Assembly (NCBI GenBank): GCA_018399285.1
Contig: JAGYOW010000010.1
Location: 1-64,000 of the forward strand
DNA: 64,000 bases
Source of the DNA: Desulfotignum sp.
GTDB taxonomy: Bacteria > Desulfobacterota > Desulfobacteria > Desulfobacterales > Desulfobacteraceae
Reading direction: 5' to 3'
Below the pieces are notes generated by a model that ran no database searches, had not been told where the DNA came from, and saw nothing but the letters and a program-made list of their open reading frames with translations. Shown here one piece after another: positions 1 through 64,000 of the stretch; the first letter of the stretch is position 1, and the number at the start of each line of letters is the position of its first letter. The position numbers and the translations under genes were made by a program.

Positions 1-120
1 TTTCAATGCCGGGTGGTAACACAGGTGCGGGATATCGATATTGTTGCTTCGGGCCGCTTCCAGAACGGTCTGGTTTTCTTTACAGGCAAAAGGTTTCCCG
101 TTGATAAAGATCTCTATCAT
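1..120 (-). CDS. [2Fe-2S] electron-transfer subunit, NuoG/HoxU type (N-terminal fragment)
   Basis: Only the first 40 residues lie in the window; the gene continues past base 1. The fragment begins MIEIFINGK, then a TVLEAAR helix and an HLCYHP motif. This is the start of the plant-type [2Fe-2S] ferredoxin domain found at the N-terminus of NuoG, HoxU and NAD-linked formate dehydrogenase subunits, and the Cys of HLCYHP is the usual first cluster ligand. The ATG overlaps the stop of the upstream 76-aa gene in an ATGA arrangement, so the two are probably translationally coupled. It is the last visible gene of the minus-strand molybdopterin oxidoreductase cluster, where it would pass electrons between a flavoprotein and the Mo enzyme. 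The exact subunit type cannot be decided from the fragment. Confidence 0.6.
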   Translation of the reverse strand, partial: MIEIFINGKPFACKENQTVLEAARSNNIDIPHLCYHPALK

Positions 121-347
121 GACGGCTCACCCTGTTTGTCGTCCAGAACCCTTAGACAGTCCTGGGGCAGGCGATGGGTGCCTTTCCCCTGAAGGCTCAC
201 CTCGATGAGATCATCCGGATCATTGATGGAGGTATCCGGGTCGGTCACCACCCCGTGGGCACCGATGAAATCATTCATATACGGTTCCCAGGCTTCATCG
301 GATGATGCCTGAAACACTTCCACACGGCTGCCGCGTTTGAATACCAT
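117..347 (-). CDS. small conserved-looking protein of unknown function (76 aa)
   Basis: A 76-residue acidic protein with no signal peptide, no membrane segment and a single Cys. Short hydrophobic strands alternate with turns, which suggests a small beta barrel, but I do not recognise a family. A good Shine-Dalgarno (AGGAG) precedes the ATG, and the stop overlaps the start of the following [2Fe-2S] gene (ATGA). The gap to the upstream GltD-like gene is 12 bases. Its place between two redox subunits suggests an accessory or assembly role in the same complex; that is inference from context only. Confidence 0.6.
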   Translation of the reverse strand: MVFKRGSRVEVFQASSDEAWEPYMNDFIGAHGVVTDPDTSINDPDDLIEVSLQGKGTHRLPQDCLRVLDDKQGEPS

Positions 348-359
348 AACATTTCTCCT

Positions 360-2525
360 TTATTGGTTTTTAACCGGTCGGGTTGACACATGAATCCTGG
401 CGGACAGCTTGCGCTGACAGTTGTTGCACAAAAGCCGCTGATCCGATTTTTTCGTGACATCCGCTGTTTTATCGGAAATAAATGCCATATACTGGGCTGA
501 CGGCAGTTTGGCGCCACAGGCCTCGCAATGCTGGATATCCTGTTCATTCAAAATGGTGCCGCACAGCTTGAGCATGCGTTTACCGTCCCGTTCTTCGATC
601 ACCATGGCATTGTTTTCACAATTGGCGGCACAGGCCCCGCAGGTGATGCATTTTTCAGAAGTCAGCCGGAAATCGGTTTTCACGGGATGGTCAAAATCCA
701 GGTACCCCAGGTGCAACGCGTCAATGCCCATCTTGTCCCGGCACACTTCCACGCATTTGCCGCACCGCCGGCACACATCGCACCGCAGGCACCGCCGGGC
801 TTCCTTCCGGACCGCTTCTTCATCATACCCCAGCTCCACCTGCTGGAACGTGGTCCGCCGCCGGTCCACATTGAGCATGGACATGGACGGTCTTGTCAGA
901 CGCATTTTTTCCGATGCGGTCATCTCGATCATGGGACGTTTGTGCCGGCGCACCGGTATCTTGGGCATTCGGGGCTGGGGAATATGGTTGAGATACCGGT
1001 GGATGGCATCTGCAGCCCGTTTCCCCCCGCCGATGGCCTCGATGACCGTGGCAGGCCCGGATACCGCATCTCCGGCGGCAAACACGCCCGGCATACTGGT
1101 TTCCATGGAGGCATGGTTCACCTCGATGGTGCCTCTGCGGGTCCACCGGATCTTGTCAAAGGCGGTCATGCCGGAATCATCCACATACTGCCCGATGGCG
1201 GAGATGACGGCATCGGCTGGAATCACGAAATCCTTGCCCAGGATGGGCACGGGTGCCAGCCGGTCCGTGCCTTTTTTGGCGATCAGTTCCGCTTTGTTGC
1301 AGGCCAGACCCGTGATGACATCCCCATCCCCCCGGATCTCGGTGGGAATGGTGAGAAACGCGAATTCAATGCCTTCCTCTTCAGCCTGTTCCACTTCCTC
1401 GATGTCTGCGGGCATCTGTTCCCTGGACCGGCGATAGGCAATGGTCACTTTTTCCGCCCCCAGACGCAAACTGGTCCGGGCCGCGTCAATGGCCACGTTC
1501 CCGCCGCCGATGATCACCACCCGTTTCCCGGGTGCATGACGGTCGCCCAACGCCACATTCTTCAAAAAAGCGATGGCCTCGATCACCCTGGGAAAGTCGG
1601 TTTCCCCTTTGATCCCCATATCCCAGGCCTTGTGGGCCCCGATGGCCAGGAAGAACGCATCGATTCCCTGCTCAATCATCTGCTCATAGGTCACATCCGT
1701 GCCAAACCGGGTATTAAATAAAATTTCCACCCCGAGATCCTCGATCATGGCCACTTCCCGATCAATCACCTCTCTGGGAAGGCGGTATCTGGGAATTCCC
1801 ACCATGAGCATCCCGCCTGCAAAGGGCAATGATTCGATCACCTTGACGGAATATCCCATCAACGCCAGATAATAGGCACAGGACAACCCGCCGGGGCCGG
1901 CCCCCACCACGCATACTTTTTTACCGTTGGGCGGGGCCGGTTCCGGATTTTTGTACTGGCGGTCGGACAACGCCCGTTCCGCAGCAAACGCCTTGAGGAA
2001 CTTGATGGAGATGGGGGTGTCGATACGGCCCCGGACACACATCATTTCGCAGGGCCTGGTACACACCAGGCCGCACACCCAGGGCAATGGATTGTCTTCC
2101 CGGATCACGGCAATGGCCTCGGCATCCTTGCCCTCGGCAATCAAAGCCAGATATGTGGGCACATCGATCCCTGCCGGACATGCCATCTGGCAGGGAGACG
2201 GTGCAATGACCCCGCAATCGTGGGTCGGGCAGTTTCGGGATTCAATGTGGCTGACAAACATTTCCCGATGTTCCGTTAACGCCTGGTTCAAAACCTGCCG
2301 GGTTTTAACGGCTGTTTCATTGGGATTTATGGTTTCAAATTCAGCCATCAGCTCGTCAATGGCCGGCATATGGCCATCTCCAGCCTCGCCCAGGGATATT
2401 TCTTCCACCAGCATCCGGATGGATTCACATATCCGCCGCACCTTGGGGTCTGTCAGCACACCGGAATCAATACGTTCAGACAGGTATTGCAGGGTGGACT
2501 GAACCGGACAGGTGTTTTGAGCCAT
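360..2525 (-). CDS. GltD-like FAD/NAD(P)-dependent oxidoreductase with extra C-terminal iron-sulfur domains
   Basis: A 721-aa cytoplasmic flavoprotein of the glutamate synthase small-subunit / NfnB family. It probably moves electrons between NAD(P)H and iron-sulfur partners rather than making glutamate. An N-terminal Cys-rich helical domain (about 95-180, with CGVIAPSPC and CGLVCTRPC) matches the family's 4Fe-4S-binding domain. The FAD Rossmann motif GAGPGG is near 208 and the NAD(P) motif GGGNVA near 341. Unlike ordinary GltD of about 470 aa, it carries a C-terminal ferredoxin-like part with CLRCDVCRRCGKC near 579 and CITCGACAANC near 626, then two CxxC pairs (CEAC, CNNC) that could form a zinc or rubredoxin-like knot. 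It lies 14 bases after the 4Fe-4S subunit gene in the molybdopterin enzyme operon and is likely the pyridine-nucleotide entry or exit point. A paralogue of normal length lies at 62119-63522. Confidence 0.85.
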   Translation of the reverse strand: MAQNTCPVQSTLQYLSERIDSGVLTDPKVRRICESIRMLVEEISLGEAGDGHMPAIDELMAEFETINPNETAVKTRQVLNQALTEHREMFVSHIESRNCPTHDCGVIAPSPCQMACPAGIDVPTYLALIAEGKDAEAIAVIREDNPLPWVCGLVCTRPCEMMCVRGRIDTPISIKFLKAFAAERALSDRQYKNPEPAPPNGKKVCVVGAGPGGLSCAYYLALMGYSVKVIESLPFAGGMLMVGIPRYRLPREVIDREVAMIEDLGVEILFNTRFGTDVTYEQMIEQGIDAFFLAIGAHKAWDMGIKGETDFPRVIEAIAFLKNVALGDRHAPGKRVVIIGGGNVAIDAARTSLRLGAEKVTIAYRRSREQMPADIEEVEQAEEEGIEFAFLTIPTEIRGDGDVITGLACNKAELIAKKGTDRLAPVPILGKDFVIPADAVISAIGQYVDDSGMTAFDKIRWTRRGTIEVNHASMETSMPGVFAAGDAVSGPATVIEAIGGGKRAADAIHRYLNHIPQPRMPKIPVRRHKRPMIEMTASEKMRLTRPSMSMLNVDRRRTTFQQVELGYDEEAVRKEARRCLRCDVCRRCGKCVEVCRDKMGIDALHLGYLDFDHPVKTDFRLTSEKCITCGACAANCENNAMVIEERDGKRMLKLCGTILNEQDIQHCEACGAKLPSAQYMAFISDKTADVTKKSDQRLLCNNCQRKLSARIHVSTRPVKNQ

Positions 2526-2539
2526 GGATCACGCTCCTT

Positions 2540-3055
2540 TCAAAAACTGCTGTTCTCAAGAGACGCCACAGCTTCCGCATGGCGCTGCCGACGGATCTGG
2601 GTCATGTCCTCGACTTTTCCGAATTTCAGACAACCCGTGGTACAGGTGGTGACACAGGCCGGTTCCAGGCCCTGGTCCAGCCGATCCATGCAGTAATCAC
2701 ATTTTACCACTTTTCCGGTGCTCGGATTCCACTGGGGCGCGCCCCACGGGCAGGCGGAGATACAGGTTTTGCATCCCACACACAGGTCTTGCTGCACAAA
2801 CACAATGCCGTCCGAGGACCGCTGCTGCATGGCCCCGGTGGGGCAGGCAGACACGCACCAGGGATCTTCACAGTGAAAGCAGGGCATGAAGATGAACGAC
2901 ATCTTTGGCAGATTATTGATAAACTTGGGTCCCACCTGGATAATCTGGCAGGGTTTGGGACCTTCGGGAAGATCTTTATTGGCTTTGCACTGAATCTCAC
3001 ACGCGTGACACCCAATACATTTTCTACTGTCCTGGAACAGGTAATACTCACTCAT
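2540..3055 (-). CDS. 4Fe-4S ferredoxin-type subunit of a molybdopterin oxidoreductase (PsrB/PhsB/DmsB-like)
   Basis: A 171-aa protein with the classical four-cluster Cys pattern of the DmsB/PsrB/FdhB electron-transfer subunits: CIGCHACEIQC near 13, CFHCEDPWCVSACP in the middle, CVGCKTCISACPWG next and CDYCMDRL with CVTTCTTGC near the C-terminus. It has no signal peptide or membrane anchor. It relays electrons to the catalytic subunit encoded immediately upstream, with a gap of 25 bases. No PsrC/DmsC-like membrane subunit is present; the next gene is instead a soluble GltD-like flavoprotein. The complex is therefore probably cytoplasmic and NAD(P)H- or ferredoxin-linked. Confidence 0.88.
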   Translation of the reverse strand: MSEYYLFQDSRKCIGCHACEIQCKANKDLPEGPKPCQIIQVGPKFINNLPKMSFIFMPCFHCEDPWCVSACPTGAMQQRSSDGIVFVQQDLCVGCKTCISACPWGAPQWNPSTGKVVKCDYCMDRLDQGLEPACVTTCTTGCLKFGKVEDMTQIRRQRHAEAVASLENSSF

Positions 3056-3080
3056 TCATTGCCTCCTTAAGAGATGATAA

Positions 3081-5168
3081 TTACACCGGTGTCACGGTGA
3101 CAAACGTATCATGAAATGCCGGACTGCCACCCACTTTGTCATAGACATTTTCCTGGAGCACGGCATCGGACAGCCCCCGATTGTACGACCGGGCCGCCCG
3201 TTTGGCTTCATGGCCGAATCCATGGGCCATGAACACGGCTTCGGGATGAATCAAGTCTGTGACAAACGCCTTGATCCGTCCTTTACCGCAGGCGGAAGCC
3301 ACTTCCACGGCGGCACCCTCTTGAATGCCCAGACTTGACGCTTTTTCACGGTTGATCCACAGCACGTTTTCATACATCAATTCATTGAGATACGGCACGT
3401 TCTGGGTGGAGATATGGGTATGAAGGGCGGTCCGTCCCACCACCAGTCGGAACTGCTTGTCCGGATCCGCCGGTTTTGACGGGGATTCATACAAAGGAAA
3501 TGACGGAAATCCGGCATCTTCCAGCAACGATGATTTAAATTCTATTTTTCCTGACGGCGTTTTAAAGGGAATATCGTTTCTGTCCCAGAAGATCTGAGAT
3601 TTGCCGTAACTGACAAATCCTTTTTCCTTGAAATCCGCCCGGGTGAAACCGGTGCCTTCCAATTGCCAGTCCACCAGTTCGTCCATGGTTTCATAGGGAA
3701 AATAGTCGCCGATCCCCAGCCGCTCTCCAAGACGTTTGAGAATAAGGGGGCCTTCCAGGGTATCATACCGGGGTTCCACGGCTTTTTCCCGCAGAAACAT
3801 CATGGGTTTGAGCCCGTTGAGCTGCTGGACGGAGTCAGTCCGTTCCAGATAGGTGGATTCCGGCAGAATCACATCCGAATACCAGGCAATATCCGAATAA
3901 TTGATATCAATGGTCACGATGAGATCCAGCTTGTCCAGGGCTTTTTTGGTATTGTTGGAATCTGCGATGGACATGAGGGTTTCCAGGCGATAATTGATCA
4001 ACGCCTTGATGGGGTAAGGGTCTTCATTGAGAATGGCATACGGCAGGATCTGCGGCACGCCATGGGCCGGATCCGGCAGCGGAAAATCCGGGGTCCCGAC
4101 CTTGTCGAACCGGGGGACCGTAATTTCAGGAAATGTCTGTTCCGTCAGCTTTCTGGCGGGTTTGCCGCCTTCTGCGCCCGGCCCTTTCTTGAAAAAGATA
4201 CCGCCTTTGGCTTCCACCGACCCCATGAGCGCATTGAGCATGAGAATGGACCGGCGCATATAGATTTCATTCTGATGATTGGCACACCGATATCCATAAT
4301 GAAAAATCACCCCGGGTTTGACTTTACTGATTTCCCTGGCCAGGGATTTAATTTCATTGGCAGGAATTCCGGTTTCCTGTTCCGCCCATTCCGGGGTGTA
4401 TTCTTTGATAAAATCCTGGAACTCGACAAACCCATGGACCCATTTATCCACATATGACGTATCATAGAGCCGTTCTTTGATAATCACGTTCATCAGCGCA
4501 TAGTTCAGGGCCAGGTCGGTTCCCGGCCGGATCATCCAGTACCGGTGCGCCTTGCCGGCGGTCACATTGACCCGGGGATCGATATAGGTAAGTTTGGCCC
4601 CTTTTTCCAGGGCATCCATCAAGGTGTTCACCTCTTTGACATTGATGGACTCAAAAATATTTCTGCCGTAAAGGACAATATGTTTGGTATTTCCATAATT
4701 AATACCCATCTGTCCGTCCGTATATCCGAACATGGACCGGCAGGCCGTGTTCATGGATCCCTTGCACAGGGCATCATGGGTGAAATGGTTGGGAGATCCC
4801 AATGCTTTTAAAAAAGTTTTGCTCACATGGGTGCTCAACTGGGCCCGTTCCCCCAGGGCAATGGCGTGTCCCCCATGGGTTTCTTTGATTTCCTTGAGCC
4901 GGGTTCCCACATAATCCAGGGCTTCGTCCCAGGACGCTTTGCGCCAGTTGCCGGAGCCTCTGTCCCCCACTCGGATCAAGGGTGTCTGAGGCCGCTGATC
5001 ATCCATCAACATGGATTTTCCGGCCGAGCCCCTGGGGCATAAACTGCCGTCAATACCCGGCACATGCGGGTTGCCCTGGAATCAAACCGATACGTCCAGT
5101 TCACACCGACTTTTATAAAGGCATCTGACCGAACACATGAAACATAAACTGAACACATCTTTATCCAT
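3081..5168 (-). CDS. molybdopterin oxidoreductase catalytic subunit, PsrA/PhsA-like, with an in-frame TGA near the N-terminus
   Basis: Catalytic subunit of the DMSO-reductase superfamily (bis-MGD Mo or W enzyme). An uninterrupted frame of 660 residues begins at a GTG at 5063. The same frame extends up to an ATG at 5168 behind a strong Shine-Dalgarno (AAGGAGA), broken only by one TGA at 5082-5084 (codon 29). The added N-terminus supplies the family's 4Fe-4S ligands: CFMCSVRC, then CPRG after GNPHVPGIDGSL. The probable metal-ligand region (DALCKGS) has Cys. There is no twin-arginine signal, so it should be cytoplasmic. The family reduces or oxidises sulfur compounds, formate or similar substrates; the substrate cannot be told from sequence. 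The TGA sits where relatives have an aromatic residue, so TGG mutation or sequencing error is the first guess. Two compensating indels or selenocysteine are alternatives. Confidence 0.75.
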
Positions 5169-5567
5169 AATTCACTGTCTCCTTATAACTGACAATTTGG
5201 GGTCTTGAGGCGATTTACTTATTACACCAAAAGCCAAAGATTCTTTTTGGGAAAAAGACGGAAAGAGATACACCATATCCTGGAATCGCCCCGGATCAAA
5301 GCTAGATTGTTTTTTGTCAAACATGTCAAGTAAATCATTAAAACGTCATGACGTCAAGCAAATAGCCATGTCCGCAACGTTCCGGGAACTTCTGACGCAG
5401 CCGGAACCCCGGGCCGGGGCATGTAATAAAAAATTATGGTGCAAGGCATCATATGGCACTTCCTTTTCCCCGGGGCATGTTATGGACACCTCAACCCTGT
5501 TGTTGACAATTTTTTCTTTATGCCTTTCTTATGGAGACCGGGACATTTTATCCGGATCAACCCCTAA
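5169..5567. other. intergenic region upstream of the molybdopterin oxidoreductase operon
   Basis: No convincing gene. On the minus strand a TTGACA near 5325 could be a -35 element for the operon, but the -10 is poor. A 10-bp palindrome CGTCATGACG lies near 5343. On the plus strand a TTGACA near 5503 could serve the IclR remnant downstream. An open frame of 100 codons here has no recognisable protein features. Confidence 0.3.
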
Positions 5568-6302
5568 AAAAGAAAACCAACCGACTACGCGACCAAACTA
5601 CCAGCACCATTGTTAAAAGCCTTTGATATTCTCACCGCCATTTCCAGATCCGGGAAAGGAAGCTCCGCGCATCAGTGACATTTCCGCTTGTCCGACATCA
5701 GCAAAAGCACGGTCTACGGCATACGGCAGCACTGGAAGAACAGGGCGCCATCTGCCGGATCCGATATCCAACGCCACACCATCAGCCGACTCTGATGGAA
5801 TTAGCGTGTCGGGTTGGTGAGCGGGTGGATATCATCTAAATTGGGGCCCGGCCCGTCATGGAGCATCTGATGAACAATGCACGAACTGTGTCTGTGAACG
5901 CGAACTGAGACTGTGCCGCAGTCATTGATATTTGAATAAATCCCGCAAAGATTTCAGATCAGTTCTCCCATTCGTACGCCCTTCCGCTGCTGCCGGGGCC
6001 GTGGGAAAGGCTTTAGCTTCCTGCATGCCCTTTGGCAGATGCGGCCGATTATCCCAGCCCATCCGATCCGCCGTTCACGGCCCGGACCATTGTGAGATCT
6101 GGGAATGTCTATCTGAAGAATCAGACCGTCAAATCAGATATATGCATTAGATGATGAGGAATATTTAGTGGTTCCGGCCGTGGCCAGGTGTCTGTCGCCT
6201 TTTTCGACCAGCTGCCCGCCCCAGTGGTGGTGGGATTCAAGGCCGATGTCTGATGACCAGATGCCGCGCATTGATCAGACCTGGATGCGGCCCGGCAGAT
6301 AA
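5568..6302 (+). pseudogene. decayed IclR-family transcriptional regulator
   Basis: Translating all three plus frames recovers the IclR family order in pieces. First comes the N-terminal winged-helix start LKAFDILTAISRSGKG, then the recognition-helix region ISKSTVYGI with ALEEQGAICRI, then the linker TLMELACRVGERVDII, PVMEHLMN and AVGKAL. Near the C-terminus are ALDDEEYLVVPAVA and VSVAFFDQLPAPVVVGFKAD, which matches the effector-binding domain. The pieces lie in the right order over about 730 bases, an IclR gene's usual length, but are split by many frame changes and stops. An intact member would be a cytoplasmic effector-responsive repressor or activator; its neighbour, the Mo-enzyme operon, may have been its target. 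The number of breaks favours real decay, though this window also has sequencing-type indels elsewhere. Confidence 0.7.
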
Positions 6303-6378
6303 ATCAGGTTGTTTATCTGGATAAGGTGTGTCAGGTTTTTAAATGGACATATCTCATCCATTTATTTCTTAAATGTAA

Positions 6379-6454
6379 TGGTAGGCACGAGCGGACTTGA
6401 ACCGCTGACTTCTACCGTGTCGAGGTAGCACTCTACCAACTGAGTTACGCGCCT
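6379..6454 (-). tRNA. tRNA-Val (anticodon GAC) with encoded CCA and an atypical C33
   Basis: A 76-nt cloverleaf folds by hand. The acceptor AGGCGCG pairs with CGTGCCT (one G-T). The D arm is ACTC/GAGT with AGTTGGTA in the loop. The anticodon stem CTACC/GGTAG is perfect, the T arm is AGCGG/CCGCT with loop TTCAAGT, and A73-CCA is encoded. The seven-base anticodon loop reads TCGACAC, which puts GAC at positions 34-36 (valine). Position 33 is C instead of the nearly universal U. The rest of the molecule looks functional. Confidence 0.9.
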
Positions 6455-6512
6455 TTAAATGATCAGATTCTTGTATCAGACCCTGGGGTTGATGTCAAGA
6501 AAAACTGCCGGG

Positions 6513-7760
6513 TCATTGCTGTATTTTTTCATTGTCTGATCGGGGAATGGGTGACTCACCGGGTTCCCCGGTATTTGTCTTATCAATGAAACGGATTCTC
6601 ACTTCAGTCTCTGTCAATTCAGCGATTTCAATGCCAAATCCATCAAAATTCTTGCGCATGATATGCCGGGCAAACTGTTCGGTGCTTCCCTCATAGACCA
6701 TTTCAAGAACCGCCTGATCCGATCCGATCTCCCGGGGCACCACATTCTGTATTTCTGTCATTTCAGCAAACCGTTTTTCCAATGCAATGAATCGGGGAAG
6801 GAACTGATTCCCTTCAATCCAGACCGTGAACCTGGTTTGTTCCCTTTGTTTCCGTGCCCAGGACTGATCAAGCTGCGCTGACAGATCCGCATACGCCAGG
6901 TCCACGGCCCGGGCAATGGCCCGGACATCCCCGGGCTGATCGGCATCTGCTTTGGCGGTCGCCTGATGCTCACAGTCTGCAACGGGTTTTCCCGTGGTGA
7001 CATCCAGCACGTTCAGGCGGACAACGGCATCAAAAACCGTTTCATCTTCCATGGGGCTGCCGGATTCAGTGGCACCGGCCCGGCCCAGCATGACCAGGTC
7101 GGCATCCAGTTCCTGTGCCAGATCCACGGCAGCCCCCGTGTCATAAATGGACCTGAACTGAATCCCATAGTCCCTGGGATCCGGGCGATTTTCCCCCAAC
7201 GCCACCACATTGAACCGGTTTTGCGTCATTTTGTCCGCTATCTGAATTTCCGCATGGGAATGATAGGGTTCCGGGTTTTTTCCCCACCAGTATTTAGGCA
7301 GCAGATCTGACGCCGTTTGTTCGGCAATGAGCAGCAGAATCCGGGGCCGGTCCGCATCTGCATCGAAAATGCCCGCTTCCGCAAGCACCTGGGCCAGCAG
7401 TCCTGACTGCACACGGGATTCCACCCCCACCAGATAGCTGTCATTATAAGTCGCCTCCCCTAAAACCCGGAAGGTGCTGATATAATCCTCGGCGGACGGC
7501 AGAATCCGGGAGTAAAGGAATTCCAGATTATCGGCAAATGTCCGGGGCGGCACCACCTGGGCAAAAGCCTGGGTGACCGCCTGCTTGAGCGCATCAGACA
7601 CGGCTGACTGTCGGGCTTCAGGGATCTTTTCGCCGGCAATCGATTGAACCCCCGTGGTCAAAATCTGAATCTCATCGGACGTTGCAGCGGCCCCACCCGG
7701 ACCCAGAAACAATATTGCAAAAATTGCGGCCCAGACAACGGCCTGTTTTCTGATACCCAT
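6513..7760 (-). CDS. secreted protein of unknown function, resembling a FlgT N-terminal-type fold
   Basis: A 415-aa protein with a clear Sec signal peptide: a Lys/Arg start, a hydrophobic stretch of about 17 residues and an Ala-rich cleavage region near residue 25. It should be periplasmic. The first 120 residues (GVQSIAGEKIPEARQSAVSDAL, then an ILPSAEDYISTFRVL region and SYLVGVESRV) resemble the domain found in FlgT and similar envelope proteins; this is a tentative match. The rest is alternating alpha/beta with no catalytic motif that I recognise. It is the last gene of the htpG-rimO-prenyl synthase run, 2 bases after the prenyl synthase stop. No other flagellar genes are nearby, so a flagellar role is not supported by context. 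Confidence 0.6.
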   Translation of the reverse strand: MGIRKQAVVWAAIFAILFLGPGGAAATSDEIQILTTGVQSIAGEKIPEARQSAVSDALKQAVTQAFAQVVPPRTFADNLEFLYSRILPSAEDYISTFRVLGEATYNDSYLVGVESRVQSGLLAQVLAEAGIFDADADRPRILLLIAEQTASDLLPKYWWGKNPEPYHSHAEIQIADKMTQNRFNVVALGENRPDPRDYGIQFRSIYDTGAAVDLAQELDADLVMLGRAGATESGSPMEDETVFDAVVRLNVLDVTTGKPVADCEHQATAKADADQPGDVRAIARAVDLAYADLSAQLDQSWARKQREQTRFTVWIEGNQFLPRFIALEKRFAEMTEIQNVVPREIGSDQAVLEMVYEGSTEQFARHIMRKNFDGFGIEIAELTETEVRIRFIDKTNTGEPGESPIPRSDNEKIQQ

Positions 7761-7762
7761 GA

Positions 7763-8746
7763 TTACACCTTTCTGTGAACCGCATAGTTCGCAATTAAGG
7801 TTAAAATGGTTTTTGAGGCGGATGCATCAAAAATGGCCAGGGCTTGTTCCGCCTTTGCCACATCCTCTTTTGCCTTATTTTGAGTATAGGAAATTCCGTT
7901 AAGTGACTCAAGTTTTTCCTTCAGGGCCTGGAACTGCACAGGATCAAACGCGGTTTCAGACAGCATCTGCTCCATCCATTTCCGGTCTCTGGCGCCGGCA
8001 TGGGCCAGGCTGTAAATCATGGGCAGCGTCAATTTGCCTTCCCTCAGATCCGCACCCGGATTTTTTCCCAGCTGGGTGGCCGTGGCCGTATAATCCAGAA
8101 GATCATCCGCCATCTGAAAGGCCATGCCCACATGAAACCCGAAATCCGCCAGCGCATTTTCCTTTGCGTCAGACGCGTGGGCCAGTATCGCTCCGCACCG
8201 GCAGGCCCCCTGGATCAGCACGGCGGTTTTACGTTCGATAATTTTCATATACTGGGCTTCGGTCAGATCGATCCGGCCTTTTTTATCCAGCTGGTCGATT
8301 TCTCCTTCAGACATCTCCCGGGTGATTTCTGCAATCACGGCAATCACCCGGGAATTGTTTGTCCGGGCCGCAATGTCCAGGGCCCTTGCCAGAAGGAAAT
8401 CTCCGGTAAGCACCACCTGGGCCGCCGGCCAAAGGGTGTGTGCCGCATCCCGTCCCCGGCGCAGGGCTGATCCGTCCACCACATCATCATGCAGCAGGGT
8501 GGCGGCATGCAGGTATTCAAACATGGTGGAAAAAATCACCTCATGGGCGCCCCGGTATCCGCACATGCGGGCCGCATGGATGAACAGCAGGGGCCGCAGA
8601 CGTTTGCCGCCGCTGAACAAAAGGTGCGCGGCAATCTGCTTCACCAAGTCCAGGCGGGGGGCCAGATTCTCTTCCAGGGCCTGCTCCACCTGATTTAAAT
8701 CCGGTGTGACCTGCGCCAGGATCTGTGTTTTCAAGTCTGTTTTCAT
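7763..8746 (-). CDS. polyprenyl diphosphate synthase (trans-isoprenyl, IspB-type)
   Basis: A 327-aa enzyme that condenses isopentenyl diphosphate onto an allylic primer to make the long side chain of quinones. The first Asp-rich motif DDVVD is at about 87-91, followed by the usual GSALRRG. The second motif DDLLD is at about 214-218, and GGKRLRP near 46 binds diphosphate. A small residue region before the first motif (LHAATLLH) is typical of long-chain enzymes, consistent with menaquinone side chain synthesis, but chain length cannot be set from sequence. The ATG overlaps the stop of rimO (ATGA). The UbiA-type domain encoded at 48245-49960 could use its product. Confidence 0.88.
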   Translation of the reverse strand: MKTDLKTQILAQVTPDLNQVEQALEENLAPRLDLVKQIAAHLLFSGGKRLRPLLFIHAARMCGYRGAHEVIFSTMFEYLHAATLLHDDVVDGSALRRGRDAAHTLWPAAQVVLTGDFLLARALDIAARTNNSRVIAVIAEITREMSEGEIDQLDKKGRIDLTEAQYMKIIERKTAVLIQGACRCGAILAHASDAKENALADFGFHVGMAFQMADDLLDYTATATQLGKNPGADLREGKLTLPMIYSLAHAGARDRKWMEQMLSETAFDPVQFQALKEKLESLNGISYTQNKAKEDVAKAEQALAIFDASASKTILTLIANYAVHRKV

Positions 8747-10077
8747 GCCTTCTCCCCGGCGATGTCATATTCATATCCATCCGTTATCTTTACCTGAACC
8801 CGGGAGCCGATGGCAAGCCCGTCCGAATAAATAAACGTGACCCCGTCCACTTCCGGGGCCTGGAACATGGTCCGGCCGGTAAACAGGCCCGGTTCCGGGT
8901 TTTCTTCCACCAGCACAAGATAGGTTTTTCCCACATGCTTCTGGTTGATCTGCCCGGAGATTTCCGCCTGGGCCGCCATCAGGGTGTCGTGACGGACCTG
9001 GGCCACATCTTCGGACACATGATCCGTCAACGCATGGGAAGGCAGGTCTTCGGCATCGGAATAAGTGAACACCCCCAAATGATCAAAGGAAATCTCTTGA
9101 ATCAAATGCAGCAGCGAGTCAAACATCTCCTGAGTTTCCCCGGGAAACCCCGTGATCACAGTGGTGCGCAACGCCGCATCCGGGTCTGTGTGCCGGATCA
9201 TGGCAAACAAATCTTTGAGCTGGGCGCGGGAATAGGGCCGGCCCATGCGCCGGAGCATCGTGGTGTCTGCATGCTGGATGGGCACGTCATAATAGGCGCA
9301 GATATTGCCATGGGCTTTGACGGTGTCGACGATCTGCCGGGTCAAAGACTCCGGGTGGGTATACAGCATCCGGATCCAGACGTCCGGATCCACGGCCGCT
9401 GTCTGCCGGGACAAGGTTTCCAGTACATCCGCAAACCCGGTGCCGTCTTTCAGGTCCCGGCCATAGTCCGTGGTGTTTTCCGCCGTGAGAATGATCTCTT
9501 TCACCCCTTGTGTTACCAGCGACAGGGCATCGGTACAGATGTCATCCAGGGGGCGGGACCGCTGCCGGCCCCGCAGGGTGGGAATGATACAATAGGTGCA
9601 ATGCCGGTTGCACCCTTCCGACACCTTGACAAACCCATACGGGTCTCCGGACAGGGCCCGGTCCACGGTCAGATCGCCAAACGCTCGGGCATTGGGATCC
9701 GGGAACAGGGTCAGACAAGACACGGTCCGGTCCGCCACCACATCCACAATCTGTTCACAGGCCCCGGTTCCCAGGAATGCATCCACCTCAGGCAGGCTGT
9801 CGGTCAACCCCGGGTCATCCTTGTACCGCTGGGCCAGACATCCCGTGACGATCAGGCGACGGCACGCGCCCTGTTTCTTGTATTCCGCCATCTCCAGGAT
9901 GGTATCCACGGCCTCGTCCGCCGCAGAAGCAATAAAGCCGCAGGTGTTGACCACAATGACCCGGGCTTTTGCCGGGTCATGGGTTCGGGTGTGCCCGGCC
10001 GCCAGGAGCTTTCCCAGCATGACTTCACTGTCCACCTGGTTCCGGGAACACCCTAAGGTTTCAAAATAAATGATCAT
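8743..10077 (-). CDS. rimO: ribosomal protein S12 methylthiotransferase RimO
   Basis: A 444-aa radical-SAM enzyme that adds a methylthio group to an Asp of ribosomal protein S12. The N-terminal domain holds the second 4Fe-4S cluster ligands Cys10, Cys46 and Cys80 (TLGCSRN, NTCGF, VTGCLAQ). The radical-SAM motif CNRHCTYC is at 156-163, and a TRAM-like RNA/protein-binding domain ends the chain. SEGCNRHC with CIIPTLRG separates RimO from MiaB well enough for a confident call. Length is normal. The start overlaps the htpG stop and the stop overlaps the prenyl synthase start, so the genes form an operon. Confidence 0.93.
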
Positions 10078-11996
10078 ATGGCTTTGGCCATCAGATCCCC
10101 CATGAGTTTGGAGAACCGCGACGGGTTGTCCAGCTTGCCCCCCTCGCTGATCACGGCAATGTCAAACAGCAGATCCGCGTAATCCGTAAGCACGGGGTTG
10201 GTGGTATCGGTCTCGAATATCTGTTTGATCTTTTCCATGACCGGATGGTTGACATTGACCTCCATCACCCGTTTCTGTTCCGGGGTTTTCTGGCCCGAAG
10301 CCTTGAGGATTTTTTCCATGTAGGCACTCATGCCCCAGTCATCCCCGGACAGGCAGGACACGGAATCTTTCAGGCGATTGGACACCACCACATCCTTGAC
10401 CTGGCTCTCCAGCTTGCCCTTGAGAAAAGACAGCAGGGCCGAGTATTCATTTTTTTTGTCATCATCCACCTTTTCCACATCCAGATCGCCTTTTTCCGCG
10501 CTCTTGAGCTTCTTGTCCTTGTATTCGGTCAACGACTGGGTCACCCATTCGTCAATGGGATCCACCATGAGCAGTACTTCATAGTCTTTGGCTTTCAAAG
10601 ACTCCAGCAGCGGGGAGTTCATCAAAGAGTTCAGATTTTCACCCGTGATATAATAAATATCTTTTTGATCCTCTTTCATGTTCTCGATATACTGATCCAG
10701 GGTCACGTATTTGCCCTCGGATTTGGTGGTCTTGTACCGCAAGAGCGCCGCAATCCGTTCCTTGTTGGTGAAGTCCGTGGGAATGCCGGCCTTCAAAGCC
10801 TGGCCGAATTCATTGTAGAATTCCTCGTATTTTTCCGGGTCCATCTCCTCTAAGGTGCTGAACACCCGTTTCACCAGGTTCTTGCGGATATTTCTCACCA
10901 GCCGGTCCTCCTGGAGGATCTCCCGGCTCACGTTCAGGTTCAGGTCCGGGGCATCCACCACCCCCTGGACAAACCCCAGATAATCGGGCAGCAGTTCCTT
11001 GCAGTCATCCATGATAAACACCCGTTTGCAGTACAGCTGCATGCCGTGCTTGCGCTCGGGCCTAAACAGGTCGAACGGGGCCTTGGACGGGATATACATG
11101 AGCACATCATATTCAGTGACCCCTTCGAACTTGTTGTGGATCACGGCCAAAGGCTTGTCCCAGTTGTGGCTGATATGTTTGTAGAACTCTTCATGCTCCT
11201 GTTCAGTGACCTCATCTTTGGGCTGGGCCCAGATGGCTTTCATGGAGTTGAGGGTTTCATCTTTGCGCACCTTTTTAAAGGTGTCCCCGATGGGCTTGCC
11301 GTCCTTGTCCTTGATGATTTCATTTTCAGGGAGGGGCTCGCTTTTTTCCAGATTCATGATCACGGGATAGGTCACAAAATCGGAATGTTTTTTCACAATG
11401 TGCTGAATGGTATATTCATCCGTGAAATCCTGGTCATCTTCTTCCGGTTCTTTCAAATACAGGGTAATGGTGGTGCCCCGCTCTGTTTTGTCGATCTCTT
11501 CAATGCTGTAGGTGCCCTGGCCGTCCGATTCCCACCGCACCCCTTTGTCTGCCCCTGCGGCCCGGGTTTCCAGGCAGATTTTATCGGCCACGATAAAGGC
11601 GGAATAAAATCCCACACCGAACTGACCGATAAGTTCCGGGGTCAGGGTGGTTTCTTTTTTGGATTTTTCCAGCACTTCCATGAACGCGGCCGTGCCGGAC
11701 TTGGCAATGGTACCGATATTGTCGTTGACTTCGTCCAGAGTCATGCCGATGCCGTTGTCCGTGATGGTGAAGGTCTTTTTTTCCGGGTCCACGGCCAGAC
11801 GGATCTGAAAATCGGTGTCATCGCTGAACAGGTCCGGTTCGGTCTGTTCCTTGAACCGGGCCTTGTCAATGGCGTCCGAGGCATTGGATATCAGTTCTCT
11901 GACAAAAATCTCCTTGTTGGAATACAAAGAGTTGATGATCAGGCGCAGCAGCTGCTGAACTTCGGTTTTAAACTGGTGTGTCTGTTTCTCTCCCAT
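10074..11996 (-). CDS. htpG: molecular chaperone HtpG (Hsp90)
   Basis: A 640-aa cytoplasmic Hsp90 chaperone. The GHKL ATPase motifs are in order: [13 protein letters not shown] near 38, DNGIGM near 98, GTIAKSGT, and [15 protein letters not shown] near 145. The middle domain has the [11 protein letters not shown] stretch and the NVSREILQ motif of all HtpG proteins. The C-terminal dimerisation domain is present and ends normally. It is first in the operon htpG-rimO-prenyl synthase-secreted protein. Upstream of the ATG, TTACTCCTG on the plus strand gives a Shine-Dalgarno. I did not find a clear heat-shock (CIRCE or sigma-32) element in the short gap. Confidence 0.95.
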
Positions 11997-12200
11997 GGTT
12001 ACTCCTGTGTCGATTTTAAAAAGGTTAATCGTTGCGTTAAAATAAATTTTTTCTAATTATTGTGGCAAAAACCGGATTGTCAAGGTCAGGGGTGTGCCGG
12101 GCTCCCAATCCTGCTGAAAAACCGCCTTGCCATTCTTTTTCAAAGATATTACATTGACTGCTGGTTCTTTGTTCATATGAAATCATCAAGGAGTTCGCTG

Positions 12201-12674
12201 ATGGAACAAAAAGCGTTTCAAGACTATTATTCGGAAGAATTCAGCCATTGCTACGGCTGCGGCCGGCTCAACAAACACGGGCACCAGATCAAAAGTTATT
12301 GGGACGGAGCGGAAAGCGTGGCTGTTTTCACCCCCGAACCCTATCACATCGCTATTCCCGGATTTGTCTACGGCGGGTTGATCGCCTCTTTAGTGGACTG
12401 TCACGGCACGGGCACGGCTGCAGCCGCCACATATAAAGCCCAGGGCCGGGCCATGGATACCGATCCGGCGTTGCGGTTTGTCACGGGTTCCATTCATGTG
12501 GATTATCTGGCCCCCACCCCGCTGGGCGTGCCCCTGGAACTGCGGGGCACGGTATCGGAAATGGGTCCTAAAAAAGTGGTGGTGGACATCCGGGTTTCCG
12601 CAGAAGGCAAGCTGTGCGCCAAAGGCCGGGTCATTGCCGTAAAAATGCCGGACACCATGATGGCAAAAAAATAA
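12201..12674 (+). CDS. PaaI/YigI-type hot-dog thioesterase
   Basis: A protein of about 157 aa with the single hot-dog domain of acyl-CoA thioesterases. The motif FVYGGLIASLVDCHGTGTA matches the catalytic helix region (HGG-like, with Asp as the usual acid), and SIHVDYLAPTPLG is the conserved strand. CYGCGRLNKHG near the N-terminus is typical of this small-Cys subgroup. The frame is open upstream to 12060, but the ATG at 12201 has a Shine-Dalgarno (AAGGAG) eight bases ahead and begins the domain, so I use it. The likely role is hydrolysis of acyl-CoA or aryl-CoA thioesters in the cytoplasm; the substrate is unknown. The next gene starts 15 bases downstream. Confidence 0.8.
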   Translation: MEQKAFQDYYSEEFSHCYGCGRLNKHGHQIKSYWDGAESVAVFTPEPYHIAIPGFVYGGLIASLVDCHGTGTAAAATYKAQGRAMDTDPALRFVTGSIHVDYLAPTPLGVPLELRGTVSEMGPKKVVVDIRVSAEGKLCAKGRVIAVKMPDTMMAKK

Positions 12675-12689
12675 AAAAAGGAGAGACCC

Positions 12690-13061
12690 GTGTCTGAAAA
12701 AAACAGTGATCCAAAACAGAAGACAGTGCTGTTCGCCTTCAGAGGCGATCCTCTGTGCTTTGTCCATGTGCTGCTCAACGGCCTGGACCTGCACGCAAAC
12801 GGACAGCAAGGAAAAATCGTGCTGGAAGGAGAATCCGTCACCCTGGTTGAAAAAATGAGCCAGCCCGGCCATTTTCTGTCAGACCTTTATCAGAAAGCCA
12901 AAGACGCCGGCATCATTCACGGGGCCTGCAAGGCGTGCAGTGCCAAGCTCAAGGCCACAAAAGCCGTGGAAAACGCAGGCATCCCCCTGATCGGGGACAT
13001 GAGCGGCCACCCGGCCATGTCGCAGTTCCTGGCACAAGGGTATCAGGTCATCACGTTTTAA
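12690..13061 (+). CDS. DsrE-like small cytoplasmic protein
   Basis: A 123-aa protein with an alpha/beta layout close to the DsrE/YchN group: an initial strand TVLFAFRGDPLCFVHVLLNGL, a middle segment around FLSDLYQKAKDAGIIHGACKAC, and a terminal GHPAMSQFLAQGYQVITF. The CKACSAK stretch near 75 places Cys residues where DsrE-family proteins often bind sulfur. The family handles sulfur carriers or persulfides, which fits an organism living on sulfur compounds, but the exact role is unknown. It follows the thioesterase closely with its own AGGAGA site, so the two are probably one transcript. Confidence 0.6.
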   Translation: MSEKNSDPKQKTVLFAFRGDPLCFVHVLLNGLDLHANGQQGKIVLEGESVTLVEKMSQPGHFLSDLYQKAKDAGIIHGACKACSAKLKATKAVENAGIPLIGDMSGHPAMSQFLAQGYQVITF

Positions 13062-13155
13062 CCGGATTTGCGGCCCTGCCGGCTGATCCCTTTCCTGAAT
13101 ACCCCCCATGCCCTGCCGGGCACAACAAATCATGAAAGCCATCTGCCGTCACTGG

Positions 13156-13184
13156 CTTAACACTTAAAACTTAACACTTAAAAC
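13156..13184. repeat. short direct repeat, TTAACACTTAAAAC type
   Basis: Two tandem copies of a 14-base unit, cttaacacttaaaa, lie in the gap between the DsrE-like gene and the diguanylate cyclase. The core TTAACACT also makes up the tandem repeat at 55715-55738. No function is evident. Confidence 0.7.
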
Positions 13185-13220
13185 TGTCATATAAAACGGA
13201 GACCACACCCTGGATTGATC

Positions 13221-16163
13221 ATGCCCGGTGTCAGCAGACAAATAGCGTTCATCCGACTGTTCATCTGTGTCATTCTGTGCTTTTTTTTCGGTCAGGTCTG
13301 TCTGACCGCTGCGGCCCAGGACGCAGATTCCCTGACCATCGCCCTGACGGAACAGGAAAACGCCTTTATTGAAAAACATCCCGTGATCCGGGTAAGCAAC
13401 GAGATGGACTGGCCCCCGTTTGATTTTGCCATTGGAAATCAGCCGTTCGGCCTGAGTATCGATGTAATGACCCTGCTGGGGGCCCGGCTGGGCATTCAGT
13501 TCGAGTATGTCAACGGGTACCGGTGGAGCGAATTGGTCAATATGTTCCGGGAAAACCGGCTGGACCTGCTTCAATCCGCTTACAAATCCCCGGAGCGTGA
13601 ACAGTTCGGCCGGTTCACTTCTCCTTATTACAAGGACAAGACCGTCTTTGTGGTGCCTTCCCACTCGCCGGGCATATCCGACATCACGGACCTGACCGGC
13701 AAAATCGTTGCCATTCCCAAGGGATGGGCCTATGAAACCTATCTGACCAACCATTATCCCGACATCCAGGTGTTGACCGTCAAAAACACGGAAGACGCGT
13801 TTCATGCGGTCATGAACCAGAAAGCGGATGCCGCCATCGAGCTGTCCGCCGTGGCCAGATACCTGATTAAAAAAAATTATCTCACGGGCCTGAAAATCTC
13901 GGGATGGTTCAACCAGTATGACAGCAATGACCAGAAAGCCCTGCACATTATGGTTCGGCCTGACTGGCCCGTTCTGCATCAAATGCTGGAAAAGGCACTT
14001 TTGACCATTACGCCCGGCGATATAGCGGCCCTGGAATATAAATGGCTGGGAGAAATCCGGCCCGGCATCGACAGGTCCTTGAATCTGACTCCGGAAGAAA
14101 AAGCGTTTCTTGACACCCATCCGAAGATCCGGGTGGCCAATGAGCTGGACTGGCCCCCGTTCGATTTCATACAAGACGGTGAACCCGCCGGGTTTGCCAT
14201 CGATTACGTCAAGCTGCTGGCAGAAATTGTTGGACTTGATCTTGAGTTTATCAACGGCTACACCTGGTCCCAGCTGCTGGAAAAGGGCCGCACAAATGAG
14301 ATCGACCTGTTTCCGGGTTTGTGGAGAAGCCCGGACAGGGAAAAATTCCTGGCTTTTTCCCGCCCCTATATTCAGCTGATCAAGGTATTGATCACCCGGA
14401 AAGACACCCCCCTGGTCCAGTCCCTGGCAGACATGAAAGGCCGAAAAATCGCGCTGCCCGCTGGATACACGCTCACGGAAATGGTCATGGACCAGTATCC
14501 GGACCTGAATTATGTCATGGTCAAAAATCCGGCCGAAGGCATCAAACGGGTGTCCCTTGGCCGGGCCGACGGCTTTGTCGGTGCCTTAGGCATTGTCAAT
14601 TATATCATCAAACAGCAGTTCATCAACAATGTGCACGTGGCTGCGGAAATCAAACTGAATCAGGACCTGCCCCTTCACATGGCCGTCAGGAAAGACTGGC
14701 AAATTCTTGCCACGATCCTTGACAAAGCCATGAAACAGGTGGACCCGCTGCAATATGATGCCATTGTCCAAAAATGGATTGGCTCCATGGACCCGGCCGG
14801 GGAACTGGGCACCCTCACCCGGGAGGAAAAAGCCTATCTGAACACCAAAAAACAGATCTCCCTGTGTGTAAGAACCGATGCCCCTCCGTTTGAATTCATG
14901 GACAGCAACAATGAATACAGCGGCATTGTGGCGGATTTTTACCAGTTGCTGAGCCGGAAACTCGGGGTGTCCATTCAGGTCGCCGGCAATGGTTCTGAAA
15001 CCGGCAAATGTGACATGATCGCAGTGGTGGCCCCCAATGATCCGGACCCGGCGGACGTTCAGCCCGGCTCTGCTTACGCCACCTATCCCCTGGTCATTGC
15101 CACGGACCGCAACGCCCTGTATATCAACACCCTGGAGGCTGTGGGTGAAAAACCCATTGCCGTGAGCATCCGGGCCGCGTTTTACCCGGACATCCAGACC
15201 CGGTACCCTCAAGTGAATTTCATCCCCGTGGACTCCGTGGAACAAGGGCTGATCCAGGTCCAAAAAGGGCAAGTGTTCGGTCTGGTGGACACGGCCCCGG
15301 AAATCGGGCATTACATCCAGGAAAACAACCTGTTTGATTTGAAAATTTCCGGTGAACTGCCCTATCAGGTCCGGCTTCAGGCAGGTATCCCCGTGGATGA
15401 TCCAGTGTTGTTCCAGATCGTTGAAAAAGCGATTCATTCCCTGACCCCGGAGGAAAAAAAGCAGGTTTTCCAGAACTGGATGACCCTCAAATATGAACAA
15501 AAATTTGATTACACGCTTTTATGGGGAATTCTTCTGACTTTGGGCATTATCGGCTCTTTTGCCGTTTATCGCCACATCTCCATTACCCGCTACAACCGCA
15601 AACTGGGCCGGCTGAACCAGGAACTGGTCCAGGCCAACAAAAAACTGGAAGCCATCTCTTACCTGGACGGACTCACCGGCATCCCCAACCGGCGGAAATT
15701 CGATGAAGTCCTTGAAACCGAGTGGAAACGGTGTGAACGAAATCAACTGACCCTGACGCTGATGATGATTGACATTGACTATTTCAAACCTTTCAACGAC
15801 CGGTACGGCCACCTGGAAGGCGATGACTGCCTGAAAAAAGTGGCCCAGACCCTTGAATCCTTATTGCGCCGGCCCGGCGATTTCGTGGCCCGGTACGGCG
15901 GCGAAGAGTTCAGCATCATTCTGCCGGGCATCGACCCGGCCGGCACCGAAAACCTGGCCCGAAAAATTCTGGACAAAGTGCAGGCCCTTGAAATCCCCAA
16001 CCAGGACTCGGATGTTTCCCCTTACCTCACCGTGAGTCTCGGCGGTATCATTACGGTTCCCAACAAAGCATTACCCGCCCACTGGTTCATCAACCAGGCG
16101 GATCAACTGCTCTACCGGGCCAAAAAAAACGGCCGGAACCGGTACCGGTTGGAGGCGTACTAA
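13221..16163 (+). CDS. membrane diguanylate cyclase with three periplasmic solute-binding (PBPb) sensor domains
   Basis: A protein of about 980 aa that should make cyclic-di-GMP in response to a periplasmic ligand. A signal sequence or anchor near residues 10-33 is followed by three tandem amino-acid-binding-protein-like domains. The first two open with the near-identical phrase FxDWPPFDF-like (MDWPPFDF, LDWPPFDF) after an EEKAFLDTHP-type linker. The third (DAPPFEF, about 535-755) is more diverged. A transmembrane helix near 765-785 and a short coiled coil lead to the GGDEF domain. The active site is GGEEF at about 893-897, with an RxxD inhibition site (RPGD) five residues before it, so catalysis and product feedback both look intact. 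A TTG at 13215 is an alternative start. It is transcribed alone. Confidence 0.9.
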   Translation: MPGVSRQIAFIRLFICVILCFFFGQVCLTAAAQDADSLTIALTEQENAFIEKHPVIRVSNEMDWPPFDFAIGNQPFGLSIDVMTLLGARLGIQFEYVNGYRWSELVNMFRENRLDLLQSAYKSPEREQFGRFTSPYYKDKTVFVVPSHSPGISDITDLTGKIVAIPKGWAYETYLTNHYPDIQVLTVKNTEDAFHAVMNQKADAAIELSAVARYLIKKNYLTGLKISGWFNQYDSNDQKALHIMVRPDWPVLHQMLEKALLTITPGDIAALEYKWLGEIRPGIDRSLNLTPEEKAFLDTHPKIRVANELDWPPFDFIQDGEPAGFAIDYVKLLAEIVGLDLEFINGYTWSQLLEKGRTNEIDLFPGLWRSPDREKFLAFSRPYIQLIKVLITRKDTPLVQSLADMKGRKIALPAGYTLTEMVMDQYPDLNYVMVKNPAEGIKRVSLGRADGFVGALGIVNYIIKQQFINNVHVAAEIKLNQDLPLHMAVRKDWQILATILDKAMKQVDPLQYDAIVQKWIGSMDPAGELGTLTREEKAYLNTKKQISLCVRTDAPPFEFMDSNNEYSGIVADFYQLLSRKLGVSIQVAGNGSETGKCDMIAVVAPNDPDPADVQPGSAYATYPLVIATDRNALYINTLEAVGEKPIAVSIRAAFYPDIQTRYPQVNFIPVDSVEQGLIQVQKGQVFGLVDTAPEIGHYIQENNLFDLKISGELPYQVRLQAGIPVDDPVLFQIVEKAIHSLTPEEKKQVFQNWMTLKYEQKFDYTLLWGILLTLGIIGSFAVYRHISITRYNRKLGRLNQELVQANKKLEAISYLDGLTGIPNRRKFDEVLETEWKRCERNQLTLTLMMIDIDYFKPFNDRYGHLEGDDCLKKVAQTLESLLRRPGDFVARYGGEEFSIILPGIDPAGTENLARKILDKVQALEIPNQDSDVSPYLTVSLGGIITVPNKALPAHWFINQADQLLYRAKKNGRNRYRLEAY

Positions 16164-16219
16164 CTCATCTGGCGCAAACAGGTGATCTGAAACTCAAACC
16201 ATTGAAAACGGGAGAATAA

Positions 16220-17347
16220 ATGCAGGACCAGATAAATGACATTGAAGTTTGCTGGGCAAAACAACTGCAAAGAGAACATGACGATATCTGTTATCACCGA
16301 CGCGTTTCCCTGGCGACGCCTTTGGTGGCCATCGTTGCCGGTAAAAACCGACTGGGATACTGGACCCCGGGCAATCAGACCATTTCCATTTCCAGACATC
16401 TGATCGAAAACAACCCCTGGGAAATCGTACTGGAAATATTCAAACATGAAATGGCCCATCAATATGTCAGCGAATACCTGGATAATGCCGACGTTCATGG
16501 AAAAGGATTTAAAACCGCCTGTGACATCCTGGGGGTGCACCCGGCGTTTGCCGGATTCGGCAGTCCCCGGGAAGAACATCTGGCAGCCTTCAAAGGGACC
16601 CTGCCGGAAAAGGCACTAACCCTGTTGCGGCGGGTGGAAAAACTGCTGGCACTGGGGCAGTCCAGCAATGAATCAGAAGCCCGGGCCGCATCCAGAAAAG
16701 CCAGTTATCTGCTGAACAAGTACAATCTGGACCGGATTGCCAAAGAAGACACCAATGCATCAGACATTCGGTTTATGTATCTTCAAAGCGGCAAAAAACG
16801 CATGGAAACCATTGAAAAACTGATTCTGAAATTTCTGGAGGAATTCTATTTTGTCAGTTGTGTGATCACCACCATCTATGATGCCCAAACCGATGAAGAA
16901 TACAGGGCCGGGGTCCTGATCGGCAAACAAGAAGCCCTGGTGGTGGCTGAATATGTGTACCGGTTTCTTTTGGATACCTCCGGAAAATTATGGCAGGATT
17001 TCCGGAAAAAACATCACGGCCAGCGCACCGGGAAAGTGGCGTTTGATTCAGGCTTCATAAAAGGCATCCAATCCAACCATGAATTGATGTTCAAACAACA
17101 TGACAGTGCTGAAATCAATAAAGACACCTCATTGCCGGTGGCTGCGGTCAAGGCCGTGCGTGTCAAATGCCGGGCTGAAAACAATCTTGAAAAAAACCGC
17201 TTGTTTCCCCGGTTGACCCAAAACCGGTCATCGTTCCGGATGGATGAAAATGCCTTTTCCCAGGGCATGGAACAGGGCAGAAAAACCCGTATCCACCGGC
17301 CGGTGGAACATAAAAACAACGGAATCACCGCGTTGCTGAACCGGTAA
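16220..17347 (+). CDS. SprT-like zinc metalloprotein with a DUF2786 domain
   Basis: A 375-aa protein. The N-terminal 130 residues form a SprT-like zincin domain with the metal-binding helix HEMAHQ near 76 and a later His in DVHGKGF. A DUF2786 segment follows (about 135-180: LLRRVEKLLALGQSSNESEARAASRKASYLLNKYNLD). The remainder is a charged helical region without known motifs. The zincin family includes Spartan-type DNA-protein crosslink proteases, and DUF2786 occurs in phage and chromosomal proteins of unknown role. Activity is likely if the third ligand is supplied by DVHGKGF. It has its own start 57 bases after the cyclase gene. No partner gene is evident. Confidence 0.75.
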   Translation: MQDQINDIEVCWAKQLQREHDDICYHRRVSLATPLVAIVAGKNRLGYWTPGNQTISISRHLIENNPWEIVLEIFKHEMAHQYVSEYLDNADVHGKGFKTACDILGVHPAFAGFGSPREEHLAAFKGTLPEKALTLLRRVEKLLALGQSSNESEARAASRKASYLLNKYNLDRIAKEDTNASDIRFMYLQSGKKRMETIEKLILKFLEEFYFVSCVITTIYDAQTDEEYRAGVLIGKQEALVVAEYVYRFLLDTSGKLWQDFRKKHHGQRTGKVAFDSGFIKGIQSNHELMFKQHDSAEINKDTSLPVAAVKAVRVKCRAENNLEKNRLFPRLTQNRSSFRMDENAFSQGMEQGRKTRIHRPVEHKNNGITALLNR

Positions 17348-17402
17348 ATGACGGGTGAAAACCGGATGAAACAATTTATCGAAAAAGATGCCCAATATTA
17401 TG

Positions 17403-17594
17403 TTATTGTTCCGAAAATCCGAATTTTCTGAGGATCTTTTCCAACGGACAGAAGTCCGTAAATCCGGACTGAGTCAGATTCAAGCCGACAAAAAGCGTCA
17501 GAGCAAACCACCACGGTGAGTGAAGCAGCCCAAGTAATGCACTGATGGTAACCATAAGCCCCGGTATGATTCTCATTAATTTTTTAACAGTCAT
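17403..17594 (-). CDS. DUF2892 small membrane protein
   Basis: A 63-aa protein. The frame is open further upstream, but the ATG at 17594 sits behind a near-perfect Shine-Dalgarno (AGGAGGAAG), and the upstream codons belong to a different, decayed gene. Two hydrophobic helices (IIPGLMVTISALLGLLHS and WWFALTLFVGLNLTQS) are followed by FCPLEKILRKFG, the signature of DUF2892, which is often seen alone or as the membrane tail of YgaP rhodanese proteins. It is an inner-membrane protein whose biochemical role is unknown. Confidence 0.8.
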   Translation of the reverse strand: MTVKKLMRIIPGLMVTISALLGLLHSPWWFALTLFVGLNLTQSGFTDFCPLEKILRKFGFSEQ

Positions 17595-17596
17595 AT

Positions 17597-17946
17597 CTTC
17601 CTCCTGTGTATCGCTGTCTGTCATTCGTGAAGGCATGGCTTTCAGAAGATCAACCATAAAGCCATCTTTATTCACCACACGAAACCGCTGCTTACGAAAT
17701 ATCTGGAAGGTTTTATCGTCTTTGCGCAACACATCGATAAAATTCCGGGGACCTCGGGCCTAAACTTTTTCCCGCGCCATACCCTACCCGGGACCGGAAA
17801 AGCTACTCTTTGCCTTTTGATTTTTTCCAATGCACCCCACCCCGGTAAGCCATTGCATTGCGGTATGCCTCCCGAAATGCATCATACAGTTGCGAGGCAT
17901 CGATGAATATGCTGGCCTGGTCGGTTCCCATTTCAGTATAAGACAT
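17597..17946 (-). pseudogene. remnant of a nucleotidyltransferase (GSU2403-like)
   Basis: Two separated pieces of one protein survive. From the ATG at 17946, about 44 codons encode an N-terminus containing FREAYRNAMAYRGG and VHWKKSKGKE, after which comes a stop. The next codons in that frame read LFRSRVGYGAGKSLGPR. In another frame, RNFIDVLRKDDKTFQIFRKQ and DGFMVDLLKAMPSRM follow. I recall these phrases as parts of the start, middle and late regions of GSU2403-family nucleotidyltransferase-fold proteins; the stretch between them is far too short, so an internal deletion plus a frame change is likely. It runs directly into the DUF2892 gene's ribosome-binding site. The family match is from memory and not certain. 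Confidence 0.5.
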
Positions 17947-18132
17947 GGTGGCATCCGCTTGTTTTCTATAAAAAATTGAAAAATGAAAAAGTAAATAAAA
18001 CCATTTGAATTAAAATCATTTTCCGATTAAAAAACAAGCTTTTTTGCATTTTTGTTTTTCAAGCCATGTCAGACCCGGATGAATGGTGAAGGTGTCCCGT
18101 TGAAAAAACCGCGCCCCTTTCCCGGCATCTTC

Positions 18133-21100
18133 TTACTTCCCGCGGGTTACAGGCGTGTCATGGGGAGTGACCTGGCCGGTTCCCAGCATGGTGATGTCCT
18201 TGACCACCACATACAGGGCCGGGACAAACACCAGGGTGAGGACCGTGGCGGCCCCTAAACCGAAGCTGATGCTGACGGCCATGGGGATGAGAAACCGGGC
18301 CTGGAAACTGGTTTCCGTCATGAGCGGGGCCAGGCCGGCCACCGTGGTCACCGAGGTCAACAGGACCGGCCGGAACCGGTTGCGCCCGGCTTGGGTCAAG
18401 GCATCGAACACGGTTTCGCCGCTCCGGACTCTGGCATTGATGAAATCGATCAGGATCAATGAATCGTTGACCACAATGCCGGACAGGGCCACGATCCCGA
18501 AAATGGAGATCATGGTGATATCCATGCCCATGATGAAGTGCCCCGAAATGGCCCCGACCAGGCCAAAGGGAATGGCACACATGATGATCACGGGCTGGAG
18601 ATAGGATCTGAACTGGCTGGCCAGCAGCAGAAAAATCACCATGGCCGCCAGGGCAAACCCTTTTATCAGGCTTTCCATGGATTCCTGGCTCCGCTGGGCC
18701 TGGCCTTCCAGGTCATAGGAAACGCCGGGATATTTTCGGGCCAGTTCAGCCAGATAACCGCCTTTCAGGTCCTGGACGATTTTTTGGGCATTGGCCTTGT
18801 CTTCATCGAGGTCGGACGTCACGGTGATGACCCGGCGGCGGTCCACCCGCTGGATGGTCGAGTATCCCCGCGCCGTGGTGATGCCGGCCACCTGGTTCAG
18901 CGGAATTTCCCGGTGGTCCCGGGTCCGGATTCTCAAGTCGTCGATACTGGCCTCGGTGCTGCGTTCCGGCTCTGAATACCGCACCATGACCTTGATGTCA
19001 TTTTTTCCCCGCTGTATCTGGAGGACTTCGTCCCCGTAATAGGCCTGCCGGATCTGGGTGGCGATATCCGCCATGGTCACACCCAAAGCTTCTGCGCCGG
19101 GTTTGATGACCATCTGCTTTTCCATCTTCCCGGGCCTGAAATCGTCCGTGATGTCAAAGGTCCCCGGATAGGTGGCGATTTCCGCCTTGAGGTCCTTGAC
19201 CGCTGCCGCAAGCATCTCAAGGTCGTCTCCCTTCAACCGGATCTCGATGGGACTGCCGCCCGGGCCGCCGCCGATAATGGTATAGGTGAGCTGCTCGGTT
19301 CCCAGGATATCGCCGGTCAACTCCCGCCACATGGCCGTGATTTCAGGTGCAGGTATCTCCGGCCGCATGGCTGATGGCTGCACCTCGATCCAGACCTCAC
19401 CGCAGTGCCCGCCGTACACACCGGGTTTCCAGTCCCGCCGGGGAATCACACCGACCATGGAAAAAATATTGACGACCAGGTCCTGGCCGCCCCGGACCCG
19501 GTCCCTGAAATGATCATTCAGGGCAAAGGCCCCTTTTTCAATCTGCTGGATCGTCTTTTCCGTGGTGTCAAAGGGGGTGCCCAGCGGATAAATGGTTTCA
19601 CAGATCATCCAGTTGGAATCGTTCTTGGGAAAAAAGGTATACGGCACATGGCCCCCGGCGATCAGCCCCAAACTGACAATGAGGCATCCCACACCCAGGG
19701 CCACCGTGAAATACCGGTTTTCAACGCAGTACCGCAATACCGGCAGATAAAGGCGCTGAATCACCCGGTTCAGCGCTTTTTCCACCCGCAGCCGCAGCCA
19801 GGCATGCCCGTCTGACAGGTCTTTTCTGACCCATTCAAACCAGAAAAACAGCAGCCCGTACCACCGGGGCCGGAACGGGCGCCGGGGTGTCAGGGTCCCG
19901 GCCAGGTGGGCCGGCAGAATCAGGAACGCCTCAACCAGGGAAAGAGCCAGAATACAGATCACAACCTTTGGCATCACGGAAATGAATTTGCCCATGATCC
20001 CCTCGATGAACAAAAGCGGGGCAAACGCCACGATGGTGGTGGTGACCGCCATGACCACGGGTCCCCCGACCTGATCCATGGCGGCCAGGACCGCCTCTTT
20101 GGGAGGTTTGCCTTCGGAATAATGGGTATAGACGTTCTCCCCCACAATGATGGCATCGTCCACCAGGATGCCTAAGGTCATGATAAACCCGAACAAAGAG
20201 AGCATGTTCACGGATGCCCCCAGGTACTCGAGCACCAGAAACGCCCCCATAAAGGTGATGGGGATGCCCGATGCCACCCAGAACGCCAGCCCCAGGTCCA
20301 AAAACAGCGCCAGCACGACAAACACCAGAATAATACCCTGGATGCCGTTTTTCAGCAGCAGATCGATCCGGTCCTGGACCATGTCGGCCATGTTATACCA
20401 GTGGCCCAGTTTCACGCCTTGGTGCAGAGAACCGCGGCGGTCCGCAAGATAGGAGAGCACCTGTTGTGAGATGGCGATGGTGTCCTGGCTGTCCGTCCTT
20501 TCGACCAGCACCAGTGCAGCCGGCTGCCCGTTGAATCGGGGCTTGACATCCGTGTCTTCAAACCCGTCTTTCACCTGGGCCACATCCCCCAGCCGGATGG
20601 TGGTGCCGTCCGGCCTTGTCAATAGAGGAATCTGCGCGTACTCTTCCCCGACATATTTTTTCCCCTTGGCCCGGACCAGGAACTCCCCGCCCGGGGTCTT
20701 GATTTTTCCGCCGGGCAGCTCAAGGCTTCCAGTCCGGACCACTGCCGCCACCTGGTCAAAGGACAGGTGGTAGGCCCGCAGGCTTTCCTCTGATATTTCC
20801 ACAGAAATTTCAAACTCCCGGACCCCCACCAGGGAGGCCAGGGAGATGACGTCGGTCTCCACCAGATCATCCCGGATCTGTTCCGCCGTATCCCGCAGCA
20901 CCCGCTCGTCCACATCCCCGTAAACCGCCACATAGATGGCCGGTTGATTGTTCTTGATCTCCGTGATCACCGGGTCTTCTGCCTCTTCCGGAAACGTGTC
21001 GATCAGGTCGATTTCGGTTCTGACCTCGTCCAGTTTTTCATTGATGTCCGTGCCGCCCACAAGTTCGATGATCACGGACCCATTGCCTTCAATGGCACTG

Positions 21101-21348
21101 GCATACATGGTTTTGACATCTTCCAGGCTCTTGAGCTGCTCTTCGATCCGGATGCAGATGCCCTCTTCCACCTCTTCCGGGGAAGCCCCGGGATAGGGGA
21201 CGGAAATATGGATCATGTCCATTGAAAACTGCGGAAACATCTCGCGTTTCATGGTCATGGCCGTATAAAGCCCGGCAACGATCAGAAACACCATGATCAG
21301 GTTGACACTGACCCGGTGTTCCACGGACCATCTGCCCAGGGCTTTCAT
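18133..21348 (-). CDS. RND efflux pump inner-membrane subunit (AcrB/HAE1-type)
   Basis: A 1071-aa proton-driven exporter of the resistance-nodulation-division family. It starts WSVEHRVSVNLIMVFLIVAGL as the first membrane helix, followed by the PYPGASPEEVEEGI porter motif. The central helices include GFIMTLGILVDDAIIVGENVY, with the proton-relay Asp pair in LVDDAIIV. The C-terminal half repeats the layout with GIVALSGIVVNDSLILIDF. Length is normal for the family. The ATG overlaps the stop of the upstream adaptor gene (ATGA), as expected of an adaptor-pump operon. No outer-membrane TolC-type gene is in the window. The substrate is unknown. Confidence 0.92.
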   Translation of the reverse strand: MKALGRWSVEHRVSVNLIMVFLIVAGLYTAMTMKREMFPQFSMDMIHISVPYPGASPEEVEEGICIRIEEQLKSLEDVKTMYASAIEGNGSVIIELVGGTDINEKLDEVRTEIDLIDTFPEEAEDPVITEIKNNQPAIYVAVYGDVDERVLRDTAEQIRDDLVETDVISLASLVGVREFEISVEISEESLRAYHLSFDQVAAVVRTGSLELPGGKIKTPGGEFLVRAKGKKYVGEEYAQIPLLTRPDGTTIRLGDVAQVKDGFEDTDVKPRFNGQPAALVLVERTDSQDTIAISQQVLSYLADRRGSLHQGVKLGHWYNMADMVQDRIDLLLKNGIQGIILVFVVLALFLDLGLAFWVASGIPITFMGAFLVLEYLGASVNMLSLFGFIMTLGILVDDAIIVGENVYTHYSEGKPPKEAVLAAMDQVGGPVVMAVTTTIVAFAPLLFIEGIMGKFISVMPKVVICILALSLVEAFLILPAHLAGTLTPRRPFRPRWYGLLFFWFEWVRKDLSDGHAWLRLRVEKALNRVIQRLYLPVLRYCVENRYFTVALGVGCLIVSLGLIAGGHVPYTFFPKNDSNWMICETIYPLGTPFDTTEKTIQQIEKGAFALNDHFRDRVRGGQDLVVNIFSMVGVIPRRDWKPGVYGGHCGEVWIEVQPSAMRPEIPAPEITAMWRELTGDILGTEQLTYTIIGGGPGGSPIEIRLKGDDLEMLAAAVKDLKAEIATYPGTFDITDDFRPGKMEKQMVIKPGAEALGVTMADIATQIRQAYYGDEVLQIQRGKNDIKVMVRYSEPERSTEASIDDLRIRTRDHREIPLNQVAGITTARGYSTIQRVDRRRVITVTSDLDEDKANAQKIVQDLKGGYLAELARKYPGVSYDLEGQAQRSQESMESLIKGFALAAMVIFLLLASQFRSYLQPVIIMCAIPFGLVGAISGHFIMGMDITMISIFGIVALSGIVVNDSLILIDFINARVRSGETVFDALTQAGRNRFRPVLLTSVTTVAGLAPLMTETSFQARFLIPMAVSISFGLGAATVLTLVFVPALYVVVKDITMLGTGQVTPHDTPVTRGK

Positions 21349-22617
21349 GGGGTGTCTTCCTGATGATCCGCCGGTTTGACCGTGACTGCCATGCCGTCAT
21401 AGGCCCCGGGCAGCGGCGACGACACCACATGATCCCCGGGCGCGAGTCCGGATTCGACAAACACCTGGTCATTGAATTTGCGCAGCACAGAGACCTGCCG
21501 GATCTCCAGCCGCCCGTCTTTGACCAAATACACCCGGTTGCCTGTGTGCACCAGGTGCCTGGGCAGAACATGAATGTCATCAAAACGTTTCCCTTGTATC
21601 CGGCACTGCACAAAAGCACCGGGTTTCAGGGTATCCAATGGGTTGCCGCTGTCCGGCCCTGGATCGGGCAGAATCTCCAGGGTTATGGGAAGGGTCCGGG
21701 TTTGATCGTCGATTTCCGCCTTGATCCGGGCCACCCGGGCCGGCCAGCTCCGGGTTTCCTCTGATGCGGCATTGGCCATACGGACCTGCGCTTCCGGCAG
21801 CTGGCCCCTGTCAAACAGCGGCTGGATCCATCGGAGTTCCGCCAGAGGGATCCGGACATCCACATCCAGGGCTCCGGCCCTGTATACACGGCCCAGGATC
21901 TGGCCGGGATTCACATAATCCCCCTGCTCCACCAGACGCGACTGCACAAACCCGGCAAAAGGGGCCGGAATCCGGATTTTTCAAGGACCAGGTCCACCTT
22001 TCCCACATCGTTTCGGGCCAGGGCCAGCGCTCTGTTTCTGAGCCATGAGGGGCCGGCCTAGCTCATGCGGTTGCGGGTGGTCTGGACTTGGATTTGGCCG
22101 CCAGGTACTGCTGCTGCGCCTTGTCCAGACTGGTTTTTGAGGCAAATTCCCGCTGATTCAACGCCTTGAGCCGCTCCACCTCTTTGGCCGCCAGGTCCAT
22201 ATTGACTCCGGCCAGGATAAGATCTGAAGACAGATTTTCAGTCCCGGGCCAGATAGTCGATCTCCGCCTCTGCCTGGACCACCCGGGCTTTTGCCGCAGC
22301 CCGGTCCAGGATGGCTGCGCGCCGTCGATTTCAATGATGACCTGGTCTTTTTCAATCTTTTGCCTTCCCGGAATGCCGGGTCCATCCTTTCAATCCGGCC
22401 GGCCACTTCAGCCGCCACTTTGACGCTGTTCCGGGGGCCACGGTGCCGAACGCCGCCACCACCATCTGCCGGGTTTCCGGGCGCATTTCGATCACGCGAA
22501 CCCCGGGAGGGAGCGGTTCGACGGGCTGTCTGTCAGGCGTTTCCCAGGCTGTACAGCCAGAAGCCCAGCGGATGCTGCTGCCAGAACGATAACAACCCGG
22601 ACGTAACCGGATGACAA
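21345..22617 (-). CDS. RND periplasmic adaptor (HlyD/MFP family), interrupted by frameshifts
   Basis: The C-terminal 200 residues are open at 21345-21947 and contain typical adaptor barrel and membrane-proximal segments (DYVNPGQILGRVYRAG, GAFVQCRIQGKRFDDIHVLPRHLVH, FVESGLAPGDHVVSSPLPGA). Upstream, the earlier parts lie in other frames: a hydrophobic N-terminus RVVIVLAAASAGLLAV, then ETRQMVVAAFGTVAPG, then KVAAEVAGRIERMDPAFREGK, then a helical hairpin with AKEVERLKALNQREFASKTSLDKAQ. Order and total length (about 420 aa) fit one intact adaptor broken by several single-base shifts. The protein would bridge the pump encoded at 18133 to an outer-membrane channel. Sequencing error and true inactivation cannot be separated from this sequence alone; the exact start is uncertain. 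Confidence 0.7.
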
Positions 22618-22648
22618 TAGATACTATGACCGTTTTCTCCTTGTCCGC

Positions 22649-24055
22649 CTATTCCGGCTGCATGGGGATGTTCCATTTTTTCATGTATTTCCAGATGGAT
22701 GCCCGGCTCAATCCGGTCTGCCGCTGCTTCGCCTTGTTCCATCCGGCCGCATGCAGGATGGCCACCAGGCGTTCCCTGGTCAATCGGTGTCCGGTCCGGG
22801 GCACGGACACGGCCGGGGGACTGACGGCAGCGGGGCGTCACATCCAAGGACCCGGCATTCCCGTGCCTGATTTCCAGGGGCAGGTCCTCGATAACGATTT
22901 CCCCGGCCCGTGCACAGCACAAACGCATGTTCAACGGCATTGGCCAGCTCACGGATATTGCCCGGCCAGCGATAATCCACTGACCGCCTGCATGGCCTGT
23001 TTTGTCATGCCGGTGACGGCTTTACCGGACGTCTTGTCGTTCAGATCGATAAAATGACGGATCAGCAGGGAATGTCTTCTTGCGTTCCGCAGCGGCGGCA
23101 GAAAAATGGGGAACACTTTGAGCCGATAATAAAGGTCTTCCCGGAATGTTCCTGCATCCACCAGGATTTGGTGCTTTGTTAGGGCGGTGATCACCCGGAT
23201 ATCCACTTTGCGTTTCCGGGAGTCGCCCACCCGTTCGATCTCTTTTTCCTGGAGCACCCGGAGCAGTTTCACCTGGATGTACGGGGAGATCTCCCCGATT
23301 TCATCCAGAAAAACAGTGCCCCCGTCCGCCTGCTCAAACCGGCCGATCCGGTCCCGGCCGGCCCCGGTGAACGCCCCTTTGACATGGCCGAACAGTTCGC
23401 TTTCCAGCAGGGATTCAGACAGCGCGCTGCAGTTGACCGTGACCATGGCCTGGTCCCGCCTTTCCCCGATGGAGTGAATGGCACCGGCCACCAGTTCTTT
23501 GCCCGTGCCGCTTTCCCCCTGGATCAGGATAGAGGTGTCGCTGGCGGCCGAGGCTTTGATAAAGGAAAATACGTTCTGCATGACCCGGCTTTTGGCAATG
23601 ATCCCTCCCAGCCGATTGAGTTCGCCTAAGCGCCGGGTGGCTTCCTCCATCTTCAGTCGGGTTTTTTTCAGCTCGGTCAGATCCGTGACGGTTTCAACAA
23701 TCCCGATGATTTCCCCCCGGGTGTCTTTAATGACCCGGGCGTTTTTGGTGATGGAAAGGGTATGTCCAAGCTTGTGGGTGATCAGGCATTCTGCGGGCAC
23801 CACCTTGCCGGTTTTCAGAATCCCGCAGTCTGTGATGCCCGAGGGACGGTCCCGGCCGAAACACTGGTTGAATTTCAGAATGCGGCAATGCTTTCCTTTG
23901 ATCTCTTGGAATGCATACCCGGTTATGGCTTCCATGGCCGGGTTCCAGGCCACGATCCGGCCATGGGGGTCCAGCACGAAAACGCCGTCTCCGATGGCTT
24001 CCAGCAGCAGTTTGACCAGTTCGTTTTCCTGAATTTCCTGGTGGATATGTTTCAT
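22649..24055 (-). CDS. sigma-54-dependent PAS-AAA-Fis transcriptional activator, frameshifted in its last third
   Basis: A PAS sensor domain (about 10-125 from the ATG at 24055: DGVFVLDPHGRIVAWNPAM) is followed by the sigma-54 AAA+ domain. Walker A is GESGTGKE, the sigma-54 contact loop is GAFTGA, Walker B is GGTVFLDEIG, and FREDLYYRL follows. The open frame ends at 22949. The expected continuation YRWPGNIRELANAVEHA is in another frame at about 22980, and the Fis-type helix-turn-helix (KQRQTGLSRASIWKYMKKW) ends at a stop at 22649. At least two frame changes are therefore present. I take ATG 24055 as start because the longer version would run through the 13-bp inverted repeat at 24086-24117. 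The PAS domain suggests a small-molecule or redox signal. Its likely target is the divergent sigma-54 promoter at 24253. Confidence 0.8.
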
Positions 24056-24085
24056 GGGCTGATCATCCGGTTTCTGATTAAGGGT

Positions 24086-24117
24086 GTCAAGTGGCGCCAC
24101 CATCGGCGCCACTTGAC
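24086..24117. promoter_or_regulatory. perfect 13-bp inverted repeat, candidate activator-binding site
   Basis: The arms GTCAAGTGGCGCC and GGCGCCACTTGAC are separated by six bases. It lies just upstream of the PAS/sigma-54 activator gene and about 140 bp ahead of the divergent sigma-54 promoter at 24253, the usual place for an enhancer bound by a Fis-type helix-turn-helix dimer. It has no T-run, so it is unlikely to be a terminator. Confidence 0.6.
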
Positions 24118-24252
24118 GGTTGACCCATTATAAGTAACGGTTGTTCAGATGTCAATTTTTAACAATTACCATGGGCAGATGTGACGATATAAAATAAATT
24201 ATATCTTAATATCAGATATTTATGATATGTTTATCAGCAGTTCCCTTCTTTG

Positions 24253-24268
24253 TGGCATGCTTGTTGTA
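24253..24268 (+). promoter_or_regulatory. sigma-54 (-24/-12) promoter for the DUF4242 gene
   Basis: TGGCAT, five bases, then TTGTA fits the sigma-54 pattern TGGCAC-N5-TTGCW with exact spacing and two mismatches. It lies 63 bases before the DUF4242 ATG and is preceded by AT-rich sequence and the inverted repeat at 24086. Confidence 0.65.
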
Positions 24269-24330
24269 GTATTGATTGTCAACGTCGATGAACAACACCC
24301 GACCAAAACCCAAAACACAGGAGAGCAGCC

Positions 24331-24645
24331 ATGAGTAAATTAAACAAATACATGATGGTTCACAACAACCCGGGCATCAACTGCGAGGAAGTTCAGGCAA
24401 ACTGGCGGAAACTGGCGGCCGTGGAAAGCGCCACCTGGGTCCGGACCTATTACAATGATGAAAAAGGGGTCCGCTACTGCCTCTGGCTGGCCCCTTCCGA
24501 AGAAGACCTGAAAGACATCTTCACGGAAATCGGCATCAGCTGGGAGTCCATTGTGCCGGTGGAAGAAACCGTCCCTGATCTCTGGGGCGAAAAATGGAAT
24601 GAACACCTGGAAAAAGATGTGGCCGCCGATACACTGGGCAACTGA
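24331..24645 (+). CDS. DUF4242-like small cytoplasmic protein
   Basis: A 104-aa protein with a ferredoxin-like alpha/beta fold order. NCEEVQANWRKLAAVESATWVRTYYND is followed by YCLWLAPSEEDLKDIF and the strand SIVPVEETVPDLW, which is the core of DUF4242. Some relatives bind nickel or other metals, but the conserved His ligands are not evident here, so no activity is assigned. A good AGGAG precedes the ATG. Its sigma-54 promoter and the divergent PAS/sigma-54 activator point to tight conditional expression, and a terminator follows at once, so it is a single-gene transcript. Confidence 0.7.
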   Translation: MSKLNKYMMVHNNPGINCEEVQANWRKLAAVESATWVRTYYNDEKGVRYCLWLAPSEEDLKDIFTEIGISWESIVPVEETVPDLWGEKWNEHLEKDVAADTLGN

Positions 24646-24657
24646 AAACCGCCACTT

Positions 24658-24693
24658 GGGGTGCCGGCAGGATGATCCGGCACCCCCGCATTT
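24658..24693 (+). terminator. rho-independent terminator after the DUF4242 gene
   Basis: A ten-base perfect stem GGGGTGCCGG / CCGGCACCCC with a nine-base loop is followed within four bases by a run of five T on the plus strand. It lies between convergent genes. Confidence 0.8.
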
Positions 24694-24707
24694 TTCTACC
24701 GGCGGAT

Positions 24708-25601
24708 TCACCGCCCGGTCAGGGGCCGGCCCAGACTGTAAATTTCTGCACAGGTATCAAACTCCCGAACCTGATCGATGGCACAGATCTCATGGAACCG
24801 GTCCCGGATCTCTTCCGCTGCAATGTCCCGCCGGGTATCGCCGATGCACACCCCTTTGCCCGATACCATGGCGGACCGGGCAAACCAGCCTGCACTCATG
24901 GTGAACACCCTGCCGGACACCCGGTTGTGCCGGGAACACAGATACACCACCAGAGGCACGTTGAACCCGGGCTTGATCCGGCGGGCCACATCGTCCGGGA
25001 ACACCCCGTCTGTCATGCCGGTGTCCGCATTGGGCGCCACGGTGTTCACAAGGATGCCGTAGCGGTTCACCTCCAGCTTCAGGGTATTCATCAGCCCGAT
25101 GATGCCCATTTTGGCAGCCCCATAATTGGACTGGCCGAAATTGCCGTACATCCCGGAGGTGGAGGCGGTGAACACCACCCGCCCATACTGCTGCTGCTTC
25201 ATCTGCTGCAGTGCCGGCTGGGTCACACAGAACGCGCCTTTCAGATGCACGTTGATCACCTCGTCCCACTCTGGTTCCGTCATCTTCATAAAGGTCCGGT
25301 CCCGCAGGATCCCGGCATTGTTCACCAGGATATCCAGCCCACCGAACCGGTCCACGGCTGCCTGAACCATCTGCCGCCCGCCCGAAAGAGTCGCCACAGA
25401 ATCATGACTGGCCACGGCCTGCCCCCCGGCTGCCCGGATCTCATCCTTCACAGCATCGGCACAAAACCGCCCGTCCCGGGTCCGGCCGATATCATTGACC
25501 ACCACGTTTGCCCCCCGCCGGGCCAGTTCCAGGGCATAGGCCCGGCCGATGCCGGCACCCGCACCGGTCACCAGGGCGGTCCGGCCTTGAAAATCGATCA
25601 T
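24708..25601 (-). CDS. short-chain dehydrogenase, MFE-2/FabG-like (3-hydroxyacyl-CoA type)
   Basis: A 297-aa cytoplasmic oxidoreductase. The NAD(P) motif is TGAGAGIGRAYA near 12, NNAG near 92 (LVNNAGILRD), and the catalytic Ser-Tyr-Lys is seen as TASTSGMYGNFGQSNYGAAK. The phrase NVVVNDIGRTRDG is close to the dehydrogenase domain of peroxisomal multifunctional enzyme type 2, which oxidises (3R)-hydroxyacyl-CoA, so a role in acyl-CoA metabolism is plausible. The C-terminal extension of about 50 residues after the usual SDR end fits that group. It is transcribed alone, convergent with the DUF4242 gene. Confidence 0.85.
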   Translation of the reverse strand: MIDFQGRTALVTGAGAGIGRAYALELARRGANVVVNDIGRTRDGRFCADAVKDEIRAAGGQAVASHDSVATLSGGRQMVQAAVDRFGGLDILVNNAGILRDRTFMKMTEPEWDEVINVHLKGAFCVTQPALQQMKQQQYGRVVFTASTSGMYGNFGQSNYGAAKMGIIGLMNTLKLEVNRYGILVNTVAPNADTGMTDGVFPDDVARRIKPGFNVPLVVYLCSRHNRVSGRVFTMSAGWFARSAMVSGKGVCIGDTRRDIAAEEIRDRFHEICAIDQVREFDTCAEIYSLGRPLTGR

Positions 25602-25725
25602 CCTTTTACTCCTGTTTAAAAATATTTCATGGCAATTCTTTTATGTTGTATTACATTTTTCTTAAACGGGCAATCACGGTACCCATGCCGCAGTCCCGAA
25701 ACCCTATGCTCAAAGGAGGCCTGAC

Positions 25726-26025
25726 ATGGCTCAGATTCATATCAATCCGGAAAACCAGACCCCGGAAACCATCCATATGACCATCACAGAAGATACCTTC
25801 AATTTTTCATCCGCCAAGCAGATGGCCAAAGACATGGCTTTTGAAAAATGCGATGCCCCCATGATCCTGTCATGGAAAAACAGCAAAACCGGCGAATCCT
25901 ATCCTGATTATGAATGCGGGGTGTCGGACCGCCCCTTCTGGATCCGTTACGCCGAAGGCAGAGGCGCCAACCTGACCATTGATTTCAATGACGGCGAATA
26001 TGTGTTCATGATCCTTAAAATGTAA
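25726..26025 (+). CDS. small conserved protein, AF1514/DUF5619-like
   Basis: A 99-aa cytoplasmic protein behind a strong AAGGAGG site. The pattern FNFSSAKQMAKDMAFEKCDAPMILSWKN, then a YECGVSDRPFW strand, then IDFNDGEYVFMI resembles a small family known from Archaeoglobus (AF1514) and sulfate reducers. I recall the family only vaguely and know no function. The gene stands alone between the SDR and the hybrid kinase. Confidence 0.5.
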   Translation: MAQIHINPENQTPETIHMTITEDTFNFSSAKQMAKDMAFEKCDAPMILSWKNSKTGESYPDYECGVSDRPFWIRYAEGRGANLTIDFNDGEYVFMILKM

Positions 26026-26181
26026 TAGCAACCGGCGTCCTCCAACATGTCAGTCCTTTTTAAAGGCATCTGACAAGTCAATTGACATTACCTATCACCA
26101 GCAGTACCCTGTCTGATAGCTTGAGCCGGAAATTTTCATCTTGTTTGTCAACCAAGGGGGATCATAGGCGGGAAAAACGTC

Positions 26182-29100
26182 ATGACAGAAAGACACCACA
26201 TAAAAACAGTATATTGTATCTTGTGGATTGCAGCCGCTCTTATCGGGGCTGGTTTCATTTCCCCATATTCTAATCCTGTTTTTGCCGGCGAAGCCGATAC
26301 GGCCGCCAGGCAAACGATCCGGTCAGGAGGGGAAGTCGACTATCCCCCTTTCAGTTTTGTTGACGAACATGGAAAAGCAAATGGTTTCTCCGTTGAATTG
26401 ATGCGGGCGGCACTGGCCGCCATGGGGCGGGATGTCACCTTTCGCACAGGAACATGGGCAGACGTCCGCACCTGGCTGGAACACGCTGAAATCGATGCAC
26501 TTCCCCTGGTCGGCCGCACGCCTGAGCGGGAAGCATTGTTTGATTTCACAGTGCCGTACATGTCTTTGCACGGGGCGATCGTGGTACGTGGTGATGAAAC
26601 CGGCATCCGGGATCTTTCTGATTTGCGCGGGCGCAGTGTCGCTGTGATGAAAGGAGATAACGCCGAAGAATTCTTAAAACGAAAGGATCGGGGGCTTGAG
26701 ATTCATACCGCCCCCACGTTTGAAATCGCCCTGCAGGAACTGTCCGAAGGCCGGCATGACGCCGTGGTGGCCCAGCGACTGGTGGCGCTGCGCCTGATAC
26801 AGAAAACCGGGCTCACGAACCTGCACGTCATAGACCGGCCGATCAAGGGGTTCAAGCAGGATTTTTGTTTCGCCGTCCATGAAGGCGACCGTGACACCCT
26901 TGCGCTGCTCAATGAGGGACTGGCCATCGTGATGGCGGACGGCACGTATCGTCACCTTCATTCCAGGTGGTTTGCCGCCATGCAGCTGCCTTCGGATCGA
27001 CCCATCATTGTCGGAGGGGACCGGAACTTTCCGCCCTATGAATTTTTGGATGAAAACGGTCAGCCTGCGGGATACAACGTGGATCTGACACGGGCCATTG
27101 CCAATGAAATGGGCCTGAATATCGACATCCAGCTCGGCTGGTGGACAGAACGGCTCGATGCGCTGGAAAAAGGCAGAATCGATGTGATGCAGGGCATGTT
27201 TTATTCGCCGGACCGGGATCTGACATTCGACTTTTCCCAGCCCCACGCCGTCAGTCACTATGTGGCGGTCGTGAGAAACGGCGAGGGTCCGGCACCGGAA
27301 TCAGTCAAGGATCTTTTTGGAAAACGCATCGTTGTCGAGCAAGGCGATATTCTGCATGATTTTGTCATCGAAAACGACCTGGACAACCAGGTGGTTGCCG
27401 TGTCTGATCAGGAAACAGCGCTGCGCGAATTAAGGGAGGGCAGACACGACTGTGCACTCGTGTCTTTGATTACAGCCCATTACCTGACAAACAAACACGG
27501 CTGGTCAGATGTGGTCATTGGCAAAAAAACAATTATTGCAGCCGAGTACTGCTATGCCTCGGCCAAGGGCCGGAAAGCCTTGCTGGCCCAGTTCAGCGAA
27601 GGGCTGAAGGCGTTGGACAACACGGGTGAATACCGGCGAATCCATGACAAGTGGCTCCGCGTTTACCGGGACACGCCCACCTTATTGGCCGATGCGCTCC
27701 GGTACTCGGCAATCGTCATCATTCCGCTTCTGGTTATCATCCTGCTCGCTGTCACATGGTCGTGGCTGTTGCGCCGCCAGGTCGCTGAAAAAACCAAAGC
27801 CCTGCAGGAAAGCCTCGCCCGGTTCAAGTATATTTTCGAAGCCTCGAATGTCGGCAAATCGATCACTTTGCCCACTGGGGAAATCGATGCCAACAAAGCC
27901 TATGCCGATTTTCTGGGATATTCTCAGGATGAGCTGAAAGGCAAAAAATGGCAGGATCTCACCCCGGCTGAAGATATTGAAAAGACTGACAAGATAATCC
28001 GCCCGCTGCTGGCCGGAGAGAAGCGGGCGGATCGTTTCGAAAAACGCTATGTCCACAAAAACGGCACCCTCCTCTGGGCCGATGTCAGTGTCGCTATCTG
28101 GCGTGACGACAAAGGAAATCCGCTTTATTTCATAACAACGGTCGTTGATATCACTGAACGGAAAAACATCGAGGCTGAACATGAGAAGCTCCAGTCCCAG
28201 CTGCTCCAGGCACAGAAGATGGAATCCGTGGGCCGGCTGGCCGGGGGCGTGGCCCATGATTACAACAATATGCTGAGTGTCATCATCGGGTATGCACAAT
28301 TAGGTATTGATAAAATAGATCCTGAAGATGAACTGCGCGCTGATCTGCAGGAGATCCTGACAGCGGCGGAACGTTCCACGGATATCACCCGGCAGCTTCT
28401 GGCATTCGCCCGAAAGCAGACCATCGATCCGAAAGTGCTCGATCTCAATGAAACCGTGGAGAGCATGCTCAAGATGATCCGCCGTCTCATCGGCGAAGAT
28501 ATCGACCTTTCCTGGAAACCGAAACCCGGGGTGTGGCCGGTAAAAATCGATCCATCACAGCTGAACCAGATCCTTGTCAATCTGTGTGTCAACGCGCGGG
28601 ATGCCATCTCTGATGTAGGGAAAATCACCATTGAAACCGATAACGTCCGGTTTGATGACCTGTATTGTGCTGACCATGCCGGATTTATTCCGGGTGAATA
28701 TGTCCTTTTGGCCGTCAGCGATAACGGGCGCGGCATGGACAGGAAAACGATGGACAATATTTTCGAACCCTTTTACACGACCAAACCCATCGGCAAAGGC
28801 ACCGGGCTCGGGCTGTCGGTGATCTACGGCATTGTCAAGCAAAACAAAGGGTTTATCAATGTTTACAGCGAACCTGAAAAAGGGACCACCTTCCGGCTTT
28901 ATTTCTCACGTCATGCTGACGTCGTCCGGCGGATTGAAACAGATCCAGCCGAAGAAACTCCGGCCGGATCGGGTGAAACCGTGCTGATTGTTGAAGACGA
29001 AACTTCCATTTTAAAGCTTGCCAAAAGAATCCTCGAACAGTTGGATTACAACATCCTGACCGCGGAATCCCCTGGTGAGGCCGTCGCTTTGACAAACGAA

Positions 29101-29337
29101 CATGACGGTGAAATTCACCTGCTGATCACCGACGTGGTCATGCCGGAGATGAACGGCCGGGACCTGGCTGAAAAACTGCTGGCGGAATACCCGAAACTGA
29201 AAGTGCTCTTCATGTCCGGATATACGGCCAATGTCATCGCCCATCACGGTGTTCTGGATGCAGATGTTCATTTCATTCAAAAGCCTTTTTCCAACAAAGA
29301 TCTCGCAGTGAAGGTGAAAAAGGCGTTGAAGGGGTGA
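26182..29337 (+). CDS. hybrid sensor histidine kinase with two periplasmic solute-binding domains, PAS and receiver
   Basis: A 1051-aa inner-membrane signalling protein. A signal/anchor helix (about 10-30) is followed by two PBPb domains (about 45-270 and 275-505; YPPFSFVDE and FPPYEFLDE are the ligand-pocket starts). A transmembrane helix (about 508-530) leads to a PAS domain (about 545-665) and the HisKA helix with the phospho-acceptor His at about 692 in GGVAHDYNN. The HATPase has DNGRGM and GTGLGLSV. A C-terminal receiver carries the phospho-acceptor Asp at about 984 (LLITDVVMPEMNG). All key residues are present. It would sense an amino acid or similar solute. There is no DNA-binding output domain and no response regulator gene next to it, so its partner is elsewhere. 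Confidence 0.92.
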   Translation: MTERHHIKTVYCILWIAAALIGAGFISPYSNPVFAGEADTAARQTIRSGGEVDYPPFSFVDEHGKANGFSVELMRAALAAMGRDVTFRTGTWADVRTWLEHAEIDALPLVGRTPEREALFDFTVPYMSLHGAIVVRGDETGIRDLSDLRGRSVAVMKGDNAEEFLKRKDRGLEIHTAPTFEIALQELSEGRHDAVVAQRLVALRLIQKTGLTNLHVIDRPIKGFKQDFCFAVHEGDRDTLALLNEGLAIVMADGTYRHLHSRWFAAMQLPSDRPIIVGGDRNFPPYEFLDENGQPAGYNVDLTRAIANEMGLNIDIQLGWWTERLDALEKGRIDVMQGMFYSPDRDLTFDFSQPHAVSHYVAVVRNGEGPAPESVKDLFGKRIVVEQGDILHDFVIENDLDNQVVAVSDQETALRELREGRHDCALVSLITAHYLTNKHGWSDVVIGKKTIIAAEYCYASAKGRKALLAQFSEGLKALDNTGEYRRIHDKWLRVYRDTPTLLADALRYSAIVIIPLLVIILLAVTWSWLLRRQVAEKTKALQESLARFKYIFEASNVGKSITLPTGEIDANKAYADFLGYSQDELKGKKWQDLTPAEDIEKTDKIIRPLLAGEKRADRFEKRYVHKNGTLLWADVSVAIWRDDKGNPLYFITTVVDITERKNIEAEHEKLQSQLLQAQKMESVGRLAGGVAHDYNNMLSVIIGYAQLGIDKIDPEDELRADLQEILTAAERSTDITRQLLAFARKQTIDPKVLDLNETVESMLKMIRRLIGEDIDLSWKPKPGVWPVKIDPSQLNQILVNLCVNARDAISDVGKITIETDNVRFDDLYCADHAGFIPGEYVLLAVSDNGRGMDRKTMDNIFEPFYTTKPIGKGTGLGLSVIYGIVKQNKGFINVYSEPEKGTTFRLYFSRHADVVRRIETDPAEETPAGSGETVLIVEDETSILKLAKRILEQLDYNILTAESPGEAVALTNEHDGEIHLLITDVVMPEMNGRDLAEKLLAEYPKLKVLFMSGYTANVIAHHGVLDADVHFIQKPFSNKDLAVKVKKALKG

Positions 29338-29419
29338 ATCGTTTTCCAGGGGAAACCGTCTTGTTGCACGGACTGCCCCTGTATTATTTTCAACCGATTT
29401 TCGATGAAGGTCTGATCCG

Positions 29420-30742
29420 ATGATACTCAAAAAGTCAGCAACCGCCATATTTGAAGCAGGTGTCCGGGCAGTGGCACCTGATGCCTGTATCAAAAAACAG
29501 GTGCGCATTTCCAGCACCCGGCTGTGGGTCGGGAACATTGACCTGAACCTGGATCAGATCCGGCATGTTTATGTGGCCGGGGCCGGCAAGGCATCGGCAG
29601 CCATGGCCCGTGAGGTGGAACAAATTCTGGGATCGCGTATCCACGACGGGGTGGTGGTCACCAAATACGGACATGGCCTGCCCCTGAAACACTGCCGGGT
29701 AATGGAGGCCGGGCACCCGGTGCCGGATTCAGCCGGTGTGGCCGGCGCATCAGCCCTGCTGGACATGGTGTCGGAAGCCGGGCCGGACGACCTGATTGTC
29801 TGCCTGATATCAGGCGGAGCATCGGCCTTGACACCGGCACCGGCGGACGGCCTCTCTTTAGCGGACAAGCAGGACACCACCCGGCAGCTTCTGGGGTGCG
29901 GGGCCACGATCCACGAAATCAACACCATCCGCAAGCATCTGTCAAAAATCAAGGGCGGGCAGGTATGCGCGGCTGCCAACGAAGCCCGGGTGGTATCGCT
30001 GATCCTGTCCGATGTGATCGGCGATGACCTGGATATCATCGGTTCCGGCATGACGGCCCCGGATACCGGACACTTCCGGGACTGCCGGGCCATTCTTCAA
30101 CGTCACGGGATATGGGATTCGGTTTCTGAACCGGTCCGAAACCATATCCGGGCCGGCATGGACGGCCGGATTCCTGACACACCCAAACCCGGTGATCCCA
30201 TCTTTTCCCGGGTAACGAACCAGGTAGTGGGCAGCCTGTCCGATGCCCTGAGTGCTGCGGCCATAGAAGCGGAAAATCAGGGGTTCACGCCCCTGGTGCT
30301 GTCATCCATGATCCAGGGAGAGGCAAAAGAAGCTGCCAAAGTGCTGTGCGCCGTTGCCCGGGAAGCCCGGCGGTCCGGCCGGCCGGCAAAGCCCCCGGTC
30401 TGCCTGCTGTGTGGCGGAGAAACCACTGTCACCATCAAAGGGAACGGTACAGGCGGCCGGAACATGGAACTGGCCCTGGCCGGTGCCCTGGCCCTTCAGG
30501 GTACGTTCGGGATAATGCTTTTATCCGCGGGCACAGACGGCACGGACGGCCCCACAGATGCCGCCGGGGCCTTTGCCGATGAAAACACGGTGTCCCGGGC
30601 AAAGGCCCTGGGGCTGTCCGCAGAAAAGCATCTGAATGAAAACAACGCCTACCCCTTTTTCAAGGCACTGGATGATCTGCTGATCACCGGCCCTACCCGC
30701 ACCAATGTCATGGATATGCAGATCCTGCTGATTGCCGGATAA
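29420..30742 (+). CDS. glycerate 2-kinase, MOFRL/DUF4147 type
   Basis: A 440-aa cytoplasmic kinase that phosphorylates D-glycerate, usually to 2-phosphoglycerate. The N-terminal DUF4147 domain shows the phrases VYVAGAGKASAAMA near 50 and LISGGASAL near 130, with INTIRKHLSKIKGGQ after them. The C-terminal MOFRL domain carries LLCGGETTVTIKGNGTGGRN and LSAGTDGTDGPTDAAG. Length and motif order are normal. It follows the hybrid kinase gene by 82 bases, but no functional link is obvious. It would feed serine or glyoxylate carbon into lower glycolysis. Confidence 0.92.
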   Translation: MILKKSATAIFEAGVRAVAPDACIKKQVRISSTRLWVGNIDLNLDQIRHVYVAGAGKASAAMAREVEQILGSRIHDGVVVTKYGHGLPLKHCRVMEAGHPVPDSAGVAGASALLDMVSEAGPDDLIVCLISGGASALTPAPADGLSLADKQDTTRQLLGCGATIHEINTIRKHLSKIKGGQVCAAANEARVVSLILSDVIGDDLDIIGSGMTAPDTGHFRDCRAILQRHGIWDSVSEPVRNHIRAGMDGRIPDTPKPGDPIFSRVTNQVVGSLSDALSAAAIEAENQGFTPLVLSSMIQGEAKEAAKVLCAVAREARRSGRPAKPPVCLLCGGETTVTIKGNGTGGRNMELALAGALALQGTFGIMLLSAGTDGTDGPTDAAGAFADENTVSRAKALGLSAEKHLNENNAYPFFKALDDLLITGPTRTNVMDMQILLIAG

Positions 30743-30810
30743 ACCGCCTTTTTTTTATTTGATACAGATATCCTGCATTGATGCAAACAAACGCATGATA
30801 TGTTTGCGGA

Positions 30811-31401
30811 TCAGGTCATCCGCCACATGAGCAGGGCCTCCCGCTGGGTCACAGGTCCCAGGCAGAACCGCCGGCAATCCGGCTGATCCAGCCACGACAG
30901 CCGGATTTTCAGGTTGGGAGACCGGCCGTCCACTGATTCCAGGATGCTGACATGTCCTTTCATTCCTCTGATGGCGGTGCGGAAATAGGAGTCAAACCCG
31001 TACACCCAGCCATCCGCAATCTTTGTGATCATGATGTAATGCTCTTCCTTCCGGGTGAGCCTAATATTGCACAGCACCACCCCTCCCTGATCCAGGCAGT
31101 CCTGAATCGGCCCGTCTGAGTCCAGGCGGACCGCCTCTTTTTCCAGAAACACGGTGCGCACGGCAAAATCTTTGAACCGGTAGGATTCCAGCCAGTTGCC
31201 CACCAGCCGGACCGCGTATTTGCTGGTGCCCCCGATGCCGAACCGGGCATTTCGGCCCACGGTATCCAGGCAGTACAGATAGATGTGCCGGATCACCATG
31301 GGCGGCACCTGCTTTCGCTTGAACAGATAGCTCACCGCATTGATCAGGGCCGTGGGCACACAGTCATATTCAGACACCTGGTAATGAAGGGGGGTATGCA
31401 T
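30811..31401 (-). CDS. C39-like papain-fold peptidase or peptidase-like protein
   Basis: A 196-aa protein with the layout of the C39-like family. The putative nucleophile is in YDCVPTALINAV near residue 10, a His in EEHYIMITKI and an Asp in GFDSYF follow, which would complete a Cys-His-Asp triad. There is no signal peptide and no ABC transporter domain, so it is not a bacteriocin exporter. The ATG at 31401 has a GGGAGAA site; five extra codons to 31416 lack one. Its substrate is unknown, and a non-peptidase role is possible. Confidence 0.65.
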   Translation of the reverse strand: MHTPLHYQVSEYDCVPTALINAVSYLFKRKQVPPMVIRHIYLYCLDTVGRNARFGIGGTSKYAVRLVGNWLESYRFKDFAVRTVFLEKEAVRLDSDGPIQDCLDQGGVVLCNIRLTRKEEHYIMITKIADGWVYGFDSYFRTAIRGMKGHVSILESVDGRSPNLKIRLSWLDQPDCRRFCLGPVTQREALLMWRMT

Positions 31402-31475
31402 GAATTCTCCCGGCACTCGGTTTGCTGCAAAAAAAGTCTATATACCTTTGTCCGAAATTTTGCAAGAAATACTGC

Positions 31476-32459
31476 TCATGACGGACCGGCGGTCAGCAAA
31501 GGGATGACAAGAAAAGCCGTGTATCCCATATAAACGGCCAGCAGCCCGGCCCCTTCCAGCCGGTTGATACGCCCCGGCCGGCCCCTGAACCCGTATCCGA
31601 TGATGAAAAGGGACAAGGTCAGCCCCCCCATCACCGCCATATCCCGATACAGAACCGATGGATCCACCCCGAAAGGATGAATGACACCGGCAATCCCCAC
31701 CACTGACAGGGTATTGAACAGATTGGATCCCAGGACATTGCCCAGGGCGATATCATGTTCGTTCCGGCGGGCCGCGATAATGGAGGATGCCAGTTCCGGC
31801 AGGGATGTGCCCACCGCGACAATGGTCAGCCCGATGATCATGTCGCTGACATGGAACATCCGGGCCAGTGCCACAGCCCCCCATACCAGTATCCGGGAAC
31901 TTAAGATCAAGAGACCCAGCCCCAGAATCAGGCGGAAAACCGCTCTTTTGATGGAGAGGTCCGAATCCATGGCCCGGACTTCCATCTGTTCGGCCAGCGG
32001 ATCGGTCTTCCGGCGGATTCCCTGCACAATGGTCCAGCCCATCAAAACAGCGAATACCCCCAGCAGTATCATTGCATCTGACAGGGAAATCATCAGATCC
32101 GCCACCAGCCATACCGATCCTGCGGTAATCAGTGTCAAAATCGGGAGTTCTTTTTTCAATACCGCGGAATGGACCATGACCGGACTGATCAATGCCGTGA
32201 TGCCCAGAATCAAAGCGATATTGGCGATATTGGATCCATAGGCGTTTCCCAGGGCAATTCCGGGACTGCCCTGCACGGCTGCCAGCGCCGATACCACCAT
32301 CTCCGGCGCTGAAGTGCCGAATCCCACGACCACCATGCCGATGAGCAGCGGGGGCATGCCGAAATAAGTGGCCGTGGCCGCCGCACCCGACACAAACCGG
32401 TCCGCACTCCACACCAGAAGAATCAATCCTGCAATCACTGCAACAACCGCCATCCCCAT
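31476..32459 (-). CDS. calcium/sodium antiporter, CaCA (YrbG) family
   Basis: A 327-aa inner-membrane protein with ten hydrophobic segments. The two inverted alpha repeats are clear: GFGTSAPEMVVSAL with IALGNAYGSNIANIALILG in the first half, and AVGTSLPELASSI with IALGNVLGSNLFNTLSVVG in the second. The paired Glu in APEM and LPEL are the ion ligands of the family. It exchanges Ca2+ (or another cation) for Na+ across the membrane. It is transcribed on its own, about 75 bases upstream of the C39-like gene on the same strand. Confidence 0.92.
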   Translation of the reverse strand: MGMAVVAVIAGLILLVWSADRFVSGAAATATYFGMPPLLIGMVVVGFGTSAPEMVVSALAAVQGSPGIALGNAYGSNIANIALILGITALISPVMVHSAVLKKELPILTLITAGSVWLVADLMISLSDAMILLGVFAVLMGWTIVQGIRRKTDPLAEQMEVRAMDSDLSIKRAVFRLILGLGLLILSSRILVWGAVALARMFHVSDMIIGLTIVAVGTSLPELASSIIAARRNEHDIALGNVLGSNLFNTLSVVGIAGVIHPFGVDPSVLYRDMAVMGGLTLSLFIIGYGFRGRPGRINRLEGAGLLAVYMGYTAFLVIPLLTAGPS

Positions 32460-32579
32460 CTGTCGGCTCCTTTTATTTCACTGCTTTACGGCAACCTGTC
32501 ACACAACCGGGATAAAATCAAGTTTCCAAAAATATTTGATACGGCCTGCCTTGCATTTAGCGTTCAATCACGATATCTG

Positions 32580-33839
32580 ATGAATAAAACAGATTTTCGG
32601 ACTGACCCAATGATATCACAGGACCTGATCATGGAAAACAACCGCCTTGTTATCCGGGCCGACCAGCTGTATGACGGCCGGTCTGTGCACACAGACATGA
32701 CCGTGGTGGTGGAAGGCCGCCATATCGTGGATGTGACGGACAGACCCTGTCCCGGCGACATCCGGGGCATCGTCACCCCGGCGTTCATCGACCCCCATTC
32801 CCACATCGGCATGGAGCGCCAGGGAGAACCGGTCTCGGAAACCGAAACAGACGAGCATAGCACGCCTTTTGCGCCGCTGCACAATCCTCTGGACAGCATC
32901 TATTTTGATGACCGGGCCTTTGCCGATGCCGTGGACTTCGGGGTGCTGTATTCCTGTGTGGTGCCGGGATCCGGCAATATTATCGGCGGCAAAGCCGTGA
33001 TCATCAAAAATTTTGCCGAAAACCGATCTGATGCGGTTGTCAGCGACTATGGATTCAAGGCGGCATTCGGGTACAATCCCCGGATGTCCACGCACTGGAA
33101 AGGACACCGGCCCAGTACCCGCATGGGAGCCGCCGCCATGCTCAAAAAATATCTATCTGATATCTTTCGAAAACAAGAGCAGGCCTGCATCAAAAAGGAA
33201 AAAGCCCTGTATGAACTGTCTAAGCCGGACAGCCCGAAAAAAGGCGTGGTCTGGGCCCAGCGGGAATATGATCTGGCCCTGTCTGAATCCGAGTGGGAGA
33301 TCTTCCGGCTGTTCAATGGAGACAAAATTCTGAAAGTGCACCTGCACAAGGCGGATGACGCCCTGTTTCTCATGGATCTGAAAAAACAGTTCAATATCAG
33401 GGTCACGGCGGAACATGCCCTGGACATTTGTGACTCAAGGATTTTCAATGCGTTGGCCGACCACGGCATCCCGGTGGTGTATGGGCCTTTGGGGGCTTCA
33501 GACGGCAAGGTGGAGCTGAAAAACGCATCCTGGCGGCACACGGCCCGGCTCATGGCATCCCGGGCCAAATTCGGTCTGATGAGCGATCATCCCATCATCC
33601 TGGCCCATCATCTGAGAGACAGTCTTAAATATTTTCTGATCCAGGGCATGGCCCCGGCGGATGCCATCGGTCTGATCACGTTAAAAAACGCGGAAATCCT
33701 CGGCATCGACCATTGCCTGGGCACGGTGGCCCCGGGCCGTCTGGCCAGCCTGATTGTCTGGGATAAAGATCCCTTCCATTTAGGGGCATATCCGCAGGTA
33801 ATTCTGGCTGAAGGCCGGATCATCCGGGACCGGCGGTGA
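32580..33839 (+). CDS. metal-dependent amidohydrolase, imidazolonepropionase-like
   Basis: A 419-aa enzyme of the amidohydrolase superfamily. The metal-binding HxH is in FIDPHSHIG near 80, later His residues occur in KVHLHKADD and TAEHALDI, and the final Asp is in MSDHPIILAHH. The C-terminal GTVAPGRLASLIVWDKDP is the usual composite strand end. The family removes or opens cyclic amides and similar bonds; the substrate is not predictable. Three in-frame ATGs (32580, 32610, 32631) precede the first strand, and the last has the best spaced purine-rich site (ACAGGA), so the true start may be 32631. A strong bidirectional terminator follows. Confidence 0.85.
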   Translation: MNKTDFRTDPMISQDLIMENNRLVIRADQLYDGRSVHTDMTVVVEGRHIVDVTDRPCPGDIRGIVTPAFIDPHSHIGMERQGEPVSETETDEHSTPFAPLHNPLDSIYFDDRAFADAVDFGVLYSCVVPGSGNIIGGKAVIIKNFAENRSDAVVSDYGFKAAFGYNPRMSTHWKGHRPSTRMGAAAMLKKYLSDIFRKQEQACIKKEKALYELSKPDSPKKGVVWAQREYDLALSESEWEIFRLFNGDKILKVHLHKADDALFLMDLKKQFNIRVTAEHALDICDSRIFNALADHGIPVVYGPLGASDGKVELKNASWRHTARLMASRAKFGLMSDHPIILAHHLRDSLKYFLIQGMAPADAIGLITLKNAEILGIDHCLGTVAPGRLASLIVWDKDPFHLGAYPQVILAEGRIIRDRR

Positions 33840-33909
33840 TACCTTTTATCTGATCAGAATTGGAAACCATTCACAGGTGTCAAAAAATTCTAACGGCCCC
33901 TGACACATG

Positions 33910-33959
33910 AAATATCAAAGGCCGGCTGCTGAAGACAGACGGCCTTTGATATTTTCAGT
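33910..33959. terminator. bidirectional terminator between convergent genes
   Basis: A perfect 15-base stem (AAATATCAAAGGCCG / CGGCCTTTGATATTT) with a 15-base loop is flanked by A and T stretches. It lies between the amidohydrolase gene (plus) and the 3' end of the lipid megasynthase (minus). Confidence 0.85.
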
Positions 33960-33974
33960 TATCTCATCCCGGAT

Positions 33975-36399
33975 CTAAACCACGGTTTCGGCAAAGGTCA
34001 CTTTATCGGTGATCCGGTCTTCCGGGGCCAGGCGGGTGAGCTTGACCATTTCAAATCCCGTGACTTTGATGAACACCTTGCCCGACATATCCGTCAGAAA
34101 AAGGTCATAGGTGTTGGTTTCTTCACCGGATTCCTTTTTCCGGGTAATGCACAGGTAGTCCGTGTGTTTTTCCACGGGAGCAAAAAAGGTCATGGCCGCG
34201 ATGCGGAAGGGCAAAACAGTTCTGGAGGTGGTTAAAAATTCCAGCAGTCCGCCGGTCTGGAACATGGCATCCACCAGCACCGGGGCCGCCTGGAAATTCG
34301 GATCGGTCACCCCTTTGAAAAACGGGGCCTCCGACCGGTCCGCCACCGTGGTGATCAGGGTTTTTCCATCAAAGGAGTTGATATCCGTGATGGTGCCGAA
34401 CAGCCCGAACATGAACAACCGGCTGGGATGATACACCAAATCAGCCAGGTCCCCTTCCCAGGACACGGGAGAAAATTCCGGCAGATCCAAGGTTTCAGGT
34501 GCCGGCCGTTGTTTTGCCAGGAAAAAATTCCCCTGGTAATGCTGTTTGGGGTCCCCCATCACTTTGCCGTTGGGGGTTTTGAACACTGACGTGATGCCAC
34601 AGGCAAACTCACCGGGTGCCTGCAGGGTTCCAGAGATGATGATCTCTTTGGGCCGCCCCTTGAGCAGCTTGATGCCATAGGGAATGGAAAAATCAGACAT
34701 TTTCGTGACCACAGACCCGTCCCCGGCCAAGGCAGCGGCTGCTTCGGCCATGGTTTCAATGCCCGTGGATCCTAAAAACAGCGGCACATCCCCCATGGTA
34801 TGGTCATGCAGAAACACGTCATGTTCCAGGTCCAGGACCCGGGTCCAGACCGCGGTATCATCCGCCTTGTGGGTCAAATCGCCTAAAAACGGAAACGCCT
34901 GATCTGACGGCGTTCCCAAAAGACCGTCAATGTCAAAATCATAATCCAGCCCGGAAAACACCATCTCCGATTCCGTGGCATCCAGCAGGTCAGCCATGAA
35001 GCACTTCACGCCCTGTTCCATGGGCAGAAACTGGATGCCCCGGTCTTCCAGCACCTTTTTCACCGTGGGGTTGGTGGCCATACCCACCCCGCCCCAGGCG
35101 GTCCAGGCATACACTTTGTAAGTGCGGTCCGGATGCATCTGTTTTTCTCTGAACAAGGCTTTGCCCAGAAAATCGTTGGCAGCCGTGTAATCCACCTGGC
35201 CCTGGTTGCCGAACCGGGCCGTGACCGATGAAAAAGTGAACATGTACCGGTATTCCCGGTCTCTGGCAGCTGCCAGCAGGTTCCGCATGCCTTTGACCTT
35301 GACATCCACCACCAGTTCAAAGGCGTTGCGCTCTTTTTTGGGGATGAACTGACTCATCTCCATGCCTGCCGCATGGAAGATTCCGTCAATGCGGTCACAC
35401 GCATCCACGGCCTGTTTCACCGCGTCAAAGTCGGTGACATCCGTACAGTGATAGGTCACGGAAATGCCCTGGGATTTCAAATACTCGATGTTGGCAATGG
35501 ATTGTCTGACCCGCACAAGCCGGTCCAGGGCCTGCTTCACAGCAACGGGTTTTTCCCCGGGCATCTGGCTGCGTAAAAGCCCCATCAGATCCGCTTCCGT
35601 GGCATCGGGCTTCAGCAGCGCCGGGTCTGTGGCATAGATATCGTTGATATCCAGGATCACCAGGTTGACCTGATAATCCGCCACCACCTGTTTGAGGATC
35701 TCATAGGTGATCCCTCCGGCCCCGCCCGTCACCAGCAGGGTGTCACCGTCCGACACAATGGGCTGATCCTTTCGGGCGGGTTCCGGGTGCATGGACAGCA
35801 CATACCGTTTCTTGTTTTTATACCCCACCTCACACCGGGGATCGTCGGACAGCAGTTCCGCCAGAAACAGGTCCGCAATCCGGGCCAGGCTCTTTTTGGG
35901 CTGCTTGTAGGAAAAATCCACCACCTTGACCCGGGTGTTTTCCAGCTCTTTGTTGGCGGTCTTGAGCAGACCGCTCAACCCGGAAAACAGCGGATGAATC
36001 TCCCCGCCGTCTTCCATATAAGGAAACACCACGGAATCAAAGGTAAGGGTGCCGACAAACGTGTCCGGACGGTCCAGCTGTTCATAACGTTTTGAGCAGC
36101 ACAACATGATTTCATTGTGGTGTTCAGATCTTTGTCTGTGCTAAATTCCCGGTTTTTCCGGTCAAACCAGGCATCCAGGGAAGCCAGGTGAAGATAGCCT
36201 GTGATGTCGGGATCGGTCTGTGCAAAGGCGTTTATAGCGGCCTGGAATCCGTCCAGGTCGGACAGATCCGTCACGTCCGCATTTTCAGTGCCCAGGGTGA
36301 TGACTTCACCGCCCATGGATTGAATCCGCTCAATAACGGCTTGGGCAAACCTGCTGGAATCCATGGACACCAGGAGCCGTTGCCCGGCAAAATCCGGCG
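33975..36399 (-). CDS. lipid megasynthase part 3: ketoreductase and dehydratase-like hot-dog domain
   Basis: The long open frame (33975-36107, 710 aa) and a preceding piece (about 36370-36100, with AQAVIERIQSMGGEVITLGTE) form a PUFA-type KR. The structural half includes TFVGTLTFDSVVFPYMEDGG and LSGLLKTANKELE. The catalytic half has the NADPH loop TGGAGGITYEI near 130 and the Ser-Tyr-Asn set in FSSVTARFGNQGQVDYTAAND. From about residue 410 a hot-dog domain follows, with HDHTMGDVPLFLG as the probable dehydratase His region and DAMFQTGG giving the acid-Gln pair. One frame change separates the two pieces near 36110. The protein ends here without a thioesterase, so release must use another route, for example direct transfer by an acyltransferase. 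Confidence 0.8.
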
Positions 36400-37639
36400 C
36401 CCGGGTTTCTGCATGTCTGCCTCATCCACCCGCACCACCAGACGTTTGATGGGAGAGGCCGGGTCCGGAAACCGGTCGTCTGGGCATCGAAACCGGTGCG
36501 TTTGCCCCAGGCAGGGACGGGCGAGTCAGGCCCATGCGCGCCAGGACCGTCTGCGTCTCCGGTTGGCACTGATCCGCTGATCCCGTGGCCGGGACGGGTT
36601 CTTCCGCCGGGGCCGATGCTACCGGGATCTTTGTCTGAATATAGGCGGCCAGCTTTTCAATGGTGTTCAGATCTCTGAGCCGCAGATCGTCCGGCACCGC
36701 AAACCCGAACCGGGACGCCACTCTTGCCGAAGACCTCCACCTGTTTGACCGTATCGATCCCCAGATCCGCTTCCAGGTCCAGGTCGTCGGCCAGCATGTC
36801 CGGGTGTAACCGGTCTGGGCGGCAATCACCTCTTGACCACGGTCGTGGTAGAGTCATCCCCACCGGCCGGGGTCACCACCCGTTCGCCGGAATCCATGGT
36901 ATGGGCCGTTGTCGGCATTGCGGAATCTGTGTCATGGGAGGACAAGGCCGTACCGACGGCTTGATCCGAAGCCGGTGTCCGGGAACCGTCTGAACCGGAT
37001 GCTGCGCCAGATCCGCTGCATGATCGGCCACATACGCGGTCAGTCTGGCAATGGTATTCAGATCCCTGGAGCCGCAGATCATCGGCACGGCAAACCCGAA
37101 ATGGGACGCCACCTACCGAAGATCTCCCCACCTGCTTCACCGTATCAATCCCCAGGTCCGCTTCCAGATCCAGGTCATCTTCCAGCATATCCGGGGTGTA
37201 ACCGGTCTGGGCCGCGATCACCTCCTTGACTTTGGCGAAAACCTGATCCGGCGGCACCGTGCCGGTTACCACGCGTTCCCCGAATCCATGGTATGGGCGG
37301 GCGCCGGGGAAGCGACGGCTGTATCCCTGTCCCGGTGATTTGCCCGGGGCCGCAGAATCCGGAGAAAGGCCGGATGCTGCCGCACCAGAAGCACCGGCAC
37401 CGGACCGGGCCGCCACATAGTCCGCCAGTTTTGCAATGGTGTTCAGATCCCGCAACCGCAAATCATCGGGCACGGCAAATCTGAAATCCGTGGCAATCTT
37501 GCCGAAGATCTCCACCTGTTTGACTGTATCGATGCCCAGATCCGCCTGTGATCCAGGTCATCTTCCAGCATGTCCGGGTGTAACCGGTCTGGGCGGCTAT
37601 GATCTGCTGGATCTTTCTGTTGCCTGGCCTTTGTCCGGC
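36400..37639 (-). CDS. lipid megasynthase: three tandem acyl carrier protein domains with Thr at the phosphopantetheine position
   Basis: Three near-identical ACP units with a period of about 385 bases lie at roughly 37430-37620, 37050-37240 and 36650-36840. Each reads AQTGYTPDML, DDLDLEADLG, IDTVKQVE, then FAVPDDLRLRDLNTIAKL. Where carrier proteins have DSL or DSI, all three have Asp-Thr-Val; the Thr codons are ACA at 37527-37525, ACG at 37143-37141 and ACG at 36752-36750. Copies 1 and 3 have CCGGG where copy 2 has CCGGGG, and that single lost G shifts frame just after GYT. Linkers between copies contain Ala/Pro/Ser-rich stretches. The frame of copy 2 is the most intact (within 36826-37515). 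Tandem ACPs of this spacing are a mark of PUFA-type synthases. Confidence 0.75.
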
Positions 37640-38700
37640 CCGGAAGCCGCGTTTACAGCCGGTCTATCCGATGTGGCTGCTGCACCTGAAGCGGTTGCAG
37701 GAACCCGGGAAACGGCTCCGGGGCTGCGTATTCGCGCGGCCGGCTGTTTTGTCGTCACTTTCTGAGGCCGGGTCTCCGGTGCCACTGCCGGGGGTCGCCG
37801 GATCACCGGCCACCACGCACAAGGTATTATCAATGAGTTTCAATTCCGGTTTCTGGACCCCGAAATGTTGCGCAGCCACCGGTGATAGGCCAGGCTGCCT
37901 TCCACCTTGTTTTCCTGGATGCGTTTGACAAACATGAACGCAAAATGGGATCCGAATCCCGCAGACAGATGCAGGCCGTATTCACTGTTGATCTGTGCCT
38001 GGCCGGAAAATTGAGTTTTTGAAGTGGGCCGGTATTTTGCTCAAATTGGCAATGGGCGGGGCCTTGCGCTGTTGCAGGGCCTTGACCAGGACCACGTCCT
38101 CAATGGCGGCGCCCAGGGTATGCCCGGTAAATCCCTTGGTGTTGGAGATGCAGATCTCACTGAGATGACTGGAAAGGCGGATTCCAGGGCTGTGACCTCG
38201 GCATCGGCACTGCCGCCTCTTGCCGGGGTATAGGTTTCATGGGACATGAACAACAGTTTGCCGGCATAGTCCTTTTTCTCAGTCCGGTGCGTTTTTCCAC
38301 CTTGTTGGATAAATTTGGTCATCTCTTTGACATGTGGGTACATCGATATTGTACGTATGGTACGCGGAGTTGGCGATGTGCGTGCCCAGGATCTCGCACT
38401 GGCCGTTCATGCCCCGTTTTGACACTCCTGTTTCATTTCGATCACCAGGCTCACGGCCCCGGCCCCAGGATGGTGCCGTTGCGGTCCTCATCAAAGGGTT
38501 TGGCTGCTTCAGACACCCGTTTTTTAATGGTGGCGGCGCCTAAAGCCAGAAATCCTGATCCTACCCACTGGTTTCTTTTGCGCGCAGACGTGGCGTTTTC
38601 ACCGCCCACCACCAGCACCCGCTTGCACCGGCCCGTGCGGATCCAGTCCTCGCATACTGATGGCCAGCGTGGTGGAAGCACACGCGGACGACAATCAGGG
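37640..38700 (-). CDS. lipid megasynthase: C-terminal half of ketosynthase 3, in several frames
   Basis: Pieces in order are SACASTTLAISM (Cys nucleophile), RVLVVGGENATSARKRNQWVGSGFLALGA, AAKPFDEDRNGTILGPG, then KKDYAGKLLFMSHETYTP with the first catalytic His in an HETYT variant of HGTGT, then NTKGFTGHTLGAAIED with the second His, and LVKALQQRKAPPIANLSKI. All three catalytic residues of KS3 therefore survive. After the KS, a linker rich in Ala, Pro and Thr leads to the ACP region. At least four frame changes occur within about 700 bases, which is too many for a recent single event and fits local poor sequence quality. Confidence 0.65.
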
Positions 38701-41700
38701 TGTTGGGGCCTTTGGCCTGATGATCTTGGCCAGGTGAGCCGATCCCAGGGCAGGCATTGGCCAGAAAATTTCTATCAAAGGTATAGGCGGAAAATCTGCG
38801 TTTTCTGGCCTTGGACTTGAAGAACCATTCCGTGAGCGATTCTTTGATGTCGATCTCCTTGATGCGCTCCATCAGAAAATAGTAGATCTTTTCAAATTCT
38901 TCATGGGGCCGCAGAAAAAACCGCTCATAAAAGTATTTTTCCAGTTCCGCCATCAGGGTTTCGCCGCTGGGCCACAACGAGGTGATGATCACCCCGGTGT
39001 CTTCCTGCATCTCTAACGGCAGGGCAAACCCTTCCGGCACCATGCTTCGGCCGCCCTTCATTTTCTTGTACTGCATCACCAGAGGAATATGCGCGTCTTT
39101 GAGGGCTTCAATGCCTGCGGCAATGCCCAGAGACATGGCCACATCATACTGTTCCTTGATGCCGTATTCATCGGTGAGATCAAAATACCCCAGCTGGCCG
39201 GCCAGATGGATCACATCCTCGGTGCGGGTGATCTGAACGAACCGGGCATTGCCGTCCGGCTGTTTGTACAGTTTGGTGATGTTCTTGTCCGTGATCCGCT
39301 CCTGGGCTTCCAGGGTCAGGGGTTCAATAAAATTTTCCCCGTTGAGAATGGCATTGAAATTGTCCGTGGCAAACACCCGCCGGCCCTTGCCGGGCAGGCC
39401 CACGGACACGCCGGAGATCAGAATGCGGCCGGTGTTGAAATCAAACCGGTCCATGGCATGAATGGCCGCCTCGCGTTTCTGGCGCTCAAACTCCTGATAC
39501 AGGATCTGGTCCAGCTGTTCCTTGTTTTCTTCCTTGAATTGTTCAAAATCATGGGACAGGTTCATCCGGGGCAGGGCCTCCTCCAAAACGGGTTCACTTG
39601 TCTGTTCATCCGGTGTTGCCGGCAGTGCGGGCAGGTCTTCCGGCGGATGCTCAAACAGGCTGTTGCAGCCGATCAGGTATTGCCGGCAGGCTTCAAACGC
39701 TGCCACTTCCCCCTGCCGGGTATCCACAGACACGGCCGTGCCGTAGTCTCCGATGTTGATGTGTTTGAGCAGGTTTACCAGGAGCCGGGAAGGCCCGATC
39801 TCGATAAAATGGGTCCGGCCGGACACATACACGTTTTCCACGGACCGGATGAACTCCACCGGGGACACGATCTGCCGGGCCAGAAGATCCTTGACCTCTT
39901 TTTCACTTTCCGGATAGGGCCGGGCCAGGGTGTTGGAGATGATCCGGTTGAACCGGGTCTTGTTAAAGGTCAGGGTATCCAGGAACGCTCTCAGTTCGTC
40001 CGCAGCCGGCTGGAGCAGCGGGGTGTGAAACGCCCCCGTGAGATTGAGCTTCTTGTACGACACTTCCTGCTGGGACAAAAAGGTACAGAAATTGTCGATG
40101 GCTTCGGCTTTGCCGGACACGGCCGTCTGTTTTTCACTGTTTTTGTTGGTGATATAAATATCGGAGATAAAGGATTGGCGCAGCAATGCTTGTGTGTCTT
40201 TTTCATTTTTAAACACCACCATGATTTTTCCCGGCTGCTTCAGGGTGCTCTCGTACATGAGATCCGAGCGCTTGATGATCAGGCGCAAGGCATCTTCAAA
40301 CCCCAGCATGCCCGAACAGAACAATGCCGTGTATTCCCCCACGGAATGGCCGATGAAATAGTCCGGGGTAAACCCTTCTTTCGCCAGGCGGGAACAGATG
40401 GCGGCTGAAGACAGAAACACGGCCGGCTGGGTGTTCTGGGTGGAATTCAGGGCCGGGTCGTCCCCGAACATCATGTCCAGGATGGAATATCCCCGCACGT
40501 CAAAAAAGACGGCATCCCCTTTGTCCAGCACTTTTCGAACATGGGCGTCCGCTTCATACAGCTGTTTCATCATGCCCGGCCGCTGGGCCCCCTGGCCGGA
40601 CAGCAACGCCACCATGCGCAGTTTTTTGCCGCCGGGGCCCGCAGAATAGGCCGTGTCCGTCACCACCAGGTCATCGCCGGACACCTGGCGGTATTCCGCT
40701 TCGATCACGGGCTGGTCCGGGGCCGCGTCTTTCAGATCCAGAACCCGGGGCAGGGTGCCCATGATCAGATGGGCGTGATTGCCACCGATACCGTTGACAT
40801 TGGCGGCAAACCGCAGGGGCTGTCCCGGTTTTCTGTCAACCGGCTTTGTGGCGGGGGTCAATACCTTGCTGTGGTTCAGCGTGGAATGATCCGCATCATA
40901 ATTGAAATCCGGCAGAATCTGGCCTTTCTGGTTCATGAGCATGAGCTTGGCCATGGCCACGGCCGGATTGGCCGCCTTGAAATACCCGAACTGGGGCTTG
41001 ATATTGCCGCAGTGCATTTTATGGGAAAAGCTGGCCTGGATCACCTGCTGCTCGACCATGTCCCCGAACACATTGGAAAACGCGAACAGATCCAGGTGGT
41101 TGATGTCTGACTTGCGGATGCCGGACCGCTGGTAGGCCTCGTTGATCACGGATTTAAAGGTCTGCTCCGACGGGGCCAGCAGATGATCGGGCACGGACGA
41201 GCGCACGGTGCAGTCATGAATCTCGCCTAAAATCGTCATGCCCGCTTCCCGGGCTTTTTTCAGGGTGGTCAGCACATGGATGGCGGCCCCTTCTCCCATC
41301 ACATACCCCTGGGCCCGGCTGTCAAAAAAGTATCCGTTTGTTCCGGACAAAAGCCCTAAGCGTTTGAACGCCATGAGCACGGCCGGGTAAAGGTTGCAGT
41401 CCACCCCGCCGGCCAGGACAAAATCCAGATCCCTGTGCTTGAGCATCCGGGCCGCGTTCCGGATGGCAATGGTGGCTGAGGCGCAGGAAGCGTCGACCAC
41501 GTAGTTGGCCCCGTTGAGCCCGAAATGGTTGGCAATACGTCCGGAAATAATGTTGGACAGCAGCCCCGGCGTGGTGTCTTCATTGTTTTCCGGAATGGTG
41601 TTCCGGATCACGGCCAGCAGATCGTCGGCCACGGCCTTTGCCCGGGATTTGTCCACGCCTTCGGCGTTTGTCACGGCATTGGCGATGACCTGTTTTCTCA

Positions 41701-41845
41701 CCCGGATGATGTTCTTGCTCTGGCGCTCCCCGGCAATGGTGCCTAAGATGACCCCGGTTCTGGCCGGCCCGCCGTCCACGGATGACAGACCGGACGAGGC
41801 CAGGGCCTCATCTGCGGCCTCCAGCCCGAAAATCGGCCCGCTCAA
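38561..41845 (-). CDS. lipid megasynthase part 2: KS2 (histidine-less), acyltransferase, start of KS3
   Basis: An open frame of 1094 aa. KS2 has its Cys at 121 (DASCASA), but both catalytic His are replaced: the HGTGT segment reads LFAFSNVFGD with Phe254, and the KxxxGH segment reads KPQFGYFKAAN with Tyr288. The AT domain (about 410-700) has the nucleophile Ser501 in GHSVGEY and AFHTPLL for the partner His, consistent with malonyl transfer. A helical linker leads to KS3 near 800 (ILISGVSVGLPGKGRRVF). The KS3 nucleophile region SACASTTLA is readable in the next frame near 38690, after a frame change. The last 60 residues of the open frame are therefore out of frame. Confidence 0.85.
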   Translation of the reverse strand: MSGPIFGLEAADEALASSGLSSVDGGPARTGVILGTIAGERQSKNIIRVRKQVIANAVTNAEGVDKSRAKAVADDLLAVIRNTIPENNEDTTPGLLSNIISGRIANHFGLNGANYVVDASCASATIAIRNAARMLKHRDLDFVLAGGVDCNLYPAVLMAFKRLGLLSGTNGYFFDSRAQGYVMGEGAAIHVLTTLKKAREAGMTILGEIHDCTVRSSVPDHLLAPSEQTFKSVINEAYQRSGIRKSDINHLDLFAFSNVFGDMVEQQVIQASFSHKMHCGNIKPQFGYFKAANPAVAMAKLMLMNQKGQILPDFNYDADHSTLNHSKVLTPATKPVDRKPGQPLRFAANVNGIGGNHAHLIMGTLPRVLDLKDAAPDQPVIEAEYRQVSGDDLVVTDTAYSAGPGGKKLRMVALLSGQGAQRPGMMKQLYEADAHVRKVLDKGDAVFFDVRGYSILDMMFGDDPALNSTQNTQPAVFLSSAAICSRLAKEGFTPDYFIGHSVGEYTALFCSGMLGFEDALRLIIKRSDLMYESTLKQPGKIMVVFKNEKDTQALLRQSFISDIYITNKNSEKQTAVSGKAEAIDNFCTFLSQQEVSYKKLNLTGAFHTPLLQPAADELRAFLDTLTFNKTRFNRIISNTLARPYPESEKEVKDLLARQIVSPVEFIRSVENVYVSGRTHFIEIGPSRLLVNLLKHINIGDYGTAVSVDTRQGEVAAFEACRQYLIGCNSLFEHPPEDLPALPATPDEQTSEPVLEEALPRMNLSHDFEQFKEENKEQLDQILYQEFERQKREAAIHAMDRFDFNTGRILISGVSVGLPGKGRRVFATDNFNAILNGENFIEPLTLEAQERITDKNITKLYKQPDGNARFVQITRTEDVIHLAGQLGYFDLTDEYGIKEQYDVAMSLGIAAGIEALKDAHIPLVMQYKKMKGGRSMVPEGFALPLEMQEDTGVIITSLWPSGETLMAELEKYFYERFFLRPHEEFEKIYYFLMERIKEIDIKESLTEWFFKSKARKRRFSAYTFDRNFLANACPGIGSPGQDHQAKGPNTLIVVRVCFHHAGHQYARTGSARAGASGCWWWAVKTPRLRAKETSG

Positions 41846-42359
41846 TGGATTTTACCATGGTGGGGGCATCCGGTACTTAAGATTGTTGAATTTAAAGTCT
41901 TTGACCACCCCGGCCTTGACTTCAGGCAGGTGATAAATGGAATTTTCAGGAAACGCGGCATAGGCTTTTGTGTCAAATGATCCTCCCCCAGCGGGGTGAC
42001 CTGTTTTTCGCCGCTGCTCAGTTTTTCCCAGAACATCTGCGTGTTTGTTGCACCGGCAGAAACACGCCCAGTCCGGCCACCACGATGCGGTCATCATTGA
42101 AATCATGGGCCGGATTTGAAAACATATCCGGAAAGGGGCAGATATGAGTCAACCATCTCCTGCACCACCACATGGTAGTTGATGCCGCCGAACCCATAGG
42201 AAGATACGGCTGCTCCGGGGCGCGTTTTCCGGGCGCTGCCATTCTTCCGGATCTTTGACGATAAAAAGCGAAGAATTTGACAGATCATGGTTTTTAGACA
42301 GGGTTTCAAACTGCCCGTTGGGGGCAGCATGCCCTTGTCCACCGCCAAAAGCGCCTTGA
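41846..42359 (-). CDS. lipid megasynthase: end of ketosynthase 1 and start of ketosynthase 2, frameshifted
   Basis: Joining two frames recovers coding sequence between the two long open pieces. One frame continues KS1 with LLAVDKGMLPPTGSLK and the end motif SSYGFGGINYHVVV. A second opens KS2 with DDRIVVAGLGVFLPG, then NTQMFWEKLSSGEKQVTPLGED. The phrase AYAAFPENSIYHLPEVKAGVV follows in another frame and joins the downstream frame at about 41845. At least three frame changes occur in 500 bases. One, near 42450, is explained by a lost T in a run of three; sequencing error is favoured. Confidence 0.65.
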
Positions 42360-45300
42360 TCAGCCCGGCGGTCCCCGCCGCCCCCAGCAGATGCCCGATC
42401 TGGGACTTGATGGAGGAGATGCCGGCATGGTTGTCTTTGTACCGGAATTCAGGGTTTCCAGCTCCGCGGCATCCCCGATGGTGGTGGAGGTGCCGTGGGC
42501 TTCGATGAACCCGATGTCAGCGGGAGAGATTTCCGGCCGGGTGTGTTCAAAGCAGCGCTGAACGCTCAATACCTGGCCCCGGGGGTTGGGGGCGGCAATG
42601 GACTTGCCCCGGCCGTCGGAAGAGGCCCCGATCCCGTTGACCACCCCCAGGATCCGGTCGTTGTCCCGGATGGCGTCTTTCATGCGCTTGAGCACAAACA
42701 CCACAGACCCTTCTCCCAGCACAAACCCGTCGGCCCGCTGATCAAAAGGATAGGATCCCCTGGCTGACAAGGTCCCCATTTTGGCGAACCCGATAAAGGA
42801 TTCCGGGGCCAGGTGGGTGTTGACCCCGCCCACGATCACCTGGTCATGCTCGCCGGAGAGCAGCTCGCCGATTCCCGCTTCCAGAGCTGTGATGGACGAG
42901 GCGCAGGCCGCATCCACAATATAGTTGGCCCCCCGGACCCCTAAGTGCCGGGCGATGCGGGACGCCTCGATGTTTAAAAGAATCCCGTGCACCGGGTCAT
43001 ACCCTTTATGTTCCCCTTCCAGTTGTGATTGAAGGTTTTCTCGAATACTGGTTTTTTCATCTTCGGACAGCGCAGCCCAGGCCTCGGTTTTTTCCATCAT
43101 GGACAGAATCTGGGGGAACCAGTATTTGAGCTGCAATGTGTTGCCCAGTTCATTGGACAGGCAGGTGGCGATGATCACGGCGGTTCTCTGGGGATCTTCA
43201 CAGATCAACTGATCCTTGTCATCCACAAGGCCGGCATTTTCCACGGCTTTGTAAGCGGTCTGCAACACCATCTGCTGGCTCCGGGACAACCGTTTGGCCT
43301 TGTCCGGGGCATACCCGAACCGTTCATGATCAAATTGAAAATCATCCACCACTCCAGCCAGAATGGTGTAGGTTCTGTCTTCGGCAGTCCGGTCCGGACT
43401 GTAATACAGATCTTTGTCAAACCGGTGGTCCGGCATGGGTTTGATGGCGTATTTTTTTCCCAGGATATTGTCCCACAGGGCATCCGGGGTGTCGGCACCC
43501 GGCAGGGTACATCCCATGCCAACCACGGCAATCTCGTCGTTGATCCGGTTTTTCGGGCTGAAAAGGACCTCCAGCTGGTTCAGGTGATGAAACAATCGGG
43601 ATTTGGCCGTAAAATAAGTCTCATGGATCTGTTGAATGGTGACATCCTTTTTAAAGAACGCCAGGCTGTCTCCCACCAGAAAATTGCCTTTTTCCCGGTG
43701 TTCCTCATCCTTGAACCAGGTGTAGTACTGCTCTCCGGGCCGTTTGAAATCCGGCATAAACCCTTTTGCGCCGATCAGCAAAGACCCGATGTTTTTCTTT
43801 TCAAAGGCCCGCTTGCGTTCATCCAGGCCGACCTTGTCCAGGATCATGTTGTCTTCCAGTTCTTTCATTCTTTTTGCAAATGGCGTAGGCGCGGTGCGGG
43901 AAGCCAGGCCCAGACTTTTGCCGATCACCACGGTCTCATCTTTTTCAATGATGATATCCTGGTATTGTTTGGTGACACTCCGGGTTTTTACGATCTCCTG
44001 GGAAAACAGATAGGCCGTGCCCACCTGCAAGCCGATGGCAGCGCCTTTTTTGGCCAGAAACGAGGTCATGCCGGAGATGAAAAACGAGGCAAAACAGGTG
44101 GAGATGCCGCCGGCAAACACCAGCGAGATTTTTGACAAATCCTGATTCCGGCTCACCAGCGTTTCAATGGCCCCTTCCCACAGCACCAGGGAAGACAGAA
44201 ACCCCACATGTCCCCCGGCTTCCCCGCCTTCGAAAATGAACCGGATGCATCCGCTTTTCAATGCATTTTCCATCATGGGCACGGACGGGGTGTGCAGATA
44301 GGTTTTGGTGCCGGCCGCCTCCAGGTCCCGCACCTGGGAGGGAATGCCCCCGGCAAACAGGGCAAAGGGGATCTTGTATTTTTTCACCATGTCCAGATGC
44401 TTGTGCACCATGGGGTTGAACGCTTCAATGCCCACCAGGCCGGCCCCGCAGTTAGACACTTTTTTCTTTCCTTTAGACAGCATCTCATCGGCCAGAGACG
44501 CGGGCAAAGATCCCACGGCAAAAAACGGCAGGGCCCCGGCATCCAGCACTTTTGCCGCAAATTCCGGGTTGTCGGATATATTGGCCATGGGCCCCTGGAT
44601 CAAGGGCAGCCGGGTGTTCTGGTTCCGGGCGAACGGTGAGTTTTCTTTCACCGGGTCAAACGCATCCACACAGTCGAGCACCTGGCCCAGCGTAACAAAA
44701 AAATCATGGATCATCTCAGACAGTTTATGGGATTTTTTTGCCATATGCCGGGCAAACAGCCCGTCCTGTCCCATGAAGAACAGCGACTGGACAAACGGGG
44801 CCTGGGTATCGTTCAATGCGATGATCTGAGAGGCTATTTTTTCATACAGCTGCTGTTCTCCGTTTTCCTGTTCTCCCAGCAGCACGGCGTCCTGCTTCAG
44901 GTCTCTGACCACTTTAGTGCCCAGTTTGGCAAATACCCGGAACACCTGTTTGTCCTGGATGCTGATCTCTGTGGAATCGCCCTCCTCCACCATGGCCAGC
45001 AGATTTTTAAAGGCCGGGGACACCGGCGCTTCGTCTGCCAGCAGCACCTGGGTATCCATGACAAAACCGGACACCCCGGCGGCCAGCATGCCCGCACCTG
45101 TGTACTGTCCCACCCCGCCGTGAACAAACACCGGCCGGTTCTGGTGTTTCAGGTACCACTGCATGAGAATGAAAGAAGAGTATTTGGACACCTGTCCGGC
45201 GGCCTCGTTGCCCTTGAGGATCAGGCCATGGGGATCGGCTTGATCAATCCGGGCGGTCAGGCCGATATCCTTGATCTCCAGCAACACCCGGGTGTCGCCT

Positions 45301-45611
45301 AAATTCGGCTTTTCAAGGGTGTCACCTGTTTTAGATACGGGCATCACCACCAGGTCCAGGTTGGATACCGGCTGTTTTTCCAGGGCTTTGAGCACCGGTA
45401 AATCCAATGATGCCAGCCGGATACCGAAAACAATATTTTCTTTGGACAACTGAAGGATCTTTTGCAGGATCTCTTTGCTGTCCAGAAATTCAGTGTCAAA
45501 CACAGGCAAAGCCCCCGCCGCATAAACAGCGTGAAAATAAGCAAGGTCAAACACCTTGACCGGGGTGTAGATCATCAGCGGCAGCCGGGAGTGCAAAATG
45601 CGTGTTATCAT
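42360..45611 (-). CDS. lipid megasynthase part 1: tandem NPD/enoyl reductase-like barrels and ketosynthase 1
   Basis: An open frame of 1083 aa. Residues 1-330 and 335-640 are two consecutive TIM-barrel domains of the nitronate monooxygenase / PfaD enoyl-reductase family; they begin RLPLMIYTPV and RLPLIQGPM. Barrel 2 keeps the FMN-site phrase GGEAGGHVG with His468. In barrel 1 the aligned phrase is GNEAAGQVS, with Gln140 in place of His. From about 690, KS1 starts IAVVGMGCTLPG, has its nucleophile Cys903 in DAACASS and His1039 in EAHGTST. The frame then breaks near 42450; the next frame supplies KSQIGHLLGAAGTAG with the third catalytic residue, so KS1 looks active. The ATG at 45611 lies about 95 bases after a predicted sigma-54 start site. 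Confidence 0.85.
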   Translation of the reverse strand: MITRILHSRLPLMIYTPVKVFDLAYFHAVYAAGALPVFDTEFLDSKEILQKILQLSKENIVFGIRLASLDLPVLKALEKQPVSNLDLVVMPVSKTGDTLEKPNLGDTRVLLEIKDIGLTARIDQADPHGLILKGNEAAGQVSKYSSFILMQWYLKHQNRPVFVHGGVGQYTGAGMLAAGVSGFVMDTQVLLADEAPVSPAFKNLLAMVEEGDSTEISIQDKQVFRVFAKLGTKVVRDLKQDAVLLGEQENGEQQLYEKIASQIIALNDTQAPFVQSLFFMGQDGLFARHMAKKSHKLSEMIHDFFVTLGQVLDCVDAFDPVKENSPFARNQNTRLPLIQGPMANISDNPEFAAKVLDAGALPFFAVGSLPASLADEMLSKGKKKVSNCGAGLVGIEAFNPMVHKHLDMVKKYKIPFALFAGGIPSQVRDLEAAGTKTYLHTPSVPMMENALKSGCIRFIFEGGEAGGHVGFLSSLVLWEGAIETLVSRNQDLSKISLVFAGGISTCFASFFISGMTSFLAKKGAAIGLQVGTAYLFSQEIVKTRSVTKQYQDIIIEKDETVVIGKSLGLASRTAPTPFAKRMKELEDNMILDKVGLDERKRAFEKKNIGSLLIGAKGFMPDFKRPGEQYYTWFKDEEHREKGNFLVGDSLAFFKKDVTIQQIHETYFTAKSRLFHHLNQLEVLFSPKNRINDEIAVVGMGCTLPGADTPDALWDNILGKKYAIKPMPDHRFDKDLYYSPDRTAEDRTYTILAGVVDDFQFDHERFGYAPDKAKRLSRSQQMVLQTAYKAVENAGLVDDKDQLICEDPQRTAVIIATCLSNELGNTLQLKYWFPQILSMMEKTEAWAALSEDEKTSIRENLQSQLEGEHKGYDPVHGILLNIEASRIARHLGVRGANYIVDAACASSITALEAGIGELLSGEHDQVIVGGVNTHLAPESFIGFAKMGTLSARGSYPFDQRADGFVLGEGSVVFVLKRMKDAIRDNDRILGVVNGIGASSDGRGKSIAAPNPRGQVLSVQRCFEHTRPEISPADIGFIEAHGTSTTIGDAAELETLNSGTKTTMPASPPSSPRSGICWGRRGPPG

Positions 45612-45684
45612 GGGAACTCTCCATTGGGAATTTTAGCGTTTTTGCCCCTGTCTTCTATCAACAGGAGCGAAAAACGGGATTGGG

Positions 45685-45700
45685 TTCAAATAATTTCATG
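45685..45700. repeat. direct repeat copy 1 flanking the megasynthase promoter
   Basis: ttcaaataatttcatg lies just downstream of the sigma-54 promoter of the megasynthase. It matches the copy at 45762-45777 except for one extra T in the second copy. Possible regulator site. Confidence 0.45.
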
Positions 45701-45718
45701 AGTATCCCCATAATGTTA

Positions 45719-45733
45719 TCAAAAACCATGCCA
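45719..45733 (-). promoter_or_regulatory. sigma-54 (-24/-12) promoter of the megasynthase
   Basis: On the minus strand TGGCAT, five bases (GGTTT), then TTGA matches the sigma-54 pattern with exact spacing and one mismatch in each box. It lies about 108 bases upstream of the megasynthase ATG, in the gap shared with a divergent sigma-54 activator gene. Confidence 0.6.
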
Positions 45734-45761
45734 CAAGGACAAAAACAGATAACACTCTGTA

Positions 45762-45777
45762 TTCAAATAATTTTCAT
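45762..45777. repeat. direct repeat copy 2 flanking the megasynthase promoter
   Basis: ttcaaataattttcat lies between the sigma-54 promoter and the divergent activator gene. With copy 1 at 45685 it brackets the promoter at a centre distance of about 77 bases, close to seven helical turns. Confidence 0.45.
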
Positions 45778-45878
45778 CTTATACGTCCCTTCGGTCCGAT
45801 TGCCTGAAATGTTTTATTCTTGCATTTTATGAACATTGGTTATACAAAAACGCACATGACCATACACAGGAACCCCCT

Positions 45879-47357
45879 ATGAAAAAAGCCGTACTGACCC
45901 AGACCGAGCGCCATTTTTTCAAAACCGTCCACAACGCGGCTTTTGCCAACCCGTTCAGTGAACTGCGGGAACGCCTGGATCAAAAAATCGCCGGGCTGTT
46001 CCCGTCTGCGGCCCGCCGGAAAAGCAAGGACATGTGCGTGCTGGAAGTGGACCGGCAGCTCAAAAAACTGGCCCGCCAGAACAGAGGCAACATCAATCAG
46101 TACACGGGAGAGGACCGGGAAGTGCTGCGGGTGGTGTATCTGTTCGATGTTTTCCATAAATTCCGGGACCGGTTTGATCAGCTGATCCAGGATCAGATCA
46201 CGGCCCAGGATGAGCCCGTGCCCGTGAATTTTGTGGATGAAGCCAGGGAAATGATGAAGGAAAAAGGGTTTTCCACCTCCCGGTTTTACCATTATTTTGC
46301 CCTGTCTTTTCAACTGCGCCGGGCATTTTATTTTATCTCAAACACCCTGGTGGGTGCCAGCCCCTGTATGAAAACCTTTAAAAAACACCTCTGGTACAAC
46401 GTGTTTACCTACAATATCGGGCTGTATGACCAGCATCTGTGGAACCGGATGGAAGATTTTTCCACACTGCTTCTAGGAGAGACCGGCACGGGCAAAGGCA
46501 CGGCCGCCCGAGCCATCGGCATGAGCGGATTCATTCCTTTTGACATAAAATGCGGCTGTTTTGTTCAAAGCTTCACCCGGGCGTTTTCCTCATTAAACCT
46601 GTCCCAGTATCCGGAAACCCTTTTGGAATCCGAACTGTTCGGTCACACCAAAGGGGCATTCACCGGGGCCGTGGAAGATTACCAGGGGGTGCTGGACCGG
46701 TGCAGCCCCCATGGCGCCATTCTTTTAGATGAAATTGGAGAGATCCCGGACCATATCCAGGTCAAACTGCTGCGGGTACTCCAGGAACGCACCTTTACCC
46801 CCGTGGGTGCCCATAGGCTGTCCCGTTTCAACGGCCGGGTCATTGCCGCCACCAACCGTCCGAAAAAAGAGATCATGGACGGCCGGGTCTTTAGAGAAGA
46901 TTTCTATTACCGGCTGTGCTCGGACATCATTGAAGTACCGCCCCTGCGCACCCGGATTCAACAGGATCCGGCCGAACTGGACACCCTCCTGGATTTCACG
47001 GTCACCCGCATGCTCGGTCTGGCGTCACCGAAAATCACGACCAAAATCAAAAGAATTATTGACCGCCGCTTGGGAAACCATTATAGCTGGCCTGGAAATG
47101 TCCGGGAACTGGAGCAATGTGTGAGAAGCGTGCTGCTCCGAAGAGATTACTTAGGCAAACAGGCGCCCGAAGACGTATCTCTTTCCAGTTTTCTGTGTCA
47201 GGGCATTCAGGCCCAGGATCTGCCGGTTTCCGACCTGTTGTCCGGATACTGCACCCTGTTGTATGAAACTTTGGGCACCTATGAAAAAGTGGCCCAAAAA
47301 ACCGGGCTGGACAGACGAACAGTCAAAAAATATATCATGACCCACAAACAGACATAA
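45879..47357 (+). CDS. sigma-54-dependent AAA+ activator with an unrecognised N-terminal domain
   Basis: A 492-aa cytoplasmic regulator. Residues 1-180 are helical and charged and match no receiver, PAS or GAF pattern that I can see. The AAA+ domain follows with Walker A GETGTGKG near 205, the sigma-54 contact loop in ELFGHTKGAFTGA near 250-262, Walker B GAILLDEIGE, and FREDFYYRL. YSWPGNVRELEQCV precedes a C-terminal Fis-like helix-turn-helix (KVAQKTGLDRRTVKKYI). All motifs needed for open-complex formation are present. It is divergent from the megasynthase and 9 bases upstream of the acyltransferase, so it probably activates the sigma-54 promoter at 45719. The input signal may be read by the novel N-terminal domain. 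Confidence 0.85.
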   Translation: MKKAVLTQTERHFFKTVHNAAFANPFSELRERLDQKIAGLFPSAARRKSKDMCVLEVDRQLKKLARQNRGNINQYTGEDREVLRVVYLFDVFHKFRDRFDQLIQDQITAQDEPVPVNFVDEAREMMKEKGFSTSRFYHYFALSFQLRRAFYFISNTLVGASPCMKTFKKHLWYNVFTYNIGLYDQHLWNRMEDFSTLLLGETGTGKGTAARAIGMSGFIPFDIKCGCFVQSFTRAFSSLNLSQYPETLLESELFGHTKGAFTGAVEDYQGVLDRCSPHGAILLDEIGEIPDHIQVKLLRVLQERTFTPVGAHRLSRFNGRVIAATNRPKKEIMDGRVFREDFYYRLCSDIIEVPPLRTRIQQDPAELDTLLDFTVTRMLGLASPKITTKIKRIIDRRLGNHYSWPGNVRELEQCVRSVLLRRDYLGKQAPEDVSLSSFLCQGIQAQDLPVSDLLSGYCTLLYETLGTYEKVAQKTGLDRRTVKKYIMTHKQT

Positions 47358-47366
47358 GGACCTTTC

Positions 47367-48248
47367 ATGTTTTCTTTTCTGCCATCACCGCTGAAAGGTG
47401 CGGTATCTTTTTTGATTTACCTGATCAACACCATTTTGCTCACTGTGCCGTTGATACTGATTTCCCTGCTCAAGTTCATTCTGCCGTTTCAACCGGTGGT
47501 GGTGATCCTGGACCGGATACTCATGGGCATTGCCGGACTGTGGATTTACATCAATTCCGTTAACACGGACCTGTTTTGCAAAATCGACTGGGACATCCGG
47601 GGGCTGGGCAAACTGGCACCCAGGCAATGGTATCTGGTGCTGTCCAATCATCAGTCCTGGGTGGATATTCTGGTGCTTCAGAAAACATTGCGCAAAAAAG
47701 TCCCCATGCTTAAATTTTTTTTAAAAAAAGAGCTGATCTGGGTCCCGTTTCTGGGGCTGGCCTGGTGGGCCCTGGATTTTCCGTTCATGAAACGCTATTC
47801 CAGGGAATTTCTGGCTAAAAACCCCCATATGAAGGGGAAAGATCTGGAAAGTACCCGAAAAGCCTGTCAAAAATTCAAACACACCCCCGTGTCCATCATG
47901 AATTTCGTGGAAGGCACCCGGTACACCCCGGAAAAAGCCAAAACATCCGCGTTTTCACATCTTTTGACCCCTAAAGCCGGCGGCATCGCCTTTGTTCTGG
48001 GATCCATGGATCAATGTCTCAATCACATTCTGGATGTCACCATTGTTTACCCGGACCGGGTGCCGAGTTTCTGGTCATTCATATCCGGTAAAACCCGGAA
48101 AATCATTGTGGATTGTCAATTGCTGGAAATCGGATGGCAGATCAAAGGGGATTATTTCAATGATCCGGTTTTCAAGGCACAGTTCTGTGAATGGCTCAAT
48201 CAGTTGTGGCAGGAAAAAGACCGAAAAATCGAACGGCTGCTTTCCTAA
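47367..48248 (+). CDS. PlsC-type acyltransferase (YihG-like)
   Basis: A 293-aa membrane-associated acyltransferase. Two N-terminal hydrophobic segments (about 8-60) anchor it. The catalytic motif NHQSWVDILVLQ (HX4D) is near 95, FPFMKRYS fits the substrate-binding block, and FVEGTRYTPEKA is the conserved EGTR block. The family moves acyl groups to lysophosphatidate or related acceptors in membrane lipid synthesis. It starts 9 bases after the sigma-54 activator, so the two are co-transcribed. The neighbouring megasynthase has no release domain; transfer of its product to a lipid by this enzyme is an attractive inference. The C-terminus overlaps the convergent IspH-UbiA gene by four bases. Confidence 0.85.
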   Translation: MFSFLPSPLKGAVSFLIYLINTILLTVPLILISLLKFILPFQPVVVILDRILMGIAGLWIYINSVNTDLFCKIDWDIRGLGKLAPRQWYLVLSNHQSWVDILVLQKTLRKKVPMLKFFLKKELIWVPFLGLAWWALDFPFMKRYSREFLAKNPHMKGKDLESTRKACQKFKHTPVSIMNFVEGTRYTPEKAKTSAFSHLLTPKAGGIAFVLGSMDQCLNHILDVTIVYPDRVPSFWSFISGKTRKIIVDCQLLEIGWQIKGDYFNDPVFKAQFCEWLNQLWQEKDRKIERLLS

Positions 48249-49960
48249 AGAAGGGCGGCCGTCACACCGGTCAGAAGAAATGAGGATTCGATCATAAATT
48301 CCATCTGAGTGCCTGAGATCCGGGAGTCTTTTCCAAAAAAATGAACCAGCACCAGCATGAGACCGGGCACCAGAGCCAGCAGCAATGCCAGAGAAAAAGA
48401 CAATCCGGCCGGCCAGGCCCCTGCCAGCAGCACCAGGGTTGCAATCAGCACATACCGGATCAGAACAAAGCTTTTTTTTTCTCCCAGAAGTATGGGCAGG
48501 GTTTCCCTGCCGGCGATCCGGTCACCCTGGATGGCCTTGATATCGAAAAATGCCGTCCGGCTGAACACCAGCCCGGCGGCATATAAAAATGCCACGGCCA
48601 TCCACAAAGGGACACTGCGGGTATCCACGGCCGGCAGAATACTGGTGACAACCCCCCAGGCCATGGCAATCAGGATGGTTTTGGATCCGGGAATGTCCTT
48701 GATACGCCGGATCTGCTGTTTTCTGCCCAATCCCCGGGGGAGGATCTTCAGGTTATAGGACAGTCCCAGAAGGCTCATAATGAGAAGAATGAAAAACGAC
48801 ATCACCCCCGTGGTATATGCCAGATACAACCCGGCCCCGCCGGAACTCACCGCCAGCAGCGCCAGAACAGGGCGATACCGCCGGTAGAACCCGGCCCGGT
48901 CCGGATGGTTGTATGTGTCTGATTTAACGGCAAACATATTGTTCAATACCTGCATGGAAAACACATAAAGCATGGCAATGGCGGCATGAATCCATGTGCG
49001 GGGCAGTTGCTGGACCACGGAACAGGCATAGGTCAGGCTGCCGGCCCCCAGCGCCAGCAGCAGGTTGGTCTTTAAAAGAAACCCCTGGATCCGGGAGATG
49101 ACTCCCGCCACAGGGCGCTGATGCTCAAGGTGCCGGGCCACCCGGGAACAGGTGTCGGTGATGATCCAGTTAGGCGTGGAGGCACCCGCGGTAATGGCAA
49201 TGGACCGGAATCCTGCAAGGGCGGTGAAATCGATTTCCGACACGGTTTCAATATGCGTGGTAAAGGCCCGGGTTTCAGCGGCCACCTGGGCCAGGCGCCG
49301 GGTATTTCCGCTCTGCCTTCCCCCCACCACGATCACGGCATCATGGGTGGCGGCCAAGTGTCTGACCTCCTGCTGCCGGCGCTCCGTGGACCCGCAGATG
49401 GTATCAAACACCTGGTAATGGGGCCGGTGTTCCGCGCAAAAGGCTTTGATTTCATCATATAATGCTGTATTCTGGGTGGTCTGGGCCACCACCACGGCGT
49501 TTTCAAATACGGGCAACGCCCTTAACTGATCCATGGCTGTCACCGTGTGTCCGTTGCCCTGGGCATATCCCAGCAGTCCTTTGACCTCGGGATGATTTTC
49601 TTCACCGATAATAATGGTGGCATATCCTTTCTGGGCAAATTTTCGAATAATCACCTGAACCCGGACCACCCGGGGACAGGTGGCATTGATCACGGTGAAT
49701 CCCGCTTTTTTCAGGGTGGTTTCATCTTCAGGCGGCACACCATGGGCCCGGATCAGCACCAGTCCCGTGCCTTTTGCAGGGATGGTATCCAGCCGAAAAA
49801 TCCCCTTGGTCTCCAGCATTTCCAGCACCTGGGGGTTGTGGATCAGCGGGCCGTAGGTATATATCGGTGTATCGGATTTATTGGCGGCATCCAGCACCAT
49901 GTCCACGGCCCGGCGAACCCCCATGCAGAAGCCGGCGGTTTTTGCAATGGTAATTTTCAT
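48245..49960 (-). CDS. ispH: fusion of IspH (HMBPP reductase) and a UbiA-type prenyltransferase
   Basis: A 571-aa protein. Residues 1-280 are a full IspH, the last enzyme of the non-mevalonate isoprenoid route, with the three 4Fe-4S ligands in AGFCMGVRRAVD, NATCPRVV and TICGSTERRQ, and the substrate loop GASTPNWII. Residues about 290-571 are a polytopic UbiA-like membrane prenyltransferase with some eight hydrophobic helices. Its first Asp-rich motif is degenerate (NNMFAVKSD instead of NDxxDxxxD), while the second region IKAIQGDRIAGRETLPILLG is well kept. The frame is continuous with no break at the joint. Fusing precursor supply to a prenyl transfer step is unusual. The gene overlaps parB by four bases at its start (ATGA), so it is in the parAB transcript. 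Confidence 0.88.
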   Translation of the reverse strand: MKITIAKTAGFCMGVRRAVDMVLDAANKSDTPIYTYGPLIHNPQVLEMLETKGIFRLDTIPAKGTGLVLIRAHGVPPEDETTLKKAGFTVINATCPRVVRVQVIIRKFAQKGYATIIIGEENHPEVKGLLGYAQGNGHTVTAMDQLRALPVFENAVVVAQTTQNTALYDEIKAFCAEHRPHYQVFDTICGSTERRQQEVRHLAATHDAVIVVGGRQSGNTRRLAQVAAETRAFTTHIETVSEIDFTALAGFRSIAITAGASTPNWIITDTCSRVARHLEHQRPVAGVISRIQGFLLKTNLLLALGAGSLTYACSVVQQLPRTWIHAAIAMLYVFSMQVLNNMFAVKSDTYNHPDRAGFYRRYRPVLALLAVSSGGAGLYLAYTTGVMSFFILLIMSLLGLSYNLKILPRGLGRKQQIRRIKDIPGSKTILIAMAWGVVTSILPAVDTRSVPLWMAVAFLYAAGLVFSRTAFFDIKAIQGDRIAGRETLPILLGEKKSFVLIRYVLIATLVLLAGAWPAGLSFSLALLLALVPGLMLVLVHFFGKDSRISGTQMEFMIESSFLLTGVTAALL

Positions 49961-50832
49961 GAAATATTGATCAGCAGGTTCACCAGCCGGGAAAATTCCG
50001 ATTGAGACGTGAAATTGATTTCAATCCGTCCTTTTTCCCCGGTTTTTCGAATTTTCACCGGAGACTGGATCTGACTGGAAATCTGGGAACAGGTGTTTTC
50101 CAGAAAAGCCTGTTCTGTTGCGGACAGGTTCCGGACCGGCGCGGGTTTTTCCTGTTTGGACTGATTCACCAGAAGCTCGGTTTTTCTGACCGACAGTTTC
50201 TGGGCCACCACCTGTTCGAACAGGGCCAGCTGGGTTTCCAGAGATTCCGCACCCAGCAGGGCCCGGGCATGACCCGTGGAAATTTCTTCATCCAGAAGAC
50301 TTTGCTTGATTTTTTCAGGCAAGCCCCGCAGCCGGAGCAGATTGGCAATGGTGGAACGGTTTTTGCCGATTTTTTTGGCCACTTTTTCCTGGGTATAGCC
50401 GAATTCATCCATGAGCCTGAAATAGGCTTCCGCTTCTTCCAGCACATTCAGGTTGGCCCGCTGAATATTCTCAATGATGGACACTTCCAGCACCTGCTGA
50501 TCGGTCAGGTTCTTGACCACCACGGGCACATGGCTCAAATTGGCTGACTTGGCGGCCCTCAGCCGCCGTTCCCCGGCGATCAGCTCATAGGTGCCGTCCA
50601 TATGCCGGACCAGCAGCGGTTGCAATATCCCCTGCTCGGCAATGGAATCCTTTAGACGGTCCAGTTCCTCTTCATTGAAATCAGTCCGGGGTTGATACCG
50701 GTTGGGAGCGATATTTCCCACCGGACACATGAAAAATTCCCCCCGATCCTTCTGGGCATCCATATCAAAATCCGGAATCAATGCACCGATGCCCCGGCCC
50801 AGGCCTGTTTTTTTCTTTTTTTTATCCATCAT
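49957..50832 (-). CDS. parB: chromosome partitioning protein ParB
   Basis: A 291-aa DNA-binding CTPase of chromosome segregation. After a basic start (KKKKTGLGRGIGALIP, the usual ParA-contact region), the ParB/Sulfiredoxin domain shows NRYQPRTDF and the CTP-binding phrases GILQPLLVR and LIAGERRLRAA. The helix-turn-helix that reads parS follows (TQEKVAKKIGKNRSTIANLLRL), with a C-terminal dimerisation tail. Length is typical. Its start overlaps the parA stop. I did not find a canonical parS palindrome (TGTTTCACGTGAAACA) by eye in the window. Confidence 0.93.
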   Translation of the reverse strand: MMDKKKKKTGLGRGIGALIPDFDMDAQKDRGEFFMCPVGNIAPNRYQPRTDFNEEELDRLKDSIAEQGILQPLLVRHMDGTYELIAGERRLRAAKSANLSHVPVVVKNLTDQQVLEVSIIENIQRANLNVLEEAEAYFRLMDEFGYTQEKVAKKIGKNRSTIANLLRLRGLPEKIKQSLLDEEISTGHARALLGAESLETQLALFEQVVAQKLSVRKTELLVNQSKQEKPAPVRNLSATEQAFLENTCSQISSQIQSPVKIRKTGEKGRIEINFTSQSEFSRLVNLLINIS

Positions 50833-51587
50833 CGTTTCAGCAGCTCCCTGGCAAACGCCATATATCCTTTCGCTCCTTGTGACTGCTTGTCGTATAACAT
50901 GACCGGCAGGCCGTAACTGGGGGCTTCCCCCAGTTTCACGTTCCGCGGTATCTTGGTTTTAAACACCAGATCCTTGAAATATTTCCGGGCATCCTCCACC
51001 ACGTTCTGGGCCAGGTTGGTCCGCCGGTCGAACATGGTCAGCACAATGCCTTTGATTTTCAATCCCGGATTAAACGATGATTTGACCCGCTTGACCGTGT
51101 TCAACAGCTGTCCTAAGCCTTCCAGGGCAAAAAATTCGCTCTGAAGGGGGATCAGCACGGAATGGGATGCCACAAATGCATTCAGGGTCAACAGACTCAA
51201 TGCCGGCGGGCAATCAATCAGCACATAATCATACTGGTCTGCCACGGGCAGCAGAAGCTGCTTCAGTCGCGCCTCCCGTTGCGAAACAGACACCATTTCA
51301 ATTTCAAAACCGATCAAATCCACGTTGGCGGGCAACAGGGTCAGGCCCGGCAGCATGGTGGGCAGCAGCAGGTCCTGGATATCTGCCTCACCGATCAGTC
51401 CATGGTAAAGGGAGGCTTCCAGACCGGGTTTTTCCACGCCCAAGCCCGTGGTGGCATTGGCCTGGGAATCACAGTCCACCAGCAGGACTTTTTTCTTGAG
51501 CATGGCCAGGGCTGCAGACAGATTGACAGCCGTGGTGGTTTTTCCCACCCCGCCTTTTTGATTGGCTATACTGATGATCTGCGTCAT
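50829..51587 (-). CDS. parA: chromosome partitioning ATPase ParA (Soj)
   Basis: A 252-aa deviant Walker ATPase. It begins IISIANQKGGVGKTTTAVNLS, with the signature Lys in KGGVGKT, then LLVDCDSQANATTGLG (Walker A'/switch I) and YVLIDCPPALSLLTLNA (Walker B). Small size with no N-terminal DNA-binding domain makes it the chromosomal Soj type rather than a plasmid ParA. It forms a parA-parB-ispH/ubiA transcript with overlapping stops and starts. With ParB it positions the origin region, so this locus may lie near the replication origin. Confidence 0.94.
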   Translation of the reverse strand: MTQIISIANQKGGVGKTTTAVNLSAALAMLKKKVLLVDCDSQANATTGLGVEKPGLEASLYHGLIGEADIQDLLLPTMLPGLTLLPANVDLIGFEIEMVSVSQREARLKQLLLPVADQYDYVLIDCPPALSLLTLNAFVASHSVLIPLQSEFFALEGLGQLLNTVKRVKSSFNPGLKIKGIVLTMFDRRTNLAQNVVEDARKYFKDLVFKTKIPRNVKLGEAPSYGLPVMLYDKQSQGAKGYMAFARELLKR

Positions 51588-51782
51588 AATTTAAATTCCA
51601 TATCACAGTTCATGATTCGAGGTAAACAAGAAAAATCAGCGGCTGACGTTCATTTTTTTGGGATCTGATCTATATCATTCAGGCTGCCTCTTTTCTCCTA
51701 TTCCTGGAATCATGTCAAGCAAAATTGCCGTTCCGGTTTATGAATTTGACATTTTGTATCCCTGTGATAAAATAGCGCGTTT

Positions 51783-53645
51783 ATGATGCAAAAAGACGCT
51801 TCCCAATTTCACAAAAAAACACGGTCCGCCCGGAAACCATTGGCCCGCCCCCCTGAAAACAGACCGGCCCAACTGAATTTTCCACAAGATCTTCCCATCA
51901 CGGCCAGAAAAGATGCCATCATCAAAGCCATCCAGACCAGCCGGGTGGTGATCATTTCCGGAGAAACCGGTTCCGGCAAAACCACCCAGATCCCCAAATG
52001 CTGTCTGGCTGCCGGCTGCGGCAACCGGGGCATGATCGGCTGCACCCAGCCCCGGCGCATCGCCGCAATCAATGTGGCCAAACGCATGGCATTTGAATTC
52101 AAGGAATCTTTAGGGCACTCCGTGGGCTACAAGATCCGGTTTGACGATAAAACCCCTGCGGGTGCCTGTATCAAGGTGATGACCGACGGCATTCTTTTGG
52201 CGGAAACCCAGCAGGATCCGCTGCTCAAGCGCTATGACACCATTATTGTGGACGAGGCCCATGAAAGAAGCCTGAACATCGATTTTACCCTGGGAATTCT
52301 CAGACGTCTGATAAAAAAACGCAAACACCTGAAACTGATCATCACATCCGCCACCATTGATACCCGGAAATTTTCAGAAGCCTTTGACAACGCCCCCATC
52401 ATCGAGGTTTCCGGCCGGATGTTTCCCGTGGAAATGATATACCGGCCCATCCTGGAGGACACCGGAGAAAAACAGAATCCGGAAGATCAAGGATATGTGG
52501 AAGCGGCGGCTGATGCAGCCCATTCTCTTTTGACCCGGACCCGGTCCGGGGACATGCTGATTTTCATGCCCACGGAACAGGACATCGGAGAAACCATGGA
52601 ACTGCTCCGGGGCCGGCAGCATCCCGGTGTCACCATCCTGCCGCTGTTCGCCCGGCTGTCCGCCGGTGAACAGGCCAAAGTATTTTCAAGGGCCCCGGGC
52701 CGGAAAATCATCGTATCCACCAATGTGGCGGAAACCTCTTTGACCATTCCGGGCATCCGATATGTGATCGACACGGGCCTTGCCCGGATTCCCAGTTATT
52801 CCCCGAGAACCCGCACCACCTCGCTGCCCGTGCGGCCCATCTCCCAGAGTTCCGCCAACCAGCGCATGGGACGGTGCGGCCGGGTGGAAAACGGGATCTG
52901 TATACGGCTGTATGATGAGGATGATTTCAACGGCCGCCCGTTTTTCACGGCCCCGGAAATCTTGCGGAGCAACCTGGCGGAAGTCATCTTGCGCATGATT
53001 TCCCTGAAACTGGGGGATGTACAGGGATTTCCCTTTATCGATCCGCCCGCCCCCAAAAGCATCCGGGACGGATTTGACACCCTGGTGGAGCTGGGGGCCG
53101 TCAAGGTGTCGGACAAGCCCAAAAAATCCTTTGAGCTCACGGACGTGGGACAGATCATGTCACGAATCCCCGTGGATCCCAAACTGTCCCGCATTCTCAT
53201 TGCGGCCAAAGACAACCACTGCCTGGCCGAAGCCCTTGTCATTGCCACGGCGTTGTCCATTTCCGATGTCCGGCAGCGCCCGGCTGACAAAGCAGCGGCA
53301 GCCGACCAGAAGCATGCCCGGTTCAAAGACCCGTCCTCTGATTTCATCACCCTGCTCAACATCTGGGATGCCTATCAGGCGGAAGAAAAAAAATCCCGAT
53401 CAAGGACCCGACTCCGGCAGTTCTGCATGGATCATTTTCTGTCTTTCAAACGGATCCGGGAATGGCTGGATATCCACAGCCAGATCCGGCGCCAGCTGAA
53501 AGAACACGGATTTTCTAATTTCTCGCCCTTTACTTTTCTGCCCGGCACCGATCATTTGAAATCAAAGGCCAAAGACATCGGCGGCCCTTTGTATATTGCC
53601 CTGCACAAACCTTTTGGCCGGATACCTGTCCCACATTGCCCATAA
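51783..53645 (+). CDS. hrpA: ATP-dependent RNA helicase HrpA, N-terminal and helicase core part
   Basis: A frame of 620 aa holding the DEAH-box core. Walker A is GETGSGKTTQ, motif Ia is TQPRRIAA, motif II is DEAH (IIVDEAHERSLNID), motif III is SATID, and motif VI is QRMGRCGRV in a slightly altered form (QRxGRxGR). It also has the winged-helix and ratchet regions that follow. HrpA is normally about 1,300 aa; this piece ends early because of frame changes at 53615-53640 (the frame diverges after IALHK). The gene continues in other frames to 55654, for a full coding length of about 3.87 kb, as expected. It probably unwinds mRNA structures in the cytoplasm. The gene stands alone, divergent from parA. 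Confidence 0.9.
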   Translation: MMQKDASQFHKKTRSARKPLARPPENRPAQLNFPQDLPITARKDAIIKAIQTSRVVIISGETGSGKTTQIPKCCLAAGCGNRGMIGCTQPRRIAAINVAKRMAFEFKESLGHSVGYKIRFDDKTPAGACIKVMTDGILLAETQQDPLLKRYDTIIVDEAHERSLNIDFTLGILRRLIKKRKHLKLIITSATIDTRKFSEAFDNAPIIEVSGRMFPVEMIYRPILEDTGEKQNPEDQGYVEAAADAAHSLLTRTRSGDMLIFMPTEQDIGETMELLRGRQHPGVTILPLFARLSAGEQAKVFSRAPGRKIIVSTNVAETSLTIPGIRYVIDTGLARIPSYSPRTRTTSLPVRPISQSSANQRMGRCGRVENGICIRLYDEDDFNGRPFFTAPEILRSNLAEVILRMISLKLGDVQGFPFIDPPAPKSIRDGFDTLVELGAVKVSDKPKKSFELTDVGQIMSRIPVDPKLSRILIAAKDNHCLAEALVIATALSISDVRQRPADKAAAADQKHARFKDPSSDFITLLNIWDAYQAEEKKSRSRTRLRQFCMDHFLSFKRIREWLDIHSQIRRQLKEHGFSNFSPFTFLPGTDHLKSKAKDIGGPLYIALHKPFGRIPVPHCP

Positions 53646-55654
53646 AAAAGAAAAAAACATCTATGCAGCGGCCAAAGGCCAGCAGGCCATGATTTTTCCG
53701 GGATCCGGGTTGTTTGACAAAGCCGGCCCCTGGATTGTGGCGGCCGAGTATGTCAAAACCAGCCAGCTGTTTGCCAGAGGGGTGGCCAATATCGATCCGG
53801 CCTGGCTGGAGGAGATCGGCAAAGATCTGTGCACCCGCACCTATTCGGATCCCCGGTGGGAAAAAAAACAGGGCCGGGTCATGGCCACGGAACAGGTCTC
53901 GTTGTTCGGTCTCATCATTGTGGCGGGCCGGGCCGTGCCTTATGGAAAAATCCATCCCCAGGAGGCCGGGGATATTTTTATCCGCAGAGCCCTGGTGGAT
54001 GCAGAGATTCACCAGCCCTTCGCTTTCATGGTCCACAACAAGAACCTGATCGAAGAACTGGAAGAGGCGGAGCACAAGACAAGGCAGCGGGATATTCTGG
54101 TGAGCACGGAGGACATGGTCCAGTTTTGCCATGCCCGGCTGCCCCGGCCGTTTTATCACATCAAAACCTTTGCCAAATTTCTCAAAGACCAGAAAGAGGA
54201 TACGTTTCTGCGCATGACCCGGCAAGACCTGAAAAACAAAGCGGATCAGGATCATCTGGCATTGTTCCCGGATGTGCTGAACACGGCACAGGGAAACTTT
54301 GCCCTTGTCTTTACCGGTTTGACCCGAAACGACACGATGGGGTCACAGTCAAGGTGCCGGCGGACATGGCGGCCCAGGTCCCTAAGACGGCTGTGGAAAA
54401 ACTGTGCTGGACTGTTTGAAGAAGAAAAAATCGCCGGACTGATCAAGGGGCTGCCCAAATCATACCGGGGTCCGGCTGATGCCCGTCCAGCCACGGCGGC
54501 CCGGATCGCAACAATCTGCCCAAAGACGACACACGCCGTTGTTCTCCCAGTTGTCTGCCTTTATCCGGAAACACTATGGATTGACCATTCCTGCCACAGC
54601 CTGGTTTCTGGAAGACCATCTGGCGGATCACTTGAAAATGCGGATTTCCATCCGGGACCACAAAGACCGGGAGATCACCTCTTAAGGGATCCATCCATTT
54701 TAAACCGGTTCCCGCATGCAGCGCCCCAGCCCGGCACATCCGCCCTGGACCGGGCCAGGCAGACATTTGAAAAACAGGGATCACAGACTGACGTTTCCCG
54801 ATTTGGCGGAAGTGCATTGCATTGACGAATCGGACGGGTTCACCCGAAAGGTGTACCCGGGGCTGAAAATCGAGAAGGATACGTTAAGTCTGCGGCTGTT
54901 TCTCTCCCGGCAGGATGCAAAAGCCGCCCATGTCCAGGGGATCCGAAGGCTGTATGAGCACCGGTGTACCGATCTGTTCAAGGCCGTTAAAAAAGATATC
55001 CGCGCCACAGGGGACCTCAAGCGGATCGCCATGTATTTTGACGGGCCGGCCGCATTTCAACATGCGGTTTATACCTGTATCACCCGGCATCTGTTTGAAA
55101 AAAATCTGCGAACCCGGGAGGCGTTTGAATCCTATATCCAAAAACTGCGGCCTACCCTTTTTCAGCAGACACAGGATCTGATCCAGGATATTCAGGCCGT
55201 GGGCCGGGCATATGCCGAATGTTTTTCTTTGATTCAGGCCCTGTCTTTAAAACATCAGGCCCGGCCCCAGGCCAGCCGGATGCTGGCTGAACTGTTTGAA
55301 GGGCTTAAAAACCTGGTGCCGCCCCATTTTCTTTCTTTATATGCCATGAAGCGGATCCAGCATTTGCCCCGGTATGTGGACTGTCTTAGAATCCGGGCCC
55401 GGAGAGGGGCGGACAACCCGGCCAAAGAATCTGAAAAAGCCAAAAAAATCAGCCGGTTTGAACATCATCTGGCCACCCAGGTGGCTGGATTGTCTGAAAA
55501 AACATCCCCGGAAAAAGCCGAAAAAGTCGAGGATTTTTTCTGGCTCCTGGAAGAATACAAAATATCGATTTTTGCCCAGGAATTAAAAACCGCGGTCAAA
55601 GTGTCTGCCAAACGCCTGGAAAAAGAACTGCACACCCTGTCCACCCTGATCTGA
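53596..55654 (+). CDS. hrpA: HrpA C-terminal part, in at least four frames
   Basis: Continuous HrpA C-terminal homology is split: LAGYLSHIAHKKEKNIYAAA to DTMG (53625-54345), then GVTVKVPADMAAQVPKTAVEKLCW (54345-54410), GLFEEEKIAGLIKGLPKSYR (54415-54470), LFSQLSAFIRKHYGLTIPATAWF (54545-54610), and finally FPDLAEVHC to the stop at 55654. The order matches the OB-fold and C-terminal DUF3418 region of HrpA. At 53615-53630 the family-like phrase KTFLAG is restored by adding one A to AAA and one T to TTTT, so two homopolymer under-calls explain that break. Sequencing error is therefore likelier than a pseudogene. Confidence 0.8.
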
Positions 55655-55714
55655 TATCCGGATGGCCTGAAAAACCCCACCCAATGATGAAACTATCCAC
55701 AGTCAGGTATTCTG

Positions 55715-55738
55715 CTTAACACTTAACACTTAACACTT
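55715..55738. repeat. tandem repeat (cttaacac)x3
   Basis: Three exact 8-base copies occur in the gap after hrpA. The stop codon and last residues of the minus-strand gene at 55723 are made from the repeat. The core TTAACACT recurs at 13156-13184. Confidence 0.75.
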
Positions 55739-55995
55739 CCCCTGCCTGACGGGGTTTTCAGCCGCTTGCGCACCTGTTTTTCCAGATGCTGAACAATCCG
55801 GGTCAATGCCCGTGTTTCCCGGATGGGACCGGAATCATTCCACCCGGCGGCCAGGGCCTGGTGTATTTTTTGACGAAACTGATCCACGGAATTCACCAAA
55901 GTCATCCATGCCAGCAGTTTCTGAATCACATGGCGCTCTTCCGGGCTCAGATCCGCCGTATCAATGGGTTGGCCTTTGTCTGTTCGGATAATCAT
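55723..55995 (-). CDS. hypothetical protein, helical (90 aa)
   Basis: A 90-residue cytoplasmic protein that I do not recognise. It is mostly helical and basic towards the C-terminus (LEKQVRKRLK), with no Cys until the last residue. Its final codons (SVKC and the stop) come from the (cttaacac) repeat, which suggests that the repeat has replaced or extended the original end. It has a start at 55995 with weak upstream signals. It lies between hrpA and ccdA, convergent with hrpA. Whether it is expressed is unknown. Confidence 0.5.
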   Translation of the reverse strand: MIIRTDKGQPIDTADLSPEERHVIQKLLAWMTLVNSVDQFRQKIHQALAAGWNDSGPIRETRALTRIVQHLEKQVRKRLKTPSGRGSVKC

Positions 55996-56129
55996 CTGTT
56001 TTGTTTTTCCTTATGGATTTAACCGGTGATCCGGATTTTCCCTGAAACTTCTTGAAACCTGCTGCATAATGCATTAATTTGCTCTAAGTTATCAACCAAA
56101 AACCCAAATTTCAATAAAGGATTGTTTGC

Positions 56130-56828
56130 ATGTTCACTGAAACCGTTACTTTTCCCGCGGCATTTATCGCCGGCCTGCTCTCATTTTTATCCCCGTGTAT
56201 TCTCCCGCTGATCCCTGCGTATTTTTCATTCATCACGGGGCTGTCTTTGGATGAACTCACCCAAGGCAGACAGGAAACCCGGAAAAAAGTGATCCTGTCC
56301 ACCCTGGCGTATGTGGCCGGGTTTTCCCTGGTGTTTATCCTGATGGGCGCATCCGCTTCGTTTCTGGGATCTGCGTTCACCCGATACGCTTACATCGTTC
56401 AGTACGTGGGGGGGGCCATTATCCTGATTTTCGGGCTGCACCTGCTGGGGGCCATCAACATCAAGGCTCTGGCGTTTGAAAAGCGGATCCACATGAAACA
56501 GAAGCCGGTCCACCTGGCCGGCACCTTTGTCATCGGCATGGCGTTCGGGGCCGGATGGAGTCCGTGCATCGGGCCGCTTTTAGGAAGCATCCTGATCGTA
56601 GCAGGCAACCAGGACACCGTGGCCAAGGGAATCTGGCTTCTGGCCGTTTATTCCGCGGGTCTGGCCCTGCCATTCATGCTCATGTCCTTTTTCATCACCT
56701 CCCTGGTGGAAACCATGAAAAAAGCCACCCGGTTCATTCCCATCATCAACAAAGTCGCAGGCGGACTGTTGGTTGTCATGGGGCTGCTCCTGATTTTTGA
56801 CAAATTTCATTTACTGACCCTGGTCTGA
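56130..56828 (+). CDS. ccdA: cytochrome c biogenesis / thiol-transfer membrane protein CcdA
   Basis: A 232-aa inner-membrane protein with six hydrophobic helices. The paired redox Cys of the CcdA/DsbD family are seen in FLSPCILPLIPAYFSF near 20 and GWSPCIGPLLGSI near 142, in the two inverted halves. It carries reducing power from cytoplasmic thioredoxin to periplasmic thiol proteins, for example for cytochrome c haem attachment, which suits an organism with many c-type cytochromes. It is followed after 13 bases by an MFS transporter on the same strand. No thioredoxin-like partner is adjacent. Confidence 0.9.
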   Translation: MFTETVTFPAAFIAGLLSFLSPCILPLIPAYFSFITGLSLDELTQGRQETRKKVILSTLAYVAGFSLVFILMGASASFLGSAFTRYAYIVQYVGGAIILIFGLHLLGAINIKALAFEKRIHMKQKPVHLAGTFVIGMAFGAGWSPCIGPLLGSILIVAGNQDTVAKGIWLLAVYSAGLALPFMLMSFFITSLVETMKKATRFIPIINKVAGGLLVVMGLLLIFDKFHLLTLV

Positions 56829-56841
56829 TCCGGCAGCACCC

Positions 56842-58026
56842 ATGACACACCCCCGTTTCCGTTTTTACAGCCTGATCCTTGTCACCACTTTGGCCAAACT
56901 GCTGATGAACACGGCCCGACGGATGGTGTATCCCTTTGCCCCGGCCTTTGCCAGGGGGCTGGGCGTGGATCTGGCCGCCATCACCTCGGTCATTGCCCTG
57001 AATCAGGCCACGGCCGTGCTGGGACCGGTGGGGGCCTCTTTTGCCGACCATTACGGCAACCGCCGCATTATTTTGTTTTCTCTGGTCATGCTCTGTATCG
57101 GGTGTGTGGCCGCCGGCCTGATCCCTTTGTACGGCACCCTGGTGCTGGCCCTGTTTTTCGCAGGACTGGCCAAAAGCATTTTTGATCCCAGTTTCCAGGC
57201 TTTCATCGGTACCCATGTGCCGTTTGAACAGCGGGGAAAATTCATCGGCATCACGGAATTGGCCTGGGCCGGGGCCACTTTGGTGGGGATTCCCCTGGCC
57301 GGCATGACCATCCAGGCGTTTTCCTTTCAGACCCCGTTTCTGGTCATCGGCATCCTGGCCGCCGCCTGTTTTGCCTTGATTTTCAGGATGATGCCCGAAG
57401 ACCGGCCCCCTGCCGGAAATGCCGGCAAAAAAACCGGGCACCTGCTGGTGAACTGGCAGCAGATCATGAAAAACCGGCAGGTTTTAGGCATGCTGAGCTT
57501 TGCCTTTTTCATGGCATTGGGATCCGATATTTTGTTTGTGGTCTACGGCGCATGGCTGGAGCAGTCCTATGGCCTGTCTCTGGCCGCCATCGGCATGGGA
57601 ACGATCCTCATCGGCATGGCCGAGGTGGCCGGAGAAGCGATCACCGCGTTTTTTTCCGACCGGATCGGGCTGCTGAGAACCGTGTTCATCGGCATGATCC
57701 TGACGGCCGGCGCCTATTTTCTGCTGCCCGTCCTGGACCGGGGGGTCTTTTATGTGCTGGGCGGATTGTTTCTGGTATTTTTATGCTTTGAATTCACCAT
57801 TGTCACGGCCATGAGCCTGGCCACGGAACTGATGCCGGAACTGCGGGCATCCACCTTGTCGGCATTTTACGCCGTGGGCGGCATGGGCCGGGTGGTCGGG
57901 GCGTTTTGCGGTGGCCTGATCTGGTCTAAAACCGGTATTTTTTATATCAGCGTGATTGCCGGTGTGTGCACACTGGCCGCCCTGGCCTGCTTGACGGCCG
58001 GGTTTATCCGTTTTTCCCGGTCTTAG
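56842..58026 (+). CDS. major facilitator superfamily transporter
   Basis: A 394-aa inner-membrane transporter with about twelve hydrophobic segments. The loop 2-3 motif is ASFADHYGNRRI (a version of the MFS motif A, G-x-x-x-D-R-x-G-R-R). The repeat in the second half reads FFSDRIGLLRTVF. MVYPFAPAFARGLGVDLAAI near the N-terminus resembles drug-efflux-like members, but the substrate is not predictable. It is co-directional with ccdA at 13-base spacing and convergent with the PHP gene, with which it overlaps by four bases at the stops. Confidence 0.85.
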   Translation: MTHPRFRFYSLILVTTLAKLLMNTARRMVYPFAPAFARGLGVDLAAITSVIALNQATAVLGPVGASFADHYGNRRIILFSLVMLCIGCVAAGLIPLYGTLVLALFFAGLAKSIFDPSFQAFIGTHVPFEQRGKFIGITELAWAGATLVGIPLAGMTIQAFSFQTPFLVIGILAAACFALIFRMMPEDRPPAGNAGKKTGHLLVNWQQIMKNRQVLGMLSFAFFMALGSDILFVVYGAWLEQSYGLSLAAIGMGTILIGMAEVAGEAITAFFSDRIGLLRTVFIGMILTAGAYFLLPVLDRGVFYVLGGLFLVFLCFEFTIVTAMSLATELMPELRASTLSAFYAVGGMGRVVGAFCGGLIWSKTGIFYISVIAGVCTLAALACLTAGFIRFSRS

Positions 58027-58931
58027 GCCAGCGCGGCTTCAAACCGGCGAAACAGAGGTTCCGTGATACCGGCCACTCCCAGGGGACGTTCACTGGCATC
58101 GTGACAGTCTGAACCCCCCGTGATCAGCAGATCATGACGCATTGCCCAGCCAAGCAGTATCTCTTGAAACGCTTTTGTGTGTCCCGGGTAAAACACCTCA
58201 ATGCCTTGAAGGCCGGCATCCAGAAATTCCGGTAACAGGGTTTCCACAATCTCAATGGGCGGCAGCACTTCCTTGTAATGGCCGTTGCCCGGATAGGAGC
58301 CGGCAGCCGGGTGGGCCAGGACCGCCAGCAAAGGATGTTGTTTCATGAACCGGGCCACATCCTCCAGTTCAATGCCCGACGGCAGATAGGCCGGGCTGGC
58401 ATTGCCGATGATCCGGTTGATGGTTTCTTTTTCAGTCATGCCCAGTTTTTCAGACAGGGCCAGGGCAAAATGACGGCGGCTGGCATTGGCGCTGTAATCG
58501 GCAATGTCCTGAAAAACCAGTTCTCTGGCCAGTAACGGTGTCTTTCCCATGGGTCCGAATTCTTCATTGATCCGCATGATCCGTGCCCGGACCAGCCCCT
58601 CGCCCCGGCCTTTGGACATCAGAGTTTCAAAATCAGTCACAAACTTTATGTCTGACAGTCGCTTTTGAGAAAAATAACACAGCAGATGAAGCGTGCCTGT
58701 AAAAAAAGACCGACGAAACCGAACGGAAACCTCCACCCCGGGAATCACCTGAACTCCTGCCTGTTCTCCTTGTGCCAGCCCCGGCTCAATTCCCTTGAGG
58801 GTATCATGATCCGTGATGGCAATTGCTTTGAGTCCAAGCGCTTTTGCCCGGGCCACCAGTTGTCCGGGGGTAAAATCACCATCCGAGGCCTGGGTGTGGT
58901 TATGCAGGTCGGCAAATATCAAGTGCGTCAT
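58023..58931 (-). CDS. PHP-domain phosphoesterase (TrpH/YciV-like)
   Basis: A 302-aa cytoplasmic metal-dependent phosphoesterase. Metal-binding motifs of the PHP superfamily are clear: DLHNHTQASDG near 7-17, ITDHDT near 40, a Glu in PGVEVS near 65, LAHPAA near 207, and GGSDCH near 274. Length and motif spacing match the YciV/RNase AM and 3',5'-nucleotide phosphatase group rather than HisJ or DNA polymerase PHP domains. It probably hydrolyses nucleotide or RNA 5' ends. It is transcribed alone. Confidence 0.85.
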   Translation of the reverse strand: MTHLIFADLHNHTQASDGDFTPGQLVARAKALGLKAIAITDHDTLKGIEPGLAQGEQAGVQVIPGVEVSVRFRRSFFTGTLHLLCYFSQKRLSDIKFVTDFETLMSKGRGEGLVRARIMRINEEFGPMGKTPLLARELVFQDIADYSANASRRHFALALSEKLGMTEKETINRIIGNASPAYLPSGIELEDVARFMKQHPLLAVLAHPAAGSYPGNGHYKEVLPPIEIVETLLPEFLDAGLQGIEVFYPGHTKAFQEILLGWAMRHDLLITGGSDCHDASERPLGVAGITEPLFRRFEAALA

Positions 58932-59158
58932 GTGTTTTTCTCCTGATGCTTGAAAAACGGTTTTCAGGATGATCCCCTTGGCCGGTCAAGGATTGTCACT
59001 GGTTTAAACGCTTGCAGCAGAGCATTTTTTTAAAAAAATTTCAAGATATCGTTTGATTTTTAACAGGTAAATGATAGAAGAAAAAATCAAAATTGGAAAA
59101 ATTTCCAGCAAAAAAGGATGTATAATCAAAACAAACCTTCTCATATACGGATAAAAAC

Positions 59159-61096
59159 ATGGACATTCTGAATGAACTGGGCAAAATCGGATCAGCGGAA
59201 CAGGCTTTGGCGGTTTTTGAAAAGCAAATGGATACGGCGCAGTTGGGTCGAATTTCGAGCATCTCACATCCAGAAATTCTGAAACGGATTGCCAATGCCG
59301 TGGTGATCTGCAACCCGGACCATATTTTCATCAACACGGGGTCTGAAGCGGACCGCCAGTTCATCCGGGACCTGGCCCTGGAAACCGGGGAGGAACGGGC
59401 CCTGGCCATGGAAAATCATACCATTCATTTTGACCTGCCCGGGGAACAGGGCCGGATCGTGGACCGCACCTTTTATATCGCCAATCCGGAAGATCTGATC
59501 TCGTCCCTTGCCAACCGCATGAACCGGGAAACCGCCCTGGAAGATATCCGCGCCAACATGACCGATATCATGAAAGGGAAAACCATGGTGGTGGGATTTT
59601 ACATGCGGGGGCCCGTGGGGGCAACGGTTTCCAACCCGGCCCTGGAAATCACCAGTTCCGCCTATGTCAGTCACAGCGCTGAGATCCTGTACCGGAATGC
59701 GTTTGCGGATTTTGACAAAGAAGTGGCGGCCCGGGGTCATTTTTTCACCAATGTCCACTCCCAGGGGCTGAACCGGACAAAAGATCTGCCCGATGCCCGG
59801 GTGTTCATGGATTTGCAGTACCAGACCACCTACAGCTTTAAATGCACCTATGCCGGCAACACATTGCTGCTCAAAAAAGGGAACCACCGGTTTGCCGTGG
59901 ACAAGGCCGTCCATAAAAACCGGGGGGAAGAGCTGTCCGAGCACATGTTCATCACCGGAATCCAGGGGCCGGAAAACCGGGTGACCTGGTTTGCCGGGGC
60001 TGCGCCATCCGGATGCGGCAAAACCACCACAGCCATGGCCGGGGACCTGTTTGTGGGAGACGACCTGGCCCAGATGTGGATCGCAGACGATGGCAGCATC
60101 CGAAGCGTCAACCCGGAAGCCGGTATCTTCGGGATTGTGGAGGATGTGAACCAGGAAGGGGACCCCTTGCTCATGAAAGTGCTCAGGCAGACCGGATATG
60201 AGGTGATCTGGTCCAATGTGCTCATTGATGAAAACAATATCCCCCACTGGGTGGGCAACCTTGAACCTCCGCCTGAAAAAGGGATCAATTTTCAGGGGGA
60301 ATGGCATCCAGGTAAAACCGATGACACAGGCAAACCCATTCCCATGTCCCATCCCAATTCCCGGTGCACCCTGAGGTCCACCAACCTGGAAAACTATTGT
60401 CCGGACGCGGAAAACCCGGACGGCGTGCTCACCCGGATATTCACTTACAGCGGCCGGGATGCGGACACCATGCCCCCGGTCTGGGTGGCACGGGATTCCG
60501 ATCAGGGCGTGGTCATCGGTGCCTGCATCGTATCGGCTGCCACGGCCACTGAAGTGGGGGCTTCCGGGGTCAAACGGGCCCCCTGGGCCAATGCCCCGTT
60601 CATTCCCGGGGCTTTAGGGGATTACATGGATGCCCAGTTCCGGTTTTTCGGAAACGCCAGAATTCAGGAACAATTTCAGCCCGTCATGGCCGGTCTGAAT
60701 TATTTTCTCACGGACAAAGCCCGGGGCGGCAGTACCGGCAAACTGCTGGGGGAAAAAAAAGATGTCAAGGTCTGGCTGGCATGGCTGGAACGATACGCTC
60801 ATAAGGAGGCAGGACATATTCAGACCCCCATCGGCAACCTGCCCCTGTATCGGGACCTGAAACCGCTGTTTGATAAGATCATTGACAAACCCTATCCGAA
60901 AGATCTGTATGACCGGCAGTTTTCCCTGTATGTGGATCACATCATTGCACGCATCAAACTGCAGGAAGCTGCCTATGCCAAAGAAAAAAACATCCCCGAC
61001 CGGCTGTTTGAGATTCTGGCACATCAGAAAGAAGCGCTGCAGGCATTGAAGCAGACAAAAGGAGCGGTGATTTTACCCGGGGATATGGAAAGCTGA
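59159..61096 (+). CDS. phosphoenolpyruvate carboxykinase, GTP-type (divergent)
   Basis: A 645-aa enzyme that interconverts oxaloacetate and phosphoenolpyruvate with a nucleotide, the main gluconeogenic entry point. The P-loop is GAAPSGCGKTTTAM near 280-293, differing from the FPSACGKTNLAM form of common GTP-PEPCK but keeping the GKT. MRGPVGATVSNPALEIT, RFFGNARI and a substrate-site region rich in Arg and Ser match the GTP-type length and order. The call rests on overall layout; nucleotide preference is not certain. It has its own upstream region of about 225 bases and no operon partners, which suggests individual control by carbon supply. Confidence 0.8.
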   Translation: MDILNELGKIGSAEQALAVFEKQMDTAQLGRISSISHPEILKRIANAVVICNPDHIFINTGSEADRQFIRDLALETGEERALAMENHTIHFDLPGEQGRIVDRTFYIANPEDLISSLANRMNRETALEDIRANMTDIMKGKTMVVGFYMRGPVGATVSNPALEITSSAYVSHSAEILYRNAFADFDKEVAARGHFFTNVHSQGLNRTKDLPDARVFMDLQYQTTYSFKCTYAGNTLLLKKGNHRFAVDKAVHKNRGEELSEHMFITGIQGPENRVTWFAGAAPSGCGKTTTAMAGDLFVGDDLAQMWIADDGSIRSVNPEAGIFGIVEDVNQEGDPLLMKVLRQTGYEVIWSNVLIDENNIPHWVGNLEPPPEKGINFQGEWHPGKTDDTGKPIPMSHPNSRCTLRSTNLENYCPDAENPDGVLTRIFTYSGRDADTMPPVWVARDSDQGVVIGACIVSAATATEVGASGVKRAPWANAPFIPGALGDYMDAQFRFFGNARIQEQFQPVMAGLNYFLTDKARGGSTGKLLGEKKDVKVWLAWLERYAHKEAGHIQTPIGNLPLYRDLKPLFDKIIDKPYPKDLYDRQFSLYVDHIIARIKLQEAAYAKEKNIPDRLFEILAHQKEALQALKQTKGAVILPGDMES

Positions 61097-61254
61097 AATT
61101 GGGTGATTTACCCATTTTATTGGATTTTATTGCTTGATTTTATGAACTTTTTTGGATAAAAATATTGATTTCACAATTGAATATCAAACATTATCAACTA
61201 CTGTTGCAGCCGGATGCTGCTGACAATATGTTTTTTTGACAACAGGAGGAACCA
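61097..61254. other. AT-rich leader region before the NfnA-type gene
   Basis: About 160 AT-rich bases without a gene. They hold the likely promoter of the nfnA/nfnB pair and a good AGGAGG site just before 61255. No clear terminator for the PEP carboxykinase gene is seen. Confidence 0.4.
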
Positions 61255-62085
61255 ATGGCAAAAATTGTCCATCGTGAGGAAATGGCCCAGGGCACCATCA
61301 TTTTAAATGAGATTGAGGCCCTGCGCATATCCCGCAAAGCTAAACCCGGCCAGTTCGTAATTCTTCAGGCCGATGAGACCGGGGAACGTATTCCGTTGAC
61401 CATGGCGGATACCAACCCGGACAAAGGAACCATCACCATTATCTACATGGTGGTGGGCAAGTCCACGGCCCGGTTCAAACAACTGCAGGTCGGAGACGAA
61501 TATTTCGCCCTGATCGGTCCGTTAGGGGCACCCACCCATATTGAAAATTTCGGCAAAGTGGTGTGTGTGGGCGGGGGCACAGGGATTGCCGTGCTTCACC
61601 CCATTACCCGGGCATTGAAACAGGCCGGCAATGAAGTCACCACCATTTTAGGCGCCAGAACCTATGACCTGCTGATCATGGAAGAAAAAATGCGGGCCGT
61701 GTCCGATCATTTTCACATCTGCACGGATGACGGATCCCACGGGCACCACGGATTTGTAACCGATGTACTCAAAGATGTCCTGGAAAAAGACGACATCAAC
61801 CTGGCCGTGGCCATCGGACCCATTCCCATGATGAAGTTCTGCAGCCTGATCACCAAGGAAAAAAATGTCAAAACCTTTGTGAGTCTGAACCCCATCATGG
61901 TGGACGGCACGGGCATGTGCGGGTGCTGCCGCGTTTCCGTGGGCGGAGCCACCAAATTCGCCTGTGTGGACGGACCGGAATTTGACGGACATAAAGTGGA
62001 TTTTGATGAGCTGGCCAAACGACTGGCATCCTATCTGGACGAAGAAAAAACCAGCATGAAAACCTTTGAAAACAGCAACGCATGA
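61255..62085 (+). CDS. NfnA-type flavin/[2Fe-2S] subunit (sulfide dehydrogenase SudB / ferredoxin-NADP reductase alpha)
   Basis: A 276-aa cytoplasmic flavoprotein of the ferredoxin-NADP reductase fold. An FAD-binding barrel with RIPLTMAD is followed by the NAD domain with VGGGTGIAVLHPI near 105, and a C-terminal [2Fe-2S] site with GMCGCCRVSVGG and FACVDGPEFDGH near 222-245. This matches NfnA of electron-bifurcating transhydrogenases and the SudB subunit. It is followed by its NfnB partner after 33 bases. The pair would couple NADPH oxidation to ferredoxin and NAD+ reduction, or the reverse, balancing carriers in a sulfate reducer. Confidence 0.9.
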   Translation: MAKIVHREEMAQGTIILNEIEALRISRKAKPGQFVILQADETGERIPLTMADTNPDKGTITIIYMVVGKSTARFKQLQVGDEYFALIGPLGAPTHIENFGKVVCVGGGTGIAVLHPITRALKQAGNEVTTILGARTYDLLIMEEKMRAVSDHFHICTDDGSHGHHGFVTDVLKDVLEKDDINLAVAIGPIPMMKFCSLITKEKNVKTFVSLNPIMVDGTGMCGCCRVSVGGATKFACVDGPEFDGHKVDFDELAKRLASYLDEEKTSMKTFENSNA

Positions 62086-62118
62086 ACAAACAACCGCCCT
62101 GGTTGTACGGAGGAATAA

Positions 62119-63522
62119 ATGGCAGAAAAAAAAGTGAAAATTGACCGGGCCAAAATGCCGGAACAGGACCCGGATGTCAGACGGAGAAATTTTGAGGAAG
62201 TCCCCCTGGGGCTGAGCGAAGAGATGGCCATGACCGAGGCCAAACGGTGCCTGCAATGCAAAAAACCGGCCTGTGTGGAAGGGTGTCCGGTTTCCGTGCT
62301 CATCCCGGATTTTATCAAGTGCATCGCTGAAGGTGATTTTTCCGGTGCCGCCAACAAACTGTGGGAAAGAAACGCATTGCCGGCCGTGTGCGGCCGGGTC
62401 TGCCCCCAGGAAGAACAGTGCGAAGGCAAATGTATTGTGGGCAAAAAAGACAAGCCCGTGGCCATCGGATATCTGGAACGGTTTGCCGCAGACTATGAGC
62501 GGAAAAACGGTTCCGGCGGGATCCCGGCCGTGGCCGAAAAAACCGGAAAAAAAGTGGCGGTCATCGGATCAGGTCCGTCCGGGCTGACCGTGGCCGGAGA
62601 CCTCTTGCTCAAAGGCCATGATGTCACCATTTTTGAGGCGTTTCACAAACCCGGCGGGGTCCTGGTATACGGCATTCCTGAATTTCGTCTGCCCAAGGAA
62701 ATCGTGGCATCGGAAGTGGCCACCCTGGAAAAAATGGGTGCCAGCATCGAGTGCAATTCCGTGGTGGGCGCGTCCGTCACCATTGACGAACTGTTCGAGG
62801 AAGGATATGACGCCGCGTATATCGGTGTGGGGGCTGGCCTGCCCCGGTTCATGAACCTGCCCGGCGAAAACCTCATCGGCATCTATTCCGCCAATGAATA
62901 CCTGACCCGCACCAACCTGATGAAAGGGTATCTGTTCCCCAAATACGACACCCCCATTGCCAAGGGCAAAAACGTGGTGGTGCTGGGTGCGGGCAACGTG
63001 GCCATGGACTCGGCCCGAACGGCCATGCGCCTGGGCGCGGATTCCGTGAAGGTGGTGTACCGGCGGTCCAGAGAAGAGATGCCGGCCAGGGAAGAAGAAC
63101 TCCACCATGCCCAGCAGGAACAGATCGAATTTGTGCTGCTCACCAACCCCACCCAGTTTTTCGGGGATGAGAACGGCCGGCTCACGGGTATGGAATGCCT
63201 GAAAATGGAACTGGGCGAACCGGATGCCTCGGGCAGAAGACGGCCCGTGCCCATCGAAGGGTCTGAGTTCAGAATTGACTGCGACCTGGTGGTGGTGTCT
63301 GTGGGTTCCAACGCCAACCCGCTTTTGACCAATGCCACCCCGGACATGGCGTTAAACCGCTGGGGCAATATTGTGGCGGATCCGGTCACGGGCAAGACCA
63401 CCAAAAAAGGGGTCTGGGCCGGCGGCGACATTGTCACAGGCGCTGCCACGGTCATCCTGGCCATGGGAGCCGGCAGAGCGGCAGCCAACTCCATGCATGA
63501 CTATCTGACCATCGGCTGGTAA
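62119..63522 (+). CDS. NfnB / GltA-type FAD-NADP oxidoreductase subunit
   Basis: A 467-aa flavoprotein. The N-terminal domain has the 4Fe-4S ligand phrases CLQCKKPACVEGCPV near 36 and CGRVCPQEEQCEGKC near 93. FAD-binding GSGPSGLT is near 152 and NADPH-binding GAGNVAMDSART near 292, with YRRSREEMPAR after it. The C-terminus WAGGDIVTGAATVI is the closing FAD contact. Size and motifs match NfnB and the homotetrameric glutamate synthase small chain; the NfnA gene just upstream favours NfnB. It is a close relative of residues 80-520 of the protein at 360-2525. A strong terminator follows. Confidence 0.92.
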   Translation: MAEKKVKIDRAKMPEQDPDVRRRNFEEVPLGLSEEMAMTEAKRCLQCKKPACVEGCPVSVLIPDFIKCIAEGDFSGAANKLWERNALPAVCGRVCPQEEQCEGKCIVGKKDKPVAIGYLERFAADYERKNGSGGIPAVAEKTGKKVAVIGSGPSGLTVAGDLLLKGHDVTIFEAFHKPGGVLVYGIPEFRLPKEIVASEVATLEKMGASIECNSVVGASVTIDELFEEGYDAAYIGVGAGLPRFMNLPGENLIGIYSANEYLTRTNLMKGYLFPKYDTPIAKGKNVVVLGAGNVAMDSARTAMRLGADSVKVVYRRSREEMPAREEELHHAQQEQIEFVLLTNPTQFFGDENGRLTGMECLKMELGEPDASGRRRPVPIEGSEFRIDCDLVVVSVGSNANPLLTNATPDMALNRWGNIVADPVTGKTTKKGVWAGGDIVTGAATVILAMGAGRAAANSMHDYLTIGW

Positions 63523-63557
63523 TGATCCAAACCCGGTTGTTGCCGGTCATCTAAAAA

Positions 63558-63605
63558 AACCCGGTGGAAACCGATATCACAACCGGTTTCCACCGGGTTT
63601 TCATT
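63558..63605 (+). terminator. rho-independent terminator after nfnB
   Basis: A perfect 16-base stem (AACCCGGTGGAAACCG and its complement) with a ten-base loop is followed by TTTT and a T-rich tail. It lies between the plus-strand nfnB and the minus-strand CooT gene and may work both ways. Confidence 0.88.
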
Positions 63606-63661
63606 TGTTGCCGCCTTATTTTTTGCTCATTTAATGCCACACACAAGATGTGCCGGCAATG

Positions 63662-63850
63662 TCACTCCGGTTGAATAAACACCTTGTGATCCACCAGGGA
63701 CAGTGAATGAATCCGTCCTTTGATGAATTTCTGGTCCCCGAAAATGGACACCAGCCGGATCCCGTTCTCATCGGGCTCCACCTTGTCCACGGCGTCCATG
63801 ATCAATGTTTCCTTATCTGCTTGTTTCAGATATGCACTTGCTTCACACAT
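63662..63850 (-). CDS. CooT-like small nickel-binding protein
   Basis: A 62-aa protein starting MCEASAYL, with Cys at position 2, then VDKVEPDENGIRLVSIFGDQ and GRIHSLSLVDHKVFI. This is the CooT pattern; in known members the Cys2 region binds nickel and the protein helps mature CO dehydrogenase. A good AGGAGA site precedes it. It follows the partial gene at 63863 on the same strand by 12 bases. A CO dehydrogenase or nickel-insertion gene would be expected further along the minus-strand operon beyond the window, but that is inference. Confidence 0.8.
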   Translation of the reverse strand: MCEASAYLKQADKETLIMDAVDKVEPDENGIRLVSIFGDQKFIKGRIHSLSLVDHKVFIQPE

Positions 63851-63862
63851 GTCTGGTTCTCC

Positions 63863-64000
63863 TTATTGGGTTTCAATGAAAGACAGATGGGATGCCATGA
63901 GCTCATCCACCAGCATGGGCAACGGCAGTCCGGCCACCCCCACAATGTCGATATTTTCCTGGCTCAAGGGCAGCAGCACCTTTCGAGCGTCTGACAGGCT
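63863..64000 (-). CDS. C-terminal fragment of an unknown protein upstream of the CooT-like gene
   Basis: Only the last 45 codons are inside the window; the gene begins beyond base 64000. The visible end includes ARKVLLPLSQENIDIVG, then GLPLPMLVDELMASH. No motif is enough to name it. The stop codon lies 12 bases before the CooT ATG, so the two are one operon. The fragment has an ordinary soluble composition. Confidence 0.45.
   Translation of the reverse strand, partial: SLSDARKVLLPLSQENIDIVGVAGLPLPMLVDELMASHLSFIETQ

What the first reader, a model, noticed from the sequence alone, without database searches (positions are those of the whole stretch)
36650..37620. All three ACP domains carry Thr instead of the phosphopantetheine Ser
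Seen: each copy reads LGIDTVKQVE where carriers have DS(I/L); codons are ACA, ACG and ACG, so it is not one repeated sequencing error. Known: phosphopantetheinyl transferases act on Ser. I recall similar GIDTVKQ phrases in other large deltaproteobacterial SDR/PKS-like proteins, so this may be a family trait. Inference: either Thr is modified by a special transferase, or these repeats are not acyl carriers but structural or binding domains.
Basis: partly seen in the sequence, partly recalled or inferred. Interest (0 to 1): 0.75.

Follow-up and report, generated by a model that had tools for sequence, protein, structure and literature searches.

The report
Threonine-based acyl carriers in giant synthase
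A giant fatty-acid-like synthase of sulfate-reducing bacteria has threonine, in every copy examined, where acyl carrier domains have serine for their swinging arm, and it tends to travel with (or be fused to) its own arm-attaching enzyme, which suggests a natural second version of one of biochemistry's most conserved attachment sites.

Summary
Confirmed and extended. The three repeats are acyl carrier domains of a ~3,900-residue PUFA-synthase-like megasynthase. In the window its frame is broken by low-quality stretches; it is open in 34 distinct relatives. A profile built from Ser and Thr carriers found 151 carrier domains in 52 loci (147 in 51 after removing one gene seen twice): all have Thr at the attachment position, with all four Thr codons in use. 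Ser-type PfaA carriers (DSIKR/K) sit in the same genomes. Catalytic residues of the partner domains are conserved. The key new evidence is the arm-attaching enzyme (PPTase): encoded downstream of the megasynthase in eight relatives, fused to its C-terminus in another order (10 of 11 genomes with the stop codon in view), and in the same gene run in an actinomycete whose carrier is also Thr. One PPTase clade occurs in 32 of 37 genomes with the Thr motif and 2 of 22 without. Best reading: Thr carries phosphopantetheine, attached by a dedicated Sfp-type PPTase. No modification has been measured. [quoted passage not shown] I found no description of the Thr trait in the literature searched.

The parts
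33975..36107 (-). C-terminal part of the megasynthase: ketoreductase (KR) and PS-DH dehydratase domains
   Evidence: Pfam KR E=7e-27, PS-DH E=2.1e-10; start-to-stop ORF of 710 aa
36627..36859 (-). third acyl carrier domain, Thr codon ACG at 36752-36750
   Evidence: motif LGIDTVKQVE; matched by pattern; same domain open in G405. Domain ends inferred from the 77-aa alignment
37018..37250 (-). second acyl carrier domain, Thr codon ACG at 37143-37141; frame lost just after DTVKQV
   Evidence: motif, pattern, indel near 37126 against G405
37402..37634 (-). first acyl carrier domain, Thr codon ACA at 37527-37525
   Evidence: motif, pattern, PP-binding E=3.2e-5 for the half-domain
36080..38800 (.). 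low-quality stretch with 46 indels against the near relative G405; breaks the third KS and the carrier array
38561..41845 (-). middle part of the megasynthase: second ketosynthase-like domain and acyltransferase
   Evidence: Pfam ketoacyl-synt E=3.9e-30, Acyl_transf_1 E=6.5e-42
41830..42450 (.). second low-quality stretch, 8 indels
42360..45611 (-). N-terminal part of the megasynthase: NMO/FabK-like enoyl reductase region and first ketosynthase
   Evidence: Pfam NMO E=1.9e-18, ketoacyl-synt E=8.9e-61; FabK-like in the relative L008, below cut-off
45879..47357 (+). divergent gene for a sigma-54-dependent activator, conserved beside Thr megasynthases of the order (11 of 12 loci with at least 1.5 kb of room upstream), not found in 8 of 8 Ser-type PfaA loci
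   Evidence: Pfam Sigma54_activat E=3.5e-41; tblastn survey

Best explanation
The three domains are working acyl carriers of a single-chain, PUFA-synthase-like type I fatty acid / secondary lipid synthase (enoyl reductase - KS - KS - AT - KS - carriers - KR - DH). In this lineage the 4'-phosphopantetheine arm is attached to threonine instead of serine, by a dedicated Sfp-type PPTase that was inherited with the megasynthase. The enzyme is fused to its C-terminus in one order, encoded downstream in several Desulfobacterales and in the same gene run in Nonomuraea, and unlinked in the window's own genome (contig C162). Shown: Thr in every carrier examined, conserved partner catalytic residues, carrier fold by model, PPTase linkage, co-occurrence and fusion, one clade in the KS tree. 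Inferred: that the Thr hydroxyl is the site modified, and that the linked PPTase does it. More speculative: that Ser versus Thr keeps this synthase's carriers separate from the AcpP and PfaA carriers of the same cell.
For: Thr in 151 of 151 carrier domains of 52 loci (147 in 51 without one gene seen twice; 54 loci scanned, 2 had no carrier in the fetched piece), profile built from 44 domains, 19 Thr and 25 Ser. Codons ACG 78, ACA 24, ACC 15, ACT 6 in 123 motif copies: synonymous change is free while the residue is fixed. LEADLG-[IV]-DTVKQ around it is almost invariant. In 35 rows (34 distinct proteins): Cys of KS1 and of KS3 35, AT Ser 35, KR YxxxN 35, a DH His 34 with one gap. Model pLDDT 89 with Thr37 as first residue of helix II; 43 PDB matches at E<=0.001, the listed ones being ACPs or complexes that contain one. 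PPTase downstream on the same strand in 8 genomes, immediately next in the 7 read as such (G413, G421, G422, G426, G436, G437, G441) and about 1.2 kb on in G432; fused in 10 of 11 genomes of the other order with the stop codon in view. PPTase clade in 32/37 Thr+ against 2/22 Thr- genomes (Fisher p=3e-9, kinship ignored); outside the window's family 6/6 against 0/17. The Nonomuraea PPTase's twelve best matches among 118 are all fused, adjacent or clade members. Thr systems are one clade in the KS1 tree (95/99).
Against: No modification was measured. Engineered E. coli AcpP S36T fails in the assays of two papers: no rescue of a lapD mutant (PMC9456370) and no binding to IscS (PMC13343975), passages read. 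Five of 37 Thr+ genomes lack the clade PPTase, among them G399 (96% complete) and G404 (93%), so another PPTase must act there or the gene is missing from the assembly. Two Thr+ genomes (G432, G444) showed only the clade PPTase by PF01648, so it may also serve Ser carriers. In the window-family loci no PPTase lies in the fetched stretch. The fused PPTases do not group with the adjacent clade in the tree, though they share a K[KR]xxEWxxG[RK] signature. PPTase linkage also occurs in Ser systems (L083 here; several types in PMC3098273).
Confidence: 0.8

Rival explanations
1. The Thr domains are not modified at all: they are scaffolding or docking modules, and the catalytic domains work on acyl groups brought by AcpP or CoA in trans.
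For: Thr impairs engineered E. coli AcpP S36T in two assays. The genome also has an ordinary AcpP and a Ser-type PfaA.
Against: A PPTase fused to or encoded beside the Thr protein, and co-occurring with it, would have no evident purpose. The recognition loop is nearly invariant. No Ser carrier was found in the 54 loci at the profile threshold used.
Confidence: 0.1
2. Thr is modified, but by ordinary broad-range PPTases. The linked enzyme is a PfaE-like helper and nothing in it is specific for Thr.
For: G399 and G404 have the Thr megasynthase and only other PPTase clades; G432 and G444 seem to have a single PPTase for everything. Known secondary lipid synthases often carry a PPTase nearby.
Against: The clade follows the Thr megasynthase rather than the Ser PfaA: 0 of 9 Ser-type loci of this phylum and 0 of 6 Ser-type plasmid loci have a PPTase in the fetched stretch, L083 being the one Ser-type locus that does; the clade is absent from 20 of 22 Thr- genomes (the one match left out of the tree, G440:C7, does not resemble it).
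Confidence: 0.25
3. The Thr is an artefact of sequence error or a decayed gene.
For: The window gene is full of frameshifts.
Against: 34 distinct open relatives, different codons, Thr in 151 of 151 domains.
Confidence: 0.01

Closest known systems
Type S secondary lipid synthase (Shulse and Allen 2011, PMC3098273; sole listed member Desulfobacterium autotrophicum HRM2)
   Same: HRM2 is very probably G422: its chromosome is 5,589,073 bp in PMC2702500 and contig G422:C1 has that length. G422 carries the Thr megasynthase with a PPTase 7 bases downstream; Type S is listed among the types that most often have a PPTase in direct proximity, with a P1b' motif.
   Different: The paper's main text has no occurrence of 'threonine' or 'serine' and treats Type S as one uncharacterised representative. 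That Type S is this gene rather than the Ser-type locus of the same genome is my inference from the PPTase; its Figure 1 was not readable here.
PfaA-type PUFA synthase (NCBIfam TIGR02813)
   Same: Tandem carriers, KS-AT-ACP-KR order, long stretches of similarity (E=3.5e-240).
   Different: Score 800 is below the cut-off of 1010; single chain with N-terminal enoyl reductase region, three KS and a terminal DH; DTVKQ instead of DSIKR; separate KS clade.
HetI / Sfp-type phosphopantetheinyl transferases (PF01648)
   Same: Asp, Glu, Glu and Lys columns kept; best NCBIfam match HetI, below its cut-off.
   Different: Clade signature K[KR]xxEWxxG[RK] and co-occurrence with Thr carriers.
Engineered AcpP S36T (E. 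coli)
   Same: Thr at the attachment position.
   Different: A laboratory mutant that fails in two assays, whereas the present Thr is fixed by evolution and paired with a PPTase.

Membership tests
Acyl carrier protein domain (PF00550) | four-helix carrier fold and profile match | tested here: met
   L008 3 stretches, E=3.4e-22, and L036 4 stretches, E=8.5e-29; model pLDDT 89, TM about 0.8-0.9 to ACP structures
Acyl carrier protein domain (PF00550) | conserved Ser as attachment residue | tested here: not met
   Thr in 151 of 151 domains (147 without one gene seen twice)
Acyl carrier protein domain (PF00550) | carries 4'-phosphopantetheine | not testable with these tools
   needs mass spectrometry
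PfaA-type PUFA synthase | score over the curated cut-off of TIGR02813 | tested here: not met
   800.3 against 1010.1 bits for L008
PfaA-type PUFA synthase | tandem carriers between acyltransferase and KR | tested here: met
[quoted passage not shown] autotrophicum HRM2 with PPTase in direct proximity | tested here: met
   G422 contig length equals the HRM2 chromosome; PPTase 7 bases downstream; that this is the cluster meant is inferred
Type S secondary lipid synthase | place in the published KS tree and domain map | not tested
   figures and supplement not held
Sfp-type PPTase (partner enzyme) | metal-binding and catalytic residues | tested here: met
   columns D152, E154, E192, K196 of L004 invariant in 34 of 34 clade members and 4 of 4 fused domains; which Sfp residues these equal is recalled

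The most novel reading that the evidence does not exclude
Nature uses a second attachment residue for the phosphopantetheine arm. An ancient lineage of type I synthases, shared by Desulfobacterota and Actinomycetota, runs on phosphopantetheinyl-threonine installed by co-inherited, partly fused PPTases, and the Ser/Thr difference acts as an orthogonal code that separates two acyl-carrier systems in one cell.
Probability: 0.5. Interest if true: 0.9.

Novelty: new variant of a known kind. Interest (0 to 1): 0.78.

Why it matters
Serine is the textbook attachment residue of acyl and peptidyl carrier proteins, and a carrier without it may be taken for dead. A natural, fixed Thr lineage with its own PPTase would change that rule, reveal a set of live synthases, and offer a ready-made orthogonal carrier/transferase pair for engineering. 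Shulse and Allen (PMC3098273, passage read) suggested that the Type S synthase may be the core fatty acid synthase of HRM2, so membrane lipids of an ecologically important sulfate-reducer group may depend on it.

Tried and rejected
Sequence error or decay: rejected. A hidden Ser in the same loop: rejected, none from -11 to +7 in 120 copies. A separate Ser carrier in the loci: none found at E<=1e-4. Core-FAS hypothesis tested with FabA/FabZ (PF07977) in 59 relatives (listing cut at its weak end): frames of stand-alone FabZ size (up to 210 aa) are listed for 3 of 36 genomes of the window's family (G426; and G429 and G402 with partial matches) and for 16 of 23 genomes of other families, including 4 of 6 Thr+ ones (G436, G437, G441, G186). 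FabZ loss therefore follows the family, not the Thr trait; undecided. Phage records: no match. That V and Q after the residue are peculiar to Thr: rejected, since Azospirillum Ser carriers read DSVKR and DSIKQ. First PPTase tree had one row (L189) read in a wrong frame; corrected and rebuilt. One PF01648 match (G440:C7) is not in the trees; checked, its best matches are outside the clade. G396 and G402 were added. One search compared 34 clade and 4 fused members with 56 other rows and left 24 of the 118 out (L005 group, AcpS-like, long branches). L036 and L081 proved to be the same gene, so counts hold it twice; the corrected numbers are given.

Literature: six searches for Thr carriers in the CC-licensed PMC library showed no natural Thr carrier in their listings; most subscription papers are not held. 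I recall in vitro work on Ser36 mutants of E. coli ACP with AcpS that I could not read.

Full report
OBSERVATION. On the minus strand the motif LGIDTVKQV occurs three times. The Thr codons are ACA, ACG and ACG, at 37527-37525, 37143-37141 and 36752-36750 (from the matches). Copies 1 and 3 continue with E; copy 2 leaves frame after DTVKQV. The gene as a whole spans about 33975-45611 on the minus strand but is not open: frames are broken between 36.1 and 38.8 kb and near 42 kb. Against the near relative G405 (97.1% identity) there are 57 indels in the compared stretch, 46 of them at 36.08-38.80 kb, 8 at 41.8-42.5 kb and 3 elsewhere. This points to unpolished assembly and does not touch the Thr codons.

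WHAT IT IS. A scan of genome contigs with the KR/DH part of the protein, which does not contain the carriers, gave 38 loci, titled Desulfotignum, Desulfobacula, Desulfospira or more general names such as Desulfobacteraceae and Deltaproteobacteria bacterium. With further genomes I obtained 35 open frames of 3,500-4,200 residues, 34 of them distinct because L036 and L081 are one gene. Domain order in L008: NMO/FabK-like enoyl reductase region, KS, KS-like, AT, KS, 3 carriers, KR, DH. In the 35 rows the first and third KS have their Cys in 35, AT the GHSxGE Ser in 35, KR a YxxxN motif in 35, and one DH His is kept in 34 with a gap in 1; the second KS-like domain has the Cys in 30 (4 gaps, 1 without Cys).

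UNIVERSAL THREONINE. A motif search with a wildcard at the residue gave 123 copies, all Thr, with codons ACG 78, ACA 24, ACC 15, ACT 6 (L036/L081 counted twice). To avoid choosing by motif, I built a profile from 44 carriers (19 Thr, 25 Ser) and scanned all open frames of at least 60 residues in 54 loci: 151 domains in 52 loci, Thr in 151, including a degenerate fourth repeat (L075, IDTLKLVD) and a stand-alone 120-residue frame (L078). Without the duplicate gene this is 147 of 147 in 51 loci. No Ser lies from -11 to +7 (120 aligned copies). In 59 relatives the T-type pattern was found in 37. A wider pattern that also admits Ser hit 55 of 59, and the matches listed split into DTVKQ and DSIK[RK], often both in one genome (the list was cut). 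Outside these relatives the neighbouring residues are less strict: Azospirillum Ser carriers read DSVKR and DSIKQ. The window's own genome has a PfaA-like protein with LGVDSIKK and LGVDSIKR and an AcpP with LGADSL.

BREADTH AND ORIGIN. In an even sample of 395 genomes of the phylum, 6 have the T-type pattern; four of these (G102, G312, G330, G386) belong to one family of another order (f65), in which 15 of 18 held genomes have it. A tblastn of plasmid records matched 14 records: of the eight read, Nonomuraea gerenzanensis (Actinomycetota) has LGVDTVKQAE, codon ACG, and seven have Ser (two Streptomyces records, Rhodococcus, Embleya, Persicobacter and two Azospirillum; one carrier of L087 not read through). 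The KS1 tree of 32 rows puts the 16 Thr systems, Nonomuraea included, in one clade (95/99), with the 7 labelled Ser systems outside; 9 rows had no label. So the Thr carriers look like one old lineage.

THE TRANSFERASE. PF01648 in the 59 relatives showed PPTase genes downstream on the same strand in G413, G421, G422, G426, G432, G436, G437 and G441, and about 8 kb away on the other strand in G186. The PPTase frame follows immediately in seven of the eight (for example 15 bases in L217 and 7 in L218); in G432 it begins about 1.2 kb on, after two short frames. In order-f65 genomes the PF01648 match lies inside the megasynthase frame itself, at its C-terminus. Over 13 f65 genomes fetched, the PPTase is fused in 10 (L070-L073, L230-L232, L234-L236); two frames run off the contig before the place (L233, L237), and one (L238) has a stop about 115 bases from the contig edge and no PPTase, so 10 of 11 with the stop in view. 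In Nonomuraea an acyl-CoA dehydrogenase, the Thr PKS, a large protein that I read as biotin-carboxylase-like from its N-terminus (not scanned) and a PPTase follow each other. Control: 9 Ser-type loci of this phylum and 6 Ser-type plasmid loci show no PPTase in the fetched stretch, but one Ser-type Streptomyces locus (L083) does. The window-family loci also show none: there the enzyme is encoded elsewhere.

PPTASE TREE. 118 PPTases: one clade of 34 (96/99) contains all 9 adjacent enzymes and one enzyme from each of 32 of the 37 Thr+ genomes, against 2 of 22 Thr- genomes (G396 and G398, same genus as the window, 78% and 87% complete). Fisher p=3e-9 without correction for kinship; in the 23 genomes outside the window's family it is 6 of 6 against 0 of 17, p=1e-5. 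The one match left out of the tree (G440:C7, a Thr- genome) has its best matches outside the clade. The own-genome member is L004 on contig C162, beside a gene that I read as an acyl-CoA synthetase. The clade keeps the catalytic residues and shares a K[KR]xxEWxxG[RK] signature with the fused domains, although the tree does not join the two groups. The Nonomuraea PPTase's twelve best matches among the 118 are all fused, adjacent or clade members. Results that do not fit an exclusive pairing: five Thr+ genomes lack the clade enzyme (G399, G400, G404, G412, G418; a direct protein search repeats the miss, apart from a weak match in G412), and G432 and G444 show only the clade enzyme by PF01648.

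STRUCTURE. A model of the L008 carrier from 52 related domains has mean pLDDT 89 and four helices, with Thr37 the first residue of helix II. Its PDB matches (43 at E<=0.001) are, in the listing, acyl carrier proteins or complexes that contain one, among them AcpS-ACP.

HOW IT WORKS (inference). The domains carry acyl chains on a phosphopantetheine attached to Thr. The linked PPTase may have been kept because ordinary PPTases handle Thr poorly: E. coli AcpP S36T did not rescue a lapD mutant (PMC9456370) and did not bind IscS (PMC13343975); passages read, and neither passage measures the arm itself. Possible benefit: separation from AcpP and PfaA carriers in the same cell. The product is unknown; with KS, AT, KR, DH and ER-like domains a saturated or partly unsaturated acyl chain is likely.

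KNOWN SYSTEMS. G422 has a contig of 5,589,073 bases, the size of the D. autotrophicum HRM2 chromosome (PMC2702500, passages), so it is very probably HRM2, the only listed member of 'Type S' in Shulse and Allen (PMC3098273; sections 7 and 8 read, passages elsewhere). Type S is listed there among the types that most often have a PPTase in direct proximity, which fits the Thr megasynthase; the authors suggest it may be the core fatty acid synthase because HRM2 lacks fabA and fabZ. My FabA/FabZ survey agrees that stand-alone FabZ is rare in this family, but 4 of 6 Thr+ members of other families keep it, so this stays open. The megasynthase itself is thus partly known; the Thr trait and its PPTase pairing did not appear in the searches made.

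REGULATOR. A divergently transcribed sigma-54 activator gene (window 45879-47357) lies beside the Thr megasynthase in 11 of 12 full-length loci of this order with at least 1.5 kb upstream (in L069 and L080 cut by the locus edge), upstream in 0 of 4 order-f65 loci (weak matches to another gene in L070 and L071) and in 0 of 8 Ser-type PfaA loci.

Noticed in passing
window 36080-38800 and 41830-42450: Two dense clusters of small indels against near relatives, with almost clean sequence elsewhere in the compared stretch: probably unpolished assembly. Any other odd feature reported from these places should be distrusted.
   Followed up: yes
window 45879-47357 (+): Sigma-54-dependent activator conserved and divergent beside the Thr megasynthase in this order; a candidate specific regulator.
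   Followed up: partly
L078 3931-4290 (-): A separate 120-residue frame holding one Thr-type carrier domain, downstream of the main megasynthase: possibly a stand-alone Thr ACP or a gene remnant.
   Followed up: no
G403 contigs C3 and C8: Two copies of the Thr carrier array with identical motif DNA in one genome, a possible recent duplication or assembly duplicate.
   Followed up: no
L215 (G000:C159) 2-9226: The second Sfp-type PPTase of the genome lies in a small cluster with a KS-like gene and ABC transporter genes (names from my reading of the sequences, not scanned): perhaps a separate lipid or polyketide cluster.
   Followed up: no
family of the window's genome: Stand-alone FabZ is nearly absent from this family; the listed FabA-type matches lie mostly inside large frames (about 1,400 and 2,500 aa), hinting that type I systems took over the dehydratase step.
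   Followed up: partly
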